From NCBI GenBank assembly GCA_025677835.1, contig JAIXMR010000032.1, positions 97,001-161,000 of the forward strand: a stretch of 64,000 nt of DNA. The letters run 5' to 3'. Positions 1 through 64,000 of the stretch are shown one piece after another. Positions within the stretch are counted from its first letter, which is position 1. Each line of letters opens with the position of its first letter. The notes beneath the pieces are model-generated. The model was not told the DNA's origin, made no database searches, and saw only the letters and a list, made by a program, of their open reading frames with translations. The translations under genes were made by a program, and so were the position numbers. The stretch is from Sporodiniella umbellata (lineage: Eukaryota > Mucoromycota > Mucoromycetes > Mucorales > Rhizopodaceae).

Positions 1-133
1 AATCTTCTTTTTTTTTTTTTAACATGTCGTGTAACTCTGCTGCTTGTTCCTTAAAAGAAAAAGGCGGGAAAAAAAAAAAAATACTAAAGGAAAGAATAGT
101 AAAGAGGGTTTATTTGGTATCACTTTAAGGAAT

Positions 134-170
<37 letters not shown>

Positions 171-225
171 GTGCTAAACCTTTTTTTGATACTTCTTAAC
201 GTTTACTTCTTTTACAATTTATCTA
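1..225. other. AT-rich flank of element C
   Basis: Poly-T and poly-A runs, including about 30 T at 137-169. No coding signal was found. The TA target dinucleotide at 224-225 borders element C. Confidence 0.6.
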
Positions 226-1329
226 CAGTAAGAATGGTAAATTTTGTCCCTTTGAGAAAATTCAATGTCCGTGACAAATATCACTTTCCAAAAAATGAAT
301 GGCACCAAGTCAAAAATGAATATTTTATTTACAAAAAAAAAAAAATTTTTTTCGATAAAGTGAGCGATTGGTTGGGATCAGATAAAAATTGACATACTGT
401 AAACAGCACGGGTGTATTAACCATGCTCACATTGATTAAGTCGCCGCGAAAAAAAAACAAAAAGCATTTATTGCCCAAAACTTAGATTTGCATTGTATCA
501 AAAATGAATTGTCAATAGCACTGAACTCCCCATGCTTAGAGATTGTTAAAACTATAGATAAGGCTCTGGAATTTTCATAAATCGGTGAAGGATGTTCAAT
601 AGCTTCTAGCATTGCATTTTGGTCAACTTCCTCTTGGATAGTAATAAGTATTGGAATGAATTTTTCGTTACTTGTATTTTGCGAGATGTACAAGGTAGAT
701 ACACTTTTAGTATTAGTCCATTCAGTCTGAGCCACAGCATAGCTGTTGAGAGGTACATCTACATCTATAAATGGCTTAAACATTAGACAAATACAAACAA
801 GCAACAAAAAGCTATCAATAGAATACCAGCGGTCGATCAAGCTCATTACTTTTGGATCGCTCAATACTATTTTTCTCAAGAGATCAACTCCAAGTTTCCA
901 CTTGAAAGGTAGATTGGAACCTTCTCAGTCTTTGATCATAGCTACACGGGCTTTCCAAGTAACTTGGTTTTATTCTCAATCAAAAGATTAACTTACAATG
1001 TTGCCTAGACATATACTGTCAAGTGAAGTGGAAAGAGATTAATGTTTTTTTTTTGTTTTTTCAAAACCTGCTTTAGAATATGAATACTTTACATTTAATC
1101 ATAAGCAACTTTTGGTGAAATCAAAACATCCATATCGTTTTTAGGTTGATTTGATTTAACTTGTTGTGACATTTCTTTTACTTCAAAAGGCCAGCGTTTT
1201 TTTTTTTTTTTAGACATAACGGGACATTCATTTTCGGCTTGGTGCCATTCATTTTTTGGAAAGTGACATTTCTTTTTTTGTTACGGGCATTAAATTTTTT
1301 CAAAGGGACAAAATTTACCGTTTTTACTG
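226..1329. mobile_element. Element C: short TA-flanked Tc1/mariner-type element
   Basis: The left end reads CAGTAAGAATGGTAAATTTT (226-245). Its imperfect reverse complement closes the element at 1329. Both ends abut TA (224-225 and 1330-1331), the Tc1/mariner target duplication. The inverted termini match for roughly 100 bp (226-325 against 1225-1329). No transposase is present, so the element is non-autonomous. The interior carries a truncated minus-strand gene of the same family as the nuclease-like genes in elements A and B. The two families start with CAGT but otherwise have different terminal sequences. Confidence 0.8.
436..910 (-). pseudogene. Truncated PD-(D/E)XK-like paralogue inside element C
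   Basis: Reading the minus strand, the opening motif (KWKLGVDLL, then LSDPKVMSLIDRW) aligns with KPGSDLM and FSDPTVVNLVVQ of the genes in element A. An intron (GTATTC...TTATAG, roughly 772-832) interrupts it at the same place as intron 2 of those genes. The next exon has NSYAVAQTEW, matching DSYAVASNEW. At the position of the nuclease I-E-F-Q motif it has I-T-I-Q, so the catalytic glutamate is missing, as in the 203-aa paralogue of element A. The frame runs into a poly-T stretch near 450 and stops; the C-terminus is lost. It is probably non-functional. Confidence 0.65.
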
Positions 1330-2100
1330 TAATTAAAAATTGAATGGCCTCTGCTTGATACATCAGCTGATTTAAAACCAATCCCTTTCTTTTTTGACAA
1401 GTGGGTTTAGTAAACGTACTGCTTTTCAAAATCCTTTTTTTGTTCTATCGAAAAGCGTGCAATTCATTTCCCGGCCAATGGGATTTTTCTCTGGCTTTCC
1501 CTCTCTTCTCTTTTTTAATGGCAAGGGCTTTTGGCGTTGTGTTTTTGTTGCTTGAGTTTTCTGTGGATGAATTACTAAACAAGCACAAGCGAAATAAAAA
1601 ACTTGTTTATTAACTCTTTAGTTACTTTTTTTTTCCATCCGCGGAATATCAGCGTTCTAAGCGATCTGTTCTTGTGTAAGGAAAGGTGTAGGCATTTTCA
1701 AACGCCTACACCTTTTATTTTGGTTCTTCCCCAGTGGTAATCGTGGATTGAACCGAAATCCTTTGGTTTACGTACCTTATCTCAGCCGAATTAACCTTTG
1801 CGGATCTTCCCCACACAAGTAAAAGAATGCTTATTTTCAATAAACAAAGACAGAGACAACCCTTTTTTTTTTTTTTTTTTTTTTTTTGGCGCTAAAGCCT
1901 AAAGAAAAAGAAAAAAACAATGGAAGCATTCCACTTACTTTTTCGTTTTAATATCTTTGTACACTGAAACCTAATGCACCTTTTTTTATAGTTTTGTGTT
2001 CCATTGTCAAGTGGTACAAGCCTTTTTAATTAGTTTAAACAGTTTTCTTATTCATCCACTTCAAAGCAACTAGATTCTCCTTTTCTCTCTTTCTCTCTCT

Positions 2101-2140
<40 letters not shown>

Positions 2141-2148
2141 GAATAAAG
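1330..2148. other. Intergenic, low complexity
   Basis: No gene recognised. It holds a perfect hairpin at 1682-1715, a T tract near 1861-1887, and a CT-rich stretch followed by a T tract (about 2081-2140) just upstream of the transporter start. The last is probably part of that promoter or 5' UTR. Confidence 0.5.
1682..1715. repeat. Perfect 12-bp inverted repeat, 10-nt loop
   Basis: AAAGGTGTAGGC (1682-1693), a 10-nt loop, then the exact complement (1704-1715), followed by a T-rich run. It could be an RNA hairpin or the remnant of a small foldback element. No flanking gene explains it. Confidence 0.5.
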
Positions 2149-3614
2149 ATGGGGTTCAAACTGCCTTTTCGTTTCAGCGATCCAAACTTTCAAGTCTTTC
2201 TTGTGGGCTTTATTTGTTTCTGCTGTCCAGGCATGTTCAATGCATTGAACGGCATGGGCGCAGCAGGACAATGGGATTCCAAGCTTACCAACGATGCCAA
2301 CACTGCATTGGCTGTTACTTTTACGATCTGTTCTTTAGTGGGTGCTCCAGTGTAAGACGATGACTGCTTAGAAAACGACAGCAAATCACTGACAGACATG
2401 CATTTTTATTTAGTTTCAATATCTTTGGCCATCGTATCCTTGTACCTGCCGCATTGACTTATGTACTCTATGTTGGATCGTATTTGACAGACAAAGCTGG
2501 ATTTACGATTACTGCCGGTGCCGTTTTAGGCATCGGAGCTGGTTTTCTATGGACAGCCCAGGCAGCTATTATGATGTCCTATCCTGACGAACAAGACAAG
2601 GGAAAGGCGTTTTCTATCTTTTGGATGATTTTCAACTTGGGTTCTACGGTGGGCGCTGCTATTCCTCTTGGAAACAACTTTGATACCATCGGTCATTCAC
2701 TTTCTACGGGGACCTATGTTGGTTTTATGTGTGTGATGGCTTTTGGTGCCTTCCTTTCCCTAGTGCTCTTACCGGCCAGCAAGGTCATTCGCGAAAATGG
2801 CTCACCCGTCTCGCTTCACAAGTTCTCCAACTGGCGTCGCGAGGCTGTAGAGATCTTGGCCTTGTTTCGGGACTGGAAAATGCTCTGTTTGATTCCTCTC
2901 TTTGCCGGCTCCAATTGGTTCTATACCTATCAATTCCAGGTCTACAACGGCGGTGGCTTCTTCTCTCTTCGGGCGCGTTCCCTGAATAATCTGGTTTACT
3001 GGCTCTGTCAAATCATGGGGGCCGGTTTCTTTGGCTGGATTCTGGACAATCGTTTTTTGGGCGAGCGTCGTGCGCGTGCGTTGATTGCCAACACCTTTGT
3101 CTTGGTCTTGCTTTGCGCCAGTTGGGTGGGCTCGATCTTTGTACAGGAAAAATTCACCTTTGAAAGCGTACGTGAGCCCGGGTTTGAGCCGGTCGACATC
3201 TACTCCAAGAGTTACACCGGCTACATCATCCTCTATGCCGCCTTTGGTATCTCGGATTCCATCTACCAAGGCTTCACTTACTGGCTCTTGGGTACCATGA
3301 CGAACGATACCGAGCGTGCCGCTCGTTACGGTGGTTTCTACAAGACCATCCAAAACGCTGCCTCCGCTATCTCTGCTCAGGTCGATGCAAACCATACTCC
3401 TTACATGACTCAGCTCATCATCAACTTTGTAATGGAAGGCGTCGGTCTTCTCCTGGCCTTCATCGTCTGTTTCCGCGTCTCGGACGTGACTATCGAGCAA
3501 GTCGATAACCTCATGGACGGCCATGAACAAGAAGTCATGGTCGGTGGCCAAGTCGACTCCCTCAGAGACCTTGATTTGCTCGCAAGAGACGATAAGCTCG
3601 ATCACTACTATTAG
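2149..3614 (+). CDS. UNC93-like (DUF895) major facilitator membrane protein
   Basis: Two exons, 2149-2351 and 2414-3614, with a 62-nt GTAAGA...TTTAG intron, give 467 aa. The protein begins MGFKLPFRFS and is a multi-span membrane protein of the fungal UNC93-like/DUF895 MFS family. Family-typical stretches include FLVGFICFCCPGMFNALNG at the first helix, GAGFLWTAQAAIMMSYP, and GSNWFYTYQFQVYNGG in the second half. Family members are thought to be transporters or channel regulators; the substrate is unknown. The C-terminal 45 residues are acidic and cytoplasmic-looking. The length is normal for the family. The start is the first ATG after a CT-rich/T tract. Confidence 0.9.
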
Positions 3615-4027
3615 AAACACTCATTCTCTTTAGACCCTATTTATACTCTCTAATATCCCTCTTAATAATCAATAAATTCAACGGACTTCCTCTTTTGAAA
3701 ATCACGTGACTTGTTGGTCCGTTCTCATGGCAACCAGAAATTTTTTTCTGTGAGTGATGATCGTAATGATTCTTATTGGTTTGTTGTCCATACCCAAGGA
3801 TCTTTATTAGTTCATTCACCCAGCCTTTTTTTTTTTATTTTTTTTTTTTTTTTTTTAAAAAATATTTTTTTTTTTCCCCCAACCCTCCTCCCACCCCTCC
3901 TTTCTCTCCTTTAATATACATTTTTTTTCCTCGAAAATTAAAAAAAAAAAAAAAAAGAGAAAAGTCCAATAAGAAAGCAGAATATACTTATTTATTTTTT
4001 TCCTTTTGGCAATAAATAAATAAAAGA
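3615..4027. other. Intergenic, poly-T rich promoter region
   Basis: Contains T runs (about 3826-3875) and an A run (about 3939-3956). No coding signal. It is probably the 3' UTR of the transporter and the promoter of the next gene. Confidence 0.5.
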
Positions 4028-4892
4028 ATGGGCTTACCGATATGGAAACCGAAAAAAAGATCTTTGGAAGAGCTACAGGAAGAATTAAGAAAACAACAGA
4101 TTTCATTTCGTGCTAGAAATTCTCGATATATTGCTACTACAGACGGTACACCTGTTCTCACTCGCCACAGTAGCAGTAATGAAAATTCACCCAGCGAGCT
4201 CACCCCTTTAGAACGCTACGAACGTTTACCCACCCGACAAAGAAACACAGACACAGCGCCAGAGAGTTGGCCACAGAACATTTCCCAACCATCTCTGACT
4301 CAGCATAACGGTCTAGAGAGAATCGAGCAGTTTATTGCCGACAAAAAAAATCTGCTGGAACAGTTGCAGATCACTGGTTTTCTTCTTGAACAATTTTTGG
4401 CAGCAAGAACCAGACTCGGACCAGACGCACTGGCCGTGCCTGAATTTATCACGCAAGGTTTGAATATATAGCGCTTTAAAACCATTTTATTGATTGGGTC
4501 CTCTTTTTGTTTTGTTTGAAACAGACTTGCCGAGCATTCTTGAGTCTGCTGCTACCTTGGCTGCCATGCCACCTGAGGAGCTCGTCTCTTCTTTTTCTCC
4601 CTCTGAAATCAGTACAGACGCACTTGGACAATCTACGGTACAGGTCTTGTTAAACACACCTCCTTACTGCCGACAGATTCAAGAAGTAGAAAACAGTATC
4701 CTTACAGCACACAGAAGAATCCGGCGTCAATTTAGATCCTTGGCTACACGACAAACAGCCCCACGCCGCCCCTCAACCATCACCTTCTCTTCTCGTTCCT
4801 CTCCCCCTTTTCACCCCTCTTCCAACTTTCGTTCGCCTTCCACTCGGCTTTCTCGTAGAATTCGTTTCGTCGATCGAGACCCTTCTCCATAA
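4028..4892 (+). CDS. Uncharacterised 265-aa protein
   Basis: Exons 4028-4457 and 4525-4892 are joined by a GTTTGA...AACAG intron and give 265 aa. I do not recognise a family. Residues 11-30 (KRSLEELQEELRKQQISFRA) look helical and charged. A Ser/Thr/Pro-rich linker follows. A second helical part around IEQFIADKKNLLEQLQ leads to FLLEQFLAARTRLG. The middle (PSILESAATLAAMPPEELV) is helical. The last 70 residues are rich in Arg and Ser and probably disordered, with basic clusters such as RRIRRQFR that could bind nucleic acid or act as a nuclear signal. There is no signal peptide or membrane helix. Confidence 0.75.
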
Positions 4893-5004
4893 ATCATTCT
4901 CTCCTTGATTATTATTATTATGTATATTTTGAATAGGCCAAGAATTCAGAATCGTTTTGATTCTCTTACATGCTTTATCTATAGATATGCCTTCCCCCAT
5001 CTCG

Positions 5005-5041
<37 letters not shown>

Positions 5042-5248
5042 TCACATTATCTTTTTTTACAATCATTGAACACCGTCTGTTGATATTTTTTCTTTTTCTT
5101 TTATATTTACACTCTTCTATATATACACTGTAATAAACGATAAAATCCATACATATTGATTTGTATGTATGATTTTATTGTCATTGGATTTTTTTAATTT
5201 TTTAATTTTTCTTTTTCTATGGACCGTCTGCATCCAACTTTAGCCTTT
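4893..5248. other. Convergent intergenic region with CA microsatellite
   Basis: 3' ends of two convergent genes. A CA dinucleotide run of about a dozen units lies near 5010-5035. No coding signal otherwise. Confidence 0.6.
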
Positions 5249-7552
5249 TTACCAGTCAATGTCGTTGACGTGAGCGCTGTCTTCTACGTCCACTTCGTCC
5301 GCGTGCCACTCAGCATCGTTGTTGTGAGGTTCTTCAAAGTTAAAGTCGCGGTACAGAGGTAGGTTTGAATGGCTGGTTTCTTCTACATCCACTTCGTCTG
5401 CGTGCCACTCAGCATCGTTGTTGTGAGGTTCTTCAAAGTTAAAGTCGCGGTACAGAGGTAGATTTGAATGGCTGGTTTCTTCTATATCTACTTCGTCTGC
5501 GTGCCATTCAGCATCGTTGTTGTGAGAGTCGCTAGAAGTCCAACCGTAGTTATTGTGGTCTTCTTGCCAGTCAGCGTCGTTGACGTGAGCGCTGTCTTCT
5601 ACGTCCACTTCGTCCGCGTGCCACTCAGCATCGTTGTTGTGAGGTTCTTCAAAGTTAAAGTCGCGGTACAGAGGTAGATTTGAATGGCTGGTTTCTTCTA
5701 TATCTACTTCGTCTGCGTGCCATTCAGCATCGTTGTTGTGAGAGTCGCTAGAAGTCCAACCGTAGTTATTGTGGTCTTCTTGCCAGTCAGCGTCGTTGAC
5801 GTGAGCGCTGTCTTCTACGTCCACTTCGTCCGCGTGCCACTCAGCATCGTTGTTGTGAGGTTCTTCAAAGTTAAAGTCGCGGTACAGAGGTAGGTTTGAA
5901 TGGCTGGTTTCTTCTACATCCACTTCGTCTGCGTGCCACTCAGCATCGTTGTTGTGAGGTTCTTCAAAGTTAAAGTCGCGGTACAGAGGTAGGTTTGAAT
6001 GGCTGGTTTCTTCTACATCCACTTCGTCTGCGTGCCACTCAGCATCGTTGTTGTGAGGTTCTTCAAAGTTAAAGTCGCGGTACAGAGGTAGATTTGAATG
6101 GCTGGTTTCTTCTATATCTACTTCGTCTGCGTGCCATTCAGCATCGTTGTTGTGAGAGTCGCTAGAAGTCCAACCGTAGTTATTGTGGTCTTCTTGCCAG
6201 TCAGCGTCGTTGACGTGAGCGCTGTCTTCTACGTCCACTTCGTCCGCGTGCCACTCAGCATCGTTGTTGTGAGGTTCTTCAAAGTTAAAGTCACGGTACA
6301 GAGGTAGGTTTGAATGGTTGGCTTCTTCTATATCTACTTCGTCTGCGTGCCATTCAGCATCGTTGTTGTGAGAGTCGCTAGAAGTCCAACCGTAGTTATT
6401 GTGGTCTTCTTGCCAGTCAGCGTCGTTGACGTGAGCGCTGTCTTCTACGTCCACTTCGTCCGCGTGCCACTCAGCATCATTGCTGTGGGACGGTATGTCA
6501 TCCAAAACAGAGTTAGAGCGATCTTCCCATTCTGTTTGTGAGGAGGAATTAGCAGTTTCTAGCGGAGCGTCATTTGAATGCCACTCTGCATTACTATGTT
6601 GTTCTGTACTGCCTGTTTCTTGCCACTCAGAAAGATTTTCGTGAAATGTGGGTAGTATATAGTTATCAGAAGACTTCCACTCGTTACTGTGATTTTCTTC
6701 TTCTTCCCATTCAGCTTGGTTACTATCAGCCGAAGGTGGTATATATGGGTCATTTGAGTGCCAGCTAGAGCCGGTTTGTTCGTAATTACTATGAGAATCA
6801 GCTTGTTGCTCTTGTGAATCAATTGAGCGTTTAATTTTGAAGGATGTCGAGTCTGCCTGACATTGTTGGTTGTTTCCATAGGCGGTAATATGTACATGAT
6901 AGTTGCCTAAATAAATTTTAGTGAAAATTTAGGTTAAGAGCCACGCTTATACAAAGAGATGTGTAAATATCTCTTTGAAAGTCTTGTCTTTTTCGTTCTT
7001 CTATTGTTGTGGATTTTTTTTCTTTTTTACTTACCAGACGATTGTCCATCCGAAGGAAATTGAATTTCATTTGTGGCACCACGTTGGGCATCTGTTGTTT
7101 AATTGTTAAAGGCTATTTATGGCACACATGTATTGTAAATTGTGTAATTACCAAAAGCGCCCAAATGAACCGATCTGTTTTGGTCGGACACCAATGTAAT
7201 ATTTACTTGTTTTAAAAAATCTGAGGATTGCCAAGCTACAATATGTTTCGATTTTTCGTCAAAAATAAGGCCTATTTGTGTGTATGTATTAAAGGATTAG
7301 AATTAGTGATTCTAGCAATAAAATTAATCCTTACCTTGGTCTGCTGGGTATGTGATCCTAAAGTCTATCAAAAAGTTAAGAATTCAGAAGGTTTAGTTTT
7401 CTTTTTTCGTATTTACCTTGACAAATATCTTGTAAAGATACATCGTCAGCATGGCTTCCTGGATAGTTGAAAACAGGCGATCCAGAAACAATTCGGTTTG
7501 CTTGGAGTACTAAGCTTACTGCAAACGTTATACTTGCCCAGTTTGATTTCAT
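5249..7552 (-). CDS. Secreted Kre9/KNH-domain protein with acidic Trp/His tandem repeats
   Basis: Five exons on the minus strand: 7552-7417, 7364-7335, 7271-7152, 7091-7035 and 6906-5249, giving 666 aa in frame. The N-terminus (MKSNWASITFAVSLVLQANR) is a signal peptide. Residues about 45-125 resemble the Kre9/Knh1-type fungal surface domain: FRITYPADQG, VNITLVSDQ, then SSGNYHVHITAYG. The rest is low complexity and ends in tandem repeats built from (H/S)NNDAEWHADEVD, alternating 33-aa and 39-aa versions. No C-terminal hydrophobic GPI signal is seen; the protein ends in Trp. Inference: a secreted or wall-associated protein whose repeat number can vary by recombination. The function of the repeats is unknown; their His/Asp/Glu density could bind metal. 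Confidence 0.8.
5256..6480. repeat. Tandem coding repeats, 99-bp and 117-bp units (216-bp higher order)
   Basis: The 3' half of the KNH-like gene. Units of 99 bp (ending NLPLYRDFNFEEP) and 117 bp (ending NNYGWTSSDS) alternate. The pair gives a 216-bp period seen between 5468 and 5684 and again between 6098 and 6314. Neighbouring units differ by only a few bases, which points to recent expansion or conversion. Confidence 0.9.
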
Positions 7553-8660
7553 TTAAAGTCAAAAAAAAAAAAAAAATGCAGAAATAAAAGACTTATTTCT
7601 ATTTCTGCCTTTTATACTACTTGTTACACACAATTAATTTATAAACAGACATCCAGAAAAAGAAAAGCAAACTATAGCTTAACTACACTATAGCACTCCT
7701 TTGCCTCCATGTAGTATCGTTTTGTTTGTTTTGTTTTTTCATATTTTGTATCGGCGAAAGCTTCAAAGGTTTGTATTCTGAACAGCTTTGTCATTAAAAA
7801 ACCTTAACTATATAAACTCAAAAGTAAACAACCTGTTCTTGTACTCCGTTTTGTATTGACTTAAAGTTGATTATGGCTTTTTTTTTTGTTTAGCTACGCG
7901 CGGTACGATAAAATGGATGCACATACTTACATATTGCAATAAATCTTTCTTTTGTATAAAAAAGCACTGTTCAGAGATATTCTTGGCAAATTTTTTTTTT
8001 CAACTCAACTATTAAAGAAAAAAACGTCGTATTTTAGTAATACACAACATTGCCTATCTCAATAGTAGCTGGGCTATTTTAAGGTATTTTTCTTTCTATA
8101 CAATATTTTGTTCACGTGTGGCAAAGAAATATTTATAGTGAAAATAGAACCAAAGCTCGGGAAACAATGAAATGGGAGTATTTTTTTCTCTAGCAAGTAG
8201 GTTCTACCTGCTAACAGACGGCTACTTTATTTCTCACGACCAAAAAAGTGACTTTTTGAGTGAATCAATTCATTTCAGCAAAGAAAGCATACAAAGAAAT
8301 GAATGGTACATCAAACAATGTTTAGTTGAAACACAGCGTTATAATCAAATACTAGTAAAACATAAAGCTAGGACATCACACTTGAAGCTGATTTTAATTA
8401 GTGCAAAGAAACCAAATTAGCAGAAAGTTTATGTAAATTTAAAGTCTAGATTTTTTGGTTATTTACACTAAAGGATTATTTTACTATCAGAAATGACTGA
8501 AAGCGTTGCTTTTTAACATATAATAGAATAAACTACAAAGTAGTTACTGTTTTTTATGATTGGTTTAAGATTAAAAACTTCTGAATCACCCCTTAAGAGT
8601 AAAAGAATACACATATGTTGATAGATGTTGAAAGCAGGTTCACATAATACCCTTTCTCTA
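7553..8660. other. Intergenic
   Basis: Promoter side of the KNH-like gene and 3' side of the ZNFX1-like gene. It has A/T tracts near 7560-7576 and 7999. An 82-codon open frame at 8172-8420 has no recognisable features and was not accepted as a gene. Confidence 0.5.
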
Positions 8661-11600
8661 TCAATTAGGCTGACCAGGCCAAGCTGGTTCATTTGAACCG
8701 TCAAATTCACCATAAAATCTATTAGATTCTATAACACGATGCTGAGTACCGCCGATTGGAGCAGTACATTCAGGACATGAGGATATCTCTGTAGCACCGC
8801 CACAATCGCCAACAAAATAGGGGTGTTTGTTGGGACAAACAAACCACCGGCCACCAACAATATTGTGAACACCAAAACTTTTGACCTCTTGATTCATTGC
8901 GTTGATTATTTGTTTCTTCTCGTTTTCAGTCAATTTTCTTCGTTCAGCTTCAAGTTGTGCTTTGATTTTATTGACCAAGGCAAGTTCCGTCTTTATGTAA
9001 TTACTGTATCTTCCAGCCTTATAAATGTTTTCTTTGCAGCTAGGGCATTCCCATAGCTTAATGGCCATATGCTCACCACTGGTAACCTGGTGCTTAAAAT
9101 ACTCATCAAGAGATTCAACAGAAAAAACTATTTGTTGCTTTATCAGTATTCCCTAAAAAATAATAATAACACGGCCGTCGCTATTTACCACAACCGCATT
9201 GAGGCAACATATAGACAAGCTCATTTAGTTCAAACTCGCTTAGTGTTCGAAGAGAAATAGTACACTTTAAGTCTGGATTACAAGTTTTGCACGGCGGACA
9301 GGGCTCGCCACATAAACCAGGACATTTATGACTAGCAAAACCAAGCTATAAGTATCAAGTTGGCTTTTCTAGACTACCTACCTGCATTCTAAAACTTTTT
9401 TGCAAGGAACATTGCAAACTGGTCGATCGCAAATCTTTTTTTTTTTTTTTTGAAAAAAAATCAGTATCTTTACAACTAAACTGTTAAAGCAAAAGCTACC
9501 TCATAGCATTTCTTTGAACATTCATAATGTTTACACTTATATGAACAGGGTGCAACACATTTTACGCACTCCTTAAAACAAGGAAATCCGCAACGATATC
9601 CGTGTAAACATGTATATTCACAGTTCTCAAGGCATCGCTGAGTATGGTTATTGGGGTTGGCGCAACCTGATTTTGCGTTAATAAGAACATGGCTTAATAC
9701 GAGCCCTTTCTTTTAAAAAATACCGTTCGCACAAAAGTGACCGCAAATAAGCTTCTTAGAACAGTTTGCTGGACAATTGATACGTCCATGGAAATGAGCT
9801 GATCCACACTGTGGTGAAAATTTTTGTGAGCATATAAAAACAAACTACTTCCTTCCTTTCTTTACCGGCTCAAGACATATATGCTGACCGCAATCGTAGA
9901 ACTTGCCACATGTCTCAGTACAGTATACATCAGTTCCACATTTCCCTTCTCCTGCATGACCGCACTGCAGTAATACTGACCTCTTTTTGGTACAGCTAAT
10001 TCTTTCCAAGTTTGCTGTCTCAAAACATTGGACGTTTGCTGGATGACCACAGGATAACTTAACGTCTACAATTTTAGTGCATTTCACGGCATCTTGATTT
10101 GGTATATTAGAGCACAGTATGGTATAGGGATGACCGCACTTTAAAGTTATTTGACATTCTTTTTGGCATGGTAGACATTTCCCTTGCTGTGAGCATATAT
10201 AGCATTTGTTTGGACAAGGATGATTGCACAGTCTGTCTCTATTACATTGCTCTTGACAGACAACTTCTTCGTGTCCTCCATGATGACATTCCTCCGGGCA
10301 TACATGACCGTCTGCCATTAATATTCCACAAGGATTATTGCATCCGCCGTTCTTTATAGCTTCAAAGTCAGTCCAAAAGCCAACCTCAAATGTCTTTTTA
10401 TGGTTGCAGCATGTCAACGGAATTTTTGAGCCATACAGTTCGTTTTCTTGCATATAAGCGCTTAACTTGTTCCAGGAGTCATGCACACGGTCTTGGCCTG
10501 GCTTACCAATAATATAGACTCCATTTTTGGCACGAGAAAGGGCTACAGACACATTGTTATGTATTGACTTGGATTGCCCTGGTGTTGCAGTGCTGATCAC
10601 TACAAAACAAAACTCCTGGCCGACTTCCTCCTCGATGTTTGCTACCTTGATTTTTTCAAGGGCTTTTTTAAAAGTTGTACGTAGCGATATCACCTTCTTA
10701 ATCAGATGCTGGATCAACTCTTTCTGTAAATCACAAACAGTTAAAATAGCCACCTGTGCCGCAGGGGTGTAAGGCTGCTGCGATATGTATGTAGCCAGGT
10801 GAGCAACAAATTGGGCTTCATCTACTTCTGCTTGTGTAATATTGATCGAGGAAAGGTGTCTATATTCTGGACATACTTGATCTTTAGATCTTATTTTTTG
10901 ATAGTTTAAATAAAACATGCGATGATTTAGACCATAAAGTACCGATTTTTTATCGTCGCGCAAATTTTCATTACAGGTCACTAGAGATGCCGTGATCAAT
11001 AGTAGTGTGTCGTCTTTTTTGGTACTATTAAAAGTGTCGAGGATAGAGCCTATATTGGAATGCATTCGCCACTGCTCTTCCAACTGTATTACTTCACTAG
11101 GTGAGTTTCGCTTCCAACGTTCAAATAGTGATATATCTATGTTGTATGGGTCGCCTTTTAATTTTGAGTGCGATACTGCAGGTCTAGACAACATTCCTGT
11201 GCTTCCTAGCAAAATTAGATGTTCTACTCGACTACCTAATATGTTAGACGCTAGTGTAGATTCGAGAATATCTGAAGCCTCATCCACAATAACACACCGA
11301 GGCCATACTTTGCTCAACCAGCTTTGATGAGCTGCTGCAAAATCGGCAGTAATACCAATGACTCGGTTAAAGCGTACAAGATATGACCATTGCTTTATCA
11401 TCATGTTATCCAAAGTTTGCGCATCTTGTGAATGTTCTTTCAATAAGTACTGGATATCATAGTCTATGTACTTTAGTAGAATACAGACAACCTGCTGGAC
11501 AATAGCAGCTTTTTTCTTTGTTGAAAGCTTCCATAGATCGCCATTCCCTGTCCAGCATTTTGATAGCTCTTCACGAAGATCGCTCCCAGTACGACTAGAG

Positions 11601-14235
11601 CTTTCAAAAGGCCAGTACATAGCCTCTGTAATCGGGTTTTCGCGTATAGTATTGTTGGCTATCCATCGTTTCCTTTCCATAAAGAAGCCGGCGTCAATCA
11701 TAGGCAGAACACCTTTTCCAGTCGTTTGTTTTGCTAGGAGGTCGTTTAGCTCGGGGGCCAAGTCTGATTTGCTAATTGATATCCATTTATTCCATACCTC
11801 GTTTGGATGAACAGAGTGCCCATAAGCCTTTTTGTACCCTTCCTGTAATCTGGCCATAAAAGCGGGCGGAATAGCAGGCAAAATATCGCTTTCTTTACAA
11901 GCCTCGATACCCAGTCGTTTCTTACAGAGAAAATCCAGCTTTGCCTGAATATAGCACAGACGGCGCTCTAATTTTTGGAATGGTCGGTGCTCTTGATCTG
12001 TTACTTTGGGTATAGACAAGTGGGTTGCTTGTCTGAAAGATTTTTCGTCTGTATTGTAACCAAATCGGATTGTGTCAGAAACTTTGGATGCAACTGACTT
12101 AAGAATACAATCTAGGGTTGTTTGTGTTTTTGAAATCACTAGAAGAGGTTGTCTGAACTGCCTGATGTCGAGGGCTTGGCTTATGAGTATTGCAAGCTTT
12201 CCAGCAAGATAGGTTTTTCCTGTACCAGGGGCGCCAGAAACCAATGCTACGCGATGATTTAGGGCATATTGAATCGCCCTCAGCTGACTTGGCGACGCCT
12301 CATAAATAGAAGGGCGGCGCGGTGAAGATCCAGTGTTCCACTGTCTAGACATCATAGGCCATACATCAAGACTTGGCTTGACTTTATATGTTGCATGCTT
12401 ATTTATCATAATAGTTGAAATGTCTAACTCAATGTCTTGTAGATAGTCTGGAATTGATTGACTGTCTTCCTTAGTGTATTCACTTAAAATTGTAGGATCG
12501 AACATTGAAAGATCATTTTTTGCTGCCAAAACTCGAGGTGCAATTGCTGTCGAAAAATAATCCAAGTTGAAGACGTTGCAGTTTTCTCGGAGCCATTGCA
12601 TGGTAGCTAATGTTGTTGACGCGTTTTTTCTGGAGATTATTATTGTATAAGACATAGACCAATTAACTTGAGAACCCTGACCAGCATTCAAACATACCGG
12701 TAATAATCGAACTCTCTTTCCATGATGCAGAGTACTTGACGACTGTAATGTGTAGCCCACCAAAGACTCTTTAGCAGCAAGCTCAATTCTAGCCTCTTTA
12801 GATATTCCGGAATAATTGCGGTTTGAAACAAGGTATGCGAAGGATCCCTCAACGTTTTCATACATAAGTTCATCCGCATCTTCTGAATATTCAAGAGAGA
12901 AAACAACTCCCAGTTGAAAAGAACCCATGTGAGGTAATATGCCAATTGGCTTTGCTTTGCAGTACAAAGCTACACTGTCGTGGCATTTCGTAGGGTTTTC
13001 AGGTTCAATAAGATGGCCTAATGAGGCCTGCACGGGTTTCATCAGATCTTGGCGACAAAGCATATAGTGTGTATATAGGTAATTGCGCAAATCAAGCCCT
13101 GGCCAAGGCCCTTGAACTACATTACATCTGAGTTCTTGAGGCTTGTTCAAAAAAGCTTCAATAATGAAGTCTTTTGCATCGGGCACTGGAAGCAGTGACT
13201 CTCCCTCATTTGCAGACTCGCCAATGAGCATATGTAGCGAACTGATCATATCTATACTCTCATCTGTTCTACAGAATTGTGTAAGCCATTTGCAACGTTC
13301 TATTAACTCCTGTAGCGGTATGTCTTTAAAAGGGATACTACTATGTTTACAAACGGAAGCTATCAGTTTGATCGGTTTTAGGTAGTCGCTCGGTAGCACT
13401 GCATAGTTTATCATATAGTCCTCTATAGATTCTAGCAATATAGTCATATAGTCTACAACTTTATGTATAATGGCGTCGTAGCCGTTTGCGCAGTCAGATT
13501 CAATTAGTATTGTGAGGGCTTGAAATATATATCCCAAAACACGAAGTGGAGTAACAGGAAGCCTTTCCAACATTAAAAGATAGTTGTCTTTCATAAAACT
13601 AATAGCTTCAGGGCTACTGTCACCAATCGACTTGTAGAGCATAATAAAAAAATCGCGGTCTTCATATTGCCAATTTGCCTCAAGCGAAATCTCTGGCAAT
13701 AAAGGCGGGGGTATGTCCGGCATAGGTTGGAAAACAACATTTGACGTGTCTGCCCAAGTGGGATTGTTGTCATTCTTACAAGTCTCAGGTTTGTCAACCT
13801 GAACAGAAACATCTGTCTTTGCAAAAGAAGACAAGGATTGCTTTGGTGAACGAGCGGTAGGCGAATTGACCGGAAACAGCTCATCTTCATTTAGCCATTG
13901 CTGTTTGGGCTTTTTAACATTCTCCTTAAGCTTTAAATCTACGCCCACTCCCCAAGAATTTTTTGCTTTTAACTTTAAATCCTCAAAATTAGAAGTTCCA
14001 GAAGTATATTCAACAAACGAGCGTGGATCTTTTGTTGGAGTAGGTCTGAAAATGTTAAAGTGATCTACAAACTTTTTGCTTTTTACCTGGGATCGTTTGT
14101 GTACGAATTAGAAGAATCTGATGTGTCTTTATTTTGCGATTTGCTTTTGGGACTGGATTTGGTAGACGTGCTTTCCTGGCTCTTCTTTTTCAAACGGCTG
14201 AGATCGCGGTTTATTTGTGGAACAACGTCTTCCAT
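8661..14235 (-). CDS. ZNFX1-like UPF1-type helicase with NF-X1 and RZ zinc fingers
   Basis: Seven exons: 14235-14087, 14045-9866, 9808-9724, 9666-9500, 9434-9382, 9331-9189 and 9127-8661, giving 1747 aa. The N-terminal 80 residues are Ser/Lys-rich. An SF1 helicase core follows, with Walker A GAPGTGKT (near residue 650) and Walker B VDEAS (near 967), then the QWRMH motif and VALSRAKNGVYIIG at motif VI. Cys/His-rich NF-X1-type repeats fill residues about 1250-1600. The C-terminus carries an RZ-type zinc finger (GGRWFVCPNKHPYFVGDCGG ... CPEC) as in animal ZNFX1 and RNF213. In animals and worms ZNFX1 works in RNA-based defence and small-RNA inheritance; by analogy this may bind RNA in silencing or RNA surveillance. 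The motif II residue after DEAS is Asp rather than the usual Gln. Confidence 0.9.
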
Positions 14236-16381
14236 GGTAGACGTCTTTAAACTTGAAAAATAAATAATCTGAAAAAATAGACTGGAAACTATTTTGTTCT
14301 ATTATTTTAAAAAAGAGGTAATATTTAAAAATACAATAATGTACTAATAGTTGCTTTATCCAGCCAGCTCAGTCCTATGGACCTTCCTTCCTTTTTGTAC
14401 GAAACTAGAATATAGTCCCATATCCTAAATTTAGTCAAGAATTTAAACGTTTTTCTTACTTATGTTGGTTCAAGTCGTCTTCCCGTTGAGACTGGGCATT
14501 CTTTAAAATGTTGTTTAGGTGGGCAAGAAAAAAAAAAACAAATGGTTATCTAGTAGTGGTATCATAACATAAAAAATCACTTGCACAAGATACCAGTTTT
14601 TCTTTCAAAAGCACATAAAGATAGACAAACAATGAGTGTAGCTCTTTAAGACAATAGCGCAACCAAGAGCCCTTCCAAAGCTCGCGTTAGGCTCTCAGGA
14701 TGTGCGTTCAATCATCAAAAGCTACTTCTCTAATCTAGTCTTTTACAAGATTCTAAGTCGATATCTGTTTGACTTTTTTTTTTTTTATTTCTTGCGCTTG
14801 AAATCTGTGGCATTTATTTTATTACAGATATAGGCTATAATATTTGGGATTTGACACGTAGTTAGAAATAGTTGATAATTATCATGGTAATTACATTTAC
14901 TTTTTCTAATTCTCCTGATATTTTATAGACAGAAAAAAATAAAAACAGCAGGTGCAAAATGGTTCATAAAAATAAAGAAATTAGCTGTTGTGATAATAAC
15001 GATAGGTAAAAATACTACTTGAAGAGAATCGGTTACAAAAAAAATGGGTTCGGTTATGCGTGACAGAGCTATAATATTTCTTAAGCTTTCACGGTTTCTG
15101 CAAGCAGACGCATTTCATTTTTGTAGCATAGTATTACCAAGTAACCAACTGCCTGATACAATGCTTTACACTCTACTTAACATACAGAAGTAGGACGATA
15201 TTTAAAAGCTTTTAGAGCTAAGGCTATCTCAAAAGTTTCTAATGGTGTTCTTTTGCAAAAAAAAAAAAAAAAAAAAAAAAGCAAAGCGGCCGTCAAACCC
15301 TTTTCTATATAATCTTGTAACTCCTACAAAGGCCTTTTCACCACTTGCAATGTGAAAATGAGCTTCTAAACTAGACTTTTTCTTTTTCTTTTAGAAAACA
15401 TCAACCAAAAAATGAGACATACCACAAAAAAAAGCAGTTTGTGTTTAAAGATAAAATGAGACTAGGACACACTATATTTGTGTGGAATAATAAAATCAGC
15501 TCTGTGATCTAGTAGTGCTCTTGGTTGAAGCTAAACAGATGATCACTTTTAACAAATACCATCTTTTAAAATCTACGGCTTCTCCGATCTTTAATGGTGG
15601 AAGCCTGGTGCACATCCAATTGTACAAAAGATAGCAAAGTATATATTGGTGGTACTTGTAAACAAAAACAACGGTTAGCTCAAAATTTTTAAACACTAAA
15701 AAAAAAAAAGATAGGAATCTATATCACAAATGGTAAAGGTTTATGAAGCAGGTGTTTCTCTGTTAATTGCAAGTATGCTAGTCAAAACACACAGCCTTAT
15801 GTTTTAAGACATCCCAGCTTATTTTTGAAAGGTTAGCTTAGAAGACAACTGTTGAAAAGAGTTTTAAGCTTTGATCTATGAAAATAATCAAGTTATCATA
15901 TGTGTAGACTTGATGCATCAAAAGCACATCAACGTAATGGTTTTAAAACCAATGAGTCACGATAGTATCCTTTCGTGGTCTACAGAAGGTTTGTAATGTG
16001 TTCTAGGGAATAAAAGGCTTGTTTTTTGTTTTAAAACAAAAACGCTCATGTGTTTTTTATAAATACGTATTGGTTTCTTTATAGTCATTTGTGCTATACG
16101 ATATGCACCCATCTGTCCATTCTAGCTTTTATTTAGTATTTCATTCAATGCCCAGTGTTTTTTCATGTATTTTCTTTTTTTGAAAAGACTGATTTTAAAC
16201 AAAATCTGCTTGCTTGAAAAAGCACTAAATTGTTTTGGTTTTCGGCTAAACAAAAGAACTGTACAACTTCAAACAAGCACGTTATTTTTTCATATACATT
16301 TTTTTTTCTTTTAGTATTTGTTTCGTCTTTTCATTTTTTTTCTTTTCGTATATTTTCACTTTGTTTGATTATTATTATTAA
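14236..16381. other. 2.1-kb intergenic region between divergent genes
   Basis: No coding region, tRNA or repeat family recognised on either strand. It holds a 24-nt A run near 15257-15280, several T runs and a T/A palindrome near 16022-16042. It separates the divergent helicase and LRR genes and so includes both promoters. Confidence 0.5.
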
Positions 16382-17531
16382 ATGGGTCAGCAAGCCAGCA
16401 GAGAGCCTTTAGGCTATGTTTATCAACCATCTAGTAGAGAAGAAGAGCTGATGTTAGTAGATCCTTTGTGCGAAAACTGTAGCTCAGAAGATTGTCCAGT
16501 ATGCGGAAGAAACTATCTACAAAAAGACTTGGAATACATTGATCGAACCTATTACCCCCAAAGAGAAAGCCCAGTCATACGCGCTGATATACGTAAAAGT
16601 CCAATTACACCTTCTAAAAGAAAGCAGCGACGTTTGAGGAGCGTTTTATCTATAGACCTATCCGAACGGTCTCTTATCGAACTGAGTCCTGCGATTCAAA
16701 ATTTCAAAAATCTCACAAGCCTCGTCTTGTAAATATAAGAAAACCTGTATGCCTACTAATTTTTTTTAAAAAAAACATTTATGTATATAAAGAGCAAACA
16801 ATCATCTTACAGTGCTTCCAAAGCAGATCGGTTTTTTAAAATCGTTATGTGTATTAAATATATCTAATAACAAGATTACTACATTGCCAGAAACAATAGG
16901 CTTACTCACTAAACTGAAAACACTCTATGCACACCAAAATCAACTCCAAACTTTACCGGCTTCGATTGGTCAGCTGTCTGAACTCAGTCGCCTTGATGTT
17001 GACGAAAACCAGATAATGGCCCTACCAAAAGAACTATCCGAGCTCAGTCAGCTAACTTCACTGGGTGTCAGTGGTAACCCACTTCGTTTTCTGCCGGCAG
17101 AACTAGCAACTCTGAGCACTCTTTCGAAAATCTTTGTGGAGGGGTGCGATTTTCAAGGGGAGTATATAAGCGACTTGCGACACAACCCCGTTTCTTTAGT
17201 GGAGACATGCGCTCGTATCATTGTTCGACATAATCTTAATATACCATCTCACTTGAAGCCCTACTTCTCTCGGGTTCGTCGCTGCTCCTTTTGTTCTGGC
17301 CCTTACTTTGATCAACGTGTGATACGATATAGACGTACAGAAAGTTGGGCTTTTGAGTACACTATGTGTAGTGCTCATTGGTCAGATGAACAGGACCGTA
17401 TACTTGCTTTGTTTTCAGAGAGCCCACAGACTGTAAACAGTCAATTCTTTCAAAAACAAGACGATTGCGAAGATATAGAATTGAAATATACTATGAACTC
17501 AATAAGCACACTTTCTAAAGGCTTAGACTAA
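16382..17531 (+). CDS. Leucine-rich repeat protein with N-myristoylation motif and Cys clusters
   Basis: Two exons, 16382-16728 and 16793-17531, give 361 aa. The acceptor after TAAAG (16792) was chosen because it keeps frame and completes a repeat (ANNHLTVLPKQI). The N-terminus MGQQASR fits N-myristoylation. A four-cysteine cluster (C-x2-C ... C-x2-C, residues 30-41) follows. About five SHOC2-type LRRs (L..L.L..N.L..LP..I) span residues about 90-225. The C-terminal part has CSFCSGPYF and, about 37 residues on, CSAHW, a probable zinc site typical of fungal LRR proteins of this type. It is likely a membrane-associated scaffold; no enzymatic domain is seen. Confidence 0.85.
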
Positions 17532-17905
17532 TTAAATTGAAAACCTCCCTTTAATTTTGGTACCTGAATTTTTTTGTTCCCTTTTTGAAGTAACACTTTT
17601 GGTTTTGAACAATAATAAAAAAAATCAGGCGACAAAATAAACGAAACAAAATAAATGTCAAGTAGCAGTAATGTCCTTGTGTCACCTTGGGAAAATAAAC
17701 ACCCGATCCTCTTTTGCACACTGAGGTGCCACCAAAATAGCCTCCTGTTTTTCATTCCTCATTGAATCTTTGTTGACTTTTTCTCTCTTTTTTGCTTGGG
17801 TGATCTTGTTGTACAAATAACAAGTTTTACGATACAGCAAAAAAAAAAAAGTAAAAAAGTTTCTCTCTCCTTTTGTGTGTCTTTTGTTTATTTATTCTTT
17901 TTATT
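17532..17905. other. Intergenic between tandem genes
   Basis: 3' region of the LRR gene and promoter of the RGS gene. CT-rich stretches lie near 17765-17890, just upstream of the RGS start. No other coding signal. Confidence 0.5.
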
Positions 17906-19812
17906 ATGCCCAAAACCCTCAACTCGAGTTTTGCCACTTATACTACTAGGATGAGGATCACTAAAAAAGGGAGACCTTATGCCAAGGTAAATGCTGGCGA
18001 TCATCAACTAGGCTTAATGCCTTTTTATAGGATCTATACGATATGTTTTCGGCCGTTTTGCTGCAAATCCAACTCTCCGATCATCGTAGCTTATTTCGTA
18101 ATTACCCCAACACCTTTTCTACTGACGAAGCCATCAAAGTCATGTCTTCTCTCCAGTTCGTTCATTTACGGCGCCAACCCGATCCGTCTAACCCCAAAGT
18201 TCAAATCGCCACTCGTACCACCACCACCTTCAGTATGGACATGACAACTGCCAAAAACATGATACACTACTTTCTGATGGCTCGCCTGATTCAGAACGCC
18301 ACTGATCCAAACCAATGGACAACTATGAGAGAGAAGGGTTTTTGGTCCCCAACTCCCAAAGGCCGATATGTAATTCAAGAATTTGCAGCTTACACCCAAG
18401 TCGAGATAAATGCTATCCTGCGCTCTCTCCCTAGTTCACCGAAAATAATCAATATCGAGCGTATAGTAGATTACGACGACAAGATTACTTTTGCAAGAGA
18501 CAACATGACTCTCGTCTTCAAAAGCATGCTGAACAGCCTCTCACTGGATCCTATTGTTTGGGACGAAGTCGGAGGAATTGAGCGTAAAAACCTCTACCAA
18601 TATCAACATACCTTTCTAGCACAGCACGCGGTAGAATGGTTAATGGATCGTGTCACTGTCACCTGTACAGACGAGGCAGAGATGATTGCTGCTGAGTTTG
18701 TTCTTTTTGGCTGGATTGCGCTTGTATTGGATAGATCTGACAAATCGTTGAACACTAAAGATGAAGGTATTACGTTCAAAACTGGAAGAAATACAGTCTA
18801 CTATGTAACAGAGCGTGGCTATATTGCAGCAAGCTGGAAACTGCCTAAAGATGAAACAATCCACACAGCAAGCAACGTCTCTCTACATTCACAAACCAGC
18901 GCTGGTAGCAACAGTATAAGATCGACTAGCTTAAGTAATAAAACGATAAAACCATCAGAAGGTAAAACAAAAGCAATACCCAAAAAAAAAAAAAAAAAAA
19001 AAAAACAGAACTCCTTAAAACACATTACAGACACAGTAGAGAAAGAGCCTTCAGAGATCGATGAAAAAGAGTGTCATAACGAAAACCAAGAAATAACCCC
19101 CAAACCGCCTCGGCCGCCCAGTATGACGTTTACTGATTCCAGTATGTCTCATAACAGCAGTACATCTGTCAAAGATAGTTCACAATACACTCGCCTCTAT
19201 CATATTCTTGAGACTCCGCTTTTACGTATGCATTTCCGTGAATTTTTAAAAGCAAACTACTGCACTGAAAATATCTTGTTCTGGGTTGACTATGATCGTC
19301 TTTTACGAAACTACAAATCAGAAATGTCTCCTTTAGAGCAGCTCTCTAGATGTTATAATATATACGAGAGCTACTTAAGTCCAAAAGCAGTGTCAGATGT
19401 AAATATTGACCATACATTACGCCAAGATATAACTCAATATATCCAATCCACCTTTATTGTCTGTAGACAACCTAATACAGCCATGACCTTTATTGTTCCT
19501 GATCTTATTCAACATAAGCAAGATCGATTGTTACTTTTGCCGCCTCAAGCCACACTCAAAAACCGTGTATTTACCATCCAAGGTGGCTATTCCCCTGAGC
19601 GTTGCTTGTTGAAAATGATTGGTCTTTTAGGAAAGGTGAATGACCATGTTTGTAAGATGATGGCGGAAGATTCTGTACCCAAGTTTGTAAAAACCCATCG
19701 ATACAAAGAGCTTGTCTCGCCTAAATATCAAGAACCCACAGGAGTAGAGATGGATTTATTGGGGGCATTGCAAAGAGTATCGGTAGAAGATCAAAGGCAT
19801 GAAATCCCATAA
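17906..19812 (+). CDS. DEP-RGS protein (Sst2/FlbA type regulator of G-protein signalling)
   Basis: Exons 17906-17986 and 18031-19812 give 620 aa. The N-terminal half holds two DEP-like regions typical of fungal Sst2/FlbA proteins, the second around FLAQHAVEWLMDR. A low-complexity linker contains a run of about nine lysines encoded by a 23-nt A tract (near 18983-19005). The RGS domain starts near residue 413 (LYHILETPLLRMHFREFLK, then ENILFWVDYDRLLRNY) and runs to about 550, with a long insert near its end. Proteins of this type bind heptahelical receptors through DEP domains and stimulate GTP hydrolysis on G-alpha, ending pheromone or nutrient signals. The poly-A coding tract is a likely slippage site. 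Confidence 0.9.
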
Positions 19813-19816
19813 AATT

Positions 19817-20029
19817 TTATTTTAAACTTTTTTGTATCCCTCTTCTCTGTCTCGCCATATTGCCAGCTGCTAAAGAACATGGAGACATTGTAATCATGAT
19901 TGGCTTTTTCTTTTTGGATTGAGCTGGCGTTGTTCCCAAAAGCTTTTCCAATGTGAGTTTGTATGCATCCTTTTCACCTATGAACCATTTTAATATGTAC
20001 TTTGTGAAAAGCGAATGTTTGAGCTCCAT
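19817..20029 (-). CDS. Possible small protein, 70 aa
   Basis: An open frame beginning MELKHSLFTKYILKWF, convergent with the RGS gene and ending 4 nt from its stop. It is basic, with LEKLLGTTPAQSKKKK in the middle. No family is recognised. It is kept because it starts with a good ATG after a purine-rich stretch and shows coding-like composition. It could equally be chance or an unspliced fragment. Confidence 0.3.
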   Translation of the reverse strand: MELKHSLFTKYILKWFIGEKDAYKLTLEKLLGTTPAQSKKKKPIMITMSPCSLAAGNMARQRRGIQKSLK

Positions 20030-20316
20030 TAATCAATAGGACGTATTATTTAAGGAAAAAAGAAAGAGAGAAAGAAAGCGGGAATACACGTTCTTTTTTA
20101 CCGTGTGTGTACAAATGAGTATAGATACGTGTATCTATTATGTTCCCCTGTTTCAACTTACTTTCTCCCTATTTTTTTTTTATTGTCTCATTAAATAAAA
20201 GAACAGAGATATCTAGTAAATTTGGATTCAAAAAAAGGTAAATAGTTTTAAATTTAGATTTCTTTTTGTTGGCTCTGTTTTTTTCTAAAAAAAAAAATCA
20301 ACATCTTTCTGTCGTA

Positions 20317-20538
20317 ATGAGTAATAGGCACCCACATTTCAAAATCCCAACGACTGATGTTACAGTTAAAAAATACGGCATAGAGACTGGCTGCAAACAA
20401 ATAAATCAATATTTAATAATAAGAAATAGGAAGGGGCGTTCACGATAAAGTTGAACTGGCTTATATTGCGGACACTGGGCAGTATGTGACAAGTAAAAGC
20501 CAGATATATATAACAAATAGTTTGGGCAATCAAAATCA
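20317..20538 (+). pseudogene. Kinase pseudogene, 5' piece (CaMKK/SNF1-activating type)
   Basis: The frame opens MSNRHPHFKIPTTDV and reaches KQINQYLIIR, which matches the start of a kinase domain. A one-base frameshift follows, then GRGVHDKVELAYIADTGQYV. This is the glycine loop region with its third glycine replaced by Asp. The reading stops at the TA where element A is inserted (20539-20540). The gene continues after the element at 27442. Confidence 0.75.
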
Positions 20539-20570
20539 TACAGTCAAACCTATGGAATTTGGCGTTTTCT

Positions 20571-20633
20571 CAAAAATAAATGGCGGAAAGACAAATATAA
20601 ATGTCGGAAAGTCAAAAATAAATGTCATGAGTT
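20571..20633. repeat. Subterminal 21-bp direct repeats in the arm terminus
   Basis: Three tandem 21-bp units begin at 20571, 20592 and 20613. Each starts with CAAAAATAAATG or CAAATATAAATG; the first two end in GGAAAG(A/T). The same block occurs at the other three arm ends of elements A and B. Such repeats are usual transposase binding sites in Tc1/mariner elements. Confidence 0.75.
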
Positions 20634-20823
20634 TAAATTGTTTTTGTCCACTTTGGTTAAAACAATTGTCGGAACCAGCTAACTAAAATTGACGGGAAGA
20701 TTGCACCTGTTTTTGTCCCTCTCTCTTCCTAATAAAAATATAACATAATGATGAATATTTTTTTTTTATGAAGATGGACAGGAAAACATTTTTAATGAAG
20801 AAGGAGAAAAAGTTTATGATCCG

Positions 20824-22196
20824 ATGGAGGATGTTTTAACACATATCGATGATCCCAACATAGTTCTTGAAACAATTATTAGCCGACAAACTTACTTGAG
20901 CGTTAAGCGCCCCGAAAAAATTGCTGAAGAGTTCTCAGTTAAAAAGCAGTCGAAACCTAGTAAGTTGAAGCCATCAGTGAAGTTATACAACAATTACAGC
21001 GACTTGACCAGAGAAACATTTATAGACCGTATGCTCGAAAATCCTCAAGAGCGTGGACTAGTGGCCAAGGTTGCAAGAGACTTAAATATTAATTACCGCG
21101 CTGCGTTAAGATGGTGAAAGTATTACGAAGGGACAGAAGAGGTTGCGTATAAAAAGTCTGAACAAAACAATGGTCCGAAAAGCTCATTTACAACCGAGCA
21201 TAACGAGTATATAAAGGAGCTGCTTGATAATGACCCCCAGTTATATTCAGACAACATAATAAATAGTTTGACTGAGTGATTTGAAGACTTTACTATATCA
21301 AGGTCGCAACTTAATAACCATTTACGAAACACAATGCTCATCACTGTGAAAAAGCCGATGTTTGAACCTGAAGTCAGAAACTCAGTGGGAAACCTATAGA
21401 CGAGATTCGAGTGGTTTATGGAATGGAAAGATTCTGATGTGGATTTTACAAAAAAATTGTATTTTCGTTGATGAAGCCGGGTTTGATATTAATATGAGAA
21501 TTAATTGGGCTAGATCAAAAAGTGGCAGCTCTGCTATAGTAAAACAACCAAAAACTAGAGCGCAATCTCATACCATTATCGGGGCTATTCACTCGTCTAG
21601 CGTTGTTCACGTTGTCATAAGAAAACCTCCACCAAGAAAAGAAACACAGGCTGCTAAAAAAAAAAAGAGAAAAGCTAATAATGGAAAGAAGAGAACCGCA
21701 ACCGAGATTAGTACAGAGGATCCAGAAATTGACGACGATCCTGTCGATAATAAGCCAACACCAAAAGGTACGACTACTGCTCATTTTATCAAGTATTGAC
21801 TGTGCTTGATATCACAATGTAGTAACAGCCTGGACTAGAGCCTGTATACAACAGAACGAGCTTCTTAATGTAATGGATCTTGATGGAACTTTTAAGGGAA
21901 GTTACATCGTTATGGATAATGCTTCTATTCATAAATCCAAGCCGATGTTGCGGAAAATTGAAAGTAAAGGCTACAAAGTCATGTATCTACCTCCTTATTC
22001 GCCTGAATTGAACCCCATTGAACAATTTTGGGCAATAGTTAAAGGGAAAATGAAGCGTGATCGGCTTATGAGTGAAGAAAATTTATCTAGTAGAATTGGC
22101 GATGCCTGTAATGATGTACTCATCAGTGATCTTTATAGCTTTTGTAGTCACTCTAAACGTCAAATCATTAAATGCTATAATAAAACACCGTTCTAA
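20824..22196 (+). pseudogene. Tc1-like (DD34E) transposase, left arm of A, broken
   Basis: An N-terminal helix-turn-helix part (MEDVLTHIDDPNIVLE to NYRAALRW) is followed by in-frame TGA at 21117, a second TGA near 21279, and a TAG near 21399. Both TGAs sit where related proteins would be expected to have Trp. A frameshift in an A run precedes FVDEAGFD. The catalytic triad can be read as DEAGF, VMDNASIHK and NPIEQFW, with 34 residues between the second D and the E (DD34E, Tc1-like). Further frame breaks lie near 21800-21870. A ten-T run at 20758-20767 also shifts the natural upstream start, which is intact in element B. It is not translatable as one protein. Confidence 0.85.
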
Positions 22197-22263
22197 TATG
22201 CGCATGTTTCTTTTAAATAAATGTTTATTTTTTAAACGACAAACGTCTATGAATATCCCTTTG

Positions 22264-23006
22264 GTCGTAGTCGTAGTCGTAGTCACGATTGTAGTCGCAG
22301 TCACGATCGTAGTCGTAGTCGTAGTCGTAGTCGTAGTCGTAGTCGTAGTCGTAGTCGTAGTCGTAGTCGTAGTCGCAGTCGTAGTCGTAGTCGTAGTCGT
22401 AGTCGTAGTCGTAGTCGTAGTCGTAGTCGTAGTCGCAGTCACGATCGTAGTCGTAGTCGTAGTCGTAGTCGTAGTCGCAGTCGTAGTCGTAGTCGTAGTC
22501 GTAGTCGTAGTCGTAGTCGTAGTCGCAGTCACGATCGTAGTCGTAGTCGTAGTCGTAGTCGTAGTCGTAGTCGTAGTCGTAGTCGTAGTCGTAGTCGTAG
22601 TCGTAGTCGTAGTCGCAGTCACGATCGTAGTCGTAGTCGTAGTCGTAGTCGTAGTCGTAGTCACGATCGTAGTCGTAGTCGTAGTCGTAGTCGTAGTCGT
22701 AGTCGTAGTCGTAGCCGTAGTCGTAGTCGTAGTCGTAGTCGTAGTCGTAGTCGCAGTCGTAGTCGTAGTCGTAGTCGTAGTCGTAGTCGTAGTCGTAGTC
22801 GTAGTCGCAGTCACGATCGTAGTCGTAGTCGTAGTCGTAGTCGCAGTCACGATCGTAGTCGTAGTCGTAGTCGTAGTCGTAGTCGTAGTCGTAGTCACGA
22901 TCGTAGTCGTAGTCGTAGTCGTAGTCGTAGTCGTAGTCGTAGTCGCAGTCACCATCGTAGTCGTAGTCGTAGTCGTAGTCGTAGTCGTAGTCACGATCGT
23001 AGTCGC
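22264..23006. repeat. GTCGTA hexamer array, left arm of A
   Basis: About 743 bp of GTCGTA repeats, broken at irregular intervals by the variant GTCGCAGTCACGATC. Five of six frames are open, reading Val-Val, Arg-Ser, Asp-Tyr, Thr-Thr and Leu-Arg; only the TCG-TAG frame has stops. The open frames are a consequence of the repeat and are not taken as genes. Confidence 0.95.
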
Positions 23007-23050
23007 TTTTAGAGGTTTTTTTATCCAAACAATCAAAAAAAGCTAAAAGG

Positions 23051-23771
23051 ATGTCTAGTGAAGGTATGAATCTCATTTCGCTGAATATATCATTAATTAA
23101 CTTTTTATTCTTAAGATACAAATTCATTTACTTTACCATGGAACTGGAAGCCTGGTTCTGATTTAATGAGCAAGCTGTTGTTCAGTGATCCCACGGTTGT
23201 GAACTTGGTTGTGCAATCATTATTAGGTAGTATACTTGTCTATTATAAATGTACTGGCTTTTAATACGCATACTATATTATAGGTACAGACATTCCAGCA
23301 GATAGTTATGCTGTAGCCTCAAATGAGTGGGCAGATGAATTCGATAGTACATTTATAGTATACATTCCGCAAAATGAAAACGTTAGCAGATGTATACCTA
23401 TAGTCATTAATACTCAAGAAGTAGTTGATTCTGATTCGATGTCAAACACGATTTTGTTTTGTAGGCGTGTTTATGAGAAATTTAAGATTTTGCCAACCGT
23501 TTTGATCATCCCTACCAAGTCTATCAACAGTGAAGAATTAGGTATTAATGAAGGCTCATTTTTGATACCACTTAAATCTACGTTTTGGGCGTACAAGTGT
23601 TTTTTATTTTCTCCCTCTGGTATTAGAAGCGCAGATGACAGAATCATACCTACCTTAGTTACACTATGTCGGTTTATTTCAAATCCCAACAAAATAATTT
23701 CCTTATATGAGACTGAATCTCATAATATTTGCTTAACTTATGAAGCAAAGAATTATGTTAAAGAAAAGTAA
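23051..23771 (+). CDS. 203-aa PD-(D/E)XK-family paralogue lacking the catalytic Glu (element A)
   Basis: Exons 23051-23063, 23116-23226 and 23284-23771 join in frame to 203 aa and the reading frame is intact. The first 65 or so residues (to ASNEWAD) are nearly identical to the convergent 340-aa gene because they lie in the inverted arms. After that the sequence diverges. At the metal-binding strand it has PIVINTQ where the partner has PILIEFQ, so the Glu of the D...E-x-Q signature is Asn. The fold positions TVLIIPTKS and FWAYKCFLFS still align with the partner. The protein lacks the partner's 140-residue C-terminal extension. Inference: a catalytically dead homologue kept as an open frame, possibly a regulator or inhibitor of the partner. 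Confidence 0.7.
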
Positions 23772-23784
23772 AAAATAAAATATT

Positions 23785-24916
23785 TTATTGTTTCTTTCGT
23801 TTTTGTAGATGATAGTAAGATGTCTTTAGGTTGTGTGAAGATGAATATGATTTGAAAAGTCCTTGTGCTTTTCCTTCATCGTATATATGCTTCCAATTTC
23901 TATTTTTCCCAGCTTTGCTTTTAGATTCAATAAATAGAATATCATCTTTGGTGTATGCATCCTCGCTAGTGTTGAATCGGCTTAATTCAGCTGCCTTCGT
24001 ACGCTCTATCAGATGTTTGCTTTGTTCGCTTATTAGCACAAAGCTTTCACTAATATAGCCTTTAATTTTTTTCACAGCTTCTCCTGGTATCTTGTCATCT
24101 TTATCAACAACATCTTCGATTCCTCTTTTTATGTTTTCTAGAAGCGGCTCCATCGATTCTACAGACATATTTTTTAGGTCTGACTCCTTCATTGTTAGAT
24201 CCTTAGAGATTTGGAAAAGAAGACGTACGGTAGGATCGAATCGATATTTTAGTGAAGTCAAAGACGCAGCATTACTAGTCAAAAAGTACCCCATAGCTAT
24301 TATTGGGTTCATTGGAGACTGGCCGATATATTCCAATATAGAATTTGATGATATCAAAAAGCATTTCTTTGCCCAGAATTTGGATTCAATTTCTAGAAAC
24401 GGTTTTTTATCAGCAACAACAAACTCTTTCTCAACTTCAGTGCTTGAAAAGCCTTTGATGGCAAAGATGAGAACGATTGGATATACTTTGTATCGACGGT
24501 ATGCTGAAAGTGAATAGTTTATAACTCTATTCATAAATTCATGATTGACTTGATTTTGGAATTCAATCAAGATGGGTGGTTCTGTTTTCGTTGGTTTGCC
24601 AGCTGCATAAACGATGTCAGATCTTGTCCCATCCGCCCACTCATTTGAGGCTACAGCATAACTATCTGCTGGAATGTCTGTACCTATAATATAGTATGCG
24701 TATTAAAAGCCAGTGCATTTATAATAGACAAGTATACTACCTAATAATGATTGCACAACCAAGTTCACAACCGTGGGATCACTGAATAACAGCTTGCTCA
24801 TTAAATCAGAACCAGGCTTCCGGTTCCATGGTAAAGTAAATGAATTTGTATCTTAAGAATAAAAAGTTAATTAATGATATATTCAGCGAAATGAGATTCA
24901 TACCTTCACTAGACAT
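23785..24916 (-). CDS. 340-aa Rpn-like PD-(D/E)XK nuclease-family protein (element A cargo)
   Basis: Exons 24916-24904, 24851-24741 and 24683-23785 give 340 aa, intact. Residues about 70-120 carry RSDIVYAAGK and, on the next strand, PILIEFQNQ. This is the D ... E-x-Q arrangement of PD-(D/E)XK nucleases of the Rpn/PDDEXK_2 type, also used by transposase-like recombination-promoting nucleases. A helix (FMNRVINYSLSAYRRY) and the strand YPIVLIFAIKG follow, as in that fold. The C-terminal 140 residues are Lys/Glu-rich and helical and end in a basic tail (HLQKRKKQ), perhaps for DNA binding. It ends 13 bp from the stop of the convergent paralogue. Catalytic activity is inferred from motifs only. Confidence 0.75.
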
Positions 24917-24960
24917 CCTTTTAGCTTTTTTTGATTGTTTGGATAAAAAAACCTCTAAAA

Positions 24961-25715
24961 GCGACTACGACTACGACTACGACTACGACTACGACTACGA
25001 CTACGACTACGACTACGACTACGACTACGACTACGACTGCGACTACGACTACGACTACGACTACGACTACGACTACGACTACGACTACGACTACGACTAC
25101 GACTACGACTACGACTACGATCGTGACTGCGACTACGACTACGACTACGACTACGACTACGACTACGACTACGACTACGACTACGACTACGACTACGACT
25201 ACGACTACGATCGTGACTGCGACTACGACTACGACTACGACTACGACTACGACTACGACTACGACTGCGACTACGACTACGACTACGACTACGACTACGA
25301 TCGTGACTGCGACTACGACTACGACTACGACTACGACTACGACTACGACTACGACTACGACTGCGACTACGACTACGACTACGACTACGACTACGACTAC
25401 GACTACGACTACGACTGCGACTACGACTACGACTACGACTACGACTACGACTACGACTACGACTACGACTACGACTACGACTACGACTACGACTACGATC
25501 GTGACTGCGACTACGACTACGACTACGACTACGACTACGACTACGACTACGACTACGACTACGACTACGACTACGACTACGACTACGACTACGACTACGA
25601 CTACGACTACGACTACGACTACGACTACGACTACGACTACGACTACGACTACGACTACGGCTACGACTACGACTACGACTACGACTACGATCGTGACTGC
25701 GACTACGACTACGAC
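24961..25715. repeat. Hexamer array, right arm of A (TACGAC orientation)
   Basis: About 755 bp of the same hexamer in inverse orientation, with the same recurring interruption (GATCGTGACTGC). It mirrors the left array but differs in the spacing of interruptions, so the two arrays evolve in length independently of the flanking arm sequence. Confidence 0.95.
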
Positions 25716-25782
25716 CAAAGGGATATTCATAGACGTTTGTCGTTTAAAAAATAAACATTTATTTAAAAGAAACATGCGCATA

Positions 25783-27156
25783 TTAGAACGGTGTTTTATT
25801 ATAGCATTTAATGATTTGACGTTTAGAGTGACTACAAAAGCTATAAAGATCACTGATGAGTACATCATTACAGGCATCGCCAATTCTACTAGATAAATTT
25901 TCTTCACTCATAAGCCGATCACGCTTCATTTTCCCTTTAACTATTGCCCAAAATTGTTCAATGGGGTTCAATTCAGGCGAATAAGGAGGTAGATACATGA
26001 CTTTGTAGCCTTTACTTTCAATTTTCCGCAACATCGGCTTGGATTTATGAATAGAAGCATTATCCATAACGATGTAACTTCCCTTAAAAGTTCCATCAAG
26101 ATCCATTACATTAAGAAGCTCGTTCTGTTGTATACAGGCTCTAGTCCAGGCTGTTACTACATTGTGATATCAAGCACAGTCAATACTTGATAAAATGAGC
26201 AGTAGTCGTACCTTTTGGTGTTGGCTTATTATCGACAGGATCGTCGTCAATTTCTGGATCCTCTGTACTAATCTCGGTTGCGGTTCTCTTCTTTCCATTA
26301 TTAGCTTTTCTCTTTTTTTTTTTTAGCAGCCTGTGTTTCTTTTCTTGGTGGAGGTTTTCTTATGACAACGTGAACAACGCTAGACGAGTGAATAGCCCCG
26401 ATAATGGTATGAGATTGCGCTCTAGTTTTTGGTTGTTTTACTATAGCAGAGCTGCCACTTTTTGATCTAGCCCAATTAATTCTCATATTAATATCAAACC
26501 CGGCTTCATCAACGAAAATACAATTTTTTTGTAAAATCCACATCAGAATCTTTCCATTCCATAAACCACTCGAATCTCGTCTATAGGTTTCCCACTGAGT
26601 TTCTGACTTCAGGTTCAAACATCGGCTTTTTCACAGTGATGAGCATTGTGTTTCGTAAATGGTTATTAAGTTGCGACCTTGATATAGTAAAGTCTTCAAA
26701 TCACTCAGTCAAACTATTTATTATGTTGTCTGAATATAACTGGGGGTCATTATCAAGCAGCTCCTTTATATACTCGTTATGCTCGGTTGTAAATGAGCTT
26801 TTCGGACCATTGTTTTGTTCAGACTTTTTATACGCAACCTCTTCTGTCCCTTCGTAATACTTTCACCATCTTAACGCAGCGCGGTAATTAATATTTAAGT
26901 CTCTTGCAACCTTGGCCACTAGTCCACGCTCTTGAGGATTTTCGAGCATACGGTCTATAAATGTTTCTCTGGTCAAGTCGCTGTAATTGTTGTATAACTT
27001 CACTGATGGCTTCAACTTACTAGGTTTCGACTGCTTTTTAACTGAGAACTCTTCAGCAATTTTTTCGGGGCGCTTAACGCTCAAGTAAGTTTGTCGGCTA
27101 ATAATTGTTTCAAGAACTATGTTGGGATCATCGATATGTGTTAAAACATCCTCCAT
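25783..27156 (-). pseudogene. Tc1-like transposase, right arm of A, broken
   Basis: Mirror copy of the left-arm transposase. It shares the same two TGA stops, the TAG, the frameshift before DEAGF and the ten-base homopolymer near the natural start. It differs by one A in the lysine-coding run (12 here, 11 in the left arm), which adds one more frameshift. Confidence 0.85.
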
Positions 27157-27441
27157 CGGATCATAAACTTTTTCTCCTTCTTCATTAAAAATGTTTTCCT
27201 GTCCATCTTCATAAAAAAAAAATATTCATCATTATGTTATATTTTTATTAGGAAGAGAGAGGGACAAAAACAGGTGCAATCTTCCCGTCAATTTTAGTTA
27301 GCTGGTTCCGACAATTGTTTTAACCAAAGTGGACAAAAACAATTTAAACTCATGACATTTATTTTTGACTTTCCGACATTTATATTTGTCTTTCCGCCAT
27401 TTATTTTTGAGAAAACGCCAAATTCCATAGGTTTGACTGTA

Positions 27442-27870
27442 GACAAAAAAAAAAGAAAACGAGTCAAAAATAAAGCGCGAAATTTCAATTTTGAAAAAAT
27501 CCAGTTGCTAGAGGTCACAAACAACCCAGAAAGTAGGAAAATGTATATTGTATTGGAGTACACCAGCGGAAAAATTGATTGGAGGCTATATAGTCAACCA
27601 ACTCTATCAATAAACAAATACAAAGGCTTGCTTATAGACATTATCAATGGGCTTGACTATTACAAGACACCACAGTCAGTCTTTAATTTCCCAATGCTTC
27701 TTTATAGTGCGCAGCAAGGGTATAGTTTATCGCGGTATTAAGCCTGCCAACATTCTGCTTTCTTTTCTTTTTTGTAAAAGAGTTCTTTATTTTAAAATAG
27801 AATTCATTATCACACATCGCAGAGAGGTGGGACTAAGAAATTGCTATATACAATTAAAACAGATGATCTA
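27442..27870 (+). pseudogene. Kinase pseudogene, middle piece
   Basis: After the element, the frame reads FEKIQLLEVTNNPESRKMY, then IVLEYTSGK and LLIDIINGLDY. A former intron of about 60 bp with a lost donor follows, then QGIVYRGIKPANIL. In an active kinase the last block would be HRDxKPxN; here the HRD is YRG. The coding resemblance fades before the LINE remnant begins at about 27915. Confidence 0.75.
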
Positions 27871-27914
27871 ATAGCCAACATTCCGATAAACCTTTTCTTC
27901 TTTTGGTGGAACAA

Positions 27915-30478
27915 CTTTTTTTTTTGAACTGAGTATTGTTGCAATATGGTGTAAAGCTCATTTGACTATAAATTTTGTGCTGTAAGGTACTTGTTTGATA
28001 ATGTATTGCCAGTAGTTCGACCATATGTTATAATGGATGACCAGCAATATCGTTTTAAAAGCCGTCTTGGACAGATAGTGAATATCTTTTGAAGTCGTCC
28101 ATTTGGTTAGAGCCTCAAAGACCATGTCATCGGTAATATTGTATGTAGGGAAACGGTAATTCATCACCGTTCTCCGTACTTCTTGTTTTTAGGGACATCT
28201 TACCAAGATATGCAGTTCATCGTCATACGACTCGCGACATACTCGACGGACAGGACTATCTATCACCCTCAAGAGGTAGAGAAAGGCCGAGTGGGGCAGC
28301 TTTCGACATAGTGTTCTATAACCAAGCGTATGAGCATTGAGTATCATCTAGATTTTCTAGAAATTGATTTGCGATTTAACCTTGAGGTAGTCATTTGGTT
28401 TCGTGTCGAGCATTTTGATACGTCTAAACTTCTTGTCGAAGCGTAACCAATTTTCTAACTGATATAGTTGGGTAATCCAGCTACCTTATGTCATTCTTCT
28501 TCTTGAATCCTCAACATCTTCGGTTATATGCTTCTACAGGAAATCAGAAAGACGTATTGTACGCTATCTGTTTCTTTAATCTTGTGCAGAGCTATGGTTT
28601 CAACGTATATTCGCTTTCTATTTTTAAGCGTAGCCTTCTAGCATCTGTGCCTAGTACTAGAAAATCGGATGTTTCAAATTTGGGATGTCTATACAACCAG
28701 TGTTTCTCTGGTATTTCACTGATCATGTATTTCAGAGGCATTTCTAAAAGAGTCAACAGTGCGGTAGCAGAGAGGTCAACTTTAAAGTGAAAGTGATCGA
28801 GGGCTCTGCAACATGAGTAGATCAGAGAATATTCGGGTACCGTCTCATGTCGTCTGAATTCTGGTACAAAAAAAGGCGCATATGGTCCCTCTTTAATAGG
28901 GGACAAAGTAGACATACGATATCGGAGCAATTGAGTCACCAAAGGAGGATTGTTGCTCATATCGAAAACATGTCTCAAATGTCTAATCTGCAACAATAGT
29001 TGCTGAGTTTCAGGGTCTAAAAGACCTAAGCCTGTGTCGTCTATGGGTGCACTCATTTTCGCAAAAGACGCTTGAGGTTCTTTTTTTGCCATACGCAATT
29101 GAAAATTAAGCTCCTGAGCGTTTGCATGTATTTCTTAGTTGTATTCAGAAGGCGAAGCTGACACTGTACAACGTTTCTTTGATTGACCGTACATTTCATA
29201 TATAATCCAAGATAACTGAAAGGAGTATCAGAGCATACAGAGTGAATGGTCGTGATATTTTGATCTAATAGAAATTGTTTCCAGTCTTCGTTTATGATCC
29301 CGGGCAATAAAAAGGCTTATGTTTTGTAGCCATTGAGTTGGTCATTAGAAACGAATGCTTAGCGAATGAGGTGAGTCTGTACGTGATGAAAGTCGCCTTG
29401 GTTTCGAATCAGTACACATATATCGTCAGCAAACACCATTATCTTCACTGTTTTAATTCTAACAGATAAGGGCAAATTATGGCCTCTTATTAGTTTATCT
29501 TGGATGATACTCTTAAGGAGAGGTTCCAATGCTAGATTGAACAATATCGGCGACAGTAGGTCTCCTTGACTCAATCCATGTTTCTACGTCACTGTTGCAG
29601 TGAAGTATCCATTGAAGTCGATTTGCATTTCATTGTTAAAAAAAAAAAAGAATATTTAGACATTCAATAAAAGAGATATTGAAACCAAAGAGATGCAGTA
29701 CTTTTTCAAGGTATTGGGGATGTACACGATCATAAGCCTTTTCTTGATCCAAAAGTAGGCCTATGCCAGGGTATTTCCTATACTTAGCTTGATGTAGAAT
29801 CAAATTCAGAATTAAACCATTGACTCCAATGTATCTTGATTTCATAAACCCAGTTTGTGTTCTATCAATCAAGCCTCCTACTACCATATTCACCCTCGAA
29901 CCTATAATTTTTGTAAAGATCTTGGCATCACAGTCGATTAGCAATATGAGCGCCAGCTTTTTAGGTCAGATAGGCCCCCCCTTCTTTTGAGAGAAGTCGA
30001 ACCCTAATGTCTTTCCATGAAAAAACACCTTCTGTTCAATTGGAGCTTCATTATATATTGCTAATAACAGTGGATACAAACAAGACATGCTAAAAAGCAT
30101 ACGAAGGAAAGGGTAGCCTAGGCCATCAGATCCTCTGTTTGGGACTACGTCTTGCTTGGTCTTGAATATCTTCAATAGCAATCTTTTCTATTAGTAGGTC
30201 ATTGTCTTCTGGGGGACAGATGATGATTAACATTGATTTGGTTTAAAAACGTCCACCTCAACTTTATCTATTAGGTCGGTGTCATATAAATACCGATATA
30301 ATTTATGAGTGTTTTCTCTCATGGTAACTGGATCTGATGAAGGCGAACCGTCGTCTAGCGCATGGACAGACTGGATACCTTGTTTAATTGTGTGCTTCTT
30401 ATGAATCCGTTTGAGGAACCCAGCTGATCTCTCACTGTTTTCCCGCCATTTTAGCATTCTGCTTTTAGAAAACTGTGT
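27915..30478 (-). mobile_element. Degenerate L1-like LINE, 5'-truncated
   Basis: Minus-strand fragments form a reverse transcriptase: RTQTGFMKSRYIG, LLLDQEKAYDRVHP (RT motif A region), MSQGDLLSPILFNLALEPL, and MVFADDICVLI (the FADD catalytic box). C-terminal fragments continue to about 27958 (FPTYNITDDMVFEALTKW). A T run at 27915-27925 on the plus strand is the likely poly-A tail of the insertion. Frameshifts and stops occur throughout, and the 5' end is missing. It interrupts the kinase pseudogene just before its DFG region. I could not define a target-site duplication, so both edges are approximate. Confidence 0.75.
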
Positions 30479-30911
<433 letters not shown>

Positions 30912-31233
30912 GTAGGTGCATCCTTGAGTTCTCTGCAGTATGAGCTTGATAGACTAGTGCTGTCCAAAAATCGCGAAACGCCTACGTCAATCAATTCTGA
31001 AATTTACTTTCTCTTGTCGGAGAGATACATCTAGAAAAACGCCGCCAATGGCCTCTTACTCTTTTTGGTTGCTGTCTACAATTACAACCATTGCTGCCCA
31101 GAATTTGGCTTTTTTTTTTTAAAAAAAAAAAACAGATAACGTTTTACCAGATATTCACTTGCAAGATAAACCAGAGACTAATAATTCTAGACCAAGGTTC
31201 TTTATATATGAAACAATAGCTCTTTATTTACAT
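30912..31233. other. 3' flank of kinase pseudogene
   Basis: A possible last kinase exon after a GTAGGT donor at about 30912 could not be confirmed. T and A runs lie near 31110-31132. No other gene. Confidence 0.4.
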
Positions 31234-33488
31234 TTACTCTATTCTTTTTGAGTTTTTCAACATACAATAATCGTTCCAAGCCAAGCCAGGTGATCCGGGT
31301 ACCCAAAAGGCTCTAGAGAGTCTGTTGGAGTTGGCTGCATCTAAGAATGGATAGCAAGCCATTACTTCCCATTGTTCCTTATCTATAGGCTTATTGACCA
31401 ACTCAACCATATAGTCACAACTTTGAATGTCTACATAAACACTAGGGTCTTCCATATTAATATCGTTAAACCCTTGAGGGGCTTGACGAGCTCCAAGCCA
31501 ACCGTATACTCTCTTTCGGTAGTTCTTGATCTCTCCGTTTACATCTTCATAGCTTCCTACAGTCCAATCTTCTTCGAAATTTTTAGGTAGTTGGCCATTA
31601 AATCCACTCTTCACAAACTGGACTCGTGTATCGCTGGGTAAAAAGAATTGAGAAGGAAATCTGTACCACTCTTGACCTAAGCAAACGTTTTTTGTAGCAA
31701 TAGAAACGTCGTTAGGAAAGTCTTCGTGTAAATAATTCATGTTCACTAATTGATCAGGGGCCTGTTCAGCCCAGATTGAGCTGTAAACTTCAAAAGGTGC
31801 GCGGTATCGAGTCAACAAAGCCAAGATACGAGAAAATGAAAGAAGTGCATAGACTGCAAGTACGGCCAATGAAGTATAGCGAAGTACAATAACTCGTGTT
31901 TTGACTTGGGCGCCCAAGACACCAGCAAATCGGCTTGCCCAAGTTCGGATAAGGTAGATTGAAATAGCAGCATTGAGAGACATCAAAGGATAGGCGACAT
32001 ACATAAAACGTTCCTCTTTGTGCGCTTGGAAGCTGAAGGTTAAGAACCAAATGTAAAAGGGCACAAGCTTCAATCCTAAGACAACATAAGGCCAAATTTG
32101 GTCCATCTTGGTTGAGCCAGGGATTCTGTTTCTATCAATAATAGCAGTGATGAACTATCAAAGTAAAAGGTGAATAAAAGTCTACACATATTTCAATCGA
32201 TTCCACTAACCACACAAAAGGCCGAAAACAAAGCAAGTAAAAAGACAATGTTGAAATTCAAAAAGCCATTTACAACATAATAATACCATGGCTCTGTACC
32301 GTAAAGCTCAGGGCCCTTTCCGTTGCCGAAAATATTATATTTGATGATGTTCCAGGCAACCACAGTATATTGACGATAAATCATTTGATCCATTAAAACA
32401 AGCCAAAACTATATATGTTTTAAGCTTTTCTGTTCTGATTTGAATATATATATATATATATTTCGGTTTGTATCCTTACTGTCAGCCCAATTCCAGTAAA
32501 CAAAACGCTTTCTGCTAAACGAATACATCTTCTCAATCTCCAGTTAGGTCCGGCTACAGAGCGTACAATTGTACCATCTTCCTTCACCATAGTATCTCTT
32601 CCAAAAATCAAAACCTCTTCCAAAGCAAAAGGGATACCTACAAGAGCAGCAAAAGGCCAACCTGCCAATGATCCTAATCCAATCCAAAAGACAACACGAT
32701 ATGTACGTGTACGGTCAATATCAGACACGGGCTTTAAGGCATAAGAGAATGCCATGAAAACACAATACATAGCAAAAGTGGAGGGCAAATATGCTAGAAA
32801 CTGTTAATGCTCATCTTCCCCTGGGGATGAATGTTACCTGTTGAGGCATTGAACATGCCTGCACCAAAAAATAAAATAGCAAAAACATAACGTCCTACAT
32901 GAGGATTGACCTCTTCACTAATTGTACGATAAAATCTAGCCTCCACGTAAGAAGAAATAGCACCTAAAGTAAGACGTATCAAGTAAAATACTTGGACCTA
33001 GTCAAAGTCAGCGTCGGGTATAATATATCTTATCTTTTACCTTGGTGGGGGCAATTATTTTTGCAAATAAACCCACAAGAGAATGGACAAACACATAAGC
33101 CCAACTCCTTATTTTGTAGTCTGTAGAATATTCCCAGGTCTCACGTCCATACCCTTCCAATAGATAGTGTGTTGGTTCCCAGTAGTTGTACACTTCGTCA
33201 CAGTCATCCAAAATACGGTATAAAGCAGAAAAACAGCGAACAATAATCAAAACGCGAAATGCTGTATAAAGCGATAAGGAAAATGTACCAGATTCGCTCA
33301 ACAGATCTTGAGCAGCCCTATTTTACTTTGGTTAGATGGCAGTGTCATTCTTCTTTTTTTTCCGATTACTTTATGGAATTGATTTCTTGAGGCGTTTGTT
33401 TACTTGAAGAGACAGTACTTGTTTTCTTAGTAGTTACCGTCGTTTTTTTCGAACGTGAGCGTAGCTCTCGCTGATTACTTGAACTCAT
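31234..33488 (-). CDS. ALG9: ALG9 alpha-1,2-mannosyltransferase
   Basis: Six exons: 33488-33370, 33317-33041, 32997-32838, 32793-32480, 32408-32211 and 32154-31234, giving 662 aa. It is a GT22-family, multi-span ER protein. Signatures are DDCDEVYNYWEPTHYLL with the acidic DE pair in the first lumenal loop, TWEYSTDYKIRSWAYV, ASTAYLPSTFAMYC, and HKEERFMYVAYPL. In the ER lumen ALG9 adds two alpha-1,2-linked mannoses from dolichol-phosphate-mannose to the lipid-linked N-glycan precursor. The C-terminal lumenal region (about 200 aa) is of normal length. The Ser/Arg/Lys-rich N-terminus is cytosolic. Divergent from RAC1. Confidence 0.93.
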
Positions 33489-34324
33489 GTTATTTTTTCA
33501 GTCAAAGAAAAAACGTGTTTTTTTTTTTTAGACGTCAGTCTTATATATGCGCTGAGAAGGAGACTGAATTTGGTCAAAATGAAGTCTTTCAAGGGTCTCT
33601 ATAAGTAGTTATCAAAAGAAAAAAAAAAAAAAAAAGCTCTGATCTATTTCCGTTTTGGAGTACTAAAAGGTCACTTTTTTATTGTAGACTTTACTTGGTT
33701 TTGGTTTTATTGGCTCTGCCAGCTTTGCTAGGAAATCGTCTGAAATCTATGGTACTTCTCGGTAACTTTTGGCGTCTTAAAGTATTTTCCTGATAAACAC
33801 TCCGACTTTTTTTTTTTTTTTTTCTACTTCAGTCCCGGCTTTGTATAGACGATCTTTAACAATCAAATGTCTATGAAAAAAACGAAACTTGATCAGCGAC
33901 AATCAAAAAAAATAATAATAATAAGCTTAAGAGCTATATTGAAAACACTTTTGAATTGGCTGATACGGAAATGCTTAGCTGTCTATATTCTCACATGAAT
34001 ACTCGCTAACATACTATTACTTTTTTGATCAGAAAACGTCAGAAAGCGACAGGGATCATAGAGTGCTTACAGTATAATTGTTTTGGCATGCAAAAACTCA
34101 GCCAATTTCTACAAGTAAAAAAAAGAAAGATCTGGTTTGACCCAGCAGAAGTGATAATTCTGATTGGCCAAAAAAACGCATTCTGATTGGCTGCGACATT
34201 GCTTGTTGGAAGCACAATATAGACAAATATATTTTGGCTTCACGTGTTTTTATAATTTTATTTTTTTCACGTTGAACACTTTTATTGCCATTTTTTTTTT
34301 TTATTTCTTTTTCTTTCAGCCATT
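33489..34324. other. Divergent promoter region, ALG9/RAC1
   Basis: No coding signal. A and T tracts lie near 33519-33529, 33618-33635 and 33808-33824, and a pyrimidine-rich stretch lies just before the RAC1 start (about 34290-34320). Confidence 0.5.
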
Positions 34325-35063
34325 ATGCAATCTATCAAATGTGTTGTTGTAGGCGATGGGTAAGTAGACAGGATGTAGATTTGCCTTGACTAAAGTTTTC
34401 ATAGTGCTGTTGGTAAAACCTGTCTGTTGATTTCCTATACTACCAATGCTTTCCCCGGTGAATATATACCCACAGTGTAAAGGCAATCACAACCAAGCCA
34501 TGTTCGAAAGCAGCTAATGTTTCTCAATAGCTTTGACAATTACTCAGCCAATGTGATGGTTGATGGAAAGCCAATCAACTTGGGTTTGTGGGATACAGCT
34601 GGTCAAGAAGACTATGACCGTCTTCGTCCTCTTTCCTACCCACAAACGGATGTCTTCTTGGTTTGCTTCTCGCTTATCAGTCCTCCTTCTTTTGAAAATG
34701 TGAAAACCAAGGTAAGGGGAACGCCCTCGTTTGCAATCAGTATTGAGGTACTCATTGTTACAAAAATAAAAGTGGTACCCCGAAATCAGTCATCACGCAC
34801 CCAACATACCCCTCATCCTTGTCGGCACCAAGCTCGATTTACGTGAAGATAGAGACACAATAGACAGACTGCGCGAAAAGAAAATGGCACCCATCTCTTA
34901 TGCCCAAGGGTTGCAAATGGCCAAGGAGATCTCTGCAGTGAAATATCTCGAATGTTCAGCGCTCACACAGAAGGGTCTTAAGAATGTGTTTGATGAGTCC
35001 ATTCGAGCTGTATTGTCTCCTACGGTTCGACCGACCAAAAAGAAGGGCTGTCTTATTCTATAA
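34325..35063 (+). CDS. RAC1: Rac-type Rho GTPase
   Basis: Four exons (34325-34359, 34405-34476, 34531-34711 and 34773-35063) give exactly 192 aa, the usual Rac length. It begins [12 protein letters not shown]. The P-loop [11 protein letters not shown] is split by intron 1. The effector loop ([13 protein letters not shown]), [27 protein letters not shown] and [14 protein letters not shown] are all intact. The C-terminus KKKGCLIL is a polybasic tail plus a CaaX box ending in Leu, predicting geranylgeranylation and plasma-membrane location. It is a polarity switch for hyphal growth and NADPH-oxidase signalling in fungi. Rac rather than Cdc42 is favoured by overall similarity in the insert region. 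Confidence 0.93.
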
Positions 35064-35459
35064 ATAACTAGACGCACTCAAAAACGCATCCACTCACTTA
35101 TATACTCACAGAAATACTTTACTTAAACAACCATACATAGGCTATCACATCTAATTTTTTTTTTTTTTTTATAATCTTTGACGATAGTAACGGATAAATA
35201 AGGAAATAAAACATGGTTTTTCAGGCCCTTCTTATTTTGGTTTTGATTATCGAGTGGCTAGAACAATTATAAAGTCAGTACTGCATTTTATAATACAAAT
35301 TGTCTATAGTATTGGTCTGGAAAACACCTGTAATTTGCAGAAAACTAAAAAAAAAAAAAAAAAAAAAAACTCCTAAAAAAGTCAGTCGTCAAACCTTGAA
35401 TAAGCTTCAATGAGGAGCTTTAAAAAGCTTATCGACAACGGCATTGATCCTGCGCTTTA
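35064..35459. other. Convergent 3' region
   Basis: 3' ends of RAC1 and the glyoxalase II gene. T and A tracts at about 35156-35170 and 35347-35369. No coding signal. Confidence 0.5.
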
Positions 35460-36407
35460 TTAACAAAAGGTGTTCTGCATCTCTCGAAGTGCATGAAGTA
35501 CTTCCACAGGGTCTGACTTTCCAACAGCCAGCTGTAGTGAGCGTTCGTTTACTCTAAGATACGGATTAAACAATTTCTCCTGTCCTATGGTCGACGGCAC
35601 AGTGACCGACTTGCCTTGTATCCAATTCCACTTTTCCACCAATATTTTGTTGCCAGGTTCAACCGATAGAGCAAACTATCTAAAGCGTAAGCAAATCTGT
35701 CTGATACTGATGTTCTGCCTCTACCTTTAGGTTAGACACTGTACTCTCATGCCCACAATACACCCACGTTTCATCTGGTAGCTTGACAATGGAGTGAAAC
35801 AGATTTCTATACATGTCTCGTGCATCTCCTTCATGAAAATTCCCGATCCCACCTACAAACAGAGTATCTCCTGTAAAAACCGCTTTTTCTTGGGTCACTT
35901 TATCTTGCACATAATAACAGACATGCCCTTTCGTATGGCAAGGAGTATGTAAAGGAGTGATGTCTAACGAGCCCAATTTAAAGTCTTCTAGATCTTTACA
36001 AACATAGTTTATTTCTGGAATACGAGCGTCTGCTCCATAGACGGCTAATCCTGGCTTTTTGGCTACTTTCTTTTGTTCACTACTTTATAAAAATGCTTGG
36101 TACTCTTCCTACCTAGCATTTCAATATTTCCTCCTGCATGGTCCCAATGATGGTGTGTGGTGAAAACGCTATAAAAAAGATGGTCTAAGATGAATAATTC
36201 CCCTTTGGGTAGCTTTGTACACAATATCAAAAAAAGAAAAAAAAAAGGTATGTAACAACAACCTTTTCAGTCGAGTGCCCGTTTGACTGATTATATTTAG
36301 TATCTTGTTGGGTTCAACAGGATCAATTACTGCAGCTTCTTTGCTTTTTTCGTCAATAAGGATATATGAATAGTTGTTTTCCAATGCACGGACAGGTATG
36401 ATCTTCA

Positions 36408-36408
<1 letters not shown>
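35460..36408 (-). CDS. GLO2: Glyoxalase II (hydroxyacylglutathione hydrolase)
   Basis: Four exons: 36408-36263, 36168-36113, 36065-35725 and 35675-35460, giving 252 aa. Internal acceptors were chosen to keep frame across family-conserved text. It is a metallo-beta-lactamase fold enzyme that hydrolyses S-lactoylglutathione to lactate and glutathione, finishing methylglyoxal detoxification. The metal-binding THHHWDH motif starts exon 2. Other metal ligands are in HTPCHTKGH, FTGDTLFVGG and YCGHE. The C-terminal domain (NPYLRVNERSLQLAVG) is the glutathione-binding helical part. No clear mitochondrial presequence is seen, so a cytosolic form is likely. It was chosen over other MBL hydrolases by the whole-length match. 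Confidence 0.92.
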
Positions 36409-36440
<32 letters not shown>

Positions 36441-36573
36441 CACAAATAAGAGTAAAAGCAAATAAAAGTAATACATGGCGTTCTATAAAGAAGTTTCTTT
36501 TCCAACAAAGTCCGATATCTCTCTCTCTCTTTTTTTTTTTGTTAATGTTTTTCTGCGTTTATTTTAGATCAAT

Positions 36574-37244
36574 TTATTCATCGTGAGTTCCTACACGAGC
36601 CTATGAATGGGTTAGTTTATATCTTTTGCAATTCCCAAACGAAAAGAAATGTCACTTACACCACGAGGGCGAATATCTCCATCACGAGCACCGAATTCTT
36701 CAGTCAATCCGTTGTAAGGATAAGTTCTCTTAACCTAAAGATAAAAACATAAGTTTTTTTTTTTTTTTCTTTTTTTTGGTAGGCATCAGTTATCTTACAA
36801 CAGGACTTTCAGGGTAAAATTTGTATACAATGCTTGCAACAGCAGCAACAGCTACACCAGCAAAGGCTAATTGAGCAGCAGCCTTGTGGGGACTGTAGTG
36901 GTGAAGATCAGGGGCCCAAACACTAAAGATTTCATCTTCTTCATGAAGCTAAAGATTAAATATGTAAGTAAAGCGATCCAACGATTGTTTGTGGCTGACA
37001 ATTATCGTCTTACAGTTTCACCAAAGTTACGTTTATCTTGGGGATCCCACCAACCGTGAGCACCTCTGATTTGGGCACTGTCACGAGGTAAGTTGGGATA
37101 ATCGCCAATTTGAGGGTCTTGGATAACTTCTCCGGTGCTTAAAGTGGATTTAGGTCGAGCTGAGGTAATAGCAAGAGGTTGGCGAGTAAATGCCATCATG
37201 GCACGTACATTCAATGTACGTTGTGTAGCAGCTCTAAATGACAT
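36574..37244 (-). CDS. NDUFB8: Complex I accessory subunit NDUFB8 (ASHI)
   Basis: Four exons: 37244-37014, 36948-36799, 36734-36660 and 36600-36574, giving 160 aa. The start MSFRAATQRTLNVRAM is a basic, hydroxylated mitochondrial presequence. An earlier in-frame ATG precedes a run of encoded Phe and is rejected as 5' UTR. The core HGWWDPQDKRNFGETVLHEE, then DEIFSVWAPD and a single membrane span (AQLAFAGVAVAAVASIVY), fits the beta-subcomplex ASHI subunit of respiratory complex I in the inner mitochondrial membrane. The last exon has only nine codons including the stop. Confidence 0.88.
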
Positions 37245-37391
37245 GGAGGATAGAGTGGGGAGAGAGGTATAGAAAAAAAGATGTATTGTCAAAAAAAAAA
37301 AAAAAAAAAAAAAAACAGCTTTCAAACTCCACCCTTGAGAAAGCGAAAAAGGTGACGTAAATTAGAATTCAGGCCAATGAAAATAAAGACT

Positions 37392-38919
37392 TTATTTTTT
37401 GAAATCCTCAATCATTTTCTCAATACCGTCCAAACCCTTGGTGAGTTCTTCCATAGGCGGTCCAAAACTCAGTCTCACAAAGTGATGACAGGGAGACTCA
37501 AATAGTTCTCGGCGATGAGATGGCTAAAAAGAATGCTTTGTTAGTTTGACCTTTGAGTTAGACACTTACATTGACATCAAAGAATATGCCAGGAACCACA
37601 ATACTATACAATGTTATCAGAAGATAGATCACCATATGCTTTTTCTTTTACACTTTGTTCTTGAGACACTCTTCAAAAAACGTCAAGCCAGCATTGATGG
37701 GTGTAGGCAACTGACTCAAGTCAAGCCAGATGTAGAATGTGGCATTGGGAGGTATTGTCACCTTTAACCCCATGGCTTCCAGTCGGGACAGTGTATAATC
37801 GCGCTTCTTTTTAAAGTGCCTTTGGAGGGCTTTAGCTTCGTTTCTAAAAACTTCAGGCTCTAAAAAAGGTATGGCTGCATATTGAAGTGGGTGGTTTGCA
37901 CCGCCCTCAAGATAGGATCCAGCATTTTCCATAGAAGAAATGACAGCCTTGGGTCCTACAATCCAACAAATACGCCAGCCAGGCATCTATTGAGCGTAAG
38001 AATGCTTACCAGACCCTGAAAGGTAGCTTACTCGATAGTTTTTTGTTAGTCCGTCCACAACAATCACTGGATCTGTGTTGACGTCGTCCACATACTCTGT
38101 GATACTTACCGTTTTTCCTTCTTCTCGGTCGTATATATAAGCCGAGTAAAACTCGTCGATGATCATGGTTGTATGTCTGTCTCTGGCTATTTGTACCAGT
38201 TCTTGCAGTTCTGTGTCTTGAATGACTTGTCCTGTAGGGTTTCTAGGGTTTGAGGCCACAATTACGCCTAAACCTCTTCCCGAGATTTCTTTTCGTAGCG
38301 TCTGTGAATCAATGTGATACCGGGTTTCTTCTTCCAGGGTAGTTGGGATAGGGACAAACCGTTTGAAGATAGACAACATCTGCTCATAGGCTGTGTATTC
38401 TGGTAAAAAGTAGCCTACATTGACATCGCCAATGGTAGATCCTAGACGACTAAGGCCTGCTCGTCCGCCCGGTACAATACAAACATTCTCGTATGTGTAT
38501 TTCGACGGCTTGCCTTGTCTATATATTTCATTATAAAGATGAGCTACTGCTTCTTTCAGTTCTCGTATTCCACTTGTAGAGGCATATTCGTAGGTTTCTA
38601 TAGGAATGGAAATAGAGGTAGGCTTGTCTTTACACCCATCAATGTGCCCCACTTTATAAATTCATAAAGGTCAAACATATACTCTCTCAAAATAAAGTGT
38701 TATTTTACCTTCAGGAGCCCCTTGACCAAAATTGGCCCAGGTTTTATCGTTAGGAGTATAGCCGTGTTTGGATGCTCTATCCATAACATAAATCACCCCG
38801 GTTGAGCTGGGACGAGTAATGCCGTGGATTTCTCCCTCTTGCTTTGCTTTCTCGCCACGATTGTGATTTCCTGGGTAACTTCTTAGGGTTTGATGAGCCT
38901 CTGAATTTTTTTCTGTCAT
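37392..38919 (-). CDS. PLP-dependent class I/II aminotransferase
   Basis: Five exons: 38919-38709, 38651-38032, 37986-37652, 37603-37570 and 37523-37392, giving 443 aa. Fold-type I signatures are present: SNPRNPTGQV, DEFYSAYIYD (the Asp that pairs with the pyridine N), and DGLTKNYR with the PLP lysine. PGWRICWIVGP holds the Arg-containing loop near the substrate carboxylate, and HHFVRLSFGPP is the C-terminal Arg site. There is no targeting peptide. The exact amino acid substrate cannot be read from the sequence. Exon 4 is only 34 bp. Confidence 0.88.
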
Positions 38920-39017
38920 AAGTCCTTTCTGGGGTTGCTCAAAGTCTTTTTAATCTTTTTTTTTTTTTAAAATATTAAAATAATAGGTTTTTAAATGAAA
39001 AAGAAAAATATATATTT

Positions 39018-39054
<37 letters not shown>

Positions 39055-39482
39055 CGTATTTATCAGTGCTTCAGAAAACCCTAGTAAATAACGCATAAAC
39101 CATAAAAAAAAAAAAGCCCACTCGTCTTTAACGTGATGCAATTCAAAATACACATGACTCAATTACTACACAATTATATCAAATTGAAAAACATATTGTT
39201 CTGATTCTTTCACGGTGCGCTATTTGGAATTCAACAAGTCTAACTTGCCGCCTTGGGCCATAGTGTAACACAATTAAGTATTACATCTCATTGTTTTAAA
39301 TGGATTTCCATATTTATAAATATATGCGTATAGGTAAATGGATATATAAAAATACAGGTATTTACATGTACTAATTCTGCTTCATTCGTTGATTCGATTC
39401 ATTCTTAAAGGGTTTAATAATGCTAAAAAGAAAAGTGTGAGCGTTTTTTTTAAAATAATTGGGTTTGGGTAGAATTCCATAT

Positions 39483-39513
<31 letters not shown>

Positions 39514-39662
39514 GCACTACAGCAGGTTAAAAATAGTAGAATTTCTTTTGCACTCCCTCGTTTTTTTGCTCTCCTTTTTTTTTTGTTTTTTTTTTTTTTT
39601 TTTTTTTTTGTTTTAAAACCTTCTCCGTATTTTATTTCCTTCATTTTTTCTCTCAACTAGCC
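38920..39662. other. Divergent promoter region with TA microsatellite
   Basis: A TA dinucleotide run lies at about 39020-39049. Long T tracts at about 39487-39513 and 39580-39609 precede the ZDS-like gene. No coding signal. Confidence 0.6.
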
Positions 39663-41221
39663 ATGCTTACAGCTTCTGATATAACCTTACCTGAAATCCC
39701 TAGTATGGGGACTTGGGATGACATGATAGTCGCTGAAGAAACCGAAAAACCACAACTGACACGAGCCCATTCATTACAGAGAAAACTCAGTCAATCGTCT
39801 ACTGAGGGGGATGTTCGAAAAGAAGTGATCAACATTGCAATTACCGATCCTTCTCACCTATTTTGGTAAAATAGCATAAAGCTATGTATACACAGTTCAC
39901 TGAAAATGAGGAGATACATAGGGTACCTGCATCACAGCATCCCGAGATTGCACCTACAGAATTTGAGAACTACGTAGATGCCCATGAATTCATGGTGCGA
40001 AAAAAGAGTGTGAAGAGAAGACAGTCAGTACTTTCAGTTTATTTCACCGCTAACGATTCTAAAGAACCAAGTGAACAGCAGACCAAGCTACTACGTCGAA
40101 GTGTCAGTATGCAATTGCCTAATGCAAATGGTAAGCACTTTGATAGAAAGCATCTGAAGTATAGAACTCATGTTGAATTAGAAAGACATCAGTTACCCGA
40201 ATTTCTTGTATTTGATCGTCACTCTTCTCCGTTAGATGAGTCGCAGGCGATTGTGCCCAAGGCAGCTGACGGAAGGGCACTACATAGGAGAGGAGCGCGG
40301 ACTCATTTCAGAAAGAATGCTGAACATGCGCAAAGACCACCACTGATCACTCGAAAAAGCGAATCCGATTCACACTCGCCTGAACGTGTGACGCTAGTAG
40401 ATGGGTCTGGCATAGTACCAGAAACCAAGGAACAAGTAGACGCATTAGACGTCGGCTCAATTCCCGACAGCGCCACACCAGCAGACTTCACTCCACAGAG
40501 CGGCCCCACTATACAGCGATCGGCTAGTAGCAGCGGCAGCAGTCACCGAAAATCGACGTGGTCCTGGTTTTGGTCCGAAGAAAAATCCAAAAAGAACAAA
40601 GTAGATCCCCTGGAAGGCAGCAAAAACACAAAATCCACAGACACTAGTATACCAAAGCGATTCACGCTCTCCTCCCTGTTTTCTAGACGCACCAAACATC
40701 CTTCATCGTTGGATAAGGAGGGTGGGCTGATAGCCCCTAAAGATTTTCAGCTTAATAAGATGTTTATGACCAGACTGCCGCTCCACGTTGAACGAGCCAT
40801 TTACAAGCTGTCACATGTCAAATTGGCCAATCCGCGTCGACCGCTGAAGGAGCAGGTTCTGATATCCAACCTTATGTTTTGGTACCTTTCTGTTATATCT
40901 AGCACAGAACAACAGCAACTGCAGCCACGGAAGATGCTGGGGAAGAAAAAGAGACCGCCAAAGAAGGCAGCCAAGCCAACCAAGAAACAGACAGCCCTGA
41001 TGTCAAACCATCCTTCCCATCACCAATCCACTGGATTTGTGGTGCCTGAAAATTATTTAAACCCAAAACAGCCTTCAGCCAAAAAGAAGAATCAGCAACA
41101 ACTGGATAGTTCTTCAGATGAAGATGATGATGACCTTAGCAGTAGTAGTAATAGTAGCAGTAGCGAGGATGAAGAAGATGACGATAATAGGAGTCTATCG
41201 ATGTACAAAATAAAAAAGTAA
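39663..41221 (+). CDS. ZDS1: Zds1/Zds2-like regulator of PP2A
   Basis: Exons 39663-39865 and 39922-41221 give 500 aa. The acceptor CATAG (39921) keeps the frame and yields TDPSHLFWVPASQHPEIAP, the conserved N-terminal block of fungal Zds proteins. The diagnostic C-terminal Zds domain begins RLPLHVERAIYKLSHVKLAN and continues RRPLKEQVLISNLMFWYL, at about residues 370-410. A Ser/Thr-rich linker joins the two blocks. The C-terminus is a long acidic Ser/Asp/Glu tail. In budding yeast Zds1/2 bind PP2A-Cdc55 and control mitotic entry, exit and polarity. The C-terminal tail beyond the domain is unusually long and lysine-rich. Confidence 0.9.
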
Positions 41222-41813
41222 AGGGAATTTCGATTTTGCTTCCCTTCCCCCCCTCTCTCATCCGTTTTGAAATCCAGTTCTCAATTATGTATTTTTGTAC
41301 AACTCTTGTAAAACGCCAAAGAGAGGAAAGAACACTAAAGGAGTTTTACATTGTTACAGATATTTTGCATGACCAGAAGTCTTCTGAGAAAATAAACAAA
41401 AATAACAGTAACAAACAACATTCTTTAAATGATCGAAAACAACATTAGCTTCTATCGTTGTATGCTATACTTTTTTCTAAATTCAAAATACAGCTTCAAT
41501 ATTATAAAAGTCTATCTTTATACAATCAAGAAATTGGTTTAACCTTACTGTTCTTTGCCCTTTCCTTTTTTTTTTTTTTTTTAGGCAGCCGGTATGTTTC
41601 AACCGAATGGTATTCATAAATTGCATATTCTGTAGACACGATTTATACTAATTAAAATACGAAACATCACCACTCTTTTGTTTGTTTCCTTTCAATGCAC
41701 AAGTGTAACATTTCTTACTGTGTCTATTCTATTAAACATAAATATCGATAGCCAAAAGAAACAAACCTTTTTTTTTTTTTTTTTCAAAAAAAATATCTTT
41801 TTGCTACTGTAAA
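41222..41813. other. Intergenic, tandem genes
   Basis: 3' UTR of the ZDS-like gene and promoter of the ferritin gene. T runs lie at about 41567-41582 and 41768-41784. No coding signal and no obvious RNA iron-responsive hairpin was noticed by eye. Confidence 0.45.
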
Positions 41814-42759
41814 ATGACACTCGCCAAGCAAAACTTCTCAAGCCAATCCGAAGAGGCTCTTAATCAACAAGTAAACACCGAGCTTCAAGCTTCTCAAGTT
41901 TACTTGGCTATGTCTGCTTGGGCCCAGCACTCATCCATTGCTCTTCCTGGTAAGTTTTTTTTTTCTTTTAAAGACTGCGTTCTCATTCATGCTTTGTGAA
42001 CAGGCCTTGAAAAGTATTTTCGCGATTCTGCTGATGAGGTAAAAAAAAAAAAAAAAAAAAGAAACTTGGTGAAATGAAGAAAGCTTTGTATTCAAAAAAA
42101 ATGCATACATATAGGAAAGAGAACATGCACAAAAGTTAATAGGTAGGAACCTAACAATCAGAATAAATCCTTTACAAAAGTTACTAACTATCAATAGACT
42201 ACGTCAACACTAGAGGTGGCAGAGTAGTATTGCGCGGTCTACAAGCTCCTGAGGTATGTACATGTTTAATCCTTATACATCTCACTATTTTTGAATATGG
42301 CTCTAATCACAAATTTTTACTAGACTGACTGGAAATCAGCAAAAAATGCCATTGAATCTGCTTTACAGCTCGAAAAAGGTATAGTGTACAGAAAGTGTAT
42401 TATTTTCTGGAAATTAAAGTTTTTCTGGTTTAGACGTCAACAAATCCTTGCTGAATTTACATAAAGTTGCTGACGCTCAAGGGGATCCACAAATGTGTGA
42501 TTTTGTAGAAGCTACTTATTTAGGTGAGCAAGTAGAGGCTATCAAAAAGCTTTCAGACATGGTAACGCAGCTTAATCGCGTTGGTGAAGGTATGTTTACC
42601 AGGCATATGTTTGGATTTTCCGATATTTTTTTTTTTTCGTTACTCTAAATCCTATCTTTTTCTTTTTTAGGCTTGGGTGTCTATTTGTGGGATCAACAGT
42701 TGTATAGAGAGGGTACAGGCGCTGGAAGTCGTGCAGCTGGAAATGTTTTGAATGGATAA
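41814..42759 (+). CDS. Ferritin, heavy-chain type
   Basis: Seven exons (41814-41949, 42004-42038, 42115-42142, 42198-42253, 42324-42378, 42434-42589 and 42671-42759) give 184 aa. It is a four-helix ferritin with ferroxidase ligands of the H type. The Glu of [16 protein letters not shown] is in helix A. Glu and His are in [13 protein letters not shown] (helix B). Another Glu lies in [17 protein letters not shown], and Gln in [12 protein letters not shown]. There is no signal or transit peptide, so the shell should be cytosolic. It stores iron as ferric mineral after Fe(II) oxidation. Ferritin is absent from most Dikarya and present in zygomycete fungi, which supports the lineage call. Exon 3 is only 28 bp. 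Confidence 0.94.
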
Positions 42760-43288
42760 ATAAAGTTAAACTATCCACAAAAAAAAAAAAAAAAAAACAC
42801 TGTTTGAACTCGACCAGTTTTTATCAAGCTCGCAGTGAATGATGCACTGAGAAATATTTGGAAGCCGAAAAAAAAAAAAATAGCATAGTTGCTTTCTTGG
42901 TTCACACATGTTATAGTACACTATACCACAGACATGAACAGTATAATGTTTTTCAAAGGCTGACTTATCTTGAAAGAGTTTGTATTAAGCATTTGGAAAG
43001 GTACAATGTTTTTTTTTCTTTCTTAAACTGCCAAACCCATACACATAATATAAAGCAAACAACATTTGGTATAGAAATCCAAATATCATTTGTCTACCTC
43101 AGTTACTTGCTTTTTTTCTGTTTCAAACACAAAACACAAAACAGATAGCTATTGTATAGGGTTCTATTAAAAATAAAAGGAAGAGGAGTCTAGCAAAAAA
43201 AAAAAAGTAAAATAAGAGCATTAAAAGGTGTTATAGAAAAAGTATGTGAATGATGATGCCAAGAAAGATATATAAAGAAGAAAGAAGA
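42760..43288. other. Convergent 3' region
   Basis: Lies between the ferritin and Rho GEF 3' ends. A 97-codon frame at 42858-43148 starts in an A run and has no family features; rejected. No other gene. Confidence 0.5.
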
Positions 43289-46200
43289 CTATGAAGACGC
43301 TTCAAATTTTCCCACTAGAGAAAACACATATTGAAAGTCTGGTTTGAAAGGATGTGCCATACAACCATGGATTACAGGAGATGCTTGATGTGTAATGAAC
43401 TGCAAACAGCGCATATGTATACCTGCTAGAACCTGGATTAACTCGCCCTACGTAGGTTGTGAATAAACATGTTTTTGTAAGTTTTTTTTTTGTGTATTAT
43501 ATGTACTTACAGTTTCTACATGACGAACTTCGATAAATCGTGGATCAAACCCCACAACATAAGGGTAAGAGAAGGCAACAGACTGAGGCGATCCTTCCCA
43601 TTCAATCAAGGGTGTTTCACGAACTAACGCGCCATGTGTATTCACCATAAAAGCAAACTCATCATAACAAAGGAGATAGTTTTCTCGACAGCGAAACATT
43701 CCTAAAGGTTTCAGCTCTTGTCCCTTTTGCTGTACAAAGGCAAAATCAGAATGTGTTGAATCAGGCAGGTTACGGTTTTGACTGAGAGCTTCAAGGTTGA
43801 CGATTTCAAACCCTCGTGAACATACTACCACCAAACGAGCCTTCAAAAAATGTACAGAATAAGATTCTGTACCAATATAGAACTCTATATAGCTCTTGAA
43901 CCAGGAAGGAGGTCTGCTGAACAGTCCAGATTTTGTAAAATACTTTTTACTGTTAGCAGGATCTCGAAGATCTCCGCAAATAGGCTCAAGCACCTTAAAA
44001 TGACTATCGACACCACGTTTTTTCATTGCCACAACCAATGTACGTCCGTTGCAAACACCGGCTTGAAAAAAGGTGATGTGTTGTGCTACTTTTTGGTGGG
44101 ATCGATCATGTGGATTTTTTCGAAGATCTTTATTCAACAAATGTTCAAGCGAGTGAGCATAGAGCGTTTTATCTATTTAGCTAAGGTCAATAACGGCCGT
44201 TTATTTATTTATTTATTTTTTTTACCTGACAAAACTAAAAGAATACGATGTTCTTCTAACACTGCAATCTGAGTCACATCCGAAACACTCAAAACAAGTC
44301 TCATGCTGTTGGTGTCATTCTCCGTACCCATCCAAATGCCTTGTACGGTGCCAATCGCAACCATACGAGTATTAGAAGAGCTCACTATTATAGTTTAGAG
44401 GTTAGGGTATTTAAAGATTTGTTTGGGAAAGTTGGATACTTACTAAAAGGTATAGTACACGTTACCTTCCCATGGTTATGTGTAGTGGGACTATTGGAGC
44501 CTCCAAAGGTGGTGTCGCTCAAGGACTGTATTTCGAACACACATTTATCCACTTGTGCAGCCTCCATTGTGGCCTTAGCTTCAATGACCTTTTCTTTCCA
44601 TTCAAGTCGAACTGTAGCGTTTTCAGCATAAAGCATATGGTCAGCACCATGTCGACCCAAATGCTGTATCAAAAAAGGAAAGTTGGTTCCAAAAGGCAAA
44701 GATGAAGCATTGACTATTGAAGGATGAGAGGTGGAGGAGGTCATCATAGAGTCTGTTGTACTGCTCATAGTTCTAAGCCCAATCGAAAATCCTTCCGTAG
44801 CCTCTTGAATATGCAATAGAGCCATGGGAATAGGTTTTTTGGAAACGGTGTATTCGACATCGTCAGACTTATTAGGTGCCTTCTTTACCTTGGTCATCAG
44901 CAAAAGATGATCAAAAAGGAAGACGTGAAGCTCAACAGTCTCAACAACCAAATGGGGTCTTCGAGTTAAAATGCCTTCCTTCAGCAATCGTCTACCGGTT
45001 TTCAGCAAATCTAGATTGTGAGGTTCTCCGGGCTTAAATCGAATACGTTGGTTGATTTCGTATATACGTAGGGTGTTTTTGGTTTTTAACGTAGCTTCAT
45101 CCACTCGCATTGCTACCTTTTTGACAACCTCTATACATGCCGTAAGTGCTTTTCGGTCAGAGTGGCCTTCGGGAGTCTTTTTCAATACAGCATCCAACAA
45201 GAGCGAATACCGCTGAAGACGGGTGACAGGCAACACAATAAAATGGCGGAAAGGTAGTCGTCTGCTTTCTGCTCGTTTTTCCTTATCACCAATAAAAGTT
45301 TGAAACATAATGTTGCTTTCCGCTTCTCGTTTAGCTTCATATTCAGCCAAGACTACGTGTGGCCCATATTGCAAATAAGTAGCTAGGAAGTTATCGGTGT
45401 GGCGTAAAAAGATGTCTCCAATCTGATCTATACTTCCAATAGCGCTGATCGATTGGCAGTAAGCTTGGTAGTCTTTAAGTTCGTTACATAGCCCTTTATG
45501 AATTTCTAATAATTCCATGTAGTTGTTGAATACTTTATCGCAAAACTCTTTTTTTCTAGACTCCTCCATCACTTGTCCATTCAAAAGTTCTTTTACATAA
45601 AGCTATTGATACATATATTTAGAGCTGAGTTTTTTCACACACCTTTTGAAATATAGAAAAATCGATTTTTACCTCATCCAACAACTTCAGATCACGAACA
45701 TAATCTTCCTCTGTGTAAATCAATTCATGAATAGCTTCTTGTCTTGTAATCTCATTTTTAGGCAAGGCCATTAGAATATCTTTGGATACATTTGCAGACC
45801 AAGCGCGGGAGATGCCCTATAAAAAAAGAAGGATGAGGATTAGTTTTTTTTTTTTCTTTTTTTTGCTTCTGATGGCTTTTCATAGCCACTTACTGTATCG
45901 TGCGAGACAGATGAGCTCACAGAGGGTGCTGCTAGCTTGTGAAGAGAAGGCTCCTCTTGTCGAATTGTTTTATTAGGACATAAAGAAGAATAACATCCAG
46001 GCTGTCCAGGGAGACAAGAATGAGAGTAGCAACGTGTCAGAGGTGTGTAAATGCCCTGAATAGGCTCGCTAGAAATAAGTGTGTAAACTTCTCTTGAAGA
46101 ATTGTAAAATTTGTTTTTTTTGGTAGCCTTTTCTGAGTAATGAATAGGCTCGATCAATGGAGGACTGGCTTTGTGTAATGCACGCACAATTTTAAGGTAG

Positions 46201-46977
46201 GTGGAAGTTGACAGACCATAGGGTATAAACGAACGTACAATATTCTATATGTCTTTGTGAGTTAACATATTAAGAAGCGAGGGTAAGGACTTACCACTGC
46301 CTCCTCACCATTAAAACTGAGGGGATATTCTTCAGTGCAAAAGATTTTTCTACGCTCGTTCAAAGATTTTACATTGTTGATGAATTGAGAAGATATGAAC
46401 GATAACAAAGCATAGTCAGGAAAGTTGCTTGCTCCAGAAGATAGTGAGGGGGAGGAAGGATTTGAAAACAGAAACTGAGGTATCGTGGATAGACGGTGAC
46501 CGGAGCTGGAAGAGACGGTACGGTTCAAAGAGCTAGTTCGCGTTGTAAAAGGATATTCTTCTGATGTATTATTTACAGTTAAATAGGAAGGTGAGGTCGG
46601 CGGTGTGCTGTTTTGAAATTTGTTTTGCATATTAGCCTCATGGTTTTTAGGATGAGGAAGTTCAGCTTGGCTGAATCTCGAGTAGTTTTCTATCAACGGA
46701 GAATAGCTTTCCTCCAAAAAGTCTGTCTGTGACAAATATAAAGTTTGAATTTTCGAGTACAAACAGGAAAAGAGAGAGAAGAAAAAAAAAGGAGAAAAAA
46801 TAAGTGAAAACAAAAGCTTACCGACAAGTTGTTATGGTTGAGTTGTATGGTAGTTGGTTTGTCATTATTTCCTAAGCTCAACTCGTTGATGAATAAGTCT
46901 AAATCTTGACAGAGTGCTTCTAAAGTGGGTGATTTCACAGCTTCAGCTTCAGATGGTTGGTAGTTTTCTTGCTGCAT
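43289..46977 (-). CDS. ROM2: Rho1 guanine-nucleotide exchange factor (Rom2 type: DEP-DH-PH-CNH)
   Basis: Eight exons: 46977-46822, 46726-46295, 46244-45894, 45816-45673, 45602-44444, 44384-44226, 44172-43511 and 43447-43289, giving 1073 aa. After a Ser-rich N-terminus comes a DEP-like region (about 160-260, LSFNGEEAVNIVRSFIPYG). The DH domain (about 335-530) has TRQEAIHELIYTEEDYVRDL and RLPFRHFIVLPVTRLQRYSL. A PH domain spans about 560-715, and a CNH (citron homology) domain about 750-1050 (SDKTLYAHSLE, ITFFQAGVCNGRTL). This order is that of Rom1/Rom2/Tus1. It activates Rho1 and so glucan synthase and the cell-wall integrity MAPK pathway. The start is the first ATG of the open frame. Confidence 0.93.
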
Positions 46978-48433
46978 GCTTTTTTCCGTTTTAAAAAAAG
47001 GAGTATAATTCCTGATTTCTACAAGACGAATAAAAAAAAAAATATAAGACTGAAAACGAAAAAAATAAAATAAAACAAAATGAAATAGGTGTCCAGGGCA
47101 ATGACTGTGTGTTACCTTTGAAAAAAAGGCACTTTTTATTTTAAACTGCCTAGACTTGCGCCACACAAATCAATAACTTGAACCAATTACACTCTCCAAA
47201 CGATGAAAAATAGATTTTGAGGCTTTTCTTGTATAAAAAAAAGCCTTTTTGAATATACATGGCTGTATTACAGGCTCAACTTTTCGCATTGTTACAGATA
47301 ACGCGAAGCTCCGCAGTTGAAAAAGAAAGGAGGTTCTCAACTCTATTGGGCACCGATTTATTTAGCGTCCTTTATACCTCGACTTAAACACTGCAGTTAT
47401 TGGCTTTCATAAACTTAGTATACGTATACTTTGATATGAGCATTGATAAACTATTCCAGCTGTCCAAAACAAAAGTTTCACAAATCACATTACATGATTA
47501 CAGGAGTCTTCCAAATGTCGTACACACATGTTTTTTTTTTCTTTTTACGTTGTATTGAGCAATCTCTCCTGTAAACTTTACTTTCCATGGCAGTAAGGAA
47601 ATATTGACTGTAAAAAACGATGCAAGATTCAAAGGTACTGGAAAATGCCTGTAAAGGCTTTTAATTGAAAGTCACTTAGTTGCATAAATAGGCAGTTTGT
47701 GGCTGTACAGCCACATATCATTCGCTCTCATAAGACACTAAAATATATGGAGTTTTTGCACATTCCCTTTTTAGCTTTCTTCATATGAAGTTTGGATTTA
47801 CTAAATAGTAATGAAACGCGCGACACGAAAGCATTAAAATATATATACAAAAAGCTTTGAGAATTATATCAGACAATTGTTACCTAACAGATAGTATGTA
47901 TAACTGGATATTCATAAGAATCCGTACCTCGTCTATATATATATATATATCATTTATGTAAAGTGCTTCCAAAATCAATGTTGTATATTTTTGTATAGTT
48001 TGTATTATAAAATGCGACATTGGTTTTGGAAAAACTATAGTTAATTGCGGATTGTTTGTGAATGACGTGCATACCGGGAACCTCAAGGTTCATATTACTT
48101 CATTTTTAGTCGTTTAAAATCGGTTTTGTTTTTGTTTTTAAAAAATTAGTAACAATACTTGAACTGTATTTAAAAGCTTTTTCATATTCTCAAGTTCAAC
48201 ATCCAAAGATACACTTAGCAAAATAGCAGGTATTTCTTAGCTTCTTGTGTCAAAAGCAAGCCAAGTAAACAGACATGGCTCTGTTTGATCCAAGAAAAGA
48301 GGGTCAACACGATAAACACTCGTTTTTTATGTTCAAGTGAATTTGTTACTATGAAATCACAGACTTTCGGTTTTGAAAATCTGCATAACGCTAATACATA
48401 AGACAAGCCAATTATAGCTAAGTGAAATGTATA
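46978..48433. other. Intergenic, 1.45 kb
   Basis: Promoter and 5' UTR of the Rho GEF and the sequence up to the TA target of element B (48432-48433). A TA run lies at about 47936-47952. No coding region, tRNA or other repeat recognised. Confidence 0.5.
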
Positions 48434-48640
48434 CAGTCAAACCTATGGAATTTGGCGTTTTCTCAAAAATAAATGGCGGAAAGACAAATATAAATGTCGG
48501 AAAGTCAAAAATAAATGTCATGAGTTTAAATTGTTTTTGTCCACTTTGGTTAAAACAATTGTCGGAACCAGCTAACTAAAATTGACGGGAAGATTGCACC
48601 TGTTTTTGTCCCTCTCTCTTCCTAATAAAAATATAACATA

Positions 48641-50082
48641 ATGATGAATATTTTTTTTTATGAAGATGGACAGGAAAACATTTTTAATGAAGAAGGAGAA
48701 AAAGTTTATGATCCGATGGAGGATGTTTTAACACATATCGATGATCCCAACATAGTTCTTGAAACAATTATTAGCCGACAAACTTACTTGAGCGTTAAGC
48801 GCCCCGAAAAAATTGCTGAAGAGTTCTCAGTTAAAAAGCAGCCGAAACCTAGTAAGTTGAAGCCATCAGTGAAGTTATACAACAATTACAGCGACTTGAC
48901 CAGAGAAACATTTATAGACCGTATGCTCGAAAATCCTCAAGAGCGTGGACTAGTGGCCAAGGTTGCAAGAGACTTAAATATTAATTACCGCGCTGCGTTA
49001 AGATGGTGAAAGTATTACGAAGGGACAGAAGAGGTTGCGTATAAAAAGTCTGAACAAAACAATGGTCCGAAAAGCTCATTTACAACCGAGCATAACGAGT
49101 ATATAAAGGAGCTGCTTGATAATGACCCCCAGTTATATTCAGACAACATAATAAATAGTTTGACTGAGTGATTTGAAGACTTTACTATATCAAGGTCGCA
49201 ACTTAATAACCATTTACGAAACACAATGCTCATCACTGTGAAAAAGCCGATGTTTGAACCTGAAGTCAGAAACTCAGTGGGAAACCTATAGACGAGATTC
49301 GAGTGGTTTATGGAATGGAAAGATTCTGATCTGGATTTTACAAAAAACTGTTGATGAAGCCGGGTTTGATATTAATATGAGAATTGATTGGGCTAGATCA
49401 AAAAGTGGCAGCTCTGCTATAGTAAAACAACCAAAAACTAGAGCACAATCTCATACCATTATCGGGGCTATTCACTCGTCTAGCGTTGTTCACGTTGTCA
49501 TAAGAAAACCTCTACCAAGAAAAGAAACACAGGCTGCTAAAAAAAAAAAAGAGAGAAAAGCTAATAATGGAAAGAAGAGAACCGCAACCGAGATTAGTAC
49601 AGAGGATCCAGAAATTGACGACGATCTTGTCGATAATAGGCCAACACCAAAAGGTATGACTACTGCTCATTTTATCAGGTATTGACTGTGCTTGATATCA
49701 CAATGTAGTAACAGCCTGGACTAGAGCCTGTATACAACAGAACGAGCTTCTTAATGTAATGGATCTTGATGGAACTTTTAAGGGAAGTTACATCGTTATG
49801 GATAATGCTTCTATTCATAAATCCAAGCCGATGTTGCGGAAAATTGAAAGTAAAGGCTACAAAGTCATGTATCTACCTCCTTATTCGCCTGAATTGAACC
49901 CCATTGAACAATTTTGGGCAATAGTTAAAGGGAAAATGAAGCGTGATCGGCTTATGAGTGAAGAAAATTTATCTAGTAGAATTGGCGATGCCTGTAATGA
50001 TGTACTCATCAGTGATCTTTATAGCTTTTGTAGTCACTCTAAACGTCAAATCATTAAATGCTATAATAAAACACCGTTCTAA
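48641..50082 (+). pseudogene. Tc1-like transposase, left arm of B, broken
   Basis: Here the natural start is preserved: MMNIFFYEDGQENIFNEEG precedes the MED start seen in A, because the T run has nine rather than ten bases. The same two in-frame TGA codons and the TAG follow. A 9-bp deletion relative to A removes residues just before DEAGF. The DD34E triad text is otherwise present (DEAGF, VMDNASIHK, NPIEQFW). Not translatable as one protein. Confidence 0.85.
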
Positions 50083-50149
50083 TATGCGCATGTTTCTTTT
50101 AAATAAATGTTTATTTTTTAAACGACAAACGTCTATGAATATCCCTTTG

Positions 50150-51000
50150 GTCGTAGTCGCAGTCGCAGTCACGATCGTAGTCGTAGTCGTAGTCGTAGTC
50201 GTAGTCGTAGTCGTAGTCGTAGTCGTAGTCGTAGTCGTAGTCGTAGTCGTAGTCGTAGTCGTAGTCGTAGTCGTAGTCGCAGTCACGATCGTAGTCGTAG
50301 TCGTAGTCGTAGTCGTAGTCGTAGTCGTAGTCGTAGTCGTAGTCGCAGTCACGATCGTAGTCGTAGTCGTAGTCGTAGTCGTAGTCGTAGTCGTAGTCGT
50401 AGTCGTAGTCGTAGTCGCAGTCACGATCGTAGTCGTAGTCGTAGTCGTAGTCGTAGTCGTAGTCGCAGTCACGATCGTAGTCGTAGTCGTAGTCGTAGTC
50501 GTAGTCGTAGTCGTAGTCGTAGTCGTAGTCGTAGTCGTAGTCGTAGTCGTAGTCGTAGTCGTAGTCGTAGTCGTAGTCGCAGTCACGATCGTAGTCGTAG
50601 TCGTAGTCGTAGTCGTAGTCGTAGTCGTAGTCGTAGTCGTAGTCGCAGTCACGATCGTAGTCGTAGTCGTAGTCGTAGTCGTAGTCGTAGTCGTAGTCGT
50701 AGTCGTAGTCGTAGTCGTAGTCGTAGTCGTAGTCGTAGTCGTAGTCGTAGTCGTAGTCGTAGTCGCAGTCACGATCGTAGTCGTAGTCGTAGTCGTAGTC
50801 GTAGTCGTAGTCGTAGTCGTAGTCGTAGTCGTAGTCGTAGTCGTAGTCGCAGTCACGATCGTAGTCGTAGTCGTAGTCGTAGTCGTAGTCGTAGTCGTAG
50901 TCGTAGTCGTAGTCGTAGTCGTAGTCGTAGTCGTAGTCGTAGTCGTAGTCGTAGTCGTAGTCGTAGTCGTAGTCGTAGTCGTAGTCGCAGTCGTAGTCGC
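50150..51000. repeat. GTCGTA hexamer array, left arm of B
   Basis: About 851 bp, with the same GTCGCAGTCACGATC interruption recurring. Longer than either array in A. Confidence 0.95.
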
Positions 51001-51045
51001 TTTTAGAGGTTTTTTTTATCCAAACAATCAAAAAAAGCTAAAAGG

Positions 51046-51783
51046 ATGTCTAGTGAAGGTATGAATCTCATTTCGCTGAATATATCATTAATTAACTTTT
51101 TATTCTTAAGATACAAATTCATTTACTTTACCATGGAACTGGAAGCCTGGTTCTGATTTAATGAGCAAGCTGTTATTCAGTGATCCCACGGTTGTGAACT
51201 TGGTTGTGCAATGAGAGACATCTTGATCTTTTATAATTTTGCTATCCATCTAAGTTTATGAAAAAAAAAGAAATCGTGTTATCTAAGGAATTATCTAAAT
51301 TTAAAAAGTGTGGCATTATCAAGATATTTTCTATCTAAAAAGAAACAAGATTCCAAAGGAATTGAAGTGACTGGACAACCTAATATATTTTATAGAAAAA
51401 AGAGATTTGACAATAAGAAAGTAATCTCAAGATCCCGATAATCTATCTAATCCGAGATATCTCTCAATCATTATTAGGTAGTATACTTGTCTATTATAAA
51501 TGCACTGGCTTTTAATACGCATACTATATTATAGGTACAGACATCCCAGCAGATAGTTATGCTGTAGCCTCAAATGAGTGGGCGGATGGGACAAGATCTG
51601 ACATTGTTTATGCAGCTGGCAAACCAACGAAAATAGAACCACCCATCTTGATTGAATTCCAAAATCAAGTCAATCATGAATTTATGAATAGTTATAAACT
51701 ATTCACTTTCAGCATACCGTCGATACAAAGTATACCCAATCGTTCTCATCTTTGCCATCAAAGGCTTTTCAAGCACTGATAGT
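51046..51783 (+). pseudogene. Truncated nuclease-family gene, element B
   Basis: Exon 1 (51046-51058) and the start of exon 2 match element A. Exon 2 is interrupted by the 253-bp insertion at 51213. Exon 3 matches the 340-aa nuclease (RSDIVYAAGK, PILIEFQNQ). A 2-bp deletion after HEFMN then shifts the frame, and the sequence stops matching after GFSSTD at about 51783, where it joins the inverted paralogue. Non-functional. Confidence 0.8.
51213..51465. mobile_element. 253-bp MITE-like insertion
   Basis: Starts GAGAGACATCTTGATC and ends with the inverted form (GATATCTCTC). AAT flanks both sides as a 3-bp duplication. The uninterrupted sequence in element A and in the right arm of B reads GTGCAATCATTATT, which fixes the boundaries. 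It is AT-rich, has no open frame, and its superfamily is unassigned. Confidence 0.8.
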
Positions 51784-52400
51784 GTAACTAAGGTAGGTAT
51801 GATTCTGTCATCTGCGCTTCTAATACCAGAGGGAGAAAATAAAAAACACTTGTACGCCCAAAACGTAGATTTAAGCGGTATCAAAAATGAGCCTTCATTA
51901 ATACCTAATTCTTCACTGTTGATAGACTTGGTAGGGATGGTCAAAACGGTTGGCAAAATCTTAAATTTCTCATAAACACGCCTACAAAACAAAATCGTGT
52001 TTGACATCGAATCAGAATCAACTACTTCTTTAGTATTAATGACTATAGGTATACATCTGCTAACATTTTCATTTTGCGGAATGTATACTATAAATGTACT
52101 ATCGAATTCATCTGCCCACTCAGTTGAGGCTACAGCATAACTATCTGCTGGAATGTCTGTACCTATAATATAGTATGCGTATTAAAAGCCAGTGCATTTA
52201 TAATAGACAAGTATACTACCTAATAATGATTGCACAACCAAGTTCACAACCGTGGGATCACTGAATAACAGCTTGCTCATTAAATCAGAACCAGGCTTCC
52301 AGTTCCATGGTAAAGTAAATGAATTTGTATCTTAAGAATAAAAAGTTAATTAATGATATATTCAGCGAAATGAGATTCATACCTTCACTAGACATCCTTT
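51784..52400 (-). pseudogene. Truncated inactive paralogue, element B
   Basis: Minus-strand mirror of the left gene: exons 1 and 2 lie in the right arm, and exon 3 matches the 203-aa paralogue of element A (SMSNTILFCRRVYEKFKILP, FWAYKCFLFSPSGIRSADD). After IIPTLVTL the frame runs into the truncated nuclease sequence and ends as a chimera. It has lost its natural C-terminus. Confidence 0.75.
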
Positions 52401-52440
52401 TAGCTTTTTTTGATTGTTTGGATAAAAAAAACCTCTAAAA

Positions 52441-53394
52441 GCGACTACGACTGCGACTACGACTACGACTACGACTACGACTACGACTACGACTACGACT
52501 ACGACTACGACTACGACTACGACTACGACTACGACTACGACTACGACTACGATCGTGACTGCGACTACGACTACGACTACGACTACGACTACGACTACGA
52601 CTACGACTACGACTACGATCGTGACTGCGACTACGACTACGACTACGACTACGACTACGACTACGACTACGACTACGACTACGACTACGACTACGACTAC
52701 GACTACGACTACGACTACGACTACGACTACGATCGTGACTGCGACTACGACTACGACTACGACTACGACTACGACTACGACTACGACTACGACTACGATC
52801 GTGACTGCGACTACGACTACGACTACGACTACGACTACGACTACGACTACGACTACGACTACGACTACGATCGTGACTGCGACTACGACTACGACTACGA
52901 CTACGACTACGACTACGACTACGACTACGACTACGACTACGACTACGACTACGACTGCGACTACGACTACGACTACGACTACGACTACGACTACGACTAC
53001 GACTACGACTACGATCGTGACTGCGACTACGACTACGACTACGACTACGACTACGACTACGACTACGACTACGACTACGACTACGACTACGACTACGACT
53101 ACGACTACGACTACGACTACGACTACGACTACGACTACGACTACGACTACGACTACGACTACGACTACGACTACGACTACGACTACGACTACGACTACGA
53201 CTACGACTACGACTACGACTACGACTACGACTACGACTACGACTACGACTGCGACTACGACTACGACTACGACTACGACTACGACTACGACTACGACTAC
53301 GACTACGATCGTGACTGCGACTACGACTACGACTACGACTACGACTACGACTACGACTACGACTACGATCGTGACTGCGACTACGACTACGACC
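52441..53394. repeat. Hexamer array, right arm of B
   Basis: About 954 bp, the longest of the four arrays. It includes an uninterrupted TACGAC stretch of over 200 bp at about 53040-53250. Confidence 0.95.
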
Positions 53395-53460
53395 AAAGGG
53401 ATATTCATAGACGTTTGTCGTTTAAAAAATAAACATTTATTTAAAAGAAACATGCGCATA

Positions 53461-54903
53461 TTAGAACGGTGTTTTATTATAGCATTTAATGATTTGACGT
53501 TTAGAGTGACTACAAAAGCTATAAAGATCACTGATGAGTACATCATTACAGGCATCGCCAATTCTACTAGATAAATTTTCTTCACTCATAAGCCGATCAC
53601 GCTTCATTTTCCCTTTAACTATTGCCCAAAATTGTTCAATGGGGTTCAATTCAGGCGAATAAGGAGGTAGATACATGACTTTGTAGCCTTTACTTTCAAT
53701 TTTCCGCAACATCGGCTTGGATTTATGAATAGAAGCATTATCCATAACGATGTAACTTCCCTTAAAAGTTCCATCAAGATCCATTACATTAAGAAGCTCG
53801 TTCTGTTGTATACAGGCTCTAGTCCAGGCTGTTACTACATTGTGATATCAAGCACAGTCAATACCTGATAAAATGAGCAGTAGTCATACCTTTTGGTGTT
53901 GGCCTATTATCGACAAGATCGTCGTCAATTTCTGGATCCTCTGTACTAATCTCGGTTGCGGTTCTCTTCTTTCCATTATTAGCTTTTCTCTCTTTTTTTT
54001 TTTTTAGCAGCCTGTGTTTCTTTTCTTGGTAGAGGTTTTCTTATGACAACGTGAACAACGCTAGACGAGTGAATAGCCCCGATAATGGTATGAGATTGTG
54101 CTCTAGTTTTTGGTTGTTTTACTATAGCAGAGCTGCCACTTTTTGATCTAGCCCAATCAATTCTCATATTAATATCAAACCCGGCTTCATCAACAGTTTT
54201 TTGTAAAATCCAGATCAGAATCTTTCCATTCCATAAACCACTCGAATCTCGTCTATAGGTTTCCCACTGAGTTTCTGACTTCAGGTTCAAACATCGGCTT
54301 TTTCACAGTGATGAGCATTGTGTTTCGTAAATGGTTATTAAGTTGCGACCTTGATATAGTAAAGTCTTCAAATCACTCAGTCAAACTATTTATTATGTTG
54401 TCTGAATATAACTGGGGGTCATTATCAAGCAGCTCCTTTATATACTCGTTATGCTCGGTTGTAAATGAGCTTTTCGGACCATTGTTTTGTTCAGACTTTT
54501 TATACGCAACCTCTTCTGTCCCTTCGTAATACTTTCACCATCTTAACGCAGCGCGGTAATTAATATTTAAGTCTCTTGCAACCTTGGCCACTAGTCCACG
54601 CTCTTGAGGATTTTCGAGCATACGGTCTATAAATGTTTCTCTGGTCAAGTCGCTGTAATTGTTGTATAACTTCACTGATGGCTTCAACTTACTAGGTTTC
54701 GGCTGCTTTTTAACTGAGAACTCTTCAGCAATTTTTTCGGGGCGCTTAACGCTCAAGTAAGTTTGTCGGCTAATAATTGTTTCAAGAACTATGTTGGGAT
54801 CATCGATATGTGTTAAAACATCCTCCATCGGATCGTAAACTTTTTCTCCTTCTTCATTAAAAATGTTTTCCTGTCCATCTTCATAAAAAAAAATATTCAT
54901 CAT
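53461..54903 (-). pseudogene. Tc1-like transposase, right arm of B, broken
   Basis: Mirror of the left-arm copy, with the same nine-base homopolymer, the same 9-bp deletion before DEAGF and the same stop codons. It differs by one base in the lysine-coding A run (13 here, 12 in the left arm). Confidence 0.85.
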
Positions 54904-55112
54904 TATGTTATATTTTTATTAGGAAGAGAGAGGGACAAAAACAGGTGCAATCTTCCCGTCAATTTTAGTTAGCTGGTTCCGACAATTGTTTTAACCAAAG
55001 TGGACAAAAACAATTTAAACTCATGACATTTATTTTTGACTTTCCGACATTTATATTTGTCTTTCCGCCATTTATTTTTGAGAAAACGCCAAATTCCATA
55101 GGTTTGACTGTA

Positions 55113-55732
55113 AATATGCTCAGCTCCAGCCTCTAATATGACTACGTGTGTTCAACGACGCACGTTGGGTTGACTAGTATTTCATATATTTTGATTCATC
55201 GATCTTCCTAATTTTAAAGAAGCCACATCTGACACTGTGTTTAATATAGCTTTTGCGTTTTAAAAAAAAATGCTCCTTGGGCTAAGAAAAACTATACTTA
55301 TCATTTATCGAGTTTCAAAGGTTCTTGAAAAAAAAAAAAATCTCCAAATAATAGCACGTTACTGTGCAACAATCTTAAAACTTTGTATCCCATACGATAC
55401 CCATTTTTCTTTTTTCGCTTGTTTTTTTTTTTTTTTTTTTTTTTTTTTGCTCTCAACGGATCAAAACTACCCACGGTCTTTTTTGGTACAACTGTCAAAC
55501 AAAAGGAAAGAAAAAGGTTTTGAGGTAACCTCTTTATCATAACTTGGTAATATACGGAGCCTTCTATTCAATTCTTTTCTCAAACTATGAACAAACCAAC
55601 AAATCAGTATGATATGTACACTTTTTACATCTACGTCTAACATAGGGCTTGTTAAATCAAGAATCATAAAAAAAATAACGCTATACTCGTTTAAAAAAAA
55701 AAAAAAAAAAAAAAAGAGATAAGGAGAATTTA
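55113..55732. other. Flank of element B and 3' region of the acyltransferase gene
   Basis: Long T tract at about 55422-55448 and A tract at about 55692-55714. Short open frames here are low complexity and rejected. Confidence 0.5.
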
Positions 55733-58347
55733 TTATTCAGAAGTTTCGAATTCATCAGCATCCCCTACTCGGAACATACGCTTCTTTAAGTTTCCTGTTT
55801 CTGTAGATGTGGGAGTCATTGCTTCTACTTTAAAGCCTTCAGATCCTGCTGTGCTACAGTTACTACTAAAACTACTAGATCTGCTTCTGGGCCGACTGTA
55901 GATAGATTCTGACTCACTAACAGAACCGCTACGACTACGGCCACTAATGCCCGATTTATCAAGATAGAAAAAGACATCATCGGCCACATCGGTATCAGTC
56001 CTTCCCCAGTTAAAGATGGTCTTGTCATCCAGCCAGTTCATCAATGTTGCTTGTTGGAAAAGACCACTTGCAATTTTTGGGATCCTACCAGAGGTCCATG
56101 AGACTTGAGAAGGACGTTGTGATGGGGTATTAATTGTGGTGCGAGATATATAGTTGGCTAAGTCAAATAGTGTGAGCAGGCTGCTTTTTAATAGTAATTT
56201 TATGAGGTTTACCATCAAAATCAGGAAACACTTTGGGGCCATACTCGTTGATAAGCTCTGTAATGTCCCTTGAAAGTTTTTCTCTATTATGTAACAATGT
56301 TTCGGCTCCACTAGGATCTAAGAAAGTTACCCAGGTAGGCTTGATTGATCTGAATAAAAAGTTGTCAGATATATATATATATATATATATTTGCTTTTGT
56401 ATATACCTAAGAATATCGTTTCCAATTTCACCAAATCGAAGACTGGCGTAAGAAACAAAGGGTAAAAACACCCAGGTAAAAATAGGGAATATTAACTTCC
56501 ATTTGAGCTCTAATTCTGTTTGTAATAGAACAATAAAGACAACAAAGCTGTAGAACCCATAAAGTGTTGGCAACAGGACAAGACCTACTAAAAGTTTCCA
56601 TGTAGCCAATACGTCTCTTCCAGCGATTTTCACCGTAGAACCTTTCAATGCAGCTAGAAACAAAATAAAAAGTGAGTCCTAATGTACGTTTTCTGACAAT
56701 CCCCCCCCTTTTTTTTTTTGGTACCATCAGCTTTCTTTTCGCTAATCACTTTGGCAACGACTACCACGGGGAGGTTCAAGATACCACCAGGAAAAGATAA
56801 AAGCGCCATGAATGTCAATATAAAAATGCGCTTGATCAAAAGCCAAAGCATTCTCGAGTCGTTCTTTCTTGTTTTTAATACTTGATGGTCTTTAATGCCA
56901 TGGTACTTTAGTAACTGATTATAGGCCAATACTTTTTGTTGCAGCTCAATCACTTTAGGGTCGTCTTTGAAGAAATTATATCCTATCAAGAATCGTCTGT
57001 TCAGGTCGACTACTTGCGATAGATGTAGTTTTCTATGGGCTGGTTTGTATAATCTTCTAGCTGCTTGTATCAACTATTGAAACCGAAATTGGCAACAGTG
57101 TCTTTTTTTTTTTTTTTTTTTTCAGGGTTTTACCATCAGTGTTTCATAACTTCCAGAATTTACAGTCACCGTTTTGAGTGCGTTGAAAATACTATCAAGT
57201 AACGTGGAGCAAGCCTCTCGTTTTTCTGATCCGCCTGCTTTAAATTTCTCTACCAAGTCTGAACCTATCGTCAGTGGAGTGCCAAACTCAATAACAGCTC
57301 TGGATCTAAATTTGTGAGCGTGAAAGTAGTTTAAACCTTTTTTTTTTTTTTTTTTTTTTTTTCGAAAAAAGTATAATTAGAAATGCTCTATGCACTTGTT
57401 GTATTTACCGCACGGTACAATCTTGACGTCCAAACCTGGATATTTCGCCATGGCACCCAAAGCCATCAAAGTCACGCCAGCTAAGGATTTTCGTTGAGAG
57501 GGATGGGCTAGAAAGAGGTGTGGGATTTACCTTTTAAAGGAAGCATCTCGCCTCTATCATGACTTCCACCTTCAGGAAATATCGTAATAGACCCGTTATT
57601 GTTGAGCTCATCATGAACGCATTTATACACTGATTCTTGGTCGATATGAGGTACACATTTGTAAGTGGTCCCTTCAGGATTCGTCAATAATTCCATCGCT
57701 CGAAGTTCTTTGAATTCCTTATTGATACGCAATTCGGTGTCAGATATAATTTCCACCACTTCCGAGCGACCGACCCCTTTGGGTAACGAGATTGAGTCCT
57801 TGGGTTTGAGCTCAGTGGTAAATTTTGTATTTACACCTGTGATACATAGCGGGTCTGTCTTTCTGTTGAGGAGTTGAATTGTACCCTGTCCAGCCTTGGC
57901 TAGATCCTGTGGGCGAACAACAGGTACTTGAAACGAGGTTGGTTATTATCTCCCAAAAAAAAAAAAAAAAAAAAAAAAAATAGAGGGAAAAAACGAAAAG
58001 CTTACTGGCATTTATCATTCTAGCAAAAGTTCCAATAGCCTTCTCATGCATGGACTTCTCAGCAATCAAAAACGATACTCTTCTTTTACATTCTCGCATT
58101 AATACAATAGGATCCACAAACTTTATACACAAAAGAAGAAAACATAACAAAGGTTTGATAGTCTGTCTCGTGTTTGTTTGTTTGTGCTTACTTGGTTGGC
58201 ATGAGGGGCTGCAACAAAGATAACAGGGCCTTCTCTGGGTATTTTGTGTGCACCTCTTGGTTTGACCTCTCGAAAAAAGATATCCAACATCAAATTAAAT
58301 AGCCATAAGGCCACATCATATGTAAACTTCTGGACAAGCGTCTGCAT
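55733..58347 (-). CDS. SCT1: Glycerol-3-phosphate/DHAP acyltransferase (Sct1/Gpt2 type)
   Basis: Nine exons: 58347-58192, 58120-58006, 57926-57531, 57480-57409, 57336-57134, 57073-56725, 56653-56407, 56349-56213 and 56157-55733, giving 699 aa. PlsC-type acyltransferase motifs: FVAAPHANQFVDP (motif I, split by intron 1), FPEGGSHDR (motif III, near residue 208) and VKIVPCG (motif IV). Two to four membrane spans lie in the second half (FILTFMALLSFPGGILNLPV and the segments after it). The last 130 residues are Ser-rich and cytosolic, as in yeast Sct1, where phosphorylation occurs. It catalyses the first acylation step of phosphatidic acid synthesis at the ER. The start ATG follows a pyrimidine-poor 5' UTR; upstream Phe-rich frames are rejected. 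Confidence 0.92.
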
Positions 58348-58901
58348 ATGAAGAGAGGAAGAAGAGAGAGAAAAAAAAAAAAAGAAAAAGAAATTAAACA
58401 CGCAATTTTCCTAGAAGAGAGAAAAGAAAAAGAAAACAATAATTTTTTTTTTCTTTTTTTGCAGGGAGCCACTCCTTATACAAAGATAAATATATAGAGA
58501 GAGATAAATATATATATATATATATATCTTGTACATATTCAAAGTCCTAATATTTCTGGATAACCAAGAAATAATATAAACACAATAGTCAGACTCAACT
58601 AGAGTGATACAAACAAGGTAAAGCGTACAGACATTAGAGCTCTTTTCTATCATGAACAAAGATCTTGTAACCAAAAAGCATGCGCATTTGTCATAATTTA
58701 AAATAATAAACACAAGGATAAAACAATAAACTAAACGAAATATACCAAAATAATAAAAAAAAAAACATCACGTGAGCAGATAAAAACTCCAGGTAGTAAG
58801 GAGTCGCTTTTCTGGAGTTTAGTTGCTCTCTATGTTGATCTACTCATTGTCTTTTCGATAAAGCGTGTAGATTGCATACAATGGTGGTTGCTTTATTGAA
58901 T
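58348..58901. other. Intergenic, AT-rich
   Basis: 5' UTR/promoter of the acyltransferase gene and 3' region of RPS25. A TA run lies at about 58508-58527. No coding signal. Confidence 0.5.
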
Positions 58902-59435
58902 TTATTTATCGTCACTCGTGGCACGGGCTAAAAAAAAGTAAAAAAAAAACGTGTCAATTTCCATTGATTATGTAACAATTTGCAAAATAAATGGTGTCTT
59001 ACTGTAGATAACTTGGGCGTGATGACGAGAGACAGCCTTGATTAAACCTTGGGCTTCGAGCTCTCGGATAGCAATACGAGCTAAAGAACCGTTCAACTTG
59101 AGACGATCAACCAAGACAGATTGAGAAATAAGCTTGTAGGTAGGGACTTCCTTGAACAAACGGTCGTGGGTAGGTTGGTCGAGGATAACCAAGTTGTTGG
59201 CCTTGTCTTTCACCTTCTTAGCAGACCACTTCTGTAGAATGCATAATCATGTTAATTTCTTATTTTTCAACATTTAGCCTCTAAACACTTGCCTTCTTGG
59301 CTTTCTTTCCACCAGAGGAGGAAGAGGGCTTAGCAGCGACGTCCTTCTTTGCCTAACAATAAACAAAAACGGTCATTAGTCAATGTACTTCATGTGTTTC
59401 CTCCTTGGGGGGATTTTTTTTTTCAGAGTGGGACA

Positions 59436-59466
<31 letters not shown>

Positions 59467-59564
59467 TCTTTTTCATCCATCCATCCACTCTTGTGTTCAT
59501 CCAACACGTTTATAGCCTGTTTTTGATCTCTTTTACTGCCCCTTTCTGTTATGCCACTTACCAT
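58902..59564 (-). CDS. RPS25: 40S ribosomal protein eS25
   Basis: Four exons: 59564-59562 (the ATG alone), 59352-59293, 59231-59003 and 58927-58902, giving 105 aa. The Lys-rich N-terminus (AKKDVAAKPSSSSGGKKAKK) and the winged-helix core (KVKDKANNLVILDQPTHDRL, LFKEVPTYKLISQSVLVDRL, RIAIRELEAQGLIKAVS) are typical. The first intron begins directly after the start codon. Intron 2 has a GC donor (GCAAGT...CTACAG), required for frame. Both are plausible for a highly expressed ribosomal gene. It shares a short promoter with GWT1. Confidence 0.94.
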
Positions 59565-59717
59565 TTGGATGTTATGAGGAAGATTTCAAAATGCCTTGCG
59601 TCTACATTGACTGATATACCATTTCTGAACTCCTCTCCTCTTGCTCTGGATTTGAATGCCGATTTGGTTTCTGTTTTAAAACACAGTTCGTCCCTTTTTT
59701 TTTTTTTTTTTTAACTC
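59565..59717. promoter_or_regulatory. Bidirectional promoter, RPS25/GWT1
   Basis: Only 153 bp separate the two divergent start codons. It contains a T tract at 59695-59712 directly upstream of GWT1. No TATA element is obvious. The RPS25 ATG exon means that gene's 5' UTR also lies here. Confidence 0.6.
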
Positions 59718-61311
59718 ATGATAAGCGACGAAGAATATAAGCTTGCAAAAGAAGCCCATGTTTCTAATTGTACAGGTGGATCTTCTTTTGAAATAAGCTC
59801 TGTATGCTACTCTCTCATTGTAAGATTTCCCCTTGTCGTTTGTTGTCTTAATAAGCGGTATATCACGTGAATAGGATCCATTGACACTCTCATCTAGCTT
59901 TCTCATTGGGTATGGAATCTATTAGTTGACACCAAATGGATCCAGCAGGACTCTTTCACGCCACAATTTATTATATACGTTCTTTCTTTGCTCTCCTGTA
60001 TAACATGGGCCTCTGATTATGTTTACGCGATTCCTGTCCTTTTGTGTGTTTTCTACCTTTTCACCCAACAATCAACCGTTAGCAAAGAGCAACAGGACAA
60101 AAAGTCACAGCCGCATAGCATGCATAGATCATTTTTGACCGTGTATCGCGCGGGTTTGATGTTTATGACTTGTGCAGCCATTTTAGCAGTGGATTTTCAA
60201 TCGTTTCCACGACGATTTGCAAAGGTTGAAACCTTTGGCACATCTTTAGTAATATATTATCCTTTGTCTACCTATAGAGTCACACAGAAAGCGACGGAAA
60301 GCTAAAATTTAAGTAGATGGATGTAGGTGTTGGTGCTTTTGTGTTTTCTTCGGGTGTAGTAGCCTCACGATCCTATCTTCGTCAATGCCCTAGTTTTTTG
60401 AGTTCATTACGATCTGGATTGGTTATCCTCCTTTTAGGCTTGGCTCGCTTTTTCTTGACAAAGAGTGTCAATTACCAAGAACACCATTCAGAGTATGGGC
60501 TACACTGGAATTTTTTCTTCACCTTGGGGTTTTTGCCACCTTGTGTGAGTCTGTTGGGTTCCTTACGCCGCTATCTTCCTTTTTTTGTACCTGCCCTTTT
60601 TATCATTGTTAGCTATCAGGCCGCTATGATGATGGGTCTTCAAGATTGGATACTGAACGCTCCTCGTGTGGATCTGATCAGTGCAAACAAAGAGGGTGTA
60701 TGTAGCTTTTTTGGATACCTATCTATCTTCATGTTTGGACTCCAGTGCGGAGAACTGATCTTTGAAAATAAGTATATTCAAGTGTCAAATCTTCGTTTAA
60801 GTCCCGCTACTTCATTAATGATATCAAGCTTGGTTCTACATACTTTGGTAAAAACATGGGCTTTCTTTTTACCAGAATACAGTGTATCTCGCGGTATGGT
60901 AAAGCGGCATAGTCAAAAATAACAAACATCGAGTAAACTTGTTTGGTTAATAGGCTAATCTTCCGTACGTCTTTTGGGTGGTTGCTCTGAACTTGGAGTT
61001 ATTGGGAGCCATTATGTTTCTTGAAAACAATGTACTTCAAACAAAAAATTCTGCGCCTTCTTTGTTGGAAGCTGCTAACATCAATGGTCTATTTGTATTT
61101 TTATTGGTAAGAAAAAAAAAAACCATGTACGAGTACTTCAAACTTACATTTTTAATAGGCCAATATAATGACAGGGCTTGTTAATTTAAGCATGAGAACA
61201 CTATATATGAACAATTGGAGCTCATTTTTAGTCAATATATGTTATCTATGGATAGTCTCATTTGTTTCTTTTGTCCTGTGGACTAAATATCAAATCAAAA
61301 TCAAACTTTAG
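59718..61311 (+). CDS. GWT1: GPI-anchor inositol acyltransferase
   Basis: Five exons (59718-59819, 59898-60248, 60317-60898, 60954-61106 and 61159-61311) give 446 aa. The start is supported by [20 protein letters not shown], the usual N-terminus of Gwt1/PIG-W. Other signatures: [39 protein letters not shown] (across intron 2), [20 protein letters not shown] and [13 protein letters not shown]. It is a multi-span ER membrane protein that acylates the inositol ring of GlcN-PI, an early step of GPI-anchor synthesis; it is the target of the antifungal manogepix. The length is normal. Confidence 0.94.
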
Positions 61312-61404
61312 AAATAAAAAGTCCTCCCTTTTTTTTTGCATCTTTTTTTGCATCTTTTTTTGATATTATTCAATCTAGTTTGACATTAATACCTCCTTTC
61401 CAGC

Positions 61405-62472
61405 ATGTCCAATAAAAAAGAAATCAACATTAGTGCAACGACGGTATTATCTTGATTCAAAAGTCTGATGGCTTTCAGCTAACAAATTCTTTTTTCTACT
61501 TGGAAAAAAAAAAAAAAACAACAACAACCTTTATGTAGGCTGTTGATCTTCGAGCCGAGTTAGCGCAGCAAACAGAACTTTTTAAAAAAACAAGAGCTAG
61601 TGCTGGAAAGCAGAGCGCTGCAAAACGTCCTGAAGCTAAACGCACAATATGGTCACAGCAAAATAAAGGATTAGAAGCGAGAAAAGAAAGAGATAGGCAA
61701 CTTGAGGAAGTTGAGGGTGACGTTTTAATCAGAAGTCGAGAACAGTTGGAAAAAAAGGCAAAGATATATGAAGCCATGAAATCAGGGCAGTTTACAGAGT
61801 ATGAGGAGGATGAAGAAAAAGCGCCGCTAGTAGATTTTGACAAAAAATATCTTCAAGAGGTACTAATTGTCCTGCCTCTACAGAAATCTGATTGTTTGAA
61901 TATAGCGTCAGCTAGATGAAATAAGAGAGGAGACAGAAAGAAAGCTAAAAAAAAGGCGACAGGAGGAGGCTGACGATCCTTGGGTAGAATATGTAGACGA
62001 ATACGGTCGAACACGCACAGTGAGACAGAGCCAGGTTCCTGTCTCAGTTGAACAGGACGAAGACTACGAAGACTATGAAGATGGAGGCATGCTGCGGCCA
62101 GAATATGAAATGGGAGACGGCTTGGCCACAAGAGCTGACATCAATCATTATGATGCAGATAGAGAAATTCGAACAAAGGGTGTGGGTTTTTACAGATTCT
62201 CTAAAGACGATGACGAGCGTGATGAGCAGTTGGCTAAACTGAATAAACTTCGACAAGAAACAGAAAACGCACGCCAATCTGCTGTGTCAGCTTCCGCTAA
62301 ACGACAGCAAATGATGGCCAAAAATGCCGAAAAAATTCGAGCCAGAAAAGCAGCACTTCAAGCTAGAAAAAAACACCCACTAAAGCATAACATATCAAAC
62401 AGCAACATACCTGAAGTAAACGAAGAAAGCATCAATTTCTTTTTACAGTCTGTACGTAAACAGGTAGAATAA
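61405..62472 (+). CDS. CCDC174: CCDC174-like nuclear coiled-coil protein
   Basis: Three exons (61405-61443, 61539-61859 and 61906-62472) give 308 aa. It is highly charged. Exon 2 has WSQQNKGLEARKERDRQLEE. The block DDPWVEYVDEYGRTRTVRQS is characteristic of CCDC174-family proteins. GVGFYRFSKDDDERDEQLAKL and a coiled coil follow (to KIRARKAALQARKK). Animal CCDC174 associates with the exon-junction complex and splicing factors, so a nuclear RNA-processing role is likely. The stop lies 12 bp from the end of the convergent TAF4 gene. Confidence 0.85.
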
Positions 62473-62483
62473 ATATAAACCGT

Positions 62484-63935
62484 TTATTTCAAATAACATG
62501 TGTACGTTTTAATCAGAGCGCGAGGTGCATGCACTTTTTTACTTTCATATTCATCTTCCAGCACAAAAATTGCGTCTCTTACTGTAATCTTTCTCGTTCC
62601 TTGTTCTCCAAAGAATCGATGATGAGGTCTACCAATAGTTGAGGGAGGTAAAAATAGCCCATCTCGATTGAAACCTTTAGATTTCTTGCTTAAACCCAGG
62701 TCTTGCCCGGATCCCGACTTTCTTCGCTTTGGTCTACCACGTCCTCTGGGCTGATCATCAGATTCCTGTAAAGGAGACATTGGGCCAGATGAAGGATTTG
62801 GATGTTGAGTAGGACTCTGTACATTTGTAGGTGACGACTCAGGTGGAGTGGCTGGAACACTAGGTGAAGGTGGGGGTTTTGAAGCGGGAAAAGGTTCTTT
62901 AGACGGTCCAGCCCCCCCTCCTCCGCCAGACAAGCCTGTCAACATCCAGCTCTTTTTTACCCCACCAGCAATCATAAGTGCAGTTTCGTTTGTACTTTTG
63001 TTTCGAACGTCGTCGCTCATATATCTTGCTCCCACACCGCCCTGATCTTTTTTTTTTTTCTTCTTTGGCTTGTCGTCATCTCCCCCTTCTCTGTCTTCTT
63101 CAGCCATGTGAGCCCTTCTTTCTCTTTCAGTGATAAACTCTCTTCGTCTCCTCTCCTCTTCACGCTCCACTCGCTCTATTGCCAAGAGCTGCTTTTTGAC
63201 ATCTAATATATCTGCAATTTTGTATGGGTAACGACCAGACTCATCTGGCATAGGTTGTGTGAATGACTGCGAATCCACACGGTATTTGGAAGCGTCAATC
63301 ATTTCTTTAACTAGTTTTTGTACGCGCTCTTGTGTAGCCAATGCAATCATGGAAACAACATCAGGATTTATATGACTCATGTTCAAAGAGTTACCTATAT
63401 TTTACATTAGCGCCTCCTTCTATAACAAGGGCCTACCTATTTTCGTCACAATTCCTCTCAGTATATCCTGATTCATAAAGTCTTGAACAATGGCATTCTG
63501 TCCGTTATCGTTCTCTTTTTTGACGGAAAACTCAGTAGGGGCGCTATGAGAGTCGATATGTGGTGTGGTGTTGGATCTATAGATTGGTGGTTGTTGTTGT
63601 GCGGGTATATCGGGCCTCTTGTTTTGTGTGTGGTTTCTGAAGCAATTAGGTTAGCATGTATAGTGCAATTACAAACGCTTCTTACGACATCACTCTCTGT
63701 GCGTCTTCGCGTAGTGGGGTGCCGCTCATGGTGCGTCTAAGAGGGTTGTATTCTAAAGGTTGCTGTGGTGACTGGGGTTGTATAGACACAGGTCTCGATA
63801 CCATAGGCGGTGTGGGCATAGGCTGAGGCGGATTACTTTTCAAGTTTTCTAGCTGCTGGTATTGCTGTTGATCCAGCAACAACCTAGCTTGAGCGAGAAA
63901 TTCTTGAGGTGAGACTGAATTTCTCTTGAACAAAA
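62484..63935 (-). CDS. TAF4: TFIID subunit TAF4, 3' part (5' end outside window)
   Basis: Three exons seen: 63935-63686, 63636-63437 and 63394-62484, all in phase; the first begins at an acceptor (AATAG), so the start codon lies upstream. The conserved N-terminal block (SVSPQEFLAQARLLLDQQQY) and KKENDNGQNAIVQDFMNQDI precede the histone-fold/CCTD region (NPDVVSMIALATQERVQKLV). A Lys/Glu-rich coiled region and the C-terminal TAF4 helix (RKITVRDAIFVLEDEYE) follow. A Pro/Ser-rich insert with an AT-hook-like RGRGRPKRRK lies between. TAF4 pairs with TAF12 in the TFIID core for RNA polymerase II initiation. Confidence 0.88.
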
Positions 63936-64000
63936 CTATTAAATGTCTCCAATTGTATATATATTTGTCTTTTTAATATCTACTTGTAATTGCTTAAAAA
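63936..64000. other. Intron or 5' sequence of TAF4
   Basis: AT-rich sequence upstream of the AATAG acceptor (minus strand), most likely intron. The first coding exon of TAF4 is not visible. Confidence 0.5.

What the first reader, a model, noticed from the sequence alone, without database searches (positions are those of the whole stretch)
20541..27439. Giant palindromic Tc1-like transposon carrying two intact nuclease-family genes
Seen: CAGT...ACTG termini with TA duplication and two inverted arms of about 2.8 kb. Each arm has its own transposase pseudogene, hexamer array and the 5' end of a nuclease-family gene; a 1.3-kb core completes the two genes. Known: ordinary Tc1/mariner elements are 1-3 kb with one transposase and short termini. 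A near-perfect palindrome of this size should be unstable in most cells. Inference: a cargo-bearing element class, with the nuclease perhaps helping to process hairpins or cruciforms made by the arms.
Basis: partly seen in the sequence, partly recalled or inferred. Interest (0 to 1): 0.9.

Follow-up and report, generated by a model that had tools for sequence, protein, structure and literature searches.

The report
Mirror-image fungal transposon with paired nucleases
A jumping gene in a bread-mould relative is built as two mirror-image halves, each with a dead transposase and the start of a nuclease-like gene (one with an intact active-site motif, one without), and its halves have stayed nearly identical while copies elsewhere changed, which suggests that they keep repairing each other.

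Summary
Window 20541-27439 (CAGT...ACTG, TA on each side) is a 6.9-kb Tc1-type element (E1) with 2.8-kb inverted arms around a 1.3-kb core. A foldback artefact is very unlikely: different flanks, arms whose hexamer arrays differ, joined flanks that reopen a kinase-like frame, and two more copies (window 48432-55112; contig C14). The host is Sporodiniella umbellata (Mucorales), inferred from a contig-length match.

E1 is best read as an inverted dimer of a unit TIR-transposase-hexamers-nuclease. The transposase is broken in all three copies. One nuclease gene keeps a D...ExQ motif and matches bacterial Rpn nucleases by profile. Its twin lost both acids, as did relatives in three other Mucorales. 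So 'two intact nucleases' is half right.

The new point is concerted evolution: 27 of 29 variable sites in the outer 1.64 kb agree between the arms of each element but differ between elements. Tc1-like loci with long inverted arms recur in this genome, often with PD-(D/E)XK-looking genes (motif reading only). The hairpin idea is untested. A selfish nuclease/inactive-twin pair is the boldest reading not excluded, but the C14 copy has a stop codon in the twin.

The parts
20539..20540 (.). TA target-site duplication, left
   Evidence: joined flanks with one TA reopen a kinase-like frame
20541..23337 (+). Left arm: TIR, transposase pseudogene, hexamer array, 5' part of the inactive-twin gene
   Evidence: inverted match to the right arm, 97.3% over 2818 nt
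20824..22196 (+). Left transposase pseudogene (Tc1-like, DDE_3; DD34E counted by eye; in-frame stops and a frame change)
22264..22992 (+). GTCGTA hexamer array, 121.5 units, upstream of the nuclease-family gene start
23051..23771 (+). Inactive-twin gene, three exons by eye (23051-23063, 23116-23226, 23284-23771), 203 aa; D and E of the nuclease motif lost (INTQ for IEFQ)
   Evidence: sequence; homologues and alignment
23338..24629 (.). Core: diverged 3' halves of the two convergent nuclease-family genes
23785..24916 (-). Rpn-like nuclease gene, three exons by eye (24916-24904, 24851-24741, 24683-23785), 340 aa, motif RSDIVY...ILIEFQ intact
24962..25715 (-). Hexamer array of the right arm, 125.7 units
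24630..27439 (-). Right arm
25783..27156 (-). Right transposase pseudogene, with the stops of the left one
27440..27441 (.). TA target-site duplication, right
48432..55112 (.). Second copy (E2), TA included: 2.9-kb arms, core shortened by an internal deletion so that both nuclease-family genes are truncated

Best explanation
E1 is a non-autonomous Tc1-type (TA-inserting, cut-and-paste) transposon that is an inverted dimer of a two-gene unit, TIR-transposase-hexamers-nuclease. SHOWN: ends, TA duplication, joined flanks with a reopened frame, three copies, symmetry, shared stops in the transposases, arms that change together. INFERRED: (1) an ancestral element with a transposase and an Rpn-like nuclease was duplicated head to head and has no inner ends now; (2) it moves as one unit by binding of a transposase, supplied in trans by another Tc1-like element, to the two outer ends; (3) the arms are kept alike by gene conversion, or by repair of one arm from the other, inside the element; (4) the two nuclease copies diverged where the arms stop matching: one kept the catalytic motif, the other became an inactive twin that still shares the N-terminal region. 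The nuclease most likely serves the element (DNA breaks that favour copying of the element or its arms); this last step is inference only and is the weakest.
For: Ends and TA. Joined flanks with one TA give an open frame VWAIKII-DKKKRKR...VLEY that aligns with kinase STK11 (sequence E 1.3e-4, best stretch 0.0034; only about 7 residues lie left of the junction). Copies E2 and E3. Only outer TIRs at up to 3 mismatches, none inside. Within-element differences in the outer arm are 0, 1 and 1 substitutions against 11-29 between elements; 27 of 29 gap-free variable columns agree between the arms of every element. Same number of stops at the same places in both arms of each element, one TGA in all three elements. 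Rpn profile match E 2.1e-6, probability 89%, 59 columns with the motif aligned; one relative, P0006, passes the PF04754 cut-off. Twin homologous to the nuclease, E 6.7e-27; E in 12 of 12 nuclease rows that cover the site, N in 7 of 7 twin rows (read). Equal longest-contig lengths suggest that nuclease and twin lie on one contig in Cokeromyces (P0007, P0020) and in one JGI record (P0002, P0023); spacing unknown.
Against: No intact transposase close enough to be the helper was seen: the nearest relatives outside E1-E3 are 75-76% identical in DNA. E1/E3 nuclease: 7 synonymous nt changes against 14 changed codons in 299, so no clear recent purifying selection. E1 and E3 cores differ by 2.4% but their outer arms by about 1.2%, which this model does not explain without exchange between elements. 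The inner 5' part of the nuclease genes is less homogenised: 5 of 11 columns agree. E1's own protein has no Pfam or NCBIfam hit. Structure prediction could not be run. No expression data.
Confidence: 0.72

Rival explanations
1. Assembly foldback chimera or mirrored contig.
For: Arms are nearly identical; no reads were available.
Against: Different flanks on the two sides with TA at both ends, flanks not repeated in the window (not tested genome-wide), arrays of different length in the two arms of E1 and of E2, element-specific changes at three loci, joined flanks with a kinase-like frame.
Confidence: 0.03
2. Composite transposon: two independent Tc1 copies that landed on either side of host genes and then moved together.
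For: Two transposases in inverted orientation; other inverted Tc1 pairs exist.
Against: Arms run past the transposase into both nuclease genes; no inner TIR at up to 3 mismatches; all three copies share the same arm-core junction.
Confidence: 0.1
3. Passive long-TIR element: the nuclease genes are common Mucorales genes captured by chance and do nothing for the element.
For: 45 nuclease-type loci in four searches, 29 of them not within 3 kb of a Tc1 hit; E1/E3 changes near neutral; E2 has both genes truncated yet keeps its arms; for E1's own nuclease family only 1 of 15 loci other than E1-E3 is near a Tc1 hit.
Against: 16 of 45 nuclease-type loci against 1 of 122 kinase loci within 3 kb of a Tc1 hit; nuclease and twin probably on one contig in two other records; the loss of acids is shared by twin relatives.
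Confidence: 0.35
4. The nuclease processes hairpins or cruciforms made by the arms.
For: RpnA is a DNA endonuclease (introduction of PMC10327210); long arms are present.
Against: The 1.3-kb spacer disfavours cruciforms (recalled); E2 keeps its arms with both nuclease genes truncated.
Confidence: 0.08

Closest known systems
Tc1-MP1 of Rhizopodaceae/Mucoraceae (PMC9977792; passages read)
   Same: Tc1-like DD34E transposase, same fungal families, named there for Rhizopus
   Different: The coordinates given there span about 1.7 kb; no inverted dimer and no nuclease mentioned in the passages seen
Mariner elements with an endonuclease and a methyltransferase or Fanzor1 (Bao and Jurka 2013, PMC3627910; passages read)
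   Same: Tc1/mariner element with TA duplication and an accessory nuclease gene
   Different: Other nuclease families (EcoRII-like catalytic domain, Fanzor), in virus-borne elements; no palindromic arms in the passages seen
Galileo / Foldback elements (PMC3573991; passages read)
   Same: [quoted passage not shown] exchange of sequence among copies proposed
   Different: P-element superfamily; TIRs up to about 1.25 kb; the longest-TIR copies lack the transposase ORF
Sleeping Beauty 'sandwich' vectors (PMC5715130; one passage read)
   Same: Inverted Tc1-type repeats on both sides of cargo, which raise payload
   Different: Engineered, with two complete pairs of repeats; E1 has outer ends only
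Bacterial Rpn nucleases with RpnS antitoxin (PMC10327210, preprint; abstract and introduction read)
   Same: Catalytic region by profile; a shorter product of the family blocks the nuclease
   Different: RpnS is the C-terminal domain of the same gene; here the twin is a separate gene sharing the N-terminal part

Membership tests
Tc1/mariner superfamily | TA target-site duplication and CAGT-type ends | tested here: met
Tc1/mariner superfamily | DDE_3 transposase, DD34E | tested here: met
   DDE_3 over cut-off in both arms; DD34E spacing counted by eye; the gene itself is broken
Composite transposon | Each arm is a complete element with its own inner end | tested here: not met
   no inner TIR at up to 3 mismatches
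Foldback-type element | Long, internally repetitive inverted arms | tested here: met
   architecture only, not relatedness
Rpn / PF04754 nucleases | Aligned D...ExQ motif and surrounding profile | tested here: met
   hhalign with E. coli RpnA, RpnB and RpnC: E 2.1e-6, probability 89%, 59 columns, shallow alignments; only 1 of 14 rows hits PF04754 and E1's own protein has no Pfam hit
Rpn / PF04754 nucleases | DNA cleavage | not testable with these tools
   needs protein
Rpn / PF04754 nucleases | PD-(D/E)XK fold | not tested
Fanzor-bearing mariner | OrfB_Zn_ribbon/TnpB-like protein | tested here: not met
   no Pfam family at E up to 0.1 in the two E1 nuclease-family proteins
Toxin-antidote selfish pair | Nuclease harmful alone, twin protective | not testable with these tools
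   expression assay needed; the C14 copy has a stop codon in the twin, which speaks against a strict need for it

The most novel reading that the evidence does not exclude
A palindromic transposon in which exchange between its own arms keeps the shared N-terminal region of a DNA-cutting nuclease and of its catalytically dead twin matched, so that the pair acts as a selfish cut-and-protect (poison-antidote or homing) module, and the mirror architecture is what maintains the match. The same arm-core-arm logic, with other PD-(D/E)XK families as cargo, may be an element class across Mucorales.
Probability: 0.12. Interest if true: 0.88.

Novelty: new variant of a known kind. Interest (0 to 1): 0.64.

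Why it matters
It shows, from three copies in one genome, a DNA transposon whose two halves change together, as sex-chromosome palindromes are known to do (recalled). That gives a small, countable system for studying gene conversion between inverted repeats and how long inverted repeats persist in a fungus. The nuclease with an active-site-less twin, found with the same loss in other Mucorales, makes a concrete test of whether eukaryotic transposons carry self-limiting or selfish nuclease pairs.

Tried and rejected
Foldback artefact and chance insertion of two Tc1 copies were considered and rejected (see rivals). Pfam and NCBIfam gave no family for E1's own nuclease. Solved-structure searches with the nuclease profiles gave nothing meaningful. 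The viral-contig scan confirmed no relative among 21 pattern matches. The other cargo family (RPDA...GEVK, A4) is not related to the E1 nuclease by profile and has no meaningful Pfam hit, so its PD-(D/E)XK label, like that of the other cargo types, rests on motif reading. Weak Pfam hits such as ISG65-75 were set aside as probable chance. Unselected genome stretches as a background for inverted repeats could not be fetched; the window alone served: outside E1 and E2 it shows one inverted pair of 100 nt or more (low-complexity filter on, rows inside E1's arrays not printed). Ten paper searches (open-licence papers only) listed no paper that, by title or start of abstract, describes such elements; of the listed papers I read passages or sections of four (PMC9977792, PMC5982828, PMC10327210, PMC5715130), the rest not; PMC3627910 and PMC3573991 were opened by recalled DOI. 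A further lead recalled from memory, 'Transposons to toxins', is not held.
Full report
WHAT IS THERE. The element (E1) lies at 20541-27439 with TA on both sides. Its arms match over 2818 nt at 97.3%; the outer 1128 nt are given as 100%. From outside in, each arm has a CAGTCAAACC terminus, a broken Tc1-like transposase, a GTCGTA hexamer array (121.5 and 125.7 units) and the 5' part of a nuclease-family gene. The 1292-nt core holds the diverged 3' halves of the two genes, which converge and end 13 nt apart. Read this way, the whole element is an inverted dimer of TIR-transposase-hexamers-nuclease. Exon limits are mine, by eye.

WHERE IT IS. The twin homologue P0018 is annotated as Sporodiniella umbellata on a contig of 214,233 bases, the length of contig C125, which holds the window. 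I infer that this is the host (Mucorales, Rhizopodaceae).

IS IT REAL. The two flanks differ and are not repeated in the window; uniqueness in the whole genome was not tested. Joined with one TA they give an open frame VWAIKII-DKKKRKR...VLEY. Typed as a protein this aligns with STK11 at E 1.3e-4 (best stretch 0.0034), with about 7 residues left of the junction. So E1 most likely entered a kinase-like gene, now degraded, as one unit. Two more copies exist: E2 at window 48432-55112, arms 2.9 kb, and E3 at C14, arms 2.09 kb at 99.86%. Arrays differ in length between the arms of E1 and of E2. E3's left arm has only about five units.

ARMS CHANGE TOGETHER. Over the first 1650 nt of arm, the two arms of E1, E2 and E3 differ by 0, 1 and 1 substitutions, while arms of different elements differ by 11-29. 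Of 29 gap-free variable columns in the outer 1640 nt, 27 agree between both arms of every element. All three copies share the same arm-core junction, so the dimer is most simply older than their divergence, and the changes were copied from arm to arm. In the inner 5' nuclease part only 5 of 11 columns agree, and one arm of E2 is longer there by 256 nt. Whether this is gene conversion, or resynthesis of one arm from the other at movement, cannot be told apart here. Also, the cores of E1 and E3 differ by 2.4% but their outer arms by only 19-20 substitutions in 1650 nt; I cannot explain this without some exchange between elements.

TRANSPOSASE. Both arms of each element carry the same stops, and one TGA is common to all three elements; frame changes add to this, and they are not all the same in both arms. 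The spread of E1-E3 therefore most likely used a transposase in trans; read-through of the shared stop is not excluded. Open Tc1-like frames exist in the genome: at C120 (L028) a TA-flanked palindrome with 1682-nt arms at 100% has a 401-aa open frame in each arm. It has different ends (CAGTGCTTCC) and is not shown to act on E1.

NUCLEASE AND TWIN. The 340-aa protein keeps RSDIVY...ILIEFQ. Of 16 relatives found, 8 bear a species name; the genera named (Rhizopus, Mycotypha, Cokeromyces, Mucor, Thamnidium) belong to Mucorales by my own knowledge. Its profile aligns with E. coli RpnA/B/C over this motif (59 columns, E 2.1e-6, probability 89%, shallow alignments); one of 14 rows passes the PF04754 cut-off. 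A C-terminal Myb-like look was noticed by eye only. The twin is homologous but has IVINTQ in place of ILIEFQ and no acid at the first position. Of the rows that cover the site, E is present in 12 of 12 nuclease rows and N in 7 of 7 twin rows, one of which, P0018, is E2's own gene (read). Named twin relatives outside this genome are Spinellus, Cokeromyces and Mucor saturninus. By equal longest-contig length, nuclease and twin may share a contig in Cokeromyces and in one JGI record; this is not proof, and the spacing is unknown. The N-terminal block of the M. saturninus twin is 92% (34 of 37) identical to the Thamnidium nuclease, 80% (41 of 51) to the Cokeromyces nuclease and 70% (39 of 56) to the Sporodiniella twin. 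This hints at homogenisation, and so at arms, in other species; the rows are few and no gene tree was built.

AGAINST FUNCTION. E1/E3 nuclease differences: 7 synonymous nt changes and 14 changed codons of 299. E2's core has an internal deletion that truncates both genes; E3's twin has a stop. So of the three copies only E1 has both frames open.

A WIDER CLASS? Several Tc1-like hits in this genome come as inverted pairs with equal scores. Of 39 stretches (E1, E2, L010-L046), 20 had inverted arms of at least 120 nt and 90% identity; 13 of these 20 showed one of five motif patterns, against 0 of 19 others. I wrote the patterns after reading open frames of these same loci, the stretches were chosen for Tc1 hits or inverted pairs, differ in length, and some overlap or are duplicates (L030/L031); so this describes, it does not test. 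TA/CAGT ends at both arm ends were seen for E1, E2, E3 (one end CAGT to TAGT), L012, L013, L028 and L041; the rest are decayed or not delimited. By coordinates, 16 of 45 nuclease-type loci against 1 of 122 kinase loci lie within 3 kb of a Tc1 hit (Fisher p about 1e-9, and about 1e-7 with query-bearing loci left out, 12 of 39). By type: RPDA...GEAK 8 of 13 (clustered at 9 kb, the others at 3 kb), E1 type 4 of 18 (3 of them E1-E3), ADG...ESSG 2 of 5, RRLDL...EFKK 2 of 9. Some loci are the two arms of one palindrome or duplicates, kinases are not matched for repeat-rich location, and all counts are lower bounds. So the link is firm for the first type and not shown for E1's own family beyond its three copies.

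MECHANISM. Most likely: TA cut-and-paste in trans of an inverted dimer, arms homogenised within the element, nuclease as accessory gene. The nuclease's job is inferred only. The twin as inhibitor is the boldest reading and is testable by expression.

NOVELTY. Long-TIR foldback-like elements, accessory nucleases in mariner elements, and Rpn inhibitor proteins are each known. A study of Rhizopus genomes reports Tc1/Mariner in all of them and used an inverted-repeat finder, without mention of such elements in the passages I saw (PMC5982828). I found no report of the combination, nor of arm-wise concerted evolution in a Tc1 element, in the ten searches listed under Tried and rejected; those cover open-licence papers only and most listed papers were not opened.

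Noticed in passing
L028 (contig C120), 1304-4818: TA-flanked palindrome with 100% identical 1682-nt arms, each with an open 401-aa Tc1-like transposase frame (DD34E by eye), and a 151-nt core: a possibly autonomous mirror element.
   Followed up: partly
window 5245-6487: Block of direct repeats (several overlapping matches, up to 98.6% identity).
   Followed up: no
L035/L036 (contig C8, about 38.0-48.6 kb): Inverted 1480-nt arms at 99.6% with transposase hits, around an array with a period of about 478 nt.
   Followed up: no
L030 and L031 (contig C160, 1-24 kb): Two near-identical (99.8% over 5.7 kb) stretches with long inverted arms and RPDA...GEVK genes and transposase pieces, one at the contig start.
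   Followed up: no
window 27442-30768: Kinase-like gene broken by E1 and apparently also by a reverse-transcriptase-like stretch near 29.6-30.0 kb (read by eye).
   Followed up: partly
window 22264-23005 and 24962-25715: The hexamer arrays end about 45 nt upstream of the start codons of both nuclease-family genes; long in E1 and E2, short in E3's left arm. Possible promoter effect.
   Followed up: no
window 218-345 and 1199-1337: Small inverted pair, 80.6% identity.
   Followed up: no
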